Positions 1-64,000 of a stretch of DNA of 64,000 nucleotides are shown here, piece after piece. Within the stretch, counting starts at the first letter, position 1. Every line of letters begins with the position of its first letter. The stretch comes from Eublepharis macularius (lineage: Eukaryota > Chordata > Lepidosauria > Squamata > Eublepharidae): NCBI RefSeq assembly GCF_028583425.1, contig NC_072797.1:21238001-21302000 (forward strand), in the 5' to 3' direction. The position numbers were made by a program, and so were the translations under genes. A model generated the notes under the pieces. The model was not told the origin of the DNA and made no database searches. It was given only the letters and a program-made list of their open reading frames with translations.

Positions 1-147
1 ATGGGTTCTCCTACCACATATAGGCTCTACCTGTTGGAGCTTCACCTTAAGATATACCTTAAAACATATAGAAGCTGTAAGGTGTTTTGCTTAATCAGAT
101 TCATTTTCTGAAAATGCATATTCTGGACCCTCAGCAACAAGTTTAGA

Positions 148-1158
148 AAGAAAGTCATGTCATGCAGGTGATTATGGGCTTTGGTATGTCAAGAAGCATT
201 CCTACATTTCTGGCAAACCAAAGGACCTTGAAAGCTTTGTAGGAGGAAAAAGATACATTTCAAGCTAATCATAACTAAATGCAGCTGAACTAGATTAAAA
301 TAAGCTGTAACTCCTGCTCACACAAAGATTCAATTCTGAACAGGGAGGCAGTGTGTGGAAACTTCTCAAATTTGCTCTTTAAATAGGTGGGCAGAAATAA
401 TATTGACAGGGCAGAGCGCCCACACAAGTAAGTTTGTGGCAGGAGGCAAAGCAATTTTTTTCACCACAGAATCACCTCAGAAAAACAAATTACCTTCACA
501 TTATGCCAACAAAAATCAACTGCAAAGAGCAACACAGACAGATTCAGTTCTTAACTAGGCCTTGGATTTAGCAAACTGCTTAAGCATAAACCTTCTATGG
601 TACTGCCCATAACTTTAGGTATGCGGCCTAAGGAACTTAAACTGCTGATAAGAGATCAATATTTTCTGAATAATATACATTTTAGACCATCTTTAAAAGT
701 AAAAGGTGTGCAAGCACCGAGTCGTTCCTGACCCATGGAGGGGATGTCACATCACGACGCTTTCTTGGCAGACTTTTTAGGGGGTGATTTGCCACTGCCT
801 TTCCCAGTTATCTACACTTTACTCCCAGGAAACTGGGTACTCATTTTACCAACCTCGGAAGGATGGAAGGCTGAGTCAACTTTGAGCCAGCTACCTGAAC
901 CTGGCTTCCGCTGGGTTCGAACTCAGGTCGTGAGCAGAGCTTGGGCTGCAGTACTGCAGCTTAACCACTCTGTGCCACGGGGCTCCTACATCTTTAAAAG
1001 TACTTTAGTAAAAAGTTAAGAAAGAAAGCCAGGTCACGCAAGTGATTACGGTACCATACCATCATGGCATGGTATTTCAAGGAATATTCCTGCATTTCTA
1101 GCAAACTAAAGAATCCTGGAAGCTTTGTGAGAGGAAAAATCCATTTCAAGCTGTTACT
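148..1158. repeat. Diverged direct repeat flanking a SINE
   Basis: About 120 bases at 148-265 recur at about 1020-1158 in the same orientation with many substitutions and small indels. Shared blocks include 'gcaggtgatta'/'gcaagtgatta', the 'ttcctacatttctgGCAAAC'-like block, and the stretch around 'gaaagctttgt'. The spacer contains the Sauria SINE at 702-988. Either a local duplication or two copies of one unrecognised dispersed repeat explains this. Confidence 0.5.
702..988 (-). mobile_element. Sauria-type tRNA SINE
   Basis: On the minus strand it begins with the tRNA-like head ('ggagccccgtggcacagag', then an A-box-like and a B-box-like 'ggttcgaac' segment read in reverse on the plus strand). 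It continues with the typical body 'cttccatccttccgaggt' and ends near 'ggtgcttgcacac'. A perfect 14-bp target duplication, catctttaaaagta, flanks it at 688-701 and 989-1002. A second member is at 28040-28329. Open frames across it are shadows. Confidence 0.93.
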
Positions 1159-3384
<2,226 letters not shown>

Positions 3385-3515
3385 TAGTTTTGCCATTGCC
3401 GTCATCTACATAGCAGCCCCAGTCTTTTGTGGTGGTCTCCCTCCCAAGTCCCAACACTGCTTAGCTTTTAAGCTTTTACAAGATCAGGCTAGTCTGGGCT
3501 ATTAAGGCGATTATG
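3385..3515 (-). repeat. 5S-rRNA-derived SINE fragment
   Basis: The plus strand resembles the reverse complement of vertebrate 5S rRNA over 'gtggtctcc...ctgcttagctt...caagatcaggct', including the internal-promoter region. The copy is strongly decayed. A clearer relative with the same 5S-like segment is at 22740-22962. It is a 5S-derived repeat and not a 5S gene. Confidence 0.55.
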
Positions 3516-4219
3516 TATGCGTGAAAACTTTTGAACAGGAACTCCTTTCCAGTACATTGTCGATAACTTTGTTTTACAACAAATAGTGTTTTGTTTTGAA
3601 ATTCGTATTAGATGCAGGTTGTTTGTGATGTGAACTAATTATTTATGGGCAATTCAGCCACACCAGTGAGCTGTTTTGAAAGAACTACAGCAGCACCAAC
3701 TGAACACAAGTATATACATATTTCCAGGATAGGCTCAAACCTTAACAGTTCCCTACGGTTTTAACAGATATTATTCAGTACTAATGGAAGACTGGAGCAA
3801 ATGGCCCAAACAAATCACAGTTTTTGCTTTGATGTTCTCTCTTTCATAAAAATAACCAGGTCCTCAGCTTCAGCTTTCCTACTAAGAAGATCAAAATCAC
3901 AAAAATCCCACACTCTTATCAATGGCAACCTGTGGCAGAGGCTGTGGGTAAACCTGTGGTACCAATTCCTACTTCCCGTGAAACTCATTCCTAAATGCTT
4001 CATAATTAACAGTACTTGACATTTATGCACTACATTTTAACTGTTCACAGTGTTTGGCACATATTATTTCAAACATTAACAGTCGCACAATACCTTTTAT
4101 CAAGACCAAGCAAAATATTACAAGGTTCATGAGATTTTAATTGGTCTTAATAAAAAAATGTAAATTTGTGGGGGAGGGAGTCTACAGAGCAACACAAATA
4201 TCTGCAATTTTCATTTTTC

Positions 4220-4350
4220 TTTACAACAGCCTGATAATATAAGCAAGTATTATCACCCCCATTATTTCAGATGACAAGCTTGAAGTGTGAGAAACCTGCT
4301 TGCCTGTTTCCACTTACTAAATCTGTGGTCAAGATATTTCAACTGGGCAT
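4220..4350 (-). repeat. MIR-like SINE fragment
   Basis: It has the recognisable order 'acaacagcctgataatata', 'attatcacccccattattt', 'cagatgacaag', and then a decayed tail, as in the reverse complement of MIR/CORE-SINE elements. Highly diverged and truncated. Confidence 0.5.
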
Positions 4351-4678
4351 TTCCTGGCTCACAGTTCATACAATCCACCATTACAGCATGTAAAATCATT
4401 CACAGAAAAGAAGCTGAACAGAAGCAAGACTGCTACATAGCACACAAGTAATCTGGGCACAACTCCTCAAGGTACGCTTTCACCTCCTGAGTAAGGCCTC
4501 TTTCAGATCATTACATTAAATATATTGTCCAAGCTACCCAAGAGAGATAATAGGCACAACCCCAACATTACATTCATTTCCAAAGTTTACTAGTAAATAA
4601 ACAGAACCCATCGACTTCTTATATTTAACACAATGATCCAGTATTCAAGTTAATCTCTGCAAGTAAATAACTGCGAGT

Positions 4679-4912
4679 TATTTATTTATTTACATTATTT
4701 ATAGTCCGCCTTCCTCAGTAAGACTCAAGGCACAAAAAGCTGAAAACAAGCAAAGTCTGATATAGCTGAAACAAAATATAAGAAATTTGGGATGACATAA
4801 GAAGCAACAGTAACAGAAAGCACACTGTAGTACAGTCCACAGACCCTATCACTTTATCGAAGTATCTCTTTGAACCATTCCCTTAAAGCACAGGGCTTCT
4901 GAATACCTATTA
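4679..4912 (-). mobile_element. L2-type LINE 3' tail
   Basis: The start 'ttatttatttacattattta' followed by 'tagtccgccttcctcagtaa' and 'gactcaaggc' is the same 3'-UTR end seen in the better preserved L2 copy at 27742 and in the fragment at 21356. It carries the matching interior 'agtccacagaccctatcact'. It encodes no protein. Confidence 0.7.
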
Positions 4913-4921
4913 TAAATAAAT

Positions 4922-5480
4922 ATCCTGAAAAATCAGCAGTGGCTGAACATAGCCTAACTCAAACAGGACACAGTATCCTATTCCAGGACACTAAAATACT
5001 TGACAACACTTCCAACTACTTTGTCAGACTGCACAGGGAAGCCATTGAAATTCACAAGCATAAGCACAATTTCAACAGGAAAGAAGAGACTTTAAGAATG
5101 AATAGAGCATGGTTTCCAGTCCTGAAAAACACCAGGCTAACAAAACACACTATACCCAACAATAGCCCTGCAGAGAAGTTTAGCACATCAAGCACCAATC
5201 CATATGCAAAAGTACCTCCTCAGGATACAGTGACGCCTCCCTCCATTAGCATTCCACACCCTGGGAAACTCTTACAGGATGACTCAGCCCAACCCCAACC
5301 CTCCTGAGTAGATATAAATGACCTGCCAACATCTTTTCCACACTGTGACACTGAGAGATCTCTGTCTTTTGGTGCTACACCTCTGAAGATGCCAGCCACA
5401 GCTGCTGGCGAAATGTCAGGAACTATAATGCCAAGACCACGGCTATACAGCCCGGAAAATCCACAACAACCAACCCAATC
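4922..5480 (+). mobile_element. Penelope-like element, 3' portion with pLTR
   Basis: The open frame at 4939-5307 (122 residues) looks like the region at the end of a Penelope-like endonuclease domain: it starts with AEH, continues through a REAIEI-type helix, an HNFNRKEE block and a W-P pair, and then loses similarity in a Pro/Ser-rich tail. The GIY-YIG catalytic part is missing, so the copy is 5'-truncated. Downstream, 5370-5478 matches the arm of the hairpin at 46127-46375 almost base for base, up to the shared end 'cacaacaacca'. That link is what identifies the hairpin as Penelope-derived. The family assignment rests on recognition of residues, not on a search. Confidence 0.7.
5378..5420 (+). 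ncRNA. Candidate hammerhead ribozyme core (decayed)
   Basis: CTGAAGA (5383-5389) fits the conserved CUGANGA box. GCCAGC (5391-5396) and GCTGGC (5404-5409) form a six-pair stem II with loop cacagct. GAAA (5410-5413) follows immediately. Flanking CCT/AGG could form stem I. Here the base after GAAA is T, where the copies at 46.2 kb have C, consistent with CpG decay. Hammerhead motifs in Penelope-like elements are established knowledge; activity of this copy is unlikely. Confidence 0.5.
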
Positions 5481-7750
5481 TCTACTTTGACCAAAAATTC
5501 AAACACAGCAAATCAAAGACAATTTGCAAATTACTATGTATGTATCATTCCAGTTTGGCTCTCTATTTATTTGGTGCACTCCGACTGCCAATACAGGAAG
5601 ACATTTTCTCCATGTCATCAGAGTAAGACTCGGAGGTTTTGGATCACAACAACTCTGTTAAACTGACCTAAGAGCCCAAAAACATATTCAATGAAACATG
5701 GTTGCAGAATTATCTAAAAAAAATACATCCTGTCCTCCTCCATCCCAAGTTACTATTTCTACATGAGAATGGGCTGTTCCACCTAGACTCATTCCTTCTG
5801 CAATCAAGTTCCATCTGTCCTGACTTCCAATATCATCATGTCAGGTGACAACCATAATCCAGAAAGTCATGATCTATAACTCATTGACACCATGGCATGG
5901 TATGTATGAGGCATGATGGGAAGAAAGTGGCTTGTTACTTGCAATATCATTTTGGAGAATTTGTTCCCTGGTAAGACAGTCATACAACATTAAAGAATTA
6001 AAATAGCTCAACTATAAAAAGGTGCATATCCATATCCCAAATGGCACTGGGGGCTTGTTAAATATACACTGAATTAAGAAAGATGCCACTTGTGATTAAG
6101 TAGTATTAATAGTTCTGTACATCAAAAACACTCCAAAAGTTTATTCACTGAGAATGTTCTAGTTAGTAAACACCAAGACTATTTAAGTCCCATTGATAAT
6201 AATAGGACATAAGTATGCTCAACTTGCTCTGAATGACCTGCTGTCATCATTTCAAGCTAACTGGTTTTGTACAGCTGCAAAACAGGTTGTGTTTTGTATC
6301 AATGTGTACTTCCCCTTCACAAAAAGCACAATGAAACACTCAAATTAATCATGTAAAATAATAATACAAAAACACAGGGGTGAAAATGTTCATTAGTAGA
6401 TTAATCAGTTGTAGAGCCCATTGGTGGAAAGACAAGATATAAACAAATCAATGAAGATTTTATCAGTGGAAACCAAACTGATGATGTTGCAAATTAAGGG
6501 AACCCTGGTTTATTGTTGAAGGCTACTTAGGAGCTAGTGATTACTGTAAGAGAATGAAAAAGCAATTAAAGACAGCCTCTTCTAACAATACATGTCGGAT
6601 TTTTAATAGCACAGTCTTACACATCTGCAAAAATCACCAATGCTGAAGTTTTAGCAATAAGCAAATTTGAATAAAATCAATTACTTGGACAAAGGGATAA
6701 ATTAAAATGGTTTAATCTGTTAACATTCCTTACAGTTATGCATTTTCATTAACAAATAAGTTTTAAAAGCTGGTAAGTTAAATCCACAAGACAGCAATAA
6801 AATTAAGAATAAGAACTGGCTCCTTTTCTATTTGGTTCCCAGATCATCCTTATTAAGAGTTCAGCAATAAGCAGGTAATAAAATATTTTAACAGATTTTC
6901 TAAAGGCCCACAAAAAAAGAAATAACAAAGTTGCCTAATGCGGCTTTCTAAAATGTGAAAGCTGAGGCTGAGGCTGGGAACCTGGAAGTGGGTGACATAC
7001 GGTCGGGCAAAATGACAGAGCCCAGTAGCCCCCTTACATGAACCACAATAGAGGGGATTTAAAGCACAGGATTTTTTTTGCTTATAGGTCTTTTAGGGAC
7101 TGGCTGGTTCATACCAGGAAAGCTGGATCATTTGCCAAGATCTATTGCATCACCTCAGTGTGTAAACAAGAACATGATCAAAGTGAAATGTTACTGGACA
7201 CCTCAGCAGTTTTGAACCAATTACAATCTGCAAAGAAGTAGCTGTCACGCATGCACATTAGCTCACTTTCTTGCTAATAACATAGGAAGTGATTCAATCT
7301 AATCTCTCCATACCTATTAAGTGCATTCACTTTTTGAGAAACGTATTGAGAAAAGTCTGGGGAGCTGGCATGCAGTGTCTCAGGAGGCACACACACACAC
7401 TACCCAAAGATGGGGAAAAACAAGACAAAAAAACCTATAATTAATACTGCCATGTAAACTAAGGTGCTCTGAGAAGCTCCACAACATAAAGATGAACTTG
7501 ACGTTAGCAAAACTCAGAATGCTTTTGTCTGGCAGACACACCAAATAAAAGCTCCAAGTTAACTATACAAAAGCAATTGTGTTCTTTTCTGCTGAAAACA
7601 AATACACCATTTCATCATAACATCCTATTAATATATTGCAACATTTCATTTTCCTAAAACACTGTTTGCTGGAGTGAGTTCACGAAGGAACACAGATGCC
7701 CAGGAACAGATAAAATAGGTCTGTTGCAGAATTAAGAGCTAATTAATTCT
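5481..7750. other. Noncoding, nothing recognised
   Basis: AT-rich intron with no recognisable repeat head or tail, apart from a very short (CA)n run near 7390. Short open frames show no family similarity. Confidence 0.5.
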
Positions 7751-7754
7751 TTTT

Positions 7755-8470
7755 AAGGTAGTGTAGTGGTTTTATTTATTTTATTCAATTTTATACCATG
7801 TCTCTTCAATTAAGATCTCCAAGCAGTTCACAACAATTACAACAGTTAAAACCAATACAAAAGTATAATATTCAATAAAATAACAGCCCAATGCAAATAA
7901 TTAAAAACTATCCTAGTCCCAACCTCAGCCTATAAAACCCTGTGAACAACATAAAAATTATAGGTAAATAAAATGCACAACAATTTGCTCTGCCTCACAG
8001 AAGAAGAATAGGTAGCAAAAGCACGCCAGAATAGTCCTGCCTTATAGAGTTTCCGAAACATCAACAAGTCTGGCTGAGCATGAGTGCCTTCTGACAATGG
8101 ATTCCAAAGGGAGGGCACCACAATCGTAAAGAGTGACCTTTTTCCTGGTGGAAGAAAGTCACGCTGCCCCAGGGCCAGAAAACACCAGCAAGCCCTGCAA
8201 GGATGAACAAGCGAGGCGGGGGTGGGGTGAGGTTCAAAATGGCAGAGGTGGACCCAAAGGTATGAGAGTCCCAGAACGTGAAAGGCTTTAAAAGTGAGGA
8301 CTGACACTTTGAATTAAATCCAGAGGCTAATTGGTAACCAGTGCAGCTGCTTCAAAATTGGTGTTATATGAACTGACAACGGTGACTTGGTCAGCAACCC
8401 AGCAGCCGCATTCTGCACTACCTGAAGTCTCTGGAGCATCTTAGCCCCCATGTAGTAGGATGGGCTCTAA
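7755..8470 (-). mobile_element. L2-like LINE 3' part, decayed
   Basis: On the minus strand this is an L2-like 3' region of a subfamily different from the copy at 27.7 kb. The block around 8030-8470 preserves sequence typical of the end of the reverse-transcriptase frame ('aggctaattggtaaccagtg', 'gcagccgcattctgcactac', 'ctgaagtctctggagcatct'). The low-coordinate end is an A/T-rich 3' UTR ('ttatttattttattcaattt'). No continuous frame survives. Confidence 0.65.
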
Positions 8471-9654
8471 TGACCCACTGACACACGACAAGAAGTCACA
8501 AGGCAGGAAAAACTGCCAAAGTTACAGCCTCACCAGTTTAATCACCAGGGTCACAGGCTGCAGACCAAGAGAGCTGGAGGAGAAAAAAAAACATAAGCTG
8601 AGGTCTAGGTGGTAAACCGTAGCGAGGAACATGTCAGCACAGCAAGGTTCAGAGATCTCTTGCACCATATACCCTCTCTCTTGCCTCCCCGCCAACACCT
8701 CCAGCCCAGCCCCACTCTCGTCATTCAATGTGGTTACTCATGCCTGTGCTGTGAAGCCCCTTTTGTAAAAAGGAGTGAGTCCACGCCACTGTGTGACCAC
8801 ATCTCACCATCCTCCCATCTATGTTTGTAAATGAAGAGCCAGGAAGCAGCAGCAATGCATGCAGGGATAGGCAGAACCAAATTTTCACCCCATAACAGTC
8901 AATAGCTTGGGGAAGAGCAATAGCACAAATTTAAAGAGCGGGCAAATTCTCCCTATTTCCCATGTGGTAAGCCATTGGTCTGCATTTGCCCGACAGTTTA
9001 CTTAGTTCTGACGGAAAGCATAAAACCAAAGAAAGCTGAGCAACAGATAAAATTTATTACCAAAAGATATATAATCCTAGTAGAGCAATTCAGCTTTAAT
9101 GAATTTACAAGAAAGTTACAAACATAAGGTATCAGATAGACTAAAGTAAGAATGTGTAAAGACAAAAAGTCTGGGGATTGAGAGAAGCAGAATGGAATCA
9201 GAGTTGCCCTAAACTGACAGTGCGGAATGGGCCTATAACATGTACATCCTCCCCCCATCCCCAAATGTGTAAAGTTACTTGGTTTCGGAGAGACACTCAA
9301 AACCTTTTTAAATAAATTGAATGTAATGAATGGAAAGACTGGGCTTTTTAACAATTCATTTGTTTTAAAATTTTAGATTAATTTATTTTGAAACATTTAA
9401 GGCAACCTATTTGAAGCCAGGAAACAATAATTGTAAATGTGATATATAACCTGTTATCTGATCTTTCTTTCCTCTGTGCTCTGATCGCTATTCTTCAATG
9501 TCAGAAGCCTACTCTCAGCCTCTTTAGGGATGAAAGAACCACACGCTAAGTAGAATGACACTAGTGACATAAAGGTCAGCAAAGGTATTGATAATCATAT
9601 TTACTTTGGAAACAAACGGCTAACAGCATTTAAAATGACCAATCATATGTATGG

Positions 9655-9875
9655 CTGGTAGACAGATCTACAAATAAGTCAGTCTCTGGTTCAAAGTCCA
9701 CCTCTTCCATGAACTCACTAAGTGACCTTAGATGAGCAATACTCGCTCAGCCACAGCCACTCATCCTCTGTAATGTGGGGTAATGCTCACCTCCCTAACA
9801 GTGTCATTGTAGGGATTTCAATAATGTATGGAAGACCTATGAACACTAAACTTCTATACAAATGCCAAATATTAT
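9655..9875 (+). repeat. MIR-like SINE, plus orientation
   Basis: It follows the MIR/CORE-SINE order: 'ggttcaaagtccacctcttc', 'catgaactcactaagtgacc', 'tcatcctctgtaatgtgggg', then 'ctatacaaatgccaaatatt' at the tail. A minus-orientation relative follows directly at 9890-10095. Confidence 0.7.
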
Positions 9876-9889
9876 TTTTACATTATCTC

Positions 9890-10095
9890 TTTTCTTCGTT
9901 TATACCATGTCTTTCTCCCTAATGGGGACTCCATCACATCATTTTTCTGTCCTCCATTTTATCCTCTCCACAATCCTGTGAGGTAGGTCAAACTTTAGTA
10001 TGTGACTTGCCCAAGGTCACTCAGCAATGACAGAGTGGGCATTTGAACCTAGATCTCCTAGATCCTGTCTGACACTCTAACCTCTATACCACACT
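9890..10095 (-). repeat. MIR-like SINE, minus orientation
   Basis: It contains 'caatcctgtgaggtaggtc', 'gtgacttgcccaaggtcact', 'cagcaatgacagagtgggca' and 'tttgaacctagatctcc', then 'cctctataccacactgact', the reverse complement of a tRNA-derived MIR head. About as diverged as the other MIR-like pieces in the intron. Confidence 0.75.
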
Positions 10096-12585
10096 GACTC
10101 AACTTTATGAAAATGATAACTCCTCCAATCTACTATCTTATGGTAAGAACTACACTGAAATTCTTCAATAATTAAATCTTCCTTAAAAAGGAAATCTAAT
10201 TATCCTCAACAATGCAATGTTTTTCAGACGGACACAAAAACACCTTCCTATTAATTCCTAACATTAAGTTCTTCCAGAAACAGTCCATTACTACCTTCTT
10301 GCAGGAGGGGATAATGTACCATGTCACAAAAGATACACAACATTAAAGCTGTTTCAGCATGTTGGGTTTTCTTAGGTTCAGCATTTTAAAGGTTAGATTC
10401 AAATACTGGAAACCCCACCAACAGAATTAATTAAGTAGTAAAAGATCTGCAACTTAAGATGGTTTTCAGCTTGAGATGGCTGGTCACAGAGACCGTGGAC
10501 AACAGAAATCTTCCGATTAAGGGGGGGGGGGGCGTTCTTGTTCAAGCAAGAAGTAGGATCCCCAATTAAGTTTAATAATCTTTAGATTATAAATCTGGTG
10601 ACAGATCATCTTTTTTAGTTTTGTACAGCATTTAATTTGTTTTACATACTCAACAGAGAGACTGACTGTGACTGATGATACCTTTTGAATACACAGGGCC
10701 TACTGCCAGGTTAACATTCAGTTCATTAAATATACATTGACTATTTTCATTGCACCACAAATACTTTTGACCCTGAAAAGGCTTTCCTAACATTGGCCAA
10801 CTCGATCTCATGTATAATAAATTCTGGAAGCAAGCTGCCCATGCTCTTTACGTGAACCTAGAAGGATCTGTCACCCTTCTCGTAGTTCAAATTCCTTTAT
10901 CAACCTTCCTTCACTTGCAGTTTTGAACAACAGGAACACCTGGAGTTTATCCCAAGTTTGCAGAAAGATCTACCTGAACTCCATGTGCCCCTCCCCTTTG
11001 TGGACTTTTTGATGGGCATTAGGAGAGGAAGATCTGGCTATCAGATATACAATAGTGGTTAGAAGAATGAGCTGTGAGCCAGGAAGTCTCCAATTAGTCA
11101 TAAACTTGCTACCTAGCACAAACAAGCTACTATCTTTCTTCCTCAGCTGCCAATCTCAGGCTTGTCATTTAGATATGATAAATAAATATGCAAAGACAGA
11201 CCTTGACAAATTTTCTTTGACTCTTCAGAGCCAGCCTAAAATTTAGAGGCCAGACTCATTTTCCAGCCACAGTGTTTTATATTTTAATGACCATATTTTC
11301 TAATTTTCACTACCACAAAATCTAATCCTAAACTCTTCAATTTCTCCTAATTTTATTAAAGCTATGACAAAACTGCTGTAGTATATAAATAAATTACCAC
11401 AAGAAAAAGATAACTAACGCTAAGCTGAACTTCTTCAAATATCTCATAATTGCTTTTAAAAGCTCTGTTTAACTGAATATTGAAGCTCTGTTCAACTGAA
11501 TATTGAAGCCAGTCTAGAAAGCAACTGATTAAGCAATGAATTCATCTGCGTGCCACCAGTGAATAGTGTAATATTAACATATAAACGAGCAATGACAAGA
11601 ACTTCTATGCCATACAGCAAAACATATTCTGATATGAAATGTTAAGATAGTACTTCTGAGGATCACTGAAAGAAATTACTATAAAATCACTGCTGAAAAT
11701 ACTAGGCTCCACAATGAAATTTCTAGATGCCTTCACAACCTGGCACTTGGGATTTGTTGAGCCCTGAAATATGAATATAATACTACTGGCCTATTTGATA
11801 GGGTTGATGTAACAATTATTAAAAATGTTCCTCAAGTGCTCTTAACATAGAGTGGCATATAAATATTTATTAAATTGGGAACATAATTTTTATAACGTTC
11901 ATTTCATATTTATTCAGAAGGCATTTATATCATCAAAGGGTGCCAGAAATTAATTAAGTAATGAATTACCTTTTCCTTAGGGAACCATCTCTGTAACTGC
12001 TTTAGCATAAAACATCACACCAAGGTGCTACATTCCAAACTTTTAAAGGATTTAAACAGAGAGAATTATTGTTTAAGGAAGATTCTTAAGACAACTACAC
12101 AGATTTATTCCTTTGAAGAATTATCAACATGGCAATTATTCAGCTTGTAACTCCCTTTGACTTATCCAACACAAAACTCCTGCAAATTTTGAGTATGCCA
12201 GATACTGGCTGAATATAACCAAACAACACTCCCTCAGATAACCTTGAGACATTATTCTGTCCTTCCTAATAAAATTATGCAGCTTTTAAAATCCAAAACA
12301 ATGTTCTGTTCATACTATTCTAACACTGCTATCTTAAGCAACAGATTTCGCTTGGCTCTTCATAACTTGACAGAAGAATAAAAAGAACCACATTGTATGT
12401 ACTAAGAAAAGAAACACAATCCCTTCAAATAAACAGTGAACCCAATCCTATGCTGGCCTGCACATAGTACTGCTGTTCCAGCGCTGCATTCAGGAGCACA
12501 ATATGTATCGATTACTCTCACTGGGGAGCGAGGAAACCTTTGCATCCCATTTTAAGGACACAAGTAGCCCCAAAACGCATGGGGT
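10096..12585. other. Noncoding, little recognised
   Basis: AT-rich intron. It contains a G10 run at about 10525-10534 and a weak MIR-like tail near 11780-11880 ('gtggcatataaatatttatt'). No coding sequence was seen. Confidence 0.45.
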
Positions 12586-12599
12586 CAGTGCAGACTTGT

Positions 12600-12765
12600 G
12601 TGCGATGGCTCATATCTTTGTAAACTTGTGTTTATTTACCCTATGGTATTGTTTATGGAAATGTCCTTGATATTGACTGTACTAATCTCACACTGTGTGA
12701 TTTGCCTTGAGTCTCAGTGAAAAAGGTGGACTATAAATGACAGAAATAATAAGAATAATTACACA
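12600..12765 (+). mobile_element. L2-type LINE 3' tail, plus strand
   Basis: The string 'gatttgccttgagtctcagt' followed by 'gaaaaaggtggactataaat' is the reverse complement of the 3'-UTR end seen at 4679, 21356 and 27742, preceded by 'taatctcacactgtgtga'. Only the extreme 3' end is kept. Confidence 0.7.
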
Positions 12766-13234
12766 GGAGGGAACTGTACTCTGGTGAGCAGTAGGGGGCT
12801 GTCTGGGAGCACAGCTCTGAAATTTTTGCTTTTCCAAAAAATACCTAGGGGCAGAGCCAGAAGCTTTTGATTCCAGGCAGATCACGCCACCTAGTAAATG
12901 CATATACAAACTAAGGCATTAGATCTCAAGTTTTGTGAATATCAGTATGTATCAGTTTAGTTACAACTTCAGTTTCAACAATAAGAACAAGCAGGGGACC
13001 CACGAGGTCTTGTAGGGGAGCATCATATTTTCTGTTTCACCACTATTTCCTCTATTCCTTCCCTGCTTCTCTTTTCCTGCTTCCTTCTCTCCTTCCTGCT
13101 AACCTACCCTTATCTGGCCCTCTGTCTTCAGTTTTCCCTTCTTCCTTCCCATTGGCAGTATCTCTAAAGGGAAACTCTTGCATGGTGCTGCCTGCCCAGC
13201 TGCACAGTGGGGAAGCTGCAGGGACTTGCAGGGA

Positions 13235-13425
13235 GCACCTCACTTTCCCCATATTCTCTCCTCCTCCATTGTATCTCACAACAACCATATGAGGTTGCTT
13301 ATGCTGAGAGTGTGAGACTGGTCCAAAGTCACCAAATGAGGGTCTTTGGCAGAGAGGGGATTTGAACCTGACTCTTCCAAATTTTAATCTGAAAATATAA
13401 ACACTATTCCATACTGGCTATTGTG
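13235..13425 (-). repeat. MIR-like SINE fragment
   Basis: It retains 'cacaacaaccatatgaggtt', 'gtccaaagtcaccaaatgag', 'ggggatttgaacctgactc' and 'cactattccatactggct' in the order of a reverse-complemented MIR-like SINE. It lies downstream of a pyrimidine-rich tract at 13040-13140. Confidence 0.65.
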
Positions 13426-14539
13426 GGATTACTGCAAGTTGCCTGGTAGCAAGCAAACCAAGGGTTGCTGTTGGGCCTGACCCCATGTGACCTCTCTCAA
13501 AGGCTAAAATAGACCTGGAAAGGGCTCCATCCCTTCCTCCTGCCTTTTACTGATAGAAACCAAGGCTTGAACTCTGGCACCCTTGTGGTTGCCTAGCAAC
13601 AGCCACAGGGGACAGTCATGTCTTAAAGCTACAGGTGCTGCTTCTAATTATACAAAGGGTTTTTTTTTGTTAATTACTGATTTTTATGCAAACCTGGGGC
13701 ATTTTTCAGGTCTATAGAAAATCTGTTTTCTCTGTTCATGGCTCCTATCTCTGGATTCAAGTATCCACAGAATTGGCCATGTTGAGAATTTGATATATTG
13801 ATGATGATGGTCAGTTAAATTCAACAATATGCTGAAAAATCACACCAGAATGGCAATGATACAATCACTATCACTCTGTCTTAATGTGTGTGAAGTGTTT
13901 GGCTTCCTGTTGAAGGTAAGAGGTACGAACTACTACTCTTACATGTGCAACCCGCTACCAGGTTATGGTTGGGTATACAGCTTCTTCTAAGTTTCCAATT
14001 ATTAACTTTTAATCCACTACCACTCATCAAGTATGCAACATTATCACTAAATACTTGCCAAGTCACAAGTAAATGATAAAGGCCTATAGGAGAAATCTAG
14101 GTTTGGGATCTTTATCATCAGGATGGGGGAGAGCCACATAAAACAACTCTCCTCCACTGGCTGACACAACAAGCCATTGCAAATGTGAAGAAAGGATTGC
14201 TTAGAAATCCATCCATCCCCCTCCCCCAAATTTGGGATACTCCACCACAGATTTGTAGATTGACCCTTCGATGGGTTGCATAACCCCTGTTAAGAATCAC
14301 TGCTCCAACCTTTGTACAAGTGTGGTATGACAAGGAGCTCCACCTGTAAAGGCTGGCAGATCTCACTAAACATGCCTTAGAGCCTGTTTGAAGACCTATT
14401 CCTTGGTGAAGGAACTCTTCATAACCACCACTTTATCTATGCAGTCTCATCCAGCTGAGCTACTAAGAGTAGTAAAAAGTGTACTTCAATCCCAATTGTT
14501 GATCTTCTAACCAAAGTATGTAATTTGTTGCTAAAATCA

Positions 14540-16300
14540 GCCTCCCTACTGAAGCACTAGAAAAGAGCAAATGCAGCACCAATTTTAAAAGGGGTCCAAA
14601 GGAGATCTAGGAAATTACTGGCCAGTTACCCTAATGTCTGTGCCAGGCAAAATAGTAAAATTTATTAAAGACAGAAAGTTGGATCCAGTGGTAAAATTTC
14701 AGCTAACGGAAGAGAAGGTTTCTACTAATTCCCCCATCCCACTGCAGGCTTCCATTTGGCTCCCATGCTGACCCATAGGTTCCCCTGTCCCCCAGGAGCA
14801 GCATTTCAGGGAGCAGTATGAGCTGCAGTAGTGGGAGAGAAAGTCCTGTTTCACTGACGGAATTTCCTCCCAACAGCAGAAATTACTGCTAATCCCAAAA
14901 CAAAATTATTAAATATACAAATGAACAAGGCCTACTGAGAGAAAATCTCCATAGCTTCTGCAAAGGGAAGTCCAATCTTAATAATCTTTTGAACTTCTCT
15001 GATACGAGGCAATTTAGTGCACATTATGTACTTGGACTTCCCCAAAACTTTTGACAAAATCCCTCACTAAAGATTCCTGAGTAAACTTAACAGTCATGGG
15101 TTAAGAGGACAGATCCTGTTATAGATTAAAAAATGGTTAAACAAGAAGCAGAGTGTAGGAATAATTGGACAGGTCTTGCACCTGAGTGTAGTAAGCAGAG
15201 GAGTTCTACAAGGATCAGTATTGGGTCTGGTGCTATTTAATTTGTTCACAAATGATACAGAATTCAGGGTGATCGATGCAATGGCCACCAATTTTGCAGA
15301 TGATACCAATTTTTTCAGGATGGTAAAAATCAAAGCAAACAGTGAAGAGTTCTAAAAAGATTTTCTCCAAACATGATGAGTGGAAAAGAAATGTGGCAAA
15401 TGAATTTCAATGGAAAAAAAGTATAAGGTGATGCAAAATGGGAAAATAATACTAATTTTATATACATACTGATAGGGTCTGAACCTGTGGTAACTGAGAA
15501 GAAAAGATACCTTGGGGTCACAGTAGATAGCTCAATGAAAATGCTGAGTCAGTGTGCAAGAATGGTAAAAAAAAAAGAAAAAAGAAAAAGGCAAATTCCA
15601 TGCTGTGGATTATTAAGAAAGGGATTGAAAATGAAACCATAATGCCCTTGTATAATAAGCATATGGTACAGCCTCATTTGTAATACTGTTCACAGTTCTG
15701 GTTGTTTTCTCTCAAAAACAGCAGAGCTGGAAAAACTACAGCAAAGTATAAGCAAGACAATTAAGGGATAGCAGGATTTGGAGCACCTTTCCTATAAGGA
15801 CACAGTTGAGAGAAAAGCCAACTAAAGGGGTACATGATCAAGGTTTATAATATGCATGGAGGAGAGAAAAGTAGAGAGACAACTTTTTCTCTTCCCAAAA
15901 CAAGCGTTCATGGGCACCCAGTACAACTGAGAAGCAAAAGACTGAACAGACAAAAATTCTTCATTTTAACAGCAAAAAATATGGAATTCACTGTCAGTGC
16001 ATGCAGTGATGGTCCAGAGCACAGATGGCTTTAAAAAGAGGATTAAAAAGATTCATGGAGGACAGATCCATCAATGGCTACTGGCCATGATGACTAAAGG
16101 AAACCTCAAAATGCAGAGGCAATAAACCCCTGAAAACCCTTGCTAGGAGACAACATCAAGCTGAGGGTTTTGGCCTCTAGACCCTGCTTCTTTGATCCTT
16201 CAAGGCAACTAGTTGGCCACTGTGTGGAATATAAAAAGTTGAACTAGATGGACTGCTGGTCTGACCTAGCATCACACCTCTTAGGTGTTTTATGATATTG
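14540..16300 (+). mobile_element. CR1 LINE, decayed RT and 3' UTR
   Basis: Plus-strand fragments of a CR1 reverse transcriptase are visible in order: a block encoding YLDFxKxFDKxPH-like residues near 15028, a G-V-L-Q-G-S-V-L-G-P-like block near 15205, and an FADDTN catalytic block near 15292-15312 (gcagatgat). Later come the YLGV-like block near 15500 and the 3' end 'gatggactgctggtctgacc' near 16250. Frameshifts and stops break it throughout, and an A-rich insertion sits at 15566-15592. CR1 is the dominant LINE of sauropsids, so its presence is expected. Confidence 0.85.
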
Positions 16301-17990
16301 ATCAAACTGGTGAAATTTGAGCAACATTAAACTGAAGATTCAAATCACACATGATTTCATAAGGAGTTGCCTTGATAGATTTTGGCACAAGTGGGGCTGT
16401 TAACTGTTCATGTGATGTTCCATGTAATATTTAGCTGTGATTTGGGCATAAATGTCCATGGATCTGTATTTACTTTGTTCATATATCTTGCTCTTCATCT
16501 TCATAAGTCGATGCAATTGGCATTTGGTTCATAAATGGTGTCCCATTCAAACAACTTACAATGTGTCTTCTACAGTACAAACGATGTCTCATCTTCAAAC
16601 CTAGCAGTAAAAGAGCTATTAAAAGCCCAAAAAAGATTAAGCTTGTCTAAGTTCACAGGACTGCATTAAGAGGAATGCCAGAACTCACAGTAAATGACTC
16701 ACATGTAACCACCTAGAATTCTTTTCTTTCTATATCTGATAGTCACACTTCTGACCTCTTCATATGCTCCCCATTCTTCTCTTCTTTTGTGTTGAGGATT
16801 TTTCAATTACGGAATGTGTGAAAAAACTAGAAGACTCAATTATAAGAATACTAAATATTCAGAATAATAAATACTGTACAATATTGCTTTGGTAAGATGA
16901 AGATGCCATGGACAGCTGTTGCATTACACATGGATGCCTTAAGTTCACCATACTGCATCCATGTATTTGTGCTGACAAAATACTTGGCAAATTAATAATA
17001 ATGAATTACCAGAAAAATAGAATTTCTATAGCAAAAAAATCCTGACTCAGACTAGTCTGTGGACCAGGCCATATAAGGCTGACAACTGCTGCCTGATATA
17101 CATCAGAACAAATTGCTGCATTTAATAGCTACAGCTTGCCCTTCAACCTGGAATACACAATGTATATGACACAAAAATTTCCCTACCAGGGAAGTTAACA
17201 ATGGTTCAATTGAGACATCATGGAGCCAATCGCCAAATTACTCTTTTGTGAATTGGAGGGCCTTTTTAAAGCTCATTATCTTTTCTTTCCCTTCTATGAT
17301 TTCAATCGAATGTAGTTTGTTATGGCATTGAATCTGGCAACCTGTAATTGGTACTAACCCCAATCTGCCTCAAAGTCAGGGACTGAAACCCAACTCAAAT
17401 CATGGTTTCAGTCTTTCACTTGAAGCTTGATTTGGGTATTACAATAAACTATAACTACTGAATCATGGGAGGAAGGAAGAGGGGAGGAACAAGCAAGCCT
17501 GATGGTCCATTCCCATCTGATGGGAGCCCCTTATCTGAACTGAGTCAATCAATCTAAAAACTCTAATCTGTAAACAGTGGACTTGTTTTTCAATGTGGCT
17601 TCTCTAAATTGAGAAGCATCTTGTTATTCAAAAAGCCTGAGACCTAGAAGAGAATTAGCTTTATTGTCCAAGCTGCAGGTAGGAGATGCTTCCTGAACCC
17701 AGGGAATCTCAGGAAAACAGGCACTGCATCTGGACATACTTCACTTGACTTACAAATCACGTAGATACAATTGAAGGTTCACAGTCCAAGTCAGTAATTA
17801 TCACAAAACAGAGTCAGGATTTACTTTATAAACATCTGTTTGAAAGCCTTTGTTGTCTGATGTAATCTTCATATAAACCCAAGTATAATCAAGAGTTCTC
17901 TATCTTATTACACTTCAACAATATTTCAGAATACTTCAATTTTGAATGTGCTTTTTATGACCTCCCCCCCTCTCCTCCTTTATATTTGAC
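16301..17990. other. Noncoding, nothing recognised
   Basis: AT-rich intronic sequence. No repeat family or open frame of interest was identified. Confidence 0.45.
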
Positions 17991-17999
17991 CAGTTTCCT

Positions 18000-18135
18000 T
18001 CTGCCCTCCATGCATCTGACGAAGAGAACGTGATTCTTGAAAGCTTACGCTACAATAAAATTGGTTAGTCTTAAAGGTGCTACTGGACTCTTTTTGATTT
18101 TTCTACTACAGACTAACACGGCAAACTCCTCTGGT
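18000..18135 (+). repeat. Dispersed-repeat 3' tail
   Basis: The segment 'tgcatctgacgaagagaacg', 'gaaagcttacgctacaataa', 'cttaaaggtgctactggact' and 'ctacagactaacacggc' is a characteristic reptile repeat end. Related sequences, mostly in the opposite orientation, make up the tandem units at 20716-21165 and the piece at 21145-21230. Confidence 0.6.
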
Positions 18136-19900
18136 TTTATGACCTCTAACACAGTTTTAATTTTTCTACCAACCAGATATGCCAAGGCCAACAGCTTGAA
18201 ATAAGACAATACGCACTCCAAGAAGCCTACACCATTTACTATGCGACAAGCCAACCAATCCACTTTTCCCAGAGTATGTTTCCTCACAAATTTATCATAC
18301 CAAGAAACAAACATATGCGGAGTTCACCCTTTTTTCTGGGGAAAAACCACCACAAGTACACAGAAAACAGCAGAACCTAACAGACTTCAGGATGTTCTCA
18401 TGAGAACAAAGTATTCCCAACAACATTTGTATAAGCAGTGGGATTTAGCTTACATAAAGGTCATATTTTTAAAAGGAATCTATCTTTCATATGCTTTAGA
18501 ATCTTTCAGTTCTACTAGTTAGGCATTCCAATTACATTAATGCTGCACAGTCTGGTCTGCCAACTTCAACCCTCATACCTACGAACCCCATGCAGTACGT
18601 TGGTGGCATGGGGGGGGGGGAATTGCAGCTGTTGTATCTGAAATGTACAGAAGATGATTATCCCAATCCTATGACTCTGCTGCACCAAGTAACATGTTCA
18701 GAATGTGATATACCTGTGAAGCTGGCATACCTTCTAAAGACTAGATAATAAATAAATAATAAATAATGGAGGCCTTTTATTTTCTCAATTTCATTTAACT
18801 GTAATAGAAACATAAGCATCTCTTTGGCATATGAGCAGCTGAAATGGGAAGACAGACGGGCCTTGCAGAACAAAGCTTACTGCCCATCCTCATATTCTCT
18901 CTACAGCACCCACCAAATCCCCTTTTCCCCTGCCTTTGATTACCCCTAGTCCATTTTGATCTACAGATATCTTGACTTGTCTTGCCTCAAACATCAGTTT
19001 ACTCAAACCCTAAACCCTCCCCTCCACACACAAAGTTCCTCACAATCTGTCATTCTCCTTATCCCATACCCAGACAACCTTTATTAACTGTTTTGTTTTC
19101 TAAGTTCCTCAAACCCAGCCAGTCTCCTTACCCTATACCCAGGGCGATTTTCATTAACGGTAATCTCACAACCTGCCATCCTCCAGTCTAAGTACCTAGC
19201 AACCTGCCTGTCTCCCTATGCCATACCCAGGTGGTCTTTATTAGTTACTTTTTATCACCTTAGTCTATTTTAATAAGATACCTTTGAGGGCTAAAAAGAA
19301 GGTCGGGGCTCAGCACTGTCACTATCAGTAGTTCTTTGGCTACCAAAATACCTCTGCCTCTAGCCCCAATCCAGACCTCCTACTTCTACTTTGTGTCCAG
19401 AAGCACCTAGAAGAGCAACCAGGTGCTACTGGACCCAAATCTTGCTCTTCCCCTGCAGACCAATGCTTCTGCCCACCTGAAAGGAACTGAAATAGGTATA
19501 CACATGAGCAAGATCCAGACTGATACTACTTTTCTTACCAGATGCAAAAGGTTGGTTATATGCATGGTTACTTGGAAAGAAGGACCACGGAGTTCAAAGG
19601 TCCTCAGGCTTTTAAGTAACCAGATGCCTAAGACTGCAGTTTAATATTATAATTGTCGTTTGTTTGTTTACAGCTTTGGCTAATAGCCATCATACACACA
19701 TTCTACTCCCTCCTTAACTAGAACCCCCACCCCAAATCCAAGCCTTCTGACACCCATCACAACCCCTTCCCCCAATCCCACCCTTCCCACCCCCAATACC
19801 CCCTCCAGCACCCCCAGCTCATTTTTGCCTCATAATCTGAAAGGCTTGATCGCCCTCCCCAGGGCTCCTGTCCCCACCACTCACGACCCCTGCCCAGTGA
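18136..19900. other. Noncoding, proximal GOLPH3 intron 1
   Basis: This includes a (G)10 run near 18610, a C-rich stretch with repeated 'cccatacccaga'-like strings at 18990-19240, and a C-rich block at 19720-19880 leading into the CpG island. No exon was recognised. Confidence 0.45.
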
Positions 19901-19979
19901 TGAAGATATTAATATTAATAACAATAAGCCTCTCCCCACTTCACAGCAACTCCCCCCCTCTCCAGCCATGGCCGCACAC

Positions 19980-20204
19980 CTCTCGATCCTTGAGGCCCAG
20001 CAACAACACTTCTTCCATGAGGGTGAGCCGCGTTTCTTTGGAGTCGCCCTTCTCGTCGTCGCCCTGCTCGTCGCGCCGGCTTTCCTCCTCCGGCCCGCCG
20101 CCGCCGCCCCCGCCGCCGCCGGCCACCCGCTCTTTGTCGGCGCTGCGAGAGGCTTCGGTGCGGCGCTGCACCAGGCCGGAGCTCCGCTGGGTCAGGGAAG
20201 TCAT
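19980..20204 (-). CDS. GOLPH3: GOLPH3 exon 1, Golgi phosphoprotein 3 N-terminus
   Basis: GOLPH3 is a peripheral trans-Golgi protein that binds PtdIns4P, links Golgi membranes to actomyosin via MYO18A and helps retain glycosyltransferases. This exon encodes the first 75 residues, starting MTSLTQRSSGLVQRR. That includes the arginine pair thought to contact COPI, an acidic linker, and the opening of the GPP34 domain (LTLMEEVLLLGLKDRE). The length up to the donor equals the human exon as I recall it. The exon ends at GAG followed by the donor GTGTGC (19979-19974), phase 0. A run of nine glycines (residues 29-37) replaces a more mixed Gly/Ala/Ser segment in human. The PtdIns4P pocket lies in later exons outside the window. 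Confidence 0.95.
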
Positions 20205-20242
20205 GGCGGCGGCGGCGGCGGCGGCGGAGGAGGAGGAGGAGA
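20205..20242 (-). repeat. GOLPH3: (GCC)n(TCC)n repeat abutting the GOLPH3 start codon
   Basis: On the minus strand about eight GCC units, preceded by about five TCC units, run directly into the ATG at 20204-20202. The position is the 5' UTR just before the start codon, so repeat length could vary and alter leader structure. The following coding sequence contains its own GGC-type run for poly-glycine. Confidence 0.85.
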
Positions 20243-20715
20243 CGGGCGCGAGGGACTTCGGCTGGGGAGGGGAGACGCCGAGCGGCACGGCTCTCTCCGC
20301 CGCCCGCCCTACAGTCACTGAGGCCGGCCGGGGAGCTGTAAGAGGGAAGGGGAGAGGAGACGGGCCGGCCCGACTCCCCCTGCGGCACCAGCGGCGGCAC
20401 CTTCTCCTCCAATATGGCGGCTCGGCTGACGCCAACAGCGGCGGAGGATGTGGCAGCGGCGGGGGAGGGGAAAGGCGGGAGGGCGGCCGCAGCCGGGGGG
20501 GCGCCGGCGCCGAGGAGAAGTCGCAGCTCCCCCCTCAGGAAGGGAGGGCGGCCGGGCGGCGAGGAGGGAGGGTCGGTCGGTCGGACTCTGTTGTGTGTGG
20601 AACGGGAGGGGGGCGTAAACGAGAGACTGGGCGGGCTTCGCCCTTCTTTCGCTTACAAACGTAGCCCCCTCCCCCCGTGAGGACAAACTAAATACACACA
20701 AAATACCACGGGATT

Positions 20716-21165
20716 GGAGCCCGGTGGCGCCTGAGAGGCCAACAAGGTTTCCCAGGGTCTAAGCTTTCGAGAGTCAGAGCTCCCTTCTTCAGGTACAAGG
20801 GGGAGTGGAGGTCCCTGAGCCCTAAAGAAATTTACCTCAGGGATCTCCACTTCATCCCCTAGCCTAACCCCTCAAGCTATTACACTGACTTGAGAGACCA
20901 GTGGCATCTAAGAGACCAATAAGATTTTCAGGGTATAAGATTTGGAGAGTCTAAGCGCCCTTCTTCAGATACAAGGAGGAATGGAGGTCCCTGAGCCCTA
21001 AGGAAATTTACCTCAGGGATCTCCATTTCACCACCACCCCAGCCTAAACCCTCAAGCTATTAACACTGATTTGAGTCCAGTGGCACCTTAGAGATAAGAT
21101 TTTCAGAGTATAAGATTTCGAGAGTCAAAACTCCCTTCTTCAGAAAGCTTATACCCTGAAAATCT
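20716..21165 (-). repeat. Tandem repeat of about 178 bp, 2.5 copies
   Basis: The block 'gtggcgcctgagaggccaa' at 20724 recurs as 'gtggcatctaagagaccaa' at 20901 and 'gtggcacctta' at 21080, spacings of 177 and 179. Each unit carries 'cccttcttcaggtacaagg' or its variant, then 'ggaggtccctgagccctaa' and 'tttacctcagggatctcca'. The third unit is truncated after 'cccttcttcag'. The unit start resembles the reverse complement of the dispersed tail at 18000-18135. The array sits just upstream of the GOLPH3 CpG island. Confidence 0.85.
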
Positions 21166-21355
21166 TTGTTGGTCTCTATGGTGCCACTGGACAAAAACTG
21201 CTCTTCTGCTGCAGACCAGCATAGCTACCCACTTGAAACTATCGTTTACTCAAGCATTGTCCCGTTTATTCCCTCACAAACTTGTGAGTCACAGCTCAGT
21301 TCAGGGGGCCAAGCAATAAATCTGACAAAGGGAAGGGCTGACTCGGGAGAAAGCT

Positions 21356-21665
21356 TATTTATTTAGGTCATTTATAGTCCACCTTTCTCACTAAGACTCA
21401 AGGCAGATTACACAGTCAGTTTCAAGGGCATTTCAATAATAGGGTCTCTAAATGCAAATTTGCAAAGATTTAAAAAACACCAGAAATCCAAAACAGAGTT
21501 AAAGAAATTATGGAACAGAGCACAAGCAATTAGACTGACACACTAAACAACATAGTGGGTTCATACCCAAAGCAACAGACATCATACTGTACCACATAGT
21601 AGTAAAGTCTATGGACCCTGTCCCTCTACTGATGCATCCCCCTTCTTTTACAGTACAGCCCTCAG
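21356..21665 (-). mobile_element. L2-type LINE 3' UTR fragment
   Basis: It opens with 'ttatttatttaggtcattta' and 'tagtccacctttctcactaa', and ends near 'gtacagccctcagtttaagg'. It matches the 3'-UTR interior of the copy at 27742-28400 through 'ctatggaccctg' and related strings. Noncoding. Confidence 0.75.
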
Positions 21666-22439
21666 TTTAAGGGTTAGACTTCAAAGTGCCAGTGGCCTCC
21701 TTTATCTTTATCATTTTATGGGTTTATAACTTGAGTGTCTCTCTCTGTATAAATACAATTTACAGAGTTGTGTGTAGTGTAGAGAGGGAATTTGTTGGCA
21801 CAGATGTACCCTTCCATCTTGAGGGCAGCTACCACAGCCCTGTCAGCTTCTTCCTTGCGAGGAGGCCACAGTCAAGAGCTGACATTTCAAAATATTGGAA
21901 TGGGCTTGGCAACTGAGCATTGTCGCTTCCCTTCATCCAAATAGCATGGGAGTGTTTATTTCCCTTAAATGCTCTAGCCAAGCAGTCCATTAAGGATTAG
22001 AGGCCTCTGGGCTACACAGGGAGTGGGCAGGTGAGTATGAGCAAGAGAAGAAAGCATAGTTTGGATAATGGAAGGGCAGAGAGAAACAGACAAACTCTGG
22101 TAAGTGATAGTGCAGCTTAAACCTGTTTATTCTGAAATTTTGCACTGGTAACAAAATGGTTATTTAAATAAAATGCATATTCTGGAACATTAAAATAGAA
22201 TGATCAAAAGCAGTAAAAATCAATCAATTATTGGAAGCATGCAATAAAAATATCTTAATTTGACATACCATAGCAAAAAGTGTTGGTGATTTCACAGCTG
22301 GGACACCATAGCAGGAAAGACGCCATGTTCCTATAGGGTGGTTTCCACATTGCTGAAGATGTCATGTTAATTAGTTGTGCTTTGTTTCAGAAAAGCTTCA
22401 TCTCTGTATTCGGCTTTATGCTTGTTTTAAAATTTTCCG

Positions 22440-22590
22440 CTACCATAGCCTATTGTATCTGTTCATTGAATTTCCTAATTTTGATCCTATTGTATTTTTG
22501 CTCAGTGAATATCCTAACTGTTGATTATATTGTATTCAGCTGCACAGTGCATTCTGCCTCGGTGAGAAAGGTGAACAATAAATAAATACC
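22440..22590 (+). mobile_element. L2-like LINE 3' tail, plus strand
   Basis: The block 'cagctgcacagtgcattctg' then 'cctcggtgagaaaggtgaac' and 'aataaataaata' is a diverged plus-strand version of the LINE 3' end seen at 12600-12765. Confidence 0.55.
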
Positions 22591-22739
22591 CTGGTCCCTG
22601 CCTAACGTTAGAAGGCAAGGGCATCTGGATACCTTCAGTGAATGGGTAATTCATACGGCAGCAGGTATTCCTTCAAATACTCTAATCCCAAGTTAAGTGC
22701 AGTAAATATATCCTTCGTCACAGCCAGTTCTGTATCTTA

Positions 22740-22962
22740 AGAATCTGGTGAAGAGTGCCCTCAAGTCAAAGCTGACTTAAGGCGACCCTGGCAGGGTTTT
22801 CATGGCAAGAGACTAACAGAAGTGGTTTGTCATTGTCTGCCTCTGCAACCCTGGTCTTTGTTGGAGGTCTCCTATCCAATTACTAACCAAGGCCAAACCT
22901 GCTTAGAGTCTAAGAACTGACAAAATCAGGCTCACCTGGGCTATCCACATCCAGGCATATCT
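22740..22962 (-). repeat. 5S-rRNA-derived SINE
   Basis: The minus-strand copy carries the reverse complement of a 5S-like head: 'ggaggtctcctatccaatta', 'ctaaccaaggccaaacctgc', 'ttagagtctaagaactgac' and 'aaaatcaggct'. Next to it is the conserved body 'ggcgaccctggcagggtttt' and 'catggcaagagactaacag'. Compare the weaker copy at 3385-3515. Confidence 0.7.
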
Positions 22963-25900
22963 TAAGAAGGTACATGATAAATATTTTAATTCTGCTACAA
23001 AAAACATGCAATAATCAGAAGAGTTTTAAGAAAGAAAGATCTCAAATTAACTTGCCCAACTTTCTCTCACACCCTAGTTACATATGGTGAGAACCAGGAT
23101 TCAAAGCACTGAAAGGTCTCATGTGTGCACACTCTACAATTGCTATGAGTGGCCTTGTAACTAGCACCCACTCACATATGAGCAGCATAATCTATGGAAT
23201 CACTAGATTCTTCCATTCTAGCATATCCTCTTGTATATGTTTCATCCCCTTGATATGAAGTGTTGAATGGACCATAGAAGATAATTCCATAGAGAAGCAA
23301 AATGAGAAACTGCATTTTGATTAGGTGACCTTCTGTTCTAGATTTTAGTGACTCCTTGCAATGTTAAGCCCCGTTTGGACAGGGAAGGAGGTGCCAAGTT
23401 AAACTAACTTTGCTAGACCTGCCAGCAGAGTTGGATTGTGAAGAAAGGCGGCATAGAAAAGATTTAAATATCAGCAGGCTTTCAGACAGCAGTTGAACAA
23501 TTGGTTGTGTGTGTTGTCACTTCTTCGAGATCTTGATTGAAGAAGAGCAGTATAAAAATTGCATAAATAAAACAAACACACAGTGTTTTTATTTTATTTA
23601 TCATCTAAGTTTAAAGCGCATTCATGTACTATGACCCCCAAGGCCCTGGGTGTGACTCTTCAAATGCAGTGCTTAATTAGAACAAAGAGGTAAGAGGGCT
23701 TATTTGACTAGAATACAAGGCTCCTCTGTGTTCTCACCTGTTTGTTGCCTGGAAGCTTTACATGAATGACTAGTGAGGAAATAGAATTGAGAGGATCTTC
23801 TTCTGCAGGTGCTAGGGAAAACACGTCCAGCTAAGTTATGATTTAGAAGATTCAATGTGGAAGCCTTGACAGCTTTGCTGTTGGCTATGAGGATAGGACT
23901 TGATGCTGCCAGCATAACACAACAGATTGATAAAGATGCAATACATTACACACACACACACACGTGTCAGGAAGCCATGACTGGCTGCAGCTTGCTGTTA
24001 AATGCACACACAGGTGTTTGCCTCTGCATAATGGGTAGAATAAGCAATAACTCATAGGCTGGAAATCTGTTAATTATTAATCAATAACTAATGCCTAGCT
24101 ATCGAATCAGTGTTTCCACTTAGCTCCAAAGGCTGCAATGCCTTTACTGTGTATTCCCATTAAAAAACATCCCATTAAAAATTTTTGATAGCGCAAACAA
24201 ACTCTTTCTATAAAGCTGTCACTTACAAGCCTGGCCATTAGAGCAGGATCCTTTTGGTCTAATTTGAAAATGTCCTTATTAGGAGGCCAGTTTTATGAAG
24301 ATGAAGCAGATTTCAATTAAGATGCATTTGTGTCTGCTCAGACAAATGGACAGTTCAACACAAAATTATATAAATATATTTTACAATGTAGTATTTGTAC
24401 TATATAGTCGAAAGGCAATGTGGCAGTAGTTAATGCTCCTTGGCCTAACACATTTGAAGTGTTCAAATAACTACTCAGACATTATTCCACTCATCTGTAC
24501 AACAAGCCTGTAAGGTAGGCCCCCATTATTTTCCTGATATTACAAACAGAAGGCTGAGAAAATAGTAGCTCACATCCATCTAGGCTTCTAGCTGAAGCAA
24601 GACTCAGCCCAGGTACCTCATACTAACAGGCTGCAATACTATCCATGTATGCTTACCTAGGAATAAGCCCCAATGTGAATTGATGTTAATGTATTGCTGG
24701 GAAAACATAGGTAGGATCATATTTTTAGTCATTTATGCAAAGTGTAGCATTTGTGCTGCCATTTCCAACTGCGATTAAACTACTTGCTTCTCTTTGATCT
24801 TGTCAATACCGAGCAAAAAAGCATAGAATATTCTGTATTCCTATCCATGAAGTAACGTAACGTTCTGATACATTGGAGAGATTTGTCACATTATGCCAAT
24901 CTAGTTATGGCCGTCATCTCCCCTGAAGGAAAAGGTTATGGGAAATTGTAAGTATCCTTCTGAAGACTTATCAGTTACAGCCTTTTAGCCAATCAGAAAA
25001 TTTGCAGATGTTTCAGAGAGTCAAGAAACAGCAATCTTCAGGGCCCATTTACTTCCATTTCTGTGGTGATGCATGAATGCCCCCACAAATACCTGCAACA
25101 GAATGAAGTGTACATATTTGCACATCTCCTGGGAAGGAGCATGCAATTGTGTATGGAGGCAGCCTGCACAATATCATATTTATGTGGAGCTGTGGAGAGT
25201 TTGCCACTGCACAGACAGAAGGCTTATTCAGGTAAGCCACTGAACCAGTTTGGCAAATCTGAGCTGCTGGAGACTGAAGACAGTCTGTAGCTAGAAAGAT
25301 CAGCTCTGTTTGCTCAGACCAGTCAGCAAACCTGACCTGGGTTTTATATGAACCAAAGAGTATCAACCTGATGTGAACTGACATAAGAGACTTCTTCAAC
25401 ATGTATAGCTGGTCTCCCGGCAGTTCCTGCCTTTGGCCAGAGCCAAGTGGCATTTTGAGACCCCTGAAGAACTACACATCCTGGTTGCAGTTTACAACCC
25501 CAGTACAATATAGAAATCCCAATCAGAGACATTCCAAACCTCAAAGCCATTCCTACAGTTCAAGCTCTCATTTTGCACACCAGAGAGATTGACTTCCCCC
25601 TTGTACACATTAACCTAAGTGCCAGGAAGACAATAATAGTTCACCTCCCTATTCAGCCCCTTCTCTGACCCAACATTTTAAGCACTAAAACAGAATAAAA
25701 ACCCTCCCACATTATGCATACAAGAAACCCATACTTCCACTGAGTTTGATTTAAAGCTTTTAAATGTAATTTCATATTGGTAACATGAAACAGCGCTTGA
25801 ATCCATGTGTTGCAATTATGTCATCTAACAAAACAGCATCTGTAGTTCTACTGACAGAGTTGCCAAACATTTATGCAGATTTTCATTTGGTTGCATTGGG

Positions 25901-26833
25901 TGAGAAATCATACTGCTTTTATGCAGCGTTCTCTTTGAAAAAAACAAAACTGAATTTTAAAACTCATCAGAAGACTCCTGATTCAGTTCAGATTAATGTA
26001 ATGACCAGTGGTCCTGGACAAATACATTTTGCACTCTTTTATAAATCTGCTTATCTATATACCCTGCAGATCAAAGTGACTCTCAACATCAAACACTGTC
26101 CTTTGAAGTTAGCCAATGAATTAAAGTGTGAACTTATACATCAATATCCCTAAAAAAAGATAAAGCTGGTTCAGACCTTAGGTTAATACTATATTGAGGT
26201 ACAAATGGAAGAATTAATGTTTTGCACAAACACCATCACTGCAATTGCACTTTTAGGAGGTTGTGCCACAGAATTAGCATGCAAAGAGTTCACACGTACA
26301 AGTTCTCTGTCTTTACCACAATACTGTACAGTAAAACTTTTAACTTTCGAAAGGTAAGCATATGCCAATAGATTAAAACTGTGACTGTGGCTTGGGACTG
26401 TTTGAACTGGATGTTCTGAGCGCCTTTCCCCGAAGTGCACCCAACCTATTTTCCCGAAACGTGGGCATTTGGTGAGGTGGGTGCACAGGGCATACAGTGG
26501 TCATGTGGTTCTCTGTGTTGACATTACCACTGGATTCAAAGCATAGCATCCCCCCTAAAATAGCAATGTTCCAGAAAACTACAAATTGAACAAGAGCTGA
26601 GACTCCTGTAAAATCTTCCACACACTTAGGATATCGAGCAGCCTTCTGTCTTTTTTCTGCTTGCACGGGTAGAACACACAAAAATTGCCACTGATTTTTA
26701 TGGATCAATCTGCAATTGTTAGTCTAGTTGCTGGATCTCTATAGCACCTACTTATCTCCAAAAATGCAAGGAATGGTTAAAATGAATTTGTGAAGACCCA
26801 AATATCAATGTCATCTAGTACTATGATCACAAT
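22963..26833. other. Noncoding intergenic sequence
   Basis: It contains a short (CA)n run at about 23944-23962, a MIR-like fragment at about 24475-24625 ('aacaagcctgtaaggtaggc'), and a decayed relative of the palindromic repeats at about 24632-24720 ('taggaataagcccca'). Open frames up to 134 residues at 25.0-26.7 kb have no recognisable family and overlap each other on both strands, so I do not call genes. Confidence 0.5.
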
Positions 26834-27051
26834 TAGGGTTGCCAACTCTGGGTTGGGAAATTCGTGTAGGCATTGGGGGAGGCGCCTGGGGAGGGGAGGG
26901 TTTGGGAAGAGCAGGGACCTCACTGAGGTATAATGTCATAAAGACTACCCTCCAAAGCAGCCATTTTCCCCAGAGGAACTGATCTCCATAGTCTGGAGAT
27001 CAGCTATAATTCCTGTAGATCTCCAGGTCCTGCCTGGAGTTTGGCACCCTA
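26834..27051. mobile_element. hAT-like MITE with 8-bp duplication
   Basis: Terminal inverted repeats TAGGGTTGCCAA and TTTGGCACCCTA (one mismatch or indel) bound a 218-bp noncoding element. The interior is 'ggaggcgcctggggagggga', 'ccctccaaagcagccatttt' and 'ggaactgatctcc'. An exact 8-bp target duplication, ATCACAAT, lies at 26826-26833 and 27052-27059, as expected of hAT transposase. It belongs to an abundant squamate repeat family. Confidence 0.9.
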
Positions 27052-27059
27052 ATCACAAT

Positions 27060-27741
27060 GCAAACCAAGGCTGTGAATCCATTAGTTGTTAACATAGGCA
27101 AATGAAGGGGATCAAATCAGCATTTTTGTTGCCCAACTCAAACATGGTTTGGATTCTTCTAGCTTTTCAGCTTGCCGTCACCCAATCCTCCTCCTCGCCA
27201 CAATTGCTGCCCCCTGTGGCTTTTGTCTGTGTGAATCCCAAATAATTCTTCCACTCTCAACGAATATGGTCCTCAGGTACATCAAGAGCTCATTTTGTCT
27301 TTTCCTTGTACCTCCCAGTGCACTTAAGGACAGAAACAGGATGTGGCTGTGAGCCAGGAAAAAAAACATATGAATCCAAGCAAATGCCAAGGGCACAGGT
27401 ATCGTGCCCAAGCAAAGAAAACATGTAGTGGCCTCTGAAAAATTCACGTTCTGTCACAAGACAGTAGCCTTGTTGTCTTGTCTTTATTAGAAAAGAAAAA
27501 TGTTCACGACCCATACTTTCAAGCACAGGAACAGACTGAGCAAGAAGTCCCAAAAGAAAAATGTAAAAAACAATCCTCCTGTTCCTCACTGTATATGTGC
27601 CCTAGCCAGATCTTATCCTAAAGCAGGATCTTTAACTTGGAAGGTTGCAGCTGACTGAGAAGTTCCCATACTTTGTAGTCCTGGTTTAGGCCTCCAACCC
27701 TCCTCATGGGCAATTGCTACCACCAGCAAGGAGCCCAGGTA
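27060..27741. other. Noncoding, nothing recognised
   Basis: Intergenic sequence before the L2 element. Minus-strand frames of 89 and 99 residues show no domain or signal that I recognise. Confidence 0.45.
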
Positions 27742-28039
27742 TTTACTTACGTCATTTATAGTCCACCTTTCTCACTGAGACTTAAGGCGGATTACATAGT
27801 GTGAGATTAGTACAATCAGTAGCAAGGTCATTTCCATACAGTATCAAGGACATTTCCATAAACAATGTCATAGAGTAAATAAATACAAGTTTACAAAGAC
27901 ATAGCATTAGCAAGGATCCAATACGGAGTTGAAGAATTGCTAAAACAGAACATAATTAATTCTAGGACTGACATTAGACAACATGAAGCACAGGTAGTAT
28001 ATAGGAGTACATATTTAAAGCTACAGATAATATGTAAGG

Positions 28040-28329
28040 TGAAGGGCCCCGTGGCACAGAGTGGTAAGTTTCAGCCCCAGCTCTGCTCACTACCTGAGTT
28101 TGATCCCGGCAGAAGCCAGGTTCAGGTACCCTGCTCAAGGTTGACTCAGCCTTCCATCCTTCCAAGGTCAGTAAAATGAGTACCCAGTTTCCTGGGGGTA
28201 AAGTGTAGATGACTGGGGAAGGCAATAACAAACCACCCCGTTAAAAGTCTGCCAAGAAAATGTTGTGATGTGACGTCCCCCTATGGGTCAGCAATAACTT
28301 GGTGCTTGCACAGGGGATTACCTTTACCT
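28040..28329 (+). mobile_element. Sauria-type tRNA SINE with 11-bp duplication
   Basis: Head 'gggccccgtggcacagagtg' with A-box-like sequence, then 'gagtttgatcccggcagaa' as B-box, body 'cttccatccttccaaggtc' and tail 'ggggattacctttacct'. The flanks 28029-28039 and 28330-28340 are the identical 11-mer aatatgtaagg. This family is confined to squamates, which is the main taxonomic clue in the window. It is inserted in the L2 3' UTR. Confidence 0.95.
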
Positions 28330-28567
28330 AATATGTAAGGCAACATAGTGGTGAAGTCTATGGTCCCTAACGCATTAGTGAAGCATCTGAGACCCGATCC
28401 CTACAATACCGCCCTCCTATCTGAGTAGAAAGCCTTTTTGAATAATTTGGTCTTGCATTGTTTGCAGAAAGCCAGGAGACAGGGGGCTCTCTTGACCTTC
28501 TCAGGCAGGCCATTCCACAGGGTAGGGGCCACCACAGAGAAAGTCTGTGTACGGGCTGCTGTGGATT

Positions 28568-29131
28568 TCACTCATGTGCAGGCTGCCACCTGCAAGAGAT
28601 CCTGTTCAGATGAGCAAAGCTGTCATGGAGGAACATAGGGAGGGAGGCGGTCTGTAGGTATTCTGGGCCAAGGCTGTGAAGAGTTTTGTATGTAATAACC
28701 AATACCTTGAATTGAGCATGGTAACTGATAAGAAGCCAATAGAGTGAGTGTAGGATGGGAGTGATGTTCATGCTCCTGCTTGCTGCAGCATTTTGCACCA
28801 ATTGGAGCCTCCTAGTTAACTTAGATGGGAAACGAATGTCAATGGTATTGTATTGTAATGGGAAACCATTACAATAGTCAAATCTTGATGTTACTGTAGC
28901 ATGGATCCAGGTGGCCACGTTGGCCATGTCGAGGTAAGAAGCCATCTTCCAGGCTAGAGTGAGATTGTAAAAACATTTTTTTGCGGCTGCCTTAACTTGT
29001 TTTTCTAGTTGTAGTCCTGGATCCAGTGTAACCCCTAGGCTCTTAACCGAGTCTGCAAGGGTCAGATGAACTCCGTCGAAAGTGGGGATTACGATGTCTT
29101 TCAAGATCTCTGTCTTCCCAACAAGCATCAC
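28568..29131 (-). pseudogene. L2 LINE reverse-transcriptase C-terminal region
   Basis: A 187-residue open stretch of the L2 ORF2. Landmarks are a V-K-S-L-G-V-T-L-D block near residue 28, an F-D-Y-C-N block near residue 88, an L-Q-L-V-Q-N-A-A-A block near residue 110 and an F-K-V-L-V-I-T-Y-K-T block near residue 142, all standard for the end of L2/CR1-group RTs. The upstream part, including YADD and the finger/palm region, lies at 29132-29339 and 50782 onward in broken frames. Not functional: the gene is split by about 21 kb of inserted elements. Confidence 0.85.
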
Positions 29132-29375
29132 TTCAGTCTTGTCTGGGGTTCAATTTCAATTTGTTATTTTCCAGCCATTTCATCATGGCTGTCAGGCAGC
29201 GATCTAGGATTTCTACTGCATCCTGTGGGGAGCTGGATAGCGAGATAATAGAGTTGGGTGTCATCTGCATATTGCTGACATCCAATTCTGTAACTGTGAA
29301 TAAGTTCTCCTATGTTTTACATAGAGGTTGAATAAAAACAGTGTTTCATACCTGTAACTGTTGTTCATCTAGGTC

Positions 29376-29563
29376 TTCCATGCAGTAACACATGGGACTG
29401 CGCACGCACAGGCCTGCCGACTTCAGAGATTTTTACAGCTCAGAACCACTAGGGGGCGCTCCCGCCTCTCAGTGCGCATGCACAGCCATCTTCCTGCCGA
29501 AAACGGCTCCTAAGAGGCGGGGCGCCCCCGACATACCCTCAGTCCTCTTTCGCCACCGACTGC
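29376..29563 (+). repeat. DIRS inverted terminal repeat, left
   Basis: It pairs with 50583-50775 in inverse orientation: 'acatgggactgcgcacgcac', 'aaccactagggggcgctccc', 'aaaacggctcctaagaggcg' and 'gcgcccccgacataccctca' all have near-identical reverse complements at the right end. The outermost 29340-29375 is unique to this end. Confidence 0.92.
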
Positions 29564-29603
29564 AAGGTAAGTACCAAGAGAATTAGCGGGGAAGGAGGGA
29601 GGG

Positions 29604-29698
29604 CATGTGTTACTGCACAGAAGACCTAGATGAACAACAGTTACAGGTATGAAACACTGTTTTTCATCGACGGTCTTCCTGTGCAGTCCCACATGGGA
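29604..29698 (-). repeat. DIRS internal complementary region
   Basis: Bases 29604-29661 are the reverse complement of the left terminus (29337 onward). Bases 29662-29698 are the reverse complement of the extreme right terminus (50745-50781). They meet at 'cactgtttttcatcg', which preserves the order expected of a circular junction. This organisation is diagnostic of DIRS1-like elements, where it serves as template for completing the ends. Confidence 0.9.
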
Positions 29699-29719
29699 GA
29701 TTACATAGCTAAATACCTG

Positions 29720-29943
29720 GGTGGTAGGTAAGAACGTCCCATCACAGGAAGATGGATTGCAGGACCGCCGTGCCACCATCACTTCCTTCCTGTCCATCAC
29801 GTCCAGAGCATAGTGTCTAACGAAGGTGTCCGCAGAAGCCCAGGTCGCCGCTTTACAGATGTCTTGCAGAGGAACGCCTCTCAGGAGCGCTGCAGAAGTT
29901 GCCTGCGACCTAGTGGAGTGAGCATGCACCTCCAACGGACAAG
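29720..29943 (-). pseudogene. DIRS tyrosine recombinase, C-terminal part
   Basis: The frame encodes the recombinase catalytic C-terminus: an H-S-T-R motif (residues near 29911-29922), a hydrophobic helix with L-L-R-G-V, a W-A-S block, and the nucleophile region R-H-Y, as in DIRS recombinases. The upstream part of the same gene lies at 45515-46560; the retrovirus inserted between them. The reading frame would be continuous across the empty site. The end of the protein is uncertain because the frame runs on into the internal complementary region. Confidence 0.88.
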
Positions 29944-29947
29944 GTAG
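29944..29947. repeat. Retroviral target-site duplication GTAG, left copy
   Basis: GTAG precedes the left LTR and recurs at 45511-45514 after the right LTR. Four bases is the duplication size of gammaretrovirus-type integrases. Confidence 0.95.
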
Positions 29948-31384
29948 TGTTACCAGAACTGCTCTTTTATTATAATGGGGAATTAGCTGTAGCAGTCTGT
30001 AACTATTAATATTAAGCGAGGATCATAACCTATGTTTACGGAGGTCCCGATCCCAGACACTCTAGTGAAAAAGAGGCAGACAAGGAGTAAGGTCCAAACA
30101 CGTGTATTGAGTGTAGCGTAAGCCTAGCTTGCACAATCATACAAAGAACATACAAGGTCTAAGAAATATAGAGTAAGAAATACAGAGACGTTCGCATTAG
30201 CGGGTTCCCAACGATGATAAGGGAAATACTCACAATCCTGGAGCAAAGCAGAGACACAGCAGCGAGGGTGGCCCAATGCCAGCACTGGGACCACAGACGG
30301 ACAGCAAGGAGGTCTGGATAGGGAATGGCCTGAGCCACGGGCAGCAAGGGGGGGGGTCTGGATAGGGAATGGCCTGAGCACCGAGTGGTCTGGGAGACCA
30401 GCTTAAATACCCCAAAACGTACCCTGGGGCTGGTGCTGTACTTGGTGGTTCTCACAGATTAAAACAAAGGTTCTAATGGGCTACTGAATGGCTTGGATGG
30501 GCCACTTTGGTAATCAGATTGTGATAAGTGACACCTCAGGAAGAGGGGACAAAAGAGGGAGGGGGAAATCCAAGTGGGCTGAAAGGATGTTCCAGCGGAC
30601 AGGGCTTGTCCTGATGTCATCAGCTTCTGGAATGCGGAGGTTTCTTTGAGATGCATTCTCTAAGTGCTTGGGATGGTCGGCACTTAGTTCCTTCTCCAGG
30701 GCGGCTCCTAAGATATGCAGAGCGGGGCGAGGTATTCTCGCTGCGGACGTGGTGTGCCCGCTTCGCCGAAATGGCTTCCCAAAGTAGTCTTTTCCTCTGG
30801 GTCTTCTGGGTGCCTGAGAACATGGATGCCGGCTGGGCATAGCTGGGGCTGGATAGCAGGCTGCCCGGTAGCGAGGGCAAGCTCGGGGACCGGCCCGCGG
30901 GAGGCTCCAGGCGGGAACTGACCAGGGAGCGCCTAGCCAGGCTCGCTGGAGGTTTCCCCGGCAGGCGCCCGGCTGCTAGCAGCGGCTTGGGCCCATGTGA
31001 GGCAGGCTTCCATGGAGGCAGCGGGAACAACACTTTAAAACACAGTCCAAAGCAGGGAACAGGCACGGTCCGTGGCAGATGGCAATGCAGGCACGGGGCA
31101 CACTTGTAGCAAAGTCCAAACACACACTGGGAAGTCCAGATACAGGTCGGGGCAGGGCTGCCCAGAAAGAGAGTCCTTTGTGCAGTTAGCCAAACATGGA
31201 GTCAGTAAACTACACAGTCTATTACAGCAGCAGGGTACTTGACACGCAGGCAGGAAACTGACACGTGTATCAGAACACACACGTGCAAAGCAGTTTTTGG
31301 TGCAGCAATAAAACAGCAACGCAGGAAACTTTAACACAGTTCATAGCAGGCTTCAAAGCAGGGGAGGGGGCCTACTTGGCAACA
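29948..31384 (-). repeat. Retroviral 3' LTR (1,437 bp)
   Basis: On the minus strand it runs TGTTGCC to GGTAACA. It is identical in length to the other LTR and differs only at 30049, 30245 and 30971, all transitions. A TATA-like TATTTAAG lies near 30402-30409. An AATAAA lies at 29966-29971, only 18 bases from the LTR end, implying a long R and a very short U5. A 48-base-scale duplication containing 'gtctggatagggaatggcct' is at about 30300-30378. A 167-residue frame inside has no recognisable features. Confidence 0.96.
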
Positions 31385-31396
31385 ATTCCCCCCCTC
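31385..31396 (-). promoter_or_regulatory. Polypurine tract
   Basis: On the minus strand GAGGGGGGGAAT abuts the 3' LTR, the position of the plus-strand DNA primer in retroviral reverse transcription. Confidence 0.85.
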
Positions 31397-31639
31397 GGAG
31401 ACCCCGGGACGTCAGGCGCGCGGGTCTCCGAACTTGGCTTCAAAGGCGAGGTGGTCAGCAATGTCCGGTGGTCGAGCTTCGAGCGAAGAAGGAGTGGGAA
31501 GGGAAGGGGGAGGAGGTGTCACTCAAAAATTTAGCTTGGAGAACCACCTAACCGAATAAGTGCAATTTAGATCAGCCAATGGGCTGCAGGTCTCTGGGTT
31601 CACACCAGGGGGTGTGCTAAGTGCAATTGTCAGAATAAA

Positions 31640-32330
31640 TAGTAATAATTCATAGCAATAGTAATTCATAGTAATAGGCAGCAATGATCAATTCATGCAT
31701 ATAAATAGCAATAATTCATAATTGTGTACATTGATTAATTCATAATTGAAGGTAATTCATACGGAATTCATGATGGGTTAAAAGCACTAAAAACCAGGAG
31801 CAATTAATATACATGGATCAATTCATAGATAGTTAAAATCATAAATACATAGGATTAAAAGCAGGGATAATTCATACAGGGTAAAGTGAAATGTGCAAGC
31901 ATGGCATAATTCATTGAGGGTAGGCTAATTCATAACTGGTTAAAATCACAAATACATAGATACATAGGGTTTAAAATGATAATTCAGGAAGTTAAAACCA
32001 ATTTCATAGATGATAGCAGCAATAGTAAAAACAAGTGCGGAGAAATAATTCATGGGGGGTAAGCGGCGGAAGGGCTCATGGGGGCAGAAAAATAAACTCT
32101 GCGATTAAAAACCAAATCAATATGGCTGGATTAAAAATCAAATTCATAGACTAGAACTGCCTCGGCGGAGGGAGTCGGGTTAAGAAGGCAGCTCAAAAGG
32201 TTAAAACCAAATTCATCGGGATAAAGTTCATGGGCGCACTTGCAGTAGATAGAGGGAGGGACTAGTTCGGGGCTAAATTCATGGGAGTTAAAATTCATAA
32301 GAAGCAATGGCAAGAAATTCATAAGACCAT
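31640..32330 (-). repeat. AT-rich array of ATTCAT motifs
   Basis: The env-LTR gap holds roughly seventeen copies of 'attcat' on the plus strand (ATGAAT in viral RNA sense), mostly as 'aattcata', scattered over about 690 bases with irregular spacing and accompanied by 'ggttaaaa'-like strings. It is noncoding by eye. Possible roles are RNA-processing or export signals, but this is inference. Confidence 0.8.
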
Positions 32331-32747
32331 AGAGTAACAAAGATCACAGACGGCTCAGTCTGCAGTACAGCTGCTGGACTGGGTTGCATATATACAAGAA
32401 CAAGCAAACTTAGTTCGTGTGCTCCAAAACACACTTCCACCCCCCCTTGCTGTCTGCGTCAATCCGCAGAGCAGGGTCGGCAGGCGGCGAGAAGGGCTTC
32501 AGACACACAGTTCTAGTCCTCATGGAGGTGGCGCTGCTGGCGGTCGTTTGGAGACGGGCCGTGGGCTGGGAGGCAGAGTAATATGTCCCCCCCTAGTCCA
32601 CAAGAGGGCCTCGGAGCGGTGCCCGGCAGCAGAGCGTCCATGGGGCCGGTGCAGGATCCGTACACATAATAATAAACGTAATCATAGTTCATACCGGCAC
32701 AAGCAATAAAACAAACAAGGGTTAAAGGAGGGCGCCAAGAACAACCC

Positions 32748-35135
32748 TTAAGGCAGAAGAAGGTCGGGGTTATAGTGATCCAAGCGGTAAGACAGCTGGA
32801 GTTGCTGGAGCTGTCGGCGGCTCCAACAGCCCAAATAAAGCAGTGAGGCACACAACAAAACTTGGAAGGCCAAAATAACGATGATTGGATGCAAAGCCAA
32901 ATTGTAAATTCCAGTGGCAGTGGGGCTCCAGCCAAAGAGGGTCTCCCACCACGAATGCTCGCCGGTGGTCTTAATCCGCTGGGCAAGATCCAAAATTTCC
33001 TTGCCGTTGTGGGACACAACCAAAGCAGTGGTGTCCCCGTCCCTCTGGATGCTCTGGAGGGTGCGGTGGAGCTGCGGGTGGGCCAGGAGCTCATGGATTA
33101 GCTCCAGACCGATGCCGAGGGAGATGGGCTTCACATGTCGATAGATGGAGGGTGCCACCAGGATCTCTTCTTGGGTCCAGACCGGTACTGTGTAGGTGAA
33201 GTCGCAGGCTGCCACCGAAGACAGGTTACAGAAGCAGCGGTTGACTCCCGGGATCACGGGCTTCAGCTGGAACGAGTTCAAGACCACAAAATCGCAGGCC
33301 GTTCGCACGCAGGCACATCCTTTCCCAAGGTAGACCACAGCGGAGCTGTTCTCCCGGACGACCTCAAAAGAGCATTCGTTGAGGGCGTCGGCTTGCGGGG
33401 CTACACAGGGGTGATGAGGTGCAAAGGCTTGGTCTTGGCAAATGAAGCCGGTCTGGTCTCGATGCTGGCACCCTTGGAGGCTGACGAGCTGCCATCCGGT
33501 CGGGGTGAAGCGGGCCCAATGGTCGGGGTGGCGGGCGTAGAGGACTTCGGTGTCGCTGACTTGGAGTCCCAGAGGCACGACTGGATACACGTGGAATGAC
33601 TCGTGCGCACTGGCCGTTAATAAAAATAATTTAAGTTCCTGGGTGGTCGGTGAGAATGAGGAATTTACGAGAGACCACCAGGATTCAAGCTCCAGTTCTA
33701 TGGGTGACAATTTGGGCATAATCAATCTTTTAATTTCCAGGGGCAAATGCCCGTCCGTGGCTTGCCGAATTAGCCCCATGGCCACAGCCTGATTTAATTG
33801 TTGGGCTTGCATACATGCCATGGCTATTGACATGTTGCGTTCCAAAGACTGTGTTCCTTTGAGCAGCAGAGAAAAATCTCTTTCAATTTGACTCTCCCAG
33901 TTAACTAAAATGGAGCTGATCTCGTGTTGCCCATTTGAAATGGAATTTAGGGACTGCACCACCGGTTTACCTAAGTCAGAGATGCTAGTCGTGACATGGG
34001 CAAACTTATTAGCGAGAGTCTCAATGTTGACCGAATCCATGATTGCTAAGCCTCCGGCTGCAGGAGCAGTCCAGTCGGCAATGCTTCGTCTGGCACGCGA
34101 GAGAGAGGGGGAGGGATCGATCCACAGTTGTAGCCATGCATTCCAACCCTTGCTACCGGCCTCCAGATAGGGAGCGCACTGCGGCAGCCTCTGGGTTACA
34201 TTTAGCTCAGCTAAGTCGATGCGGATCTCTTTTAAAGACATTTGCGGGCGGACTAGAACTCTCTCTCGAATGTCAGTTTTCAAAACATGGGAGCCCACTA
34301 TATGCGTGCCGCCTTGGCTTAATTGTTCATTGCTGGCAATCAAAGGGTCAATTTGGATGGTGTGGGTCTCCTGGGTCCGGATCAGCAGGGAATAATTGCC
34401 TGGTTCGTGAGTCAAATTTACAAAGAGCAGCCCAAGCCGGTGAAATTTCTCTACTAGGGGCTTAGTTTGGCACTCGGGCGTCTGTTGGACCAGTATCCAA
34501 TCAGGTGGGCCATGTTTGGCTAGGTCTTCTCCTTTTACAATCCAGGTCAAGTTCTCCCAGCGCTCTATAGCAAAGGAGAGAACTGCGCCTGAAGGGGGCG
34601 TGATAGTGACTGATGCAGACTCAGTGGTAGTAGTGCCTAGTAGGATGGTCATTCTAAAGGGGTCTCCTGCCTTCCATACTGCGGCCGACACTAAAACAAC
34701 TTCACAGTATGGTCCGAAAGCCTCAGTGACAAATGGCGAGGTTTCGAAGTTGGCAGGGGTGGTATTTTTGTCTACCACCGGGACTGCGGTGGGGGCTGGC
34801 CTGATGCGGGGGAGAAACATACAGGGAATCGGAGCAAGTGGTGACACTGTGTCAGTAGGCGAGTAACATACTAATTCTTGGGACATGGTTTTGACTCCCA
34901 CACATAAAATAACAAGCTCTGGGGGTCGGATCCACTGCTCTTCACAACTGCGGAAGTTAGTGCGGTCCGTGGGGGTGGTCATATTAATCTGCTGCACAAC
35001 CTTGCAGACCATCATTTCATTTTCTGCCAGGGTATTAATACATCTCCAGTGGGGGTAGGGCATTAATTTGGACGGGCGTCCCTCTGTTAGGGTGCCTGCC
35101 AGTACGAGCAAACACAGAGTAGCCAGGTGCCTCAT
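32748..35135 (-). CDS. env: Retroviral Env polyprotein
   Basis: Envelope glycoprotein of the provirus, 795 residues from the Met at 35135. An in-frame Met at 35309 would add 58 residues but would place a poor signal ahead of a good one. A hydrophobic signal peptide (LATLCLLVLAGTL) follows the chosen start. A furin-type site RARR at about residues 347-350 (405-408 from the upstream Met) separates SU from a TM subunit of about 445 residues. TM has a hydrophobic N-terminal segment, long heptad-like helices, a cysteine-rich block and a membrane anchor near the C-terminus (IIVILAFQVLLCASLLYLG), followed by a short tail. No CX6CC motif is seen. Many N-X-S/T sites. The frame is intact. Confidence 0.88.
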   Translation of the reverse strand: MRHLATLCLLVLAGTLTEGRPSKLMPYPHWRCINTLAENEMMVCKVVQQINMTTPTDRTNFRSCEEQWIRPPELVILCVGVKTMSQELVCYSPTDTVSPLAPIPCMFLPRIRPAPTAVPVVDKNTTPANFETSPFVTEAFGPYCEVVLVSAAVWKAGDPFRMTILLGTTTTESASVTITPPSGAVLSFAIERWENLTWIVKGEDLAKHGPPDWILVQQTPECQTKPLVEKFHRLGLLFVNLTHEPGNYSLLIRTQETHTIQIDPLIASNEQLSQGGTHIVGSHVLKTDIRERVLVRPQMSLKEIRIDLAELNVTQRLPQCAPYLEAGSKGWNAWLQLWIDPSPSLSRARRSIADWTAPAAGGLAIMDSVNIETLANKFAHVTTSISDLGKPVVQSLNSISNGQHEISSILVNWESQIERDFSLLLKGTQSLERNMSIAMACMQAQQLNQAVAMGLIRQATDGHLPLEIKRLIMPKLSPIELELESWWSLVNSSFSPTTQELKLFLLTASAHESFHVYPVVPLGLQVSDTEVLYARHPDHWARFTPTGWQLVSLQGCQHRDQTGFICQDQAFAPHHPCVAPQADALNECSFEVVRENSSAVVYLGKGCACVRTACDFVVLNSFQLKPVIPGVNRCFCNLSSVAACDFTYTVPVWTQEEILVAPSIYRHVKPISLGIGLELIHELLAHPQLHRTLQSIQRDGDTTALVVSHNGKEILDLAQRIKTTGEHSWWETLFGWSPTATGIYNLALHPIIVILAFQVLLCASLLYLGCWSRRQLQQLQLSYRLDHYNPDLLLP

Positions 35136-35206
35136 CTCCTGGCCTTCCTTTTCCTTTTTGTGGCGAAAATATCCTGGGGAGACCTGCGGATATAAGTACA
35201 GGTTCC

Positions 35207-35250
35207 CTGAGTTTGTTGCAGCAAAAATAAAATAAAGGGGGAAAAAGGAG
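35207..35250 (-). promoter_or_regulatory. Candidate env splice acceptor
   Basis: On the minus strand a long pyrimidine-rich tract leads to AACTCAG with the intron ending at 35207, 71 bases before the preferred env start. A spliced env mRNA is normal for retroviruses. The donor was not located. Confidence 0.5.
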
Positions 35251-35309
35251 GGCGTATTTCTGCCAGCACTGTCTATTAGGTGGGGCTCGAACGAGAAGTC
35301 CCGGAGCAC

Positions 35310-36711
35310 TAAGCGAGCCTTCCAGCTTGTTGCTCTGGGGAACTCCTGTGCGAAGGTTTCTTTCTAAAGCATGTATATTTCAGGGGGGACGTCTTTGAGT
35401 CGGGCGAGGGTCGGCCGTACGTTAGGCGGGGTTATGCAGACTCGCCCCAGGGGTCCCTGGGTGCCTAGACTATGTGGCCTCCAGGTGCCCCTTGCTCGGC
35501 GGCGGGCTATTTTCATTTTGCGGGCTGAGAGCTATCGGTCCGGCTCGGCCTGGCCTTGCCGTTTTGAAAGGAAAAAAACTAGAGAGCGGTTTCCATTAAC
35601 TATAAGGGTTGCTGCAGACGGGGGCCCTCGCTTTAATTTTCAAAAATAGGCCTTCGTCATATATTTGCAGGACAACCAATTTTTGGGGGGGACTCCCTCA
35701 GGAGGCCCCATCTTCTAGTTAAAAGAAAAAAAAGATACACCGGGCAAAAAGGAAAAATACACTGAGCAAAAGAAAAATGCACTGAGCAAAAAGAAAAATA
35801 CACGGAGCAAGAAGCATGCGGGTGTGGGGTACTTTCGGGTTGCCCTCACTTGGAAGGCCTGGCAGGGCTTCATTATAACTTCAACATGTCTCCCCCCCTT
35901 CTTTTCCCTTATACGGTACGGGCAAGGGAAAAGATTACGTGGGGCGGGCGGCTGCTGGCGGGAAGGGCCGAAGTGGAGCCGAGGGCGCTCGGCGGCGTTT
36001 ATCGAAAAGCGGCGGAGGCGGCCGAGATCTGCCGGCGCCACTGGGTCTGGGTTATTCGGGGGTCATCTTGGCGCGGGGGATTCTGGCTATGTAAATGAGG
36101 CACGCTGCCCCTTGTGCGTAGCGAACGCACCTCAATAACATATTCCAGAGGTAACATATTTACAAAATACTGGCGGGTCTTTTACTTTTGCACTAAAGCG
36201 TACTGGCTGGTGGCGCCGTATAGCAACTCACCATGACGAATATGAACATTAGTAAAAGAGGGATGTTGGGCTCTCTGGGGGACCTTTTCCAGGGGAGGCA
36301 CGGCCCTCAAAGCCAAAGCCGACCATCATGCGAAAGCGTGGGTCTGGCAGGTGAGACCCCGAATCTACGTAGATGCGGGATCTTCACCAGCACGGCGGGT
36401 GATATATTTTCGAATACAGGGATCACCTTATTTGGTGATTCCACTATGTTCGAAAGAATGTATGCACCTCTGGGCTAACGCCTCTCCAACCACTTTCACA
36501 CACAGCAAATCTCTTTTGCCTGTGCAATTTTTTCCGAACACGCGGCTTAAAATCCAATTAAGATTCACTTTCGGTGGTGGTCCTATTTGGCTTTGGTTGC
36601 CGTGTCTTCTCCTAAGGGTCCCAACTGTGGGGCCCGCCTAATGAAGTTAAAGAATAGAACTGGAAAAACTTTTGACATTCACACCTATATCTACGTATTC
36701 TACTATTTCTT
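35310..36711 (-). other. Pol-env noncoding interval
   Basis: 1.4 kb between the pol stop and the upstream env Met, without a convincing frame in viral sense (longest 108 residues at 35715-36041, no recognisable motif). It contains the four-unit array at 35725-35815 and a GC-rich part at 35930-36090. Simple retroviruses usually overlap pol and env, so a gap of this size is unusual. Confidence 0.75.
35725..35815 (-). repeat. Four-copy tandem repeat of about 21 bp in pol-env gap
   Basis: Units of the form 'tacactgagcaaaagaaaaa' repeat four times with small changes (cgggcaaaaagg, ctgagcaaaag, ctgagcaaaaag, cggagcaagaag). In viral RNA sense this is a pyrimidine-rich, U-rich tract. Confidence 0.85.
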
Positions 36712-39700
36712 TTATACTAAAGCTACAAAGGTCTGGTCTAAGGGGACACAGGGTATCTCTGGCCCAGGGTGGAGGGATATCTGGCGAATCACAGGGCAGA
36801 GGGGGGCTGGGCTGGTGGCGGTTCCCCCAGGGTCATACACAGGAGGGGCGGTTTGCAGCGGCTTCCCTTTCCATTCTTTTAATTGAGAGGCGTGAAAGTA
36901 TTTTAGCCAAGTGCCTCCGGTCCTTCTCTGGATAGCTACCTGATAGACGGCTGGGGAGACTCTTTTTGTGATGGGGACTGGGCCTTGCCATTTGGCTGCT
37001 AGTGAGTGTGCCTTTTGCGAAAACTTCCTGTACAGAACGAGCTGTCCTTCCTCCCACTGCCTGGGGTTCCTGACCCATCCTAGTTTACGGTCCATATCCT
37101 TCTGAGCTGTGCCCAACTTCTGGGCCACTTGCATGTGGACGGCGTGTATGGATGAGAGCAGGTCTTGGACCCAAGCGTCATTAATCACTACGGGCTGCAT
37201 ATCAGAAGGGAGCTGCGTATCTAGCCAGAAGGCTTCCGGGAGCTGCATTCTTCGCCCTGTCATTACCATATGGGGTGTGAGCCCATGAACTGCGGTAGTG
37301 CCTCTAATGGCCATTAGAATTATGGGGAGTTTTTCATCCCAGTCTCTCCTGGAGGAGCGAACCATCTTGCGGAGAGCCTCCTTGAGGGTCCGGTTGGTTC
37401 TTTCTATGGCGCCTGAAGCTTGAGGGTGGCCGGCTATGTGGAAACGTTGCTGGATGCCCAGTGCTTTACAAAGTTCCTGTGTGACTTCTCCGATGAAGTG
37501 TGACCCTAAATCAGAGTCCATGACTCTTACAATACCCCATCTTGAGAAAACATTGTTGAATAGTAGTTTGGCTGTGGTGGCTGCATTGTTGCGCTTGCAC
37601 GGAAACGCTTCGACCCATTTGCTAAAAGGGTCTATGACAGTGAGACAGTAGCGATTGCCGCGAGCAGTGGGGGGAAGGGGGCCGATAAAGTCAATCTGTA
37701 TGCGAGCCCAGGGTCCGTCAATTCTCTGATGCTGGAGGGGAGCTCTAGGTCCGGTGGGGTCTGCATTGACCATAGCACAGGACAGACAGTTGTCTACCCA
37801 TTGCGCTACTTCGGTGCGCATGCCAGGCCACCAACCAACCTCTTTTACCCTTTCCAGAGTCAGGTCCTTGCCTCGGTGTCCCTGCTCGTGGACGAACTGA
37901 ATTAGGTCGGCCCTAACTTCCAATGGCACTACCCAGTGGCGTTCGCCGGCTGTATCTACTGCCCAAACTATGCCTTCCTCTTCTCTGATCATGAGTCTCC
38001 CTGTCTGATCCCTTCCTGCGGCTAGGAGGTCAGTTATTTCTGGGTCAGATAGCTGCAGTTGTGCTAGATCTAGTGTTCCTGCGGTTCCCTGGGCTTGGCT
38101 GCGGGCTTGTGCCCGGGTGGTGACAGGGCGGAGGGGACAATCGGTGGCTGGTTCCGGTAGGGGAGCATTTTCAGTGGCGGCTGCCTTGGCTGCAAGGTCT
38201 GCCTGGTCATTCCAATAAGCGGTCTCTGAATTTGTCTTCTGGTGTCCCTTGACATGGGTCACCTGCGTTGGGCCTGAGCGGGACTGAAGGAGTGCTGCTA
38301 CTTGCTGCCATAGCTGTAGGTGGGCTACGGGTTTCCCATCACTAGCTCTCCACCCCTGATTCTGCCACACCGGGAGCCAGACTGTGGCGGCTTTGGCCGT
38401 CCAATCCGAGTCTGTGTAAATGGCAAGTGGGCTTTCTGGGGGCTCAAACTCGAGCACTGCCAGAAGCGCTTGCACCTCAGCCGCTTGGCTGGAATGGGGG
38501 CGGGCTGGACCTTTGAGGGTATGGGCGTCGCTCACTCGCACTGCGCCGTAGCCTGTCTGAGGGGAGCCTCCAACGTGAAAGGAGGAGCCATCACAGAACC
38601 AGCACGTGAAGCCGTTCTGTCGGGCTTCCTCTAGCGGGACCCCCCAAGTGACTGGCCAGACAACCTGCGGTGGCGGGTCCAGGGGGCACTCGTGCTCGGT
38701 CCCGGTTACTAACAGGCCATAGGGGGCTGGTGGCTCGGTGGTCTCCTTTTTAAACTCTACTCCGCGGTTGACCAGGGCCAGGGTCCACTGTGCTATGCGG
38801 GCGTTTGAGACTTGTCCGTCTTGTATCTTGCCAGACAGAATATATTTGAGGGGCGTGTGAGTGGTTTGAACTATCGTACGTGAACCTCCTATGATAAATT
38901 CCCAATGGGTCAGACTCCAAACTAGGGCAAGGCATGTCTTCTCGCATGGGCTAAACTTAGCTTCTACTGCGGTTAGGTTGCGAGAGGCATAGGCTACTAC
39001 TCTAGCGGTTCCCGCTTGCTGCTGGGTGAGCGTGGCTCCTATGCTCTTGTCTGATACTGCTAACTGGATAAAGAATGGCTGAGTGACATCTGGATGGGCT
39101 AGGGCCGGGGCTGCGGCCAGGCTGCGCTTTAGCTCGGCTAAGGCTGTCTGTTGCTCCGGTCCCCACTCCCAGGGAGTGTTCTTCTTGAGGAGAGCATAAA
39201 GGGGGCGAGCTTTGTCTGCAAAGGACTCGATGAAGTCTCGGGAAAAGTTAAAAGTTCCTAGAAGGGCTCTGAGGGAGGGGACATCGGTGGGTGCAGGCAG
39301 CTTGGAAATGACCTCCATTCGCTGGGCGTCCGGGGTGCGACCCTCGGGTCCCAGGGTCAGACCCAGGTACTTGACGCTGGTCTGAACCAATTGGGCCTTT
39401 TCCCTGCTTGCCTTGAACCCAGTCTCGCGGAGGAGTTCCAGGACTTCCCTGGTGATTTGGCGGGCTAATTCTTCCGTGGGGGCGTGGACTAAAATGTCAT
39501 CCACGTAGCTCAGTACGTGGGGCCTCGAGGAGGGTTGGAGGTGTTCCCACATCTGAACTACATGGGCATGACAAATACTGGGGCTGGAGTGGAATCCCTG
39601 GGGTGTCCGTTTGAATGCGTATTGCTGGCCGCGGAAAGTGAACGCGAACTTGTACCAGCAAGACTCATGCAGCCGGATGGAATGGAAGGCGTTGGCCAGG

Positions 39701-40524
39701 TCTATGACCGAGTAGAACCGGGACCCAGCGGCAATGGCCGTTAGGATCTCATTATACTTGGCCACAACCGGGGCAACTGGAGGGGTGGTGGCATTCAGGG
39801 CACGGAAGTCGACCGTCATTCTCCAGGTCACTCCATCTGCTTTCAGAACTGGCCACAATGGGGCGTTGCAGATGGACTGCATCGGGAGTATGACGTCCCA
39901 CTCAAGGAGTCCTTCTATAGTCTTGGCTATCCCTGCCTCAGCTTCTGCTGGGTACTTGTACTGTCTTTGGGGAGGGGGGTCCTTTCCTTCTATCAGGACG
40001 CAGGCGCCCTTCACTATCCCACACTCGGCTTTGTCTGTCACCCACACTTCGGGAAAGTCCTGAACCCAGGGGTCTCCTGTGATGGGGGCGAGAGGAAGGG
40101 GGGCCTTAAGGGCTGCACATCGATGGACTGCATTAACAAAGTCTGGGCCTCCCGGGATGCGCCACAGGAGCCCGTTTGCTAAGTCAATGGTCAGTCCCTC
40201 GGCTCGGAAGAACGGCATGCCCAAAAGTCCATCATCTTCTCCCCGGTTTGCGCATGCCGAAATCCGGGTGGCCAGGTTCCCAACGGAGAGGGGGATATCC
40301 TGCCAGACCGGGGATTCCTGCATGCCGCCTCCAAAACCGGCGAGCTGCATGGTTGTGGGGGTCTGGGTGCCCTTTGCAACTAAGGTGGGCCGGAGTATAT
40401 TAAGTGAGGCTCCGGTATCTATGAGGAGAGTGGCAGGCTTCTTCTTTTCCCCGGGAGTCCCGATCCCTGCCTTTACTGTCGGTCTCCCCCATGTGTCCAG
40501 CTTTAGTTTGGCAACTATGCCCAT
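36712..40524 (-). CDS. pol: Retroviral Pol (protease, RT, RNase H, integrase)
   Basis: 1,270 residues from the first Met, but probably made as a Gag-Pol readthrough product because the frame is that of gag with a single TAG and nine codons between. Domains in order: aspartic protease with LLIDTGAS at 33-40; reverse transcriptase about 185-400 with YVDD at 340-343; connection; RNase H about 640-785 with acidic residues in FCDGSS, the E of QAAE, YTDSDW and NDQAD; integrase with H879/H883/C913/C916 zinc finger, D945, D1005 and E1041 (exact D,D35E spacing), and a GPY/F-like segment near 1180. All catalytic residues are present and the frame is uninterrupted. No dUTPase domain was recognised. Confidence 0.95.
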   Translation of the reverse strand: MGIVAKLKLDTWGRPTVKAGIGTPGEKKKPATLLIDTGASLNILRPTLVAKGTQTPTTMQLAGFGGGMQESPVWQDIPLSVGNLATRISACANRGEDDGLLGMPFFRAEGLTIDLANGLLWRIPGGPDFVNAVHRCAALKAPLPLAPITGDPWVQDFPEVWVTDKAECGIVKGACVLIEGKDPPPQRQYKYPAEAEAGIAKTIEGLLEWDVILPMQSICNAPLWPVLKADGVTWRMTVDFRALNATTPPVAPVVAKYNEILTAIAAGSRFYSVIDLANAFHSIRLHESCWYKFAFTFRGQQYAFKRTPQGFHSSPSICHAHVVQMWEHLQPSSRPHVLSYVDDILVHAPTEELARQITREVLELLRETGFKASREKAQLVQTSVKYLGLTLGPEGRTPDAQRMEVISKLPAPTDVPSLRALLGTFNFSRDFIESFADKARPLYALLKKNTPWEWGPEQQTALAELKRSLAAAPALAHPDVTQPFFIQLAVSDKSIGATLTQQQAGTARVVAYASRNLTAVEAKFSPCEKTCLALVWSLTHWEFIIGGSRTIVQTTHTPLKYILSGKIQDGQVSNARIAQWTLALVNRGVEFKKETTEPPAPYGLLVTGTEHECPLDPPPQVVWPVTWGVPLEEARQNGFTCWFCDGSSFHVGGSPQTGYGAVRVSDAHTLKGPARPHSSQAAEVQALLAVLEFEPPESPLAIYTDSDWTAKAATVWLPVWQNQGWRASDGKPVAHLQLWQQVAALLQSRSGPTQVTHVKGHQKTNSETAYWNDQADLAAKAAATENAPLPEPATDCPLRPVTTRAQARSQAQGTAGTLDLAQLQLSDPEITDLLAAGRDQTGRLMIREEEGIVWAVDTAGERHWVVPLEVRADLIQFVHEQGHRGKDLTLERVKEVGWWPGMRTEVAQWVDNCLSCAMVNADPTGPRAPLQHQRIDGPWARIQIDFIGPLPPTARGNRYCLTVIDPFSKWVEAFPCKRNNAATTAKLLFNNVFSRWGIVRVMDSDLGSHFIGEVTQELCKALGIQQRFHIAGHPQASGAIERTNRTLKEALRKMVRSSRRDWDEKLPIILMAIRGTTAVHGLTPHMVMTGRRMQLPEAFWLDTQLPSDMQPVVINDAWVQDLLSSIHAVHMQVAQKLGTAQKDMDRKLGWVRNPRQWEEGQLVLYRKFSQKAHSLAAKWQGPVPITKRVSPAVYQVAIQRRTGGTWLKYFHASQLKEWKGKPLQTAPPVYDPGGTATSPAPLCPVIRQISLHPGPEIPCVPLDQTFVALV

Positions 40525-40551
40525 GGAAGGAGACTGGGACTCGGGGCAACC

Positions 40552-40554
40552 CTA
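40552..40554 (-). promoter_or_regulatory. gag-pol readthrough stop TAG
   Basis: gag ends in TAG, followed by GG. pol is in the same frame with no other stop until 36712. This is the arrangement of retroviruses that make Gag-Pol by stop-codon suppression. A downstream pseudoknot was not tested. Confidence 0.8.
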
Positions 40555-42582
40555 TTCTGGTCCTGCACCCTGATCGGTGGAAGCGGCGCTTCCTCTAAAG
40601 GGGTTGTTGGGGCTCGGGCGTTCCCGGACCGCAGCTATCGGGGGACTCGAGAAGGGAGGGTCTGGCGGCAAAGGGGGCGCCGACGGAGGTGCTGGGGGCT
40701 GCTGCTGGTCTTCCCACTCCATGATCGCCTTCATTAGAACGGACGTGGGCTTTCCGTCGAAGAGCTCCATGTTCGCTCCAATGTTTTTGAGGCGCATCCA
40801 AAGTTCCCAACGGAGGGAGTCCCTGGACTGGGGCGTGCTGCCGCGGTCCCGGTAGCCCTCGTGGTCGCCCTGCGATGCTCCCCAAGCGTTAGACTGATCT
40901 GGAGGCGGGTAGACCTGATGGTTGTACGGGTGCGATGCTCGCGAGTGAGAAGGGGCTATGGGTACATCCTGTAGTCGGGGCTCGTGGGGTCCTTGCTGGG
41001 AGGAGGAACTGTAACTCGGGGCGGGCGCAAAGGAGACTCCCGGGCGGTAGTCCCTTGGTCCTCTTCCCCGGTTAAAGCTACTGCTCCTTCCCCTCAGGAT
41101 TCCTCCCCTTGCCTCGGAGTACGGGCTGCGTCCCTGTGGTCGGTACTGAGAGTGGGGGCCATGGTTGGCATAGGTGACTGCACTTATCGGCTCGCTCTCC
41201 TTCCTACGAGAGGCCGGGGGTTTCACATGGCGGATGGCGCCGGTTTCTCGCAACAGGCCAGCAATGCTTCTGATGCGAGCTTCCAGGTCTCCCCATGAGA
41301 TGCTCCCAGGCTCCACTCCTGCTAGCGCTAGGCGGGTGGTACTATTGAGACCATCTAAGACTGCTCTCCTGAATTCTAATTCGTCAAAGTCGGGTACATC
41401 GCTTGCATCTAGGTCCACTTCGTCTGCCAGCTCGGCGAGAAGCTGCTTTCTGGCTAAATATGCCTCTGGGTCCTCTCCGGGCTTTTGGGACTCTGCAATG
41501 TACAGGGCTTTTAAGCTTTTGGTGGGCCACAGGAATGCACAAATTTCTTTAATTGCTCCGTACTGACTGCGGGTGGCTAACCTTCGGTTAGAGATATAGG
41601 CATTCAGGGCCGAGACTATTTCAGGGGCGGCGCATTGGCGGGCCAGCTGGGCTACATCGGAACCACTAGCGGAAGGCTGAGAGGTGGTCACATGGGTGAA
41701 CCACTGGATGGCCGTGTCTCGGTTTAGGGGTCCCATGCGATCTGCTATGGCTTGGAGCTCATCGGGCCTCCAATTGCGGGTTTCCTTAACGACCCGGTCT
41801 GTTTTCCTGCCATCCTCGTCCATGGATACAATTTCCTTGGTGGCTATTGGGTGGAGGGGCTGTGGGGCTTCTTCGGGTTGGGACGACTGAGATGCCCAGC
41901 TATCCTTACTGTCTTCTGGGAGGGCCAAGAGGGCTGAGGGGTGCACGGCGGAAATTACGGCCTGTTGCATCCCCAAGTGTCGCTTCAGGGCCTCTAGCTC
42001 CCTCTTACAAGCTGAATGATCCGCGGCTGTGGTTTTAGACTGGTTGTGGTCCGCCATGAACCGGGCGGCATGGGTGAGCTTAGTAATCTCCTCTTGTCCC
42101 TCCGTTAATGCGTGCTCAGCCATATCGGCACGAGCGGTGGCCGCTTCAGCCTTGTGTTGAGCATCCTGGAGGGCGGTAGTTAATCCTTGCTTCTCTAATA
42201 TGAAATTGACGCGTTCGGCGCGCCACTCAACTGCCTTTTCCTCATGTTCTCTCTCCTGGTCGGTTAGCTTGGTCCTGAGAGTCTGGATTTCTAGGCGCAA
42301 GGCGTCCTGCTCTCGTTTCGACCTCTCCTCTAACTCCTCCTGTGCTGTTTGCAACTTGCTAATTAGGGACACGCTGTCCTGCAGGGCAGTGAAAAGTGCC
42401 CAGGCTCCATACCTGTCTTTTTTACTTGACCTAGGTTTTTCCTTGTCACAGAAATCTTGGAAGGCACTTCTGACTATCTGGAGCGGGTCAGGTCCCTTGA
42501 AGGAACCGGCTTCCCAAGGGCAATCTCCCTTCTTAACTAGCCACTTCTCCAAGCGGGGCACGGTGGGGTTTGCCCGGTACAT
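40555..42582 (-). CDS. gag: Retroviral Gag polyprotein
   Basis: 676 residues of structural polyprotein. Residues about 70-205 form a long charged heptad-rich coiled coil. Residues about 255-445 look like a capsid, with the segment QKPGEDPEAYLARKQ near 366-380 where the major-homology-like region and C-terminal domain would lie. Residues about 451-515 are basic and Gly/Arg-rich (GRSPYS, RGGILRGRS, NRGRGPR) in place of a nucleocapsid; there is no CCHC zinc knuckle anywhere. The C-terminal tail is proline-rich and contains PSAP at 633-636, a late-budding-type motif. No N-terminal glycine for myristoylation. Start MYRANP, preceded by an A-rich context; the frame is intact to TAG. Confidence 0.9.
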
Positions 42583-44049
42583 TTTTATTTTTTTAGTTTA
42601 AGGCTGATCTCGGGGGAGGTTAAAGAGTAGATCAGCGACACCAGGGGTGGGGCGATTAAAGCTGCTCAAGGGTTTTAACAACTTCTTCCTCTCTATGTTC
42701 CTTTTGGGAGGTTTATCCTTCCCTCAGGTCCTCAAGGGTTTTTACCAGGGGGTTTTAAGGTTCTACTTTTAGGTTCAAAGGGTATTTTTAAGGGTTCTAC
42801 ACTCGGCTCTTCTCCACCGGGGGAGAAGGAAAATTCCTATTCCCGTTTCAAGCTTGCCTACAAGCCACGGGACCAGGAAAAGTTTACTGGCTCAGAGGGT
42901 GCTCTCAAGCTCTCTAAGCCCAAGAACCAAAAACGCTCAGTGTTTCCAAGCCTCTGCTCAGAAGCTAAAGCTCAGGGGTCTCCCAAGCCTATACTCGGAA
43001 AACCACAGCTCAGGGGTCTCCCAAGCCTATGCGCTCAGAAAACCACAGCTCAGGGGTCTCCCAAGCCTATGCGCTCAGAAAACCAAAAAGTGTCTCCAAA
43101 CCTCTGCCTGGAAACTGCAACTAAGGGGGTCTCCCAAGCCTCTGCTCAGGCAACCAGAAATGCTCCCAAGCCTCTGCTCAGAAGCCAAAATGCTCTCAGG
43201 CTCTCTGTCCAAGAACTAAACTCAAAGTGTCCCCAGGCCTCGTGCTCAGAGACAAACGATTAAACTGTCTCCAAGCCACGACCAAAAGACTAAATGCGCT
43301 CAAGGACTGCCTCTGCAAGTCCCCAAGCAAAAGTGCCCAGGAGTAAAGCTTACTGTACTCCCAAGCGGAAAAAGCGCTCAAGAGTTCAAACAACTCCCAA
43401 GCAAAAATGCGCCCACGAGTCTGACTTAAAACTCGCAAGTGGAAAGGCGCCCAAGAGTCTACCTTAAAACTCTTAAGCACTTTGCGGCCGGCTGCCGCGG
43501 GGCTTCAGGAACCTGGCTTCAGATTCCCAAAGCTAAACTGACTGAACAACCAAACGGACTAACGATCCCTTCACGTTTCCTCCGGAGCGGGGATTGAAGC
43601 CTAAGTGCTGGCAGGAACGGGGGTTTGGACGGACTTAGGAGAGACGGGGGAGGGCGGAAAAGAGTTTTATATGTGCTGCTTCAGGATGCATATATATATC
43701 TATAGAGCCTACTTCTGGGATCCCACCCACATAGACGCGTTTAGGCGGCCCGGAAGGTGGCCAGGAACTTCACCAGTTCAGAGGTCCTCACCCACAGTAC
43801 ACCGGTTATAACGGCTGGAGGGCCTCGCGGTGCACCACAAAAGGCAAGTAGTCCAAAGCTGGCTGAAGGAGGAAATGGGGGAAAAGCCAACCCACAAGAT
43901 AGAAATGCTCACTAGAGCCACACACACTCACACTTTTAATTCCCTGAGCTAAATTGCGCTCTTTACACTGAGGTCTGGAAAATTTTCCTCTAAGTCAGTT
44001 CGCTGAAGACACGCGTGTCGACTCACGTGTATTCACACGAACCGGGTTA
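42583..44049 (-). other. Retroviral 5' leader
   Basis: About 1.47 kb between the PBS and gag. It should include the packaging signal and a splice donor, neither of which I can fix. Much of it is the repeat array at 42930-43480. A 94-residue minus-strand frame at 43196-43480 is made from repeat sequence and is not called. Confidence 0.8.
42930..43480 (-). repeat. 40-bp tandem repeats in viral leader
   Basis: Two perfect 40-bp units lie at 43001-43040 and 43041-43080 (each contains 'cagctcaggggtctcccaag' and 'cctatgcgctcag'). They are flanked on both sides by diverged partial units built on 'ctcccaagcctctgctcag' and 'gcgctcaagag'. Confidence 0.9.
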
Positions 44050-44067
44050 TGCCCGCATTCTCCACCA
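44050..44067 (-). promoter_or_regulatory. Primer-binding site, tRNA-Ala type
   Basis: On the minus strand TGGTGGAGAATGCGGGCA matches, from memory, the 3' end of a vertebrate tRNA-Ala (AGC type) including CCA. It begins six bases after the 5' LTR, a wider gap than the 0-3 bases usual in gammaretroviruses. Confidence 0.72.
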
Positions 44068-44073
44068 GTAAAC

Positions 44074-45510
44074 TGTTACCAGAACTGCTCTTTTATTATA
44101 ATGGGGAATTAGCTGTAGCAGTCTGTAACTATTAATATTAAGCGAGGATCATAACCTATGTTTACGGAGGTCCCAATCCCAGACACTCTAGTGAAAAAGA
44201 GGCAGACAAGGAGTAAGGTCCAAACACGTGTATTGAGTGTAGCGTAAGCCTAGCTTGCACAATCATACAAAGAACATACAAGGTCTAAGAAATATAGAGT
44301 AAGAAATACAGAGACGTTCGCATTAGCGGGTTCCCAACGATGATAAGGGAAATACTCACAATCCTGGAGCGAAGCAGAGACACAGCAGCGAGGGTGGCCC
44401 AATGCCAGCACTGGGACCACAGACGGACAGCAAGGAGGTCTGGATAGGGAATGGCCTGAGCCACGGGCAGCAAGGGGGGGGGTCTGGATAGGGAATGGCC
44501 TGAGCACCGAGTGGTCTGGGAGACCAGCTTAAATACCCCAAAACGTACCCTGGGGCTGGTGCTGTACTTGGTGGTTCTCACAGATTAAAACAAAGGTTCT
44601 AATGGGCTACTGAATGGCTTGGATGGGCCACTTTGGTAATCAGATTGTGATAAGTGACACCTCAGGAAGAGGGGACAAAAGAGGGAGGGGGAAATCCAAG
44701 TGGGCTGAAAGGATGTTCCAGCGGACAGGGCTTGTCCTGATGTCATCAGCTTCTGGAATGCGGAGGTTTCTTTGAGATGCATTCTCTAAGTGCTTGGGAT
44801 GGTCGGCACTTAGTTCCTTCTCCAGGGCGGCTCCTAAGATATGCAGAGCGGGGCGAGGTATTCTCGCTGCGGACGTGGTGTGCCCGCTTCGCCGAAATGG
44901 CTTCCCAAAGTAGTCTTTTCCTCTGGGTCTTCTGGGTGCCTGAGAACATGGATGCCGGCTGGGCATAGCTGGGGCTGGATAGCAGGCTGCCCGGTAGCGA
45001 GGGCAAGCTCGGGGACCGGCCCGCGGGAGGCTCCAGGCGGGAACTGACCAGGGAGCGCCTAGCCAGGCTCGCTGGAGGTTTCCCCGGCAGGCGCCCAGCT
45101 GCTAGCAGCGGCTTGGGCCCATGTGAGGCAGGCTTCCATGGAGGCAGCGGGAACAACACTTTAAAACACAGTCCAAAGCAGGGAACAGGCACGGTCCGTG
45201 GCAGATGGCAATGCAGGCACGGGGCACACTTGTAGCAAAGTCCAAACACACACTGGGAAGTCCAGATACAGGTCGGGGCAGGGCTGCCCAGAAAGAGAGT
45301 CCTTTGTGCAGTTAGCCAAACATGGAGTCAGTAAACTACACAGTCTATTACAGCAGCAGGGTACTTGACACGCAGGCAGGAAACTGACACGTGTATCAGA
45401 ACACACACGTGCAAAGCAGTTTTTGGTGCAGCAATAAAACAGCAACGCAGGAAACTTTAACACAGTTCATAGCAGGCTTCAAAGCAGGGGAGGGGGCCTA
45501 CTTGGCAACA
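44074..45510 (-). repeat. Retroviral 5' LTR (1,437 bp)
   Basis: Same structure as the LTR at 29948-31384 with a constant offset of 14,126. Differences are at 44175, 44371 and 45097. The promoter TATA-like box lies near 44528-44535. The duplicated target GTAG follows at 45511-45514. Confidence 0.96.
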
Positions 45511-46126
45511 GTAGGTTAGCATATTTGTAACTCAACAAAATAGCTTGTACCATCCATCGAGCCACAGTTTGAGGATTGGCTTTCTTTGGGCCCGTAAAGC
45601 AAATAAACAGGTGAGAGTCCTTCCTAAATGGTTTCACCCTATCCAAATAAAACAAAAAAGCCCTCTGAACATCTAACGCATGAAGGGATCTCTCTGCTTC
45701 TGAAGAATAATCCTTGAAAAAGACAGGTAAAGAAATTTCTTGCGATAAATGAAATTTGGAAACCACTTTAGGTAAAAATTCTACTTTGGTTCTGAGAACC
45801 ACCTTATCAGGATGGATGTTCAAGTAGGGAACATCACATAATAGAGCCGCCAATTTGCCTACTCTCCTGGCAGATGTGACAGCTACTAAGAACGCTACCT
45901 TAAACGAAAGAAGATTCAAGGGACAAGTAGCTAAGGGTTTGAACAGTTTGGATATCAATTTGGTCAATACCAGGGGGAGGGACCATTGAAGCACCATCTC
46001 CCTTACCGGAGGAAACAAATTATTCAGTCCTTTCAAAAACAACTTAGATGTATAATGGGAAAAAACTGTCTTCCGATCCACCAGGGGGTGGAAAGCGGAA
46101 ATCGCAGATAAATAAACTTTTACAGA

Positions 46127-46375
46127 CGATGTATTGTCGAAGGCTTTCACGGCCGGAGAACGATGGTTGTGGGTTTTCTGGGCTGTATTGCCGTGGTCTT
46201 GGCATTGTAGTTCCTGACGTTTCGCCAGCAGCTGTGGCTGGCATCTTCAGAGGTGTACCACCAAAAGTCTTTTGGTGCTACACCTCTGAAGATGCCAGCC
46301 ACAGCTGCTGGCGAAACGTCAGGAACTACAATGCCAAGACCACAGCAATACAGCCCGGAAAACCCACAACAACCA
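46127..46375. mobile_element. Penelope-derived hairpin insertion
   Basis: A 249-bp insertion in the DIRS recombinase, flanked by TTTTACAGA at 46118-46126 and 46376-46384. Its two arms are near-perfect inverse copies of about 100 bp around a short centre at about 46260, and each arm matches the 3' region of the Penelope-like fragment at 5370-5478. The left arm is longer ('cgaaggctttcacggccgga' is unpaired). Inverted tail structures are common among Penelope-like insertions. Open frames across it are shadows. Confidence 0.8.
46218..46322. ncRNA. Paired candidate hammerhead ribozyme cores
   Basis: On the plus strand CTGAAGA (46286-46292), GCCAGC/GCTGGC stem II and GAAAC (46313-46317) reproduce the hammerhead core. 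The other arm carries the same on the minus strand (TCTTCAG 46244-46250, TTTC 46220-46223). The core is intact here, unlike the copy at 5383. Very short stem III motifs are reported for Penelope elements. Confidence 0.5.
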
Positions 46376-46554
46376 TTTTACAGAGGAGTTTGACAGTCCC
46401 AACTGCTTTAGTCCCCACAAAAATTCCAGAATTTCAGAAAGAGGGGAGGTCAATGGGTCCAATCCTCTATCCACACACCAATTAGAAAATCTATTCAATT
46501 TCAGGGAATACGACTGCCGAGTGGACAAGCGATGTGCATTCTGAAGCACATGCA

Positions 46555-48371
46555 TCACTCCTTCAGAAAGGGGTCATCCTGTAGAATCAGCCATGCTGTC
46601 AGTCTGAGTGTATGTACTCTGTGATGGAACACCCCCTGAAAGGAAAGAAGATCTGGATGTACCGGGAACTGGTGCATCTGACATTGAAGTCTCAGAAGAG
46701 CATGAAACCATGGTTGCCTCAGCCAGTAGGGGGTTACGAGAATGGCAGATGTTTTGTCCATTTGGATCTTGGAGAGCACCCTGGCTAACAGGGGGAACGG
46801 GGGAAACATGTAATGGAGACGACCGGACCATGTTAACTGAAACGCGTCCCCAAGTGACTCGAGGCCGACACCTCCTCTGGAACAGTATCTGGGAATCTTG
46901 CGATTTTCCTCTGTAGCGAAAAGATCTAAGTCTGGAATCCCCCATTCTGAAAAGACAGGAGTTAAATACTTGTCGTGAAGCGACCATTCATGCGTATCAC
47001 CTCCCAGTCTACTAAGGCGATTGGCTGTCACACTGTCAACACCTGGTATGTGGACAGCCACTATCCGAACTGCGTGACGAATGGCCCACTCCCAAATCTT
47101 CATAGTCTCCTCACACAGGGCTGGAGACATAGTTCCCCCTTGTTTATTCAAATAAAACATTGTGGTAGTGTTGTCTGTAAGGACCTGGACTGTTTTGTTC
47201 TGTACTAAGTCAGAAAAGGAGATTAAGGTGTAATAAACTGCCCTCAGTTCCAAAAGGTTAATGTGCTCTGTGCACTCCAATTCATCCCACAGACCATGCG
47301 CATATGAGCCCTCACAGTGTGCGCCCCATCCTAGGGTAGAGGCATCTGTAGTAACTGAACATTCGGCTGCCTATAACCAAAGCTGACTCCCTCAAATAAA
47401 TTGGAGTCCTGCAACCACCAGTCCAAGGACAGAATAACTCTACGGGGGATACTAAACCTCTTTCTCTGGAAATCCCTGTCAAGGAAGAAAACCCTAGAGA
47501 ACCAAAGTTGTAAAGGTCTCATCTGAAGCCTCGCTAGAGCGATTACAACAGTGGTGGCAGCCATATGACCTAAAAGAACCTGGATAAGTTTAGCAGGCTG
47601 GAACCTGCATTTCTTAAACCTTCTAATAAAGGCCTTAATCTTGCACACCCTATCTGAAGGCAAAAAAACCATATTTCAGGATCCATCAATAGTAGCCCCA
47701 ATAAACTGAATCACTTTAGATGGGATAAGTTTAGATTTCTTCTGGTTTACAAACAACCCCAGTTTTAAACAAGTATCCAAGGTCAGAGACACTTGATAGG
47801 TAACATCCTGCTCTGATTGGCCAACTACCAACCAGTCATCGATATAAGGAAAAATGCAGCACCCTTGAGTTCTAAGGAAGGCAATAACTACTGCCACACA
47901 TTTGGTGAACACCCTAGGGGCTGTGGATAATCCAAAGGGGAGCACCCGGTACTGAAAAATCCTAGTACCATAGGTAAAACGCAAAAACTTTCTATGCTCG
48001 GGAAAAATTGAGACATGGAAATACGCATCCTTAAGATCTAAGATCCCAAACCAGGAATCAAGAGGTAATAAATTCAAAACTGTCTATAGGGTAGTCATTT
48101 TGAACTTTTGAGTTTTTATGAACTTATTCAGCCCCCTAAGATCTAAAATGGGACGCAAACCCCCATCCTTCTTGTCCACTACAAAAAGGTTCAAATAGAA
48201 GCCCAAGGGGGAATCAGAGGGGGCTACCTCTTCAATAGCCCCTTTAGATAATAGGGCTGACAATTCAGAAACCACCCCAGCTTGGGGTGTTCTAGAAGAA
48301 AAAACAGGAAGCCGGAGACCAGGCCACTGATCAAACTCAACTTTATAACCAACGTTAACTAACTGTAACAC
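46555..48371 (-). pseudogene. DIRS reverse transcriptase and RNase H
   Basis: The RT begins near 48330 (G-A-I-E-E-V, then L-R-P-I-L-D-L-R-G-L-N), continues with L-D-L-K-D-A-Y-F-H-V and the LPFGLSTAP block, and has catalytic YIDD near 47834-47845. RNase H follows at 47280-46555 (LLELRAV, LTDNTT, L-S-R). The gene is dead: in-frame TAG at 48084-48086, in-frame TGA at about 47673-47675, and a frame change between 47331 and 47280. An LDLKDAYFHV-type RT with a DN-containing RNase H is typical of DIRS and related elements. Confidence 0.92.
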
Positions 48372-48821
48372 CCAAACATCTGAGGTAATGGCAAGCCATT
48401 CAGCAAAAAAGAGAGCCTGTCCCCAAAATAGGGCTCAGGGCCCTGTAATTGTCAAAATTGTTTTAGAGAATGTCCCAGTTCCTTGGGTTGTTGTTGGTTG
48501 CTTCTCTGTCTACCCTTGTTGTTCTGCCTTCTCTTATGGAAGGTAGCTTGAGGGCTTTGGTAACAACACTGAGATTGAAACCCATACCCATAAGGGTGAA
48601 AGCGCTGTTGGCGATTCTTAACATAAGGCCGGTATTGCGCTCAAGTAGGCTGTTGTTGTTGATGCAGGACGCCGTAAGAGCAGGCTGTCAATCTGTCCTT
48701 CCATTTCTTGGACAAATATTCGTCTGTCCTGTCAGAAAACAAGTTCTGCCCTTCGAAGGGGAGGTCTTCCACCTTGACTCTGGTGTCTTGGGGTAAAGCG
48801 GTAGTTCTCAGCCACGTGAAT

Positions 48822-50485
48822 CTACGGAGTACAAGCGCAGATAAAAGAGCTCTGGCCGATGGAATCAGCCATATTTCTGCTAACGGTGATTTGGTGGCGT
48901 GACAGGCGCACAGCCTCTTCCTGGATAACTCGGAGAAAGATTCTTTGGTCTTCGGGAAGCTGAGGGACAAATGTTGCCACCTTTGTCCATAACAGCAACT
49001 GGTAAGCGGCCATCATCGCCGCAAAGTTAGCAATTTTTATACTAAACGCTGACGAAGCATAAGCCTTTCTTGCTAGAGAGTCAATCTTTCTACTGTCCTT
49101 ATCCGCCGGAACCGAAAGGGATCCTTGTTTCGGTTTTGATTGCATGTCTTCCGTGACCAGGGAAGAGGGAGGCGGGTGAAGTGACAGGAATGGACACTGG
49201 TCATCCTTGACCCTGTATAAGTTTTCAACTTTCTTGTTGGTCTCCGGAGTGGAGGCAGGTTTTAAATTCAACCCTGTCAGAAGCTCCACAAATCCCTCAA
49301 TCATAGGGAAGGCAATCGTTGGGGTCGAACCCGAGTATATATGTTTCAGGATCTTATCCTTGGAGCGCGGTTCCGAGGAAGACACCTCAATTTCTAACGC
49401 TTTTGCCATCCTTTGGAGTAGGTCATTGTATGCTCTAAAATCTTCCGTCGGGGAAGCCTCCTCCGAAGGACCAATGACCGTTTCTGGTGAATTCGAAGGA
49501 GAGCCATAGGACCTCTCAAGAGGGAGATCAAATTCGGTATCTGAACAAACAGGGGTCCGTCTGGAGCCCCTGGGAGAAAATGCACGCATTGAAGGTGAAC
49601 GAGACCGTCTCCCGGAACCATGGTCGGAACCATAGGGTCCTTCCTCATAATAACGGTGCCTGGTAGAATACGGGCTATACCTATCCGAGCGGTGTCGTGA
49701 TCGACCCCTTTCCCGGGAAGAACGTGAGGACCATGAGTCATGGGAAGGGGAACGAGGTACACCCGATGGAGTCGGAGGCTTCTCTATTATAAGATCCGAG
49801 ATCTCTCGGATACAGGGGTTGTCTTCTGGGAGGTAGCATCTCCCGAGCCCCGATGACACTTAGTAGGGGGTTCCGACTCTGAAGCATCTCGCTGAGGAGT
49901 AATGACACTCTTGAGCACCTGTGTGTCCGACTTAGAGGACCGGTGCTTCTTCTTCTTCCTTTTCTTCTCCACAGTCGATCCTACCGGATCTGAAGATCTC
50001 GGTTCAGAGGACCTTTGTGAGGCTCTACGTTGGTCCAAATTGTTCCGAGGGGTTCTAGGTTCCGAGCAAGACACAGAGGCTTCCCTCTCGGGTCGATCTC
50101 CAGACCGTGAATCTGATGGTTCCGAGGCAGGTCTTGACCTCGAGGTCGGATCCGATGAGGTTGTACCGATCGGATCCGAAGAGCTGCGCGCCAACTTGAC
50201 CGGGGTCAGTGGTTGCGAGTCAATGTGCGCGGGAGAATGGCGGGAGCTAGGCGACTTCTCGGAAATTCTTGAAGTCGGGGTAGTGGATTTCCCAAGTGCG
50301 GGGGATTTGCCTGAAGTAGATAGGTCTGTTACCACCATCGCGCGTCACCATAAATAGGCCTGAAGTCTACCCGACCGTTCCGCCCTGGCCTTCGTAGTGA
50401 AGGTACGGCAGTGCTTACAAGTCTGCGGGTTGTGGGTTTCGCCCAAGCAATATAGGCACTGGGAATGACCATCCGATTTAGTCAT
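48822..50485 (-). pseudogene. DIRS Gag-like ORF1
   Basis: It starts at the Met at 50485 with a compact Cys/His finger (C-L-Y-C, H-N, C-K-H-C), typical of DIRS ORF1. It then runs through a Ser/Pro/Arg-rich low-complexity middle and a helical C-terminal part ending about 48822. Breaks: an in-frame TGA at 50345-50347 (plausible CpG decay) and a frame change near 49787-49859. Long runs of Ser-Arg residues give large spurious frames on the other strand. Confidence 0.82.
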
Positions 50486-50582
50486 TTTTCTATCACACGT
50501 TGCTTAAACAAAGCTTTCTCAGACATCCTGGAAAAAACGAAAGACGCCAATCCAAGGAGTAGAGCTAGCCAAGAACCTCTCA

Positions 50583-50775
50583 AGTCGGCGGCAAAAGAGG
50601 AACTGAGGGTATGTCGGGGGCGCCCCGCCTCTTAGGAGCCGTTTTCGGCGGGAAGATAGCTGCGCATGCGCACTGAGAGGCAGGAGCGCCCCCTAGTGGT
50701 TCTGAGCTGTAAAAATCTCTGAAGTCAGCAGGCCTGCGCGTGCGCAGTCCCATGTGGGACTGCACAGGAAGACCG
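50583..50775 (-). repeat. DIRS inverted terminal repeat, right
   Basis: Inverse partner of 29376-29563, with about 90 percent or higher identity judged by eye. Differences are mostly CpG transitions. The element ends at 50781, followed by AAC and the LINE. Confidence 0.92.
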
Positions 50776-50781
50776 TCGATG

Positions 50782-51560
50782 AACATGGGAGATAAGATTG
50801 CGCCCTGTGGAACCCCCCAAGATAGTTCCCATTCTGGAGATAGCTGATCTCCGACAGCAACCCTTTGAGTCTGTTCCATGAGAAACAATTTAAACCAGTC
50901 CAGGGCACATCCTTTGATGCCCACTTGTTTCTAGATGCCTCAACAGGATGGCATGGTCTACTGTGTCAAAGACTGCAGGTAGATCCAGGAGGAGCAATAA
51001 GGAGGCGTAGCTCTTGTCCATATTCAGACAGAGATCATCCACTAATGCTCTGTCCCATGCCCCGGTCTGAATCCAGACTGGAAAGGGTCCAGAGTGCTAG
51101 AGTTATCCAAGAAGGTCTGGAGTTTAAAGGTCTAAAGGACATGAGTCTGGACTGTAAAGGTTCAGATTTAGGGGTTAGAAGGTATCTGGATACCCTGAAC
51201 AATTGGGACAGACATGAACTAGCTGATGCAAGGTTGCCAAGAAGTAACGTTTCTTTGCCACTTTCGCTTCCGCTTCATAGATCTTCCAACGTGTTCTGTA
51301 GCAAGCTCTATCAGCTTCTATTCGAGTTTTTCACCAGCGTCTTTCTAGACACCTTCCGGCCCTCTTCAGGTCAGCCAGCTCCATGGTAAACCATGGTGCC
51401 GGCTTCCATCCCAAGGGCCAGAGGGGTCGACAAGGAGCAATGGTGTCAATAGCTTCAAGGAGGTTCTGTGGAGCATGTGTCTGGAATTTGCTCCTTCTTC
51501 TGAAATGGAATTGGCAAATCGGAGATTCCCCTCAGTGCCAGGGGATTTTATTATCTCTGG
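50782..51560 (-). mobile_element. L2 LINE, 5' side of the DIRS insertion
   Basis: It encodes on the minus strand the RT block G-I-K-G-C-A-L-D-W-F, then G-V-P-Q-G-A-I-L-S-P-M, directly upstream of the part resumed at 29339. Further upstream, broken frames ('agactgcaggtagatccagg', 'caggatggcatggtctactg') correspond to the palm-domain LDLPAVFDTVDH-like region. The 5' limit near 51560 is approximate. Confidence 0.82.
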
Positions 51561-51654
51561 TTGCCCTCCCACTGGGAGGGATGGGGGAAGTAAAAGAAAT
51601 CTCTCCTGAAATCTCCAGAAAGGAACTTTCTAACATCCCCCCATCTCTTCCTAG

Positions 51655-51770
51655 CTGTGTGTGTTATGTGCCATCAAATCGCTTTCAACGAATGGTGCCC
51701 CTATACATGAATGCCCTCCAAAACATCCCATCATAGAGTCTTATAACCTGAAGGCCGTACTCTGTGACCC
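51655..51770 (-). repeat. Dispersed repeat fragment
   Basis: The run 'gttatgtgccatcaaatcgc' and 'gaatgccctccaaaacatcc' is a familiar reptile repeat body. Assignment to a family is uncertain. Confidence 0.4.
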
Positions 51771-52830
51771 CCTCCCTTATGTCAGCTTTCAGCAGAAGGT
51801 CTGAGCTGACCGTTCCATTGTCTGCAGCCGGGCAAAGCATTTGCATGCATGTCTAAAGTCCTGGCAGGGTGTCACTGGAGCACCTCTGGCTCTCCCATCT
51901 ACCCTGTCTGTTCTCTGCTGAGAAACACTTAAAACTAAAGGTGAAGTTTTTGGTACCATCCAAACCTCCAGAGTAAAATTTATTTAACCACAGGCCACAG
52001 TTCCTATCATAGCCTTTTTGTAGTAGAGCCCACTATTGCTTCTCCAAATTCTGAAAATGCTCAGAAGACTCCGTATATTGGGAACTTGGGCTCTAGAGGG
52101 AAAAACTTGCATACACTGCCTTCGTTGTGCGCGGTAGGTAATTATCTTCCCAGTCACAGAGAAATGGTGAAAAACTGGAAGACTGTAATGTACCACAGAC
52201 TGAAAGTTCAGATCTATTTGGAAGTTGAAATTTGAGAATTAAGCTTCCTTTAGTCCCTGTCTGGTTAAATATGCTTCTGAGAATATGCAACACTAAATAT
52301 ACCGACAAGTACGTGTGAAATTTTAAATGACTTACTGCCTGCTAGCAATGATATGACAGTTCCATCACAAATTTGACTTTTAAAATAATGAGTAATTTCC
52401 CAGATTGATGATAATTTCCTTAAAGAACAGAGAGAGAATGCAATACAATCAGTTCAGGTTTTTCCGTCATATGGGTTCCGTGTGTCCAGCACAGAGATTT
52501 ACAGTGAGAGTTTCTATGCACTGAAGTACCTACCAAGCTAGCGACGTACAAATTATAGAGTTAAGATGTACATACTGATAGGAAAGCCGTATGGTAAAAT
52601 TGCAACAGGAACATCACAAGTTATTAACAAAAGCTTCTCAACAGATGCATCCAGTCCCTCAGCATAATTCATTCCAACTCACCATTTGTAGATTAGCTGG
52701 GAAGAGAGAAATTTTAGTATTTACTAGCTAATCCCATTCTTTCCTCCCTCCTTAGTGGGCTGTTCTCACCAATGGCATGTTATTTCCTTCCCACTAACTG
52801 AGGCAGGCAAGAATGTCTTAAAACCTACAT
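51771..52830. other. Noncoding, nothing recognised
   Basis: Intergenic AT-rich sequence. Short minus-strand frames near 52 kb have no recognisable motif. Confidence 0.45.
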
Positions 52831-52909
52831 CAGTGCAATCCTAAGAAGAGTTACTCCAGTCTAAGTCCAATGGGCTTAGACTGGAGTAACTCTTCTTAGG
52901 ATTGCACTG
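52831..52909. mobile_element. Palindromic MITE, perfect 35-bp arms
   Basis: CAGTGCAATCC ... GGATTGCACTG with two perfectly complementary 35-bp arms around a 9-base loop (tccaatggg). The same family is at 56013-56097. It is a short foldback element of the type abundant in squamates; no clear target duplication was found. Confidence 0.85.
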
Positions 52910-53623
52910 CGTGCCAAATAAAATGCCAGGAGCCACTCCAGGCAGAAGTTTCCACACTAATTAAAATGAACTTTGATTCTAGCATAGCCTTCTCCATGAA
53001 AATTTCAAAATGTTCTTCCATATAAAACATTCAGGCATTTTCAGTTTCCATTTTACAGACAGAAGCAGATTCGTGCAGAGCAGGGTAGGGTTCAACATGC
53101 ACTTGACTGCATGGGCGTCCTGCTTGATTAGCATTTTCAGTGATTTTCTTTTTAATTACATGCCTTTTCCCCTTCAAAATGATAAAAGCAGAGGAGGCGA
53201 GACATTTGACTACTGAAACCTAGTGGCAGTCTGACAGTTTAAACCAGCTGTCTCTGCCCAGCTCACAGGCAAATTGAGGCTGCAATCTACATTGTGCAGA
53301 GAGATAAAAGGGGGTAGGGGAGAGTAGAGGAACAGCAAGTCCTTACAAGGAGATAGGACTTCCCATTTCTATTAAAAATGCCATCTCATGTCATTATTCC
53401 AGTCTATGTCCCTTGAAATGGCATTGATCAGTATCCTACCACTCTGTACAGAACGCCTCCCACATTCCTTTACTTTCGCAATCTCCTTCTGACCTCTGGA
53501 CAGATGATTCCCGGGGCATGAGATCATTGGAGGAAGGGGGAGGGTGATGAGAGAAGTAAATATTCAGTGTGCTGTCTGTGCCTTAAAAATGAATGTATTT
53601 TAGGATATTATGTAAGATCTTTT
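52910..53623. other. Noncoding, nothing recognised
   Basis: No repeat or gene was identified between the palindrome and the hAT element. Confidence 0.45.
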
Positions 53624-53631
53624 GTTACTTG

Positions 53632-54034
53632 CAGGGCTTTTTTTCAGCTGGAACGCAGAGGAATGGAGTTCCAGCACCTCTTGAAAATGGTCACATGGCG
53701 GGTGGCCCCGCCCCCTGATCTCCAGACAGAGGGGAGTTTAGATTGCCCTCCACGCCACTCGAGCGGCGCAGAGGGCAATCTAAACTCCCCTCTGTCTGGA
53801 GATTGGGGGGCGGGGCCACCAGCCATGTGACTATTTTCACCAAGGGTGATTTAAACTTTAAAAAAAAACTTGTTCCAGCTGTCTCAAAGTGATGTCATTG
53901 TGTAGTCCTGGGAGCATGCACGCACTTTGCACACATGCACATGGTACCAGGGGCACCACCTCCCACCAGGAGTTGCCCCCTGTGCTGGCAACCCTCTGAG
54001 TTCCACCACCTCTTTTCCCAGAAAAAAAGCCCTG
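53632..54034. mobile_element. hAT-type MITE with internal palindrome
   Basis: A 403-bp noncoding element with perfect 14-bp terminal inverted repeats CAGGGCTTTTTTTC / GAAAAAAAGCCCTG and an exact 8-bp target duplication GTTACTTG (53624-53631, 54035-54042). An internal inverted repeat with arms of about 60 bp spans about 53700-53825. It is non-autonomous and depends on a hAT transposase encoded elsewhere. A deletion derivative is at 61213-61409. Confidence 0.95.
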
Positions 54035-54042
54035 GTTACTTG

Positions 54043-55690
54043 TAATTCTAAAAGTGTGATCTACATTGTGAAATGTCCTTGCTATTTGGTTTATGTAGGA
54101 ATGACAAGATCAGTGAAAACATACACATGTGAGCACAGAAGCCCTATTAGATTAAAGAAGATGCAGGTTCTGCTTGCGAAACACTTTCTGGCCTTGATAC
54201 ATTCAGATAAGCAGCTGAGATTCTAGGTTACTGAAAGTCTCCAAGTTTTTCTTGGGAATTGCCAAAGTATTACTTTTCAAGTAGGGCAGGAGCTTGTAGC
54301 CTATCGATAAACAGCCAAATGTGGTTCGGTACAAAACAAAACTTGCAGATATACCAGTTTCTGAGGAAAAGAGACATTCTGGATTTTTACATTGAAGGGC
54401 TTAGTTTCATATGGCTTGAATGAGGAAATAAGACTGGATGTGTGTGGGATAGAAATGTTTGCTGATTGACAGCACTAGGCTGTGTGTGTCCGGTGGATAA
54501 TCTTTACTTGCTTCCTTGATGCATTGGTACATGTCGATCGTGGGATATTTCCAATGGATGATGCAACTCCTATTCAGGTGATGGCAATCACTTTCTACTG
54601 TTCCCTATAGTATAGGAATATATTGTATGATGTGTATTAATCAAATTAAATCACTGAAGAATGCCGCACAGCCAAAATGTATTTGGTGACATGTATTTTA
54701 GGATGTGTATAATATTCTGTCATTTGTAAGCTGTCTGTAATGTATGATATCCCTATGCATATGGATACATTTGTTTAGTGATGTTTACACAGCAGGAAGG
54801 TACTTATATGTAGAATCAGACTGTCATTGGGTTAAGTACAGTTTTATTGTTTGGAATTTTATTAAATAACTTTATTTCTCACTTTTATTTGTACTGATCT
54901 TGGCACTCATATATAGGTTTGAACCTTTTTTGATTACTCAGTTTTCTTTTTTCCCTTGCTCTTTGTAATCTGCCTTCTTGAGTATCATCTGCAAACTTTC
55001 ACACTATGCTGCTCATTCCCAATTCATTAATTAGATAAGCGCTAGGCCAAGTGTTGCCTGTTAAGGGACCCCAATGCTCACTTGTTCCATTGCAAAAACT
55101 GTGCATTTATTCCTACTTTGGTTCCTAATCATGTAACCCGTTTTTAATCCATAAAAAGAACTGATCTTTTTATCCTGTGACTGCTAAGTTTACTATTAAG
55201 TTTTTCTTGGGAATTGTCAAAAGTATGACTTTTCAAGTAGGGCAGGTGCTTGTAGCTTACAGATATACAGCCAAATGTGGTGCAGTGCAAAAAAAATGTT
55301 TACATTAAGATATACTGGAGGAATAAGTAAGATGCTAGCATAGACAGCATGTGAAGGATAGAAAAATATTTGATGGGACTAAAAGGCTTCTTAGAGATGC
55401 TTTACACAGATAAGTGACAGAGGTAAAATTGCTACCTGTAATCCAAATGAAAGGCGCACACAGCTTGCACTACACAATTGTGCAGGGTACTCCTGTATTT
55501 ATTCCACTTCCTAACAGAAGACTATCAGTATATGAGCTGCAGAAACTTGACTGATTATGGATCAACATTTTAATTATCAGTAAGCTGTGTGTTTTCATTG
55601 GTGAAAATGGGCTCCCGTATACTGGCTCTTTTTGTTGATGTGTAATTTTGATGTAGTTTGGCTCCTCAATTATAAAGGACATCTGATCTC
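54043..55690. other. Noncoding, nothing recognised
   Basis: Intergenic. A stretch near 54240-54340 ('tttttcttgggaattg' to 'cagccaaatgtggt') recurs in diverged form near 55200-55290, suggesting an old repeat of unknown family. Confidence 0.45.
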
Positions 55691-55697
55691 TGAAGTA

Positions 55698-55950
55698 GAA
55701 GCCAGTTTGGTGTAGTGGTTAAAAATGCGGGACTCTAATCTGGAGAACCAGGTTTGATTCCCCCACTCCTCCACTTGAAGCCAGCTGGGTGACCTTGGGT
55801 CCGTCACAGCTTCTAGCTCTTTCAGCCCCACCCACCTCACAGGGTGTTTTGTTGCGTGGATAATAACAACATACTTTGTAAACTGCTCTGAGTGGATGTT
55901 AAGGCATCCTGAAGGGTGGTACATAAATCAAATATTATTATTATAATAGA
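55698..55950 (+). mobile_element. tRNA-derived SINE (ACA type)
   Basis: Head 'aagccagtttggtgtagtgg' and 'ttaaaaatgcgggactctaa', B-box-like 'ggtttgattccccc', body 'cagccccacccacctcacag', tail 'aaatattattattataata'. This matches the tRNA-headed SINE family common in lizards and snakes. A poly-ATT tail ends the element. Confidence 0.88.
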
Positions 55951-56012
55951 AGGAAAAGATAAGACAGATGCATGCCACTGGAAAACTCATTTGTTTCAAT
56001 AGATATACTGGC

Positions 56013-56097
56013 TGTGCAATCCTAACAGACTTACTCCAGTCTAAGCCCATGGAAATCAATGGGCTTAGACTGGAGTAAACTCTGCTTAGGATTGCAC
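56013..56097. mobile_element. Palindromic MITE, second copy
   Basis: TGTGCAATCCTAA ... TTAGGATTGCAC with slightly imperfect arms and the centre 'cccatggaaatcaatggg'. Same family as 52831-52909 but more diverged. Confidence 0.8.
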
Positions 56098-56159
56098 CGT
56101 AAGAGTAGTTATGACCTTACTGCAACTCGAGACCGTTTTAAATTGATTCACACAAGGAC

Positions 56160-58137
56160 TACAATGGTACAGTAAAAAGTACATTTTATTAAACAAGTTC
56201 ATATGTCTAAATAACCTATTTAGAGTTACTAGAGTTATCCTTAAAAAGTTCTGTTAAAGCTACAAGTTTGAATTCAGTGTAAAAACTGGAGGAATTAATA
56301 CAATACCTTTGGGGACAGTTACATCTATTTTCAACCCTATAGTGCTGTGTTTTGGACATTTATCAATTGTGTGCCCTTTCCCATTAAAGTGAAGTGATTC
56401 TATAAACCTTTATAAAAATTCCTCCATATATACATAACGATTTGAAAGTTTCCTATAAACCCAAGACACTTGACAGCTTCGATAAATATGTTTCCATTAT
56501 CAATATATTACAACTGATTATCATATTTAAGAAAATTACATTTTCCAATGTTAGTGTTTTTAAATAAATCATAATCAATGGACACATATGGTCTATACCA
56601 GCCACAGAACAGCTGTTATCGCAGAACACTGAGGAGCCTCTCAAGGAAAATTGTGCAATAGCTTTAAGGCAGTCAATATACAAACAGAACTGAACATTTT
56701 AAAAAAAAATACTGAAAGCTCAGGAAGCCCCACTGTACTGTGATCCGTAAGGCATCGCGGGTGCAAGAGGTTCCTGTTTGGCATTCAGCAACACCGACTT
56801 ATCTACTTCTTCAGAACCCCCATCTCATGCCAGGAGACTAAGTTTTTGCTCTTAACAACAGATTCAAATGAAAGCAGATCAGCTTGCTGCGCACAGGGAT
56901 ACAAGACAAGGTAAAGCGCAGGTCTTGCATCTAGAACATCAAGGGGGACAATAAGTTCAGACACAGGCGAGCGTAGCCTTCCCGAAGGAGAAAGGCTGTA
57001 CGTTCTGCCTTGTGGGCTATTTCTGGATTTGATTACATTCAGAGGGCCCATCTCATTTCTCACAGAAGTAGAAAAGTGGCTGAGTAGGATTATCTCCGTA
57101 GCACATGCAAAAACCAAAGATTTAACAGGCATCTCTCATATGGCTTTTTAAAGACTGAGGTACTGTTGCAACATCCAGCAGTCTAATTCCGACGCGCAAA
57201 CTTCTTAACATTCATAGTAGGCTTTAATGCTGTGCTTACAACTAACAGTAGTAACGATTAATAAATTCAGTTTCATGCTCAAAATAGCTCTTTAGCTGCC
57301 TCTCCCAACAGGACGACTAAAGAGGCTCAGTGCAAGCTAGAAGGAACCTTGAAGGCATTAGTAAGGAAGACCCGACGGAGCACCCTATGCAATTTGGAAT
57401 CAATATTCTGGTATCTTCAGGTTTTACTCTTTTGTGTTTGGCAGTGAATGACCAGAATGTCACATACCAAAGCAGAAGGATAATACATACGAAGGAAGTG
57501 TAAAGACAGACTGGTGAGGGACAAGAGATTGTGACCTTAAGTTTCTGAATACTATTGAACAGCCTCTTTAAGGTATCATTCCATATGCTCTTAATTTCCA
57601 CAGAATGAAATGTGTACCAGAAGTAGCAGGATGCACAAGTCAATGAAAGAAAAAGGCGAGTGTGGTCCGGCAGCTTATATTAAAGGTGTGATGACTACTA
57701 AATAAGTAGCAGAATTTTTAAAAAGAAACTAAAAATGTGCAAATGGTATTACCAGACCACCATGCAACTCCACACAATTTAAGATGAATCTAGAGTTCGA
57801 GCCCAGGCCCAGCTCTTGTGGGTATTTACTGCCCCCTTTATGCCTCTGCACAGGGTCTTACAGCAGTCTAACAATTCTTGCCACCATTACAGGGAAACTA
57901 GAATTTAAATGGGCCTTCAGAATACAGCTATGCACCTCCCATCCCCACTGCAAGGAGTCTTTAAAAAATATTGGTTTTTTTAAAAGAAAAATATTCCAGT
58001 GCTAAAAATTCACAAGGCAGCTTTAGGGAAGGGAAAGCCCACCACTACAAGCCAACTTGCCACAGGCTGGTAAACGCAAAAGTGTCAGTACTTTTTATTT
58101 GGGTAGTTTAAAAAAAACAAACAAACACAACTTCATG
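56160..58137 (-). other. MTMR12: MTMR12 3' UTR (probable)
   Basis: Noncoding and apparently repeat-free sequence directly after the MTMR12 stop. A clear AATAAA in minus sense lies at 56185-56190 within 'ttaataaaatgtacttttt', a good 3' end about 1.95 kb after the stop. Another AATAAA lies only about 40 bases after the stop (near 58094) and could be used alternatively. The extent is inferred. Confidence 0.6.
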
Positions 58138-58707
58138 TCAAACATCAGCTACTTCAACAAAGTCATCATCTCTCCTGGCCACGTCTTCCTCGCTTTCCAA
58201 GTCCTTCCAAGTACTGGTAGGTAAGACAGGCTTGAAGGACTGTCTTTGAAGAAGAGCAAACGGAAATAAGGATGACAAGCGAGCAGGATTTCTCATTAAG
58301 GTGGAAGTTTCCATCTCTGAAGATGCAACCTGACTGTGTTTTTCATCCACTTTCTTCTGTAAGCTCTGCACGTCTTCCATAGTGTCCAAGATCTTAGTTG
58401 CAGTGGCAACTGCGCCACCACCAGGGAGCTGAGCTTCAGGGATCCAACGTAAATACCTCTGTGCCCACACTCTGATTCCCGGGCCTTCAAGGCGGGGCAG
58501 CAGGAGCCCATGGAAGTCAACAGGTTTATGATGCCAGTTATCATAGAACTCCCTGGAGGTACTTTGAAGTTCATCAGAAGAAGTTATCAGCTTGCTGATT
58601 CTTTTGCCCAGAATGTTTTTAATTAATTGATCTGTTTCTTCCTTAAAAAACCCTCTTTTTGGAGGTGGTTTGCTTTGTGTCAGGGGCAAAGAAAGTTGCC
58701 GTTGATG
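58138..58707 (-). CDS. MTMR12: MTMR12 last coding exon
   Basis: MTMR12 is a catalytically inactive myotubularin (phosphatase adapter, 3-PAP) that binds and stabilises MTM1/MTMR2-type phosphatases on endosomal membranes. This exon encodes the C-terminal tail of about 190 residues, starting with a HQRQLSLPL-like segment after an acceptor AAG at 58708-58710. It has a W-H-H / W-A-Q-R-Y-L-R-W region, a helical Q-S-L-Q-K-K-V-D-E segment, and an acidic end DDFVEVADV before TGA at 58138. The gene name rests on the myotubularin-like upstream exons plus position next to GOLPH3, as in other amniotes. MTMR10 or MTMR11 is less likely. Confidence 0.85.
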   Translation of the reverse strand, partial: HQRQLSLPLTQSKPPPKRGFFKEETDQLIKNILGKRISKLITSSDELQSTSREFYDNWHHKPVDFHGLLLPRLEGPGIRVWAQRYLRWIPEAQLPGGGAVATATKILDTMEDVQSLQKKVDEKHSQVASSEMETSTLMRNPARLSSLFPFALLQRQSFKPVLPTSTWKDLESEEDVARRDDDFVEVADV

Positions 58708-60371
58708 CTTTTTTTAAAAAAAAGAAGAAAGGGATGTGGTTTAACACAGCTGAAATTGACTTCATAGTTCTAGAACAGCTGTCTTACTTATAAGAATCCC
58801 AAACAGTGAAGCCAAACCAGGAGACTTCATCAAGTCACTAAACAGCTATAAGATGAAATTACTTGTCCCAGTAATTTTAAAGGAGAAAGGCAAGTCATCT
58901 TATTTGTACAATAAACTCCATTACTTGACTAACTCTTTAGCAATGTAGTATGTGTACTATTAATACTTTCATCAGGTCAAACTGCATTAGAATCCCTCGA
59001 CCAACAGAAACAGGAAGTGTCAGGATGCCAGTATTCCCCCACCCTCAAATCAATCAGGTAACCTATGCCGTATCAATTACCAGATCTAGACTGCAACTTT
59101 ACTTACTGTGTAATCAACTACAGCATTAAATACTAACGCAAAGTTGTTACAGTTGTTGGAGGACTGTTGATACAGTGGTTGGAGGACAGGTGAGTCAGGT
59201 TAGTGGTGATCTAGTCTATGCCTTGTATAAAGCATATTTCCAGGATCAACTGCTAAGCTTAACATGATAACAAGTTTTCAATAGCATGTTTTACCAGTTA
59301 AGTACCAAGCACCAGGTAATTTATGGTGCTTGGTACTTAAAATTATTTGAAGAGATTAACATGCAGTTTGACAACTGGGACATCAATATCTGTTTCATAC
59401 AGCAAATTTACTAGCCACATCTAATTGACTTAAGGTGGCAAGTAGAGGTAGGTACGGACTGGGAAACGGACCAAAATTTTACACGGACCAGCCCGGTTCA
59501 GCGTTTGCAAACCGGCGGGTCGTGGGGACGCCATTTTCCACAAACCCCATGACTTTTGGGTCGGCCCATGGTCTGCTGGTCTGTAATTCCAGACATCCCG
59601 GCACCTTCCCTGGGGGAAGTTTTTACCCCTGCTGGCAGGCCCACCAGTAAGTTGGAGGAAAGAGGGGTTTAAATCGCTCCCCGTGCCGCTTGCAAGCAGC
59701 GCAGGGAGCACTTTAAAGTTTAAATCCCCCTTTTGCTCCAGCTGATTGGCGGAGCCCGCCAGCCAGCTGAACCAACAGAGCGCCCTCCGAGCCACTTGCA
59801 AGCGGCACAGAGGGCCCTTTAAACTCCCCCCTTGCTTCAGCTGACTGGAGGGTACTCTGTTGCTCCAGCTGACTGGCCCAATGAAACGCCCTCTGTGCAG
59901 CTCGCAAACAGCACAGAGGACCCTTTAAGCCTCCCCCTTGCTCCAGCTGACCTGAGCTTTTCTTAGTCCCTGTGTGTGTGGTTATATTCCCCCTTCAGGC
60001 TTTCCTTCTTCCCAGGAGGTGACAGCCATTTTGGGGTGGTATTCCCCAAAATGGCTCAAAAAGGTTGGGGAACACACGTAGTCCAACAGTACTCTATCAA
60101 CAGTACTTGTCTGAATAAGGCCTAAAAGTTAAACAGTGGGGTGAAGTTTGCTATACCAATCTCCTGTTCCAGAGTCACAGGAATACGTATAGGGCTGGAT
60201 TTGCTGTTTAAATGTACAGGCAGAAATATTCATTTTAATCTTTGCACATTAAATACTTCAGTTTGACTTAAACCCACATATTTAACTGGACAGTAGGATG
60301 GCATTTGTCAGCTACTTTGACATATGTCTTCTAGGAAGAACAGCTTACGGGGAAAGAAGTGAATGCCTTAC
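58708..60371 (-). other. MTMR12: MTMR12 intron
   Basis: Contains the repeat at 59444-59960. Otherwise AT-rich noncoding sequence with a short inverted repeat near 59290-59345 ('accaagcacc' / 'ggtgcttggt'). Confidence 0.8.
59444..59960. repeat. Reptile DNA-transposon-like repeat with internal units
   Basis: Head 'gtaggtacggactgggaaac' and 'agcccggttcagcgtttgca', then three diverged units carrying 'cttgcaagcagcgcagggag', 'cttgcaagcggcacagaggg' and 'ctcgcaaacagcacagagga', each followed by 'ccctttaa' and a 'gctccagctga' block. A relative with similar units is at 63335-64000. Noncoding. Confidence 0.65.
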
Positions 60372-60533
60372 CTTGAATCGTGCAGTTTTCCTCTGATTTT
60401 TTTCTAACTTTGGTTTTTCTGCATAAAGGGGGTTATTAAGCAAAGCCAGTGCTTCAGGTTCAAACTGCACAGACCAATCCCAAACTGAAAGGAAACTAAG
60501 AGGACCACTTTCTGCAACATAGCTTCCTTCACA
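60372..60533 (-). CDS. MTMR12: MTMR12 internal exon (54 codons)
   Basis: 162 bp, phase 0 at both ends, between acceptor TTGACAG (ending 60534) and donor GTAAGG (60371-60366). It encodes C-E-G-S-Y then SVWDWSVQFEPEALALLNNP and a basic end KLEKNQRKTARFK. The S-x-W-D-W motif followed by a P-x-A-L-x-L-L-x-N-P stretch is typical of the region after the PTP-like domain of the MTMR10/11/12 subgroup. It joins in frame with the exons on both sides. Confidence 0.88.
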
Positions 60534-61775
60534 CTGTCAAGGAGAAACAGTTCAGAATTACAGACCAGAAATGCAGAAATTCACACTAGCTCTTTATAGC
60601 ACATGCTCTCTGTTCTTCCTCTATGCACCTTACGACAACACACATGGTTCTTCCCAATTTTATCCTCAACTAACCTGGAAGGTGAATTAGGCGTCTGGGG
60701 GCAGGGGGGAGATTGGCCAAGGTTTCCCTTACTGCAGTACAGGAAAAGGATGTTACAGATTCGCCATAAAGCTAAAGGTCAAGAAGAACACACTGTTTTG
60801 GTCAACAATGGCAATGTTTCTGTGGAAGCTTCTTGATGGTAAAATGTAGTGCAGCATTTCCATAAATTTTACTCACAATATCGATACGACCTCCAAAACC
60901 TTTTAAAATGTGTTGCTAACCTACCCTGGGAGACCAACCATCTTGGGTCAGAAAGACAGGCAGCTAAACTCAGCAGCTAAAGTTATAGCCATTACAAAGT
61001 GTCAAGTGCAAGTTTTCCTAAGGGCAAGACAAAAAAAATGGCCTTCACATACTATCAAGTGGCCTGTGTTGTGCAGTTACAACCTGAAGGCACGCCACTC
61101 AGATTCTTGCAAGAACTGCTTTGGAGAGAGCATAGCAGCAGTTGACACCCTAGAAAGCTCAGGAAGTCTGGACAAGAGAGAAGGGCTGTTTGCTGCCGAC
61201 TGTACTGTAGACCAGGGCTTTTTTTCAGCAGGAACGCAGTGGAATGGAGTTCCAGAACCCCTTGAAAATGGTCACATGGCTGGTGGCTCCGCCCCCTGAT
61301 CTCCAGACAGAGGGGAGTTTAGATGGCCCTCCGCGCCGCTCAGCAGCACCATGTTCTCCGAGGGCAACCCACGGAGTTCCACCACCTCTTTTCCCAGAAA
61401 AACACCCTGCTGTAGACCATGTGCAATACACAACTGTGCACAAGCACAGGATTTGGCATTAAACTCCATTTCATAAATGAAGATAGGTAGCCAAAAAAAA
61501 AAAGACTTTCTAAGCTTTTATGGCTTAAAAAGCAAGTATGCAGGCAATGCCAGGTGAAATATAAGACAGCAGACTGGGGTACAGAGTCTGTCCTGCATGA
61601 GTTTGTCAACTCAAGCTATGAGGAAGAATGATGAAAGCAAGCCAACTTGCATATTAACTTGTTCCATGTATCAGAGTTAAGCTTTTTATTGGCACTTAAG
61701 CTGAACTGCCTTTGGTTTTATGACCCATTCAACAGCACCCACAGAGCTTCTGTATTGCCCAACAGCCTCTCTTAC
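60534..61775 (-). other. MTMR12: MTMR12 intron with MITE
   Basis: Noncoding apart from the hAT-type element at 61213-61409. A weak MIR-like patch is near 60605-60700. Confidence 0.75.
61213..61409. mobile_element. hAT-type MITE, short derivative
   Basis: Same family as 53632-54034: starts CAGGGCTTTTTTTC and ends ACACCCTG, with an exact 8-bp duplication CTGTAGAC at 61205-61212 and 61410-61417. At 197 bp it lacks the second arm of the internal palindrome and most of the 3' half. Confidence 0.93.
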
Positions 61776-61943
61776 CACAGAGGAATCTTTCTGATGCTGA
61801 CAATTGAAGAAGAACGTGCTAAATATAGGTATGTACAAGCAATCCGACAGGACAGTTAAATAAGTCTCTGTGAACTCAAACGCTGGTGGATATTGCTGAA
61901 CCAGCTGCCAGACGCAATCCAAGAAGAGCAAGAAAACTGGTGC
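61776..61943 (-). CDS. MTMR12: MTMR12 internal exon (56 codons)
   Basis: 168 bp, phase 0 at both ends, acceptor TCTAG (ending 61944) and donor GTAAGAG (61775 downward). It encodes A-P-V-F-L-L-F-L-D-C-V-W-Q-L and QQYPPAFEFTETYLTVLSD, a highly conserved myotubularin signature (Q-x-P-x-x-F-E-F-x-E-x-x-L), ending H-Q-K-D-S-S-V. This is the C-terminal part of the phosphatase-like domain. Confidence 0.93.
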
Positions 61944-62645
61944 CTAGAAAAAAAGAAGTCACTTAAGCAACAGTAGTGACATCCATTTAATCTGTTACCA
62001 GTTATTAATTGGTCCTCTAAAAAAGATACATTCATTCTATTTACAATTATATGACAGCTGATCACTCTTGACAAATGTAAGAGGTTTCAGTTCACTAATG
62101 TAACTTGTTAATTTGAGTACAAATATACCAGCTATAGCTATGAATTAGTGTTCACTGCTCATTCTGTAGGTGATGAAGTATCTAAGAGCAAGGGCAACAT
62201 CAAATGGCTTCAGGTGTCACAAGTTTCAAGCTATCAATTCAAGAACGCACAGTAGTTTTCTTAGGAAACAGATTTGGCACTTCTGTTGGTGAGCTCTTCT
62301 CCCCAATCCGACCCCCAGCCCTGGCCTAGGGCATTTCGTTATTCAGTCAATAAGAATTTTCTTACTGTGATGACAATCTAGAACAGTAATAATTTGAATG
62401 TGGAAACAAAATATTTGTAGCGTACAGAATATTACAACACTTTCCTTAAAATGCCAATCCTTGGGGCTTAGCAAACTTACACCTCTCAAGTTTACCTTTT
62501 CTCCTGGAGCCCAAGTTACATTAGCCAACTACGCCAGCCAACTATTTAAGTTACAACAGAACAACATACATGGGAATGCTTTCACAGCTCAGCCTCCCAC
62601 ATCCCTCCAGGACCAGTGACGAATAGTTCTGTGGGACAGTCCTAC
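61944..62645 (-). other. MTMR12: MTMR12 intron
   Basis: 702 bp of noncoding sequence. No repeat recognised. Confidence 0.8.
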
Positions 62646-62818
62646 CTCTTCTCTTTCAGTCTGCCGGAGATGGTTGCAGCGATTCAAAAAAGCATGTCCC
62701 CCTATTATCCATTCTTTCTGAATGAGGCTCTGAAATCCCAGCTTTGTTCTGTAGTATGAATCCATCATGATCTGAACCAGACTGGTGATCACACAGCACA
62801 GGTCAGAAGCATTCTCCT
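62646..62818 (-). CDS. MTMR12: MTMR12 internal exon
   Basis: Encodes E-N-A-S-D-L-C-C-V-I-T-S-L-V-Q-I-M-M-D and Y-Y-R-T then GFQSLIQKEWIIGGHAFLNRC, the classic myotubularin block D-P-Y-x-R-T-x-x-G-F-x-x-L-I-x-K-E-W, ending E-R-E-E before donor GTAGGA (62645-62640). The acceptor is either CTGCAG (exon to 62818, 173 bp) or two bases further (171 bp, which keeps phase 0). D-P-Y is changed to D-S-Y. The inactive C-x5-R site would be in an upstream exon outside the window. Confidence 0.9.
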
Positions 62819-64000
62819 CTGCAGAGAATTAAAAAGGATTAAGTGTTAAAGCAACCATTACTTGAAGACAAGAGGAAATTTTATGGACATGTAATGTGGA
62901 ACAGAAAGAAGTTTCAATGCATATTAATAGTACTGCCTTCAAACACAAGCTATTTGTTCACTTTGGTGCTAGTAGTACAGAAATGAAGGATTGCTATTAT
63001 ATTACATTATCTTCAAGACAACTGAACACCCACAAATCGACCTTTTTGATTAGAGGTCCTTCCAAAGAATGGATATTGATCCAAATGTAGCCAGAACATC
63101 TTTTCAAATAATGTATAGTATTTTGGCTCAGCACAAAATTGGCTGCTTCCAGATATCAAAAATAAAGCTCTATTTGTAATGAAAATGTGTTAAAGTCCTC
63201 AGGGTCACATACCTTTACCCCCACTATATGCAGCACTGGACTAAAACTAGCAAGTCTCCCAACTGCGCTTCATTTTTGCAGTACCTAGTGAGCTCCTTAA
63301 AACTGCATTCTTAAGGTTTGCTAATTAGTCAGCACTAGGGGTGTGCACTTCGGGTTCCCGATTCAGAAAAAATGCCTGAATCGGACCCAATCTGTAAAGA
63401 TTTGGGTTTTCCGAATCAGGGCCAGTTTCGGAACATCCAAATCAAAGCTTTCTGAAGCGATTCAGGTTGCTTTGGGAAGCTTCGGAGCCCTTTAAACTTC
63501 AGCTGGCCCATGGGCCAGCTGAAGATTAAAGGGCCTCCTGAGCATGCTGGAGGGGGAGGATTTAAAGGGAAATAAGCTCCCCACGCCATTTGCAAATGGC
63601 GCAGGGAGCCTTCTACCCTTTAAGCTCTTCCCCCATGCCTCCAGCCAGATAGAGAGGGGAAGAGCTTAAAGGGTAGAAGGCTCTGCATGCCGTTTGCAAA
63701 TGGGGTGTGGAGCCTTCTACCCTTTAAGCTCTCCCCCGCCCCCCCGCTCCAGCCATCAGCAAAGGAGGCAGAGGAGGCCTTTCCTACCCCTCAAATGGCT
63801 GCCATGGAAGGGTCAGAGGAGCCGGCTCTGTGCTTCCCCATGGCCCAGCTGGTCCCTGCGGCAGCAGAGGCGGCGGTGTGGAGCTGGCTCCATGCTTTCC
63901 CACCATCCAGCTGATCAGCCTCCCCTCTCCCTGCCTGCCAGGTAAGTGGGGTGGGGGTGGGTTTTTTTGTTCCCCCTCACTTCAGTATGCTCCGAATATT
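62819..64000 (-). other. MTMR12: MTMR12 intron (part)
   Basis: Noncoding sequence running off the right edge. It includes the transposon-like repeat from 63335. Further 5' exons lie beyond the window. Confidence 0.75.
63335..64000. repeat. Reptile DNA-transposon-like repeat with nested inverted repeats
   Basis: It begins 'taggggtgtgcacttcgggt', followed by 'gattcag' and 'ccgaatcag' blocks. It then has a palindrome 'cttcagctggcccatgggcc' / 'agctgaag' and three copies, in alternating orientation, of 'ggagccttctaccctttaag'. It shares the '(c)tttgcaaatggcgcagggag' unit style with 59444-59960. The right end lies outside the window. Confidence 0.65.

What the first reader, a model, noticed from the sequence alone, without database searches (positions are those of the whole stretch)
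29948..45510. Apparently intact, very young 15.6-kb reptilian endogenous retrovirus
gag, pol and env are each one open frame with catalytic motifs in place, and the LTRs differ by 3 transitions in 1,437 bases (about 0.2 percent). Such LTR identity means integration recent on an evolutionary scale; with a typical vertebrate neutral rate of about 1e-9 per site per year it would be about a million years, though the rate is assumed. Intact full-length retroviruses are rare in genomes. I do not recognise this lineage.
Basis: partly seen in the sequence, partly recalled or inferred. Interest (0 to 1): 0.92.

Follow-up and report, generated by a model that had tools for sequence, protein, structure and literature searches.

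The report
Young intact OVEX1-type endogenous retrovirus
A complete, recently inserted retrovirus in an animal genome (probably a turtle or other reptile) appears to belong to the same lineage as OVEX1, a more than 100-million-year-old retrovirus relic that birds have kept.

Summary
29948-45510, minus strand, is one provirus: 1,437-bp LTRs with 3 differences, TG..CA ends, 4-bp target duplication, primer site, polypurine tract, and open gag, pol and env. It sits inside a DIRS-like element whose open frame continues across the joined empty site.

The lineage can be named. Of 59 pol hits, 12 (five with organism names, all birds) carry signatures published for chicken OVEX1. They are 41-45% identical to this pol, but 12 of 12 have lost two RT aspartates and the first integrase aspartate, all intact here. 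One of them, P0020, has an Env-like tail 34% identical over 561 aa to this Env. Gag has an OVEX1-like major homology region. In an RT tree of 42 rows the provirus and these 12 share a 23-row clade (98/98), apart from MLV-like, foamy and frog rows.

So this is an intact, young member of a known but little-known kind, and it supports the view that OVEX1's uncertain 'ORF3' is a true Env. Copy number, host and replication ability are untested.

The parts
29948..45510 (-). complete provirus, transcribed sense on the minus strand
44074..45510 (-). 5' LTR, 1437 bp, TGTTGCC...GTAACA; AATAAA at LTR position 1414
29948..31384 (-). 3' LTR, 1437 bp, 3 CpG transitions from the 5' LTR (LTR positions 414, 1140, 1336)
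45511..45514 (-). target-site duplication CTAC, upstream copy
29944..29947 (-). target-site duplication CTAC, downstream copy
44050..44067 (-). primer binding site TGGTGGAGAATGCGGGCA, 6 bases after the LTR; its complement ends in CCA and looks like a tRNA-Ala 3' end (tRNA identity recalled, not tested)
42583..44049 (-). long leader, ATG-poor in the sense direction, with tandem repeats at 42969-43207
40552..42582 (-). gag, 676 aa, no zinc knuckle, no Pfam match
41434..41493 (-). Gag major homology region, 10 of 20 residues as in chicken OVEX1
40552..40554 (-). amber gag stop followed by G, pol in the same frame (readthrough expected)
36712..40551 (-). pro-pol, 1279 aa
40204..40440 (-). aspartyl protease (LLIDTGAS); Pfam match below the curated cut-off
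39352..39834 (-). reverse transcriptase core with YVDD
38176..38604 (-). RNase H
37423..37929 (-). integrase zinc-binding and core domains, D(X)59D(X)35E
36970..36990 (-). WQGPVPI, at the place where OVEX1 has WMGPVRV (called a degenerate GPY/F motif in print)
32748..35135 (-). env, 795 aa; no CX6CC or C..C motif; one RARR furin site; no Pfam match
34086..35135 (-). Env signal peptide and surface subunit (up to RARR)
32751..34085 (-). Env transmembrane subunit
31386..31396 (-). polypurine tract GAGGGGGGGAA, one base before the 3' LTR

Best explanation
This is a single, recent germline integration of a retrovirus of the OVEX1 lineage. Shown: near-identical LTRs, TSD, PBS-like and PPT sequences, three open genes, and homology of pol and env to OVEX1-type proteins. 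Inferred from the anatomy: it is transcribed from the 5' LTR. Gag is translated by scanning through an ATG-poor leader. Pro-Pol is made by readthrough of the amber codon. Env is made from a spliced RNA, cut by furin at RARR, and mediates entry by a TM subunit without the CX6CC motif of gammaretroviruses. Birds' OVEX1 comes from the same lineage, with RT and integrase residues lost and open frames kept.
For: Structure. Clean insertion: joining the flanks at the TSD gives a 389-codon frame across the site, 245 left of it and 144 right; three joins with other offsets give 256, 265 and 257, that is only about 11-20 codons right of it. Lineage: the pol search returned 59 proteins. Twelve of them (P0008, P0009, P0011-P0020) are 41-45% identical, and 12 of 12 carry W[ML]GPVR[VI]. 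The protease string MLIDTGASYSI is exact in 7, has one change in P0012 and P0018, and lies before the start of the other 3. Twelve of 12 lack RT D1 and D2 and have E for integrase D1, as PMC2717909 describes for chicken and zebra finch OVEX1. Five of the 12 have organism names, all birds. Env: P0020 tail 33.7% over 561 aa, E 6.6e-98. Gag MHR: score 52, reached by 0 of 5000 shuffles; best of 61 other proteins 29. Tree: 42 rows, 371 columns; window and the 12 in a 23-row clade, 98/98.
Against: Inside the 23-row clade the window groups with P0004-P0007 and is not the sister of the 12 OVEX1 rows, so it is kin, not the direct source. SpeV, CrocERV37-39, SnRV and lokiretrovirus sequences were not in the tree; 20 of the 59 pol hits were left out of it. 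The Env link to OVEX1 rests on one gene model. Gag found no homologue among 8,000 scored candidates. Readthrough, splicing and expression are not shown; no donor-like site within one mismatch of AGGTAAGT was found between window positions 44500 and 42583.
Confidence: 0.88

Rival explanations
1. It is an ordinary gammaretrovirus-like (ERV1) provirus; OVEX1 has itself been called gammaretroviral (PMC5006616).
For: Best PDB hits are RT/RNase H p80 chains (E 6.7e-75), which I recall as murine leukaemia virus type; amber gag-pol in one frame; 4-bp TSD.
Against: No zinc knuckle; no CX6CC or C..C in Env; no Pfam family at E<=1 for Gag or Env; the MLV row falls in a separate starred clade.
Confidence: 0.05
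2. It is a lokiretrovirus, with an Env related to fusion proteins of negative-strand RNA viruses.
For: Host range in print includes reptiles, and the Env is not of the usual retroviral type (PMC9040795, passages read).
Against: Env found no viral fusion protein among PDB sequences; 9 listed hits, all TolC-type channels, best E 0.31. Pol lies with OVEX1, which PMC2717909 places near SnRV, SpeV and spumaviruses.
Confidence: 0.03
3. It is a host-co-opted locus like OVEX1, kept by selection rather than recently inserted.
For: All three frames are open.
Against: LTRs 99.8% identical with a TSD inside another mobile element; catalytic residues intact.
Confidence: 0.02
4. The two LTRs belong to different copies joined by misassembly.
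For: Young, high-copy families can be collapsed; read data were not available.
Against: Identical CTAC on both sides and a host element whose frame is open across the joined site.
Confidence: 0.02

Closest known systems
OVEX1 (birds; PMC2717909: sections 6, 8 part 1 and 14 read, plus passages)
   Same: gag amber codon then pol in one frame; Gag without zinc finger, with MHR; integrase zinc finger H(X)3H(X)29C(X)2C and triad spacing 59/35; GPV motif; large Env-like ORF3 without CWLC, CKS17 or CX6CC
   Different: OVEX1 has no typical LTRs, lost RT and integrase residues, and is more than 100 My old; the window provirus has matching LTRs and the residues, and is young
SpeV of tuatara and CrocERV37-39 (PMC4299795: sections 4, 12 and 14 read)
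   Same: reported to cluster with or resemble OVEX1; reptile hosts; envelopes reconstructed for CrocERV37-39
   Different: in 2009 only Pro and RT of SpeV were known (PMC2717909); not compared by sequence here
Snakehead retrovirus SnRV
   Same: per PMC2717909: coiled-coil, presumably non-myristylated Gag; amber readthrough
   Different: has one zinc finger and is a complex retrovirus; not compared by sequence here
ERV4 of crocodilians and turtles (PMC4299795)
   Same: no zinc finger, env present, similar hosts
   Different: ERV4 typically has a 5-bp TSD; here 4 bp. The paper sets the OVEX1-like groups apart from ERV4 by RT tree; not compared by sequence here
XtERV-S of Xenopus tropicalis (PMC8278194: passages read)
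   Same: intact young provirus of an otherwise old lineage
   Different: class III gag-pol with a class I Env, 8.0 kb, serine PBS, 5-bp TSD

Membership tests
OVEX1 lineage | RT groups with OVEX1 | tested here: met
   23-row clade 98/98 with 12 proteins taken as OVEX1
OVEX1 lineage | gag amber stop, pol in the same frame | tested here: met
OVEX1 lineage | Gag lacks zinc knuckle, has OVEX1-like MHR | tested here: met
OVEX1 lineage | Env homologous to ORF3, no CX6CC | tested here: met
   via the single gene model P0020
OVEX1 lineage | one spliced env mRNA | not testable with these tools
   no transcript data
SpeV / CrocERV37-39 group | RT groups with SpeV | not tested
ERV4 | 5-bp TSD (typical, not constant, per PMC4299795) | tested here: not met
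   4 bp
ERV4 | GPY/F motif or equivalent absent | tested here: inconclusive
   WQGPVPI present and SH3_Tf2-1 at E 0.00029, below its cut-off; print calls the OVEX1 form a degenerate remnant
ERV4 | zinc finger absent | tested here: met
ERV4 | pol groups with ERV4 | not tested
   no named ERV4 sequence in the tree
Gammaretrovirus | RT groups with MLV | tested here: not met
Gammaretrovirus | 1-2 zinc knuckles | tested here: not met
Gammaretrovirus | Env CX6CC and CWLC | tested here: not met
Spumaretrovirus | RT groups with foamy virus | tested here: not met
   foamy row outside the 23-row clade; that row is a long branch
Lokiretrovirus | RT groups with lokiretroviruses | not tested
   no lokiretrovirus sequence obtained
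Lokiretrovirus | Env similar to Mononegavirales fusion proteins | tested here: inconclusive
   no such hit by sequence in PDB; fold prediction unavailable

The most novel reading that the evidence does not exclude
The retrovirus lineage that gave birds OVEX1 more than 100 million years ago never died out: it has gone on infecting the germ lines of non-avian reptiles until about the last million years, and gag, pol and an unusual Env travelled together the whole time. OVEX1 ORF3 would then be the long-kept Env of a virus type that may still circulate.
Probability: 0.5. Interest if true: 0.72.

Novelty: new member of a known kind. Interest (0 to 1): 0.55.

Why it matters
OVEX1 is a conserved bird locus of retroviral origin, expressed most strongly in the ovary. 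Its third ORF was left as 'an envelope protein?' in 2009, with gag-pol and ORF3 perhaps from different viruses (PMC2717909), and was called a gammaretroviral env in 2016 (PMC5006616). An intact provirus with homologous pol and env in one unit, and a matching Gag MHR, supports a single origin and a real but non-gamma Env. It gives a reference for asking what birds kept and changed.

Tried and rejected
Viral-contig relatives: four scans of viral contigs with pol, an Env alignment, Gag and a 9-row pol alignment gave no confirmed relative. Captured or accessory genes: 10 small frames, on both strands, from the non-coding stretches had no Pfam match at E<=0.1; not every frame was tried. RNA families at gathering threshold and tRNAs in the window: none. 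A second copy in the window: no DNA match; the only protein-level matches outside the provirus are weak RT ones at 47.5-48.4 kb, which I assign to the DIRS-like element. ERV4, gamma, foamy and lokiretrovirus filings: see the membership test. Literature: in the listings and passages I saw no paper describing an intact OVEX1-type provirus. The library is open-access only, and the supplement of PMC10435555, which may hold relatives, could not be read. PMC5006616 (passages read) already reports OVEX1 homologues by BLASTP in four reptiles, among them Pelodiscus.

Full report
What is there. The provirus lies on the minus strand at 29948-45510. Its LTRs align over 1,437 bases with three mismatches and no gaps. 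They begin TGTTGCC, end GTAACA, and are flanked by CTAC on both sides. Six bases after the 5' LTR is TGGTGGAGAATGCGGGCA, whose complement ends in CCA; I recall this as a tRNA-Ala 3' end, but no call tested it. One base before the 3' LTR is a purine tract.

Genes. Gag has 676 codons and no Pfam match at E<=1. It ends in TAG followed by G, and pol continues in the same frame for 1,279 codons with protease, RT, RNase H and integrase (the protease match is below its cut-off). Of 11 aligned catalytic or motif residues, 11 are intact. Env runs 795 codons from the first ATG of its frame, with one RARR site, a hydrophobic stretch at residue 751, ten N-glycosylation motifs, and neither C..C nor CX6CC.

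Is it one real insertion? The neighbouring DNA on both sides belongs to another element. Inverted repeats at 29362-29561 and 50583-50785 are 92.6% identical, and RT similarity lies at about 47.6-48.4 kb. Joining the flanks with the TSD kept once gives a 389-codon frame, 245 codons left of the site and 144 right. Three joins with other offsets give 256, 265 and 257, so only about 11-20 right of it. I read this as a DIRS-like element with a tyrosine recombinase gene; that name is recalled, and Pfam matched neither half. The provirus therefore landed in another mobile element, and the TSD fits one integration.

Age. At 1e-9 per site per year three differences give 1.04 My (95% 0.22-3.05). All three are C/T at CpG, which cover 100 of 1,437 sites (chance of all three there 0.0003). 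The 1,337 other sites have none, giving a 95% upper limit of 1.12 My at that rate, 2.24 My at half and 0.56 My at double. The rate is assumed.

What lineage? The pol search scored 7,999 candidates and returned 59 proteins. The best are P0004 (79%), P0005 (71%), P0006 (52%) and P0007 from Pelodiscus sinensis (64% over 62% of the query). P0003, the only Env hit (56%), and P0004 are both listed on contigs of 8,143 bases, so pol and env are probably on one contig there too; the contig itself was not seen. Twelve further proteins (P0008, P0009, P0011-P0020) are 41-45% identical. Five have organism names, all birds (ostrich, hummingbird, crane, stork, antbird), and four of those five are annotated 'NYNRIN-like'. 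PMC2717909 prints for chicken OVEX1 the protease site MLIDTGASYSIL, the C-terminal WMGPVRV, the loss of two of three RT aspartates, and an integrase triad E(X)59D(X)35E. Among the 12, W[ML]GPVR[VI] is in 12, exactly WMGPVRV in 9. MLIDTGASYSI is exact in 7, has one change in 2, and lies before the start of 3. Both RT aspartates are lost and integrase D1 is E in 12. I therefore take them as OVEX1.

Env and Gag. P0020 (1,828 aa, Willisornis vidua) continues past OVEX1 pol into a stretch 33.7% identical over 561 aa to the window's Env (E 6.6e-98), including an RARR site and shared cysteines. This is one gene model. The 20-residue OVEX1 MHR finds ESQKPGEDPEAYLARKQLLA in Gag, 10 of 20 identical, above 5,000 of 5,000 shuffles. 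Gag had no hit among 8,000 scored candidates.

Tree. I used 39 of the 59 pol hits (20 weaker ones left out), the window and two PDB RT stretches: 42 rows, 371 columns. The window groups with P0004 (100/94), then P0005 (100/100) and Pelodiscus (97/91). A 23-row clade (98/98) holds it and the 12 OVEX1 rows. The MLV stretch, a Thamnophis protein and four fish rows form another clade (100/99); three rows including two frogs, and the foamy row, lie outside both. The join of the OVEX1 rows with Pelusios, P0010 and a second Pelodiscus protein is weak (82/61). The foamy row is a long branch of odd composition.

In print. PMC4299795 (sections 4, 12, 14) reports that three crocodilian groups, CrocERV37-39, cluster with Ovex1 and resemble SpeV of tuatara, with reconstructed envelopes. 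PMC5006616 (passages) reports OVEX1 homologues in many birds and four reptiles and calls it gammaretroviral. PMC10435555 (section 6) shows that young intact ERVs are not rare among vertebrates. So the kind is known; what appears new, within the searches named, is an intact, recently integrated member with all three genes.

Mechanism. Shown: parts and homology. Inferred from known retroviruses: readthrough at the amber, splicing for env, furin cleavage, tRNA priming. The leader is ATG-poor in the sense direction: 3 against 11.1 in shuffles (0 of 500 as low), while CAT is not depleted (12 against 7.5). None of 304 flank pieces of that length has 3 or fewer. Against specificity: AAG is depleted too (21 against 37.6), and the LTR is also somewhat ATG-poor (12 against 19.8). 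The pol-env gap and 3' region are not (16 against 17.5; 36 against 29.9). This fits ribosome scanning to gag but does not prove it. A strict match found no splice donor.

Limits. The host is not identified. Genome copy number was not obtainable. Nothing here shows that the provirus is expressed or can replicate.

Noticed in passing
29362-29947 and 45511-50785: DIRS-like retrotransposon (inverted repeats 92.6% alike, RT similarity, RNase H-like frame, interrupted recombinase-like frame) that contains the provirus.
   Followed up: partly
42583-44073: The 1.5-kb leader has only 3 ATG in the sense direction (one in the primer site), none in the last 1,100 bases before gag; AAG is also depleted.
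   Followed up: partly
42969-43207: Tandem repeats in the leader: a 40-base unit three times and a 32-base unit 2.4 times.
   Followed up: no
31385-32747 and 35136-36711: Long non-coding stretches downstream of env and between pol and env, without recognised genes in the frames tried; acceptor-like sites at 35762, 35782 and 35955.
   Followed up: partly
58141-58713, minus strand: Exon-like frame with the 3-PAP (myotubularin-associated protein) domain, E 3.1e-39, the likely neighbouring host gene.
   Followed up: no
proteins P0026, P0027, P0034: Proteins (Lathamus, Haemorhous and one unnamed) branching inside the 23-row clade; P0026 and P0027 keep the RT aspartates but not the aligned RNase H and integrase residues.
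   Followed up: no
44068-44073: Six bases separate the 5' LTR from the primer binding site, more than I recall as usual.
   Followed up: no
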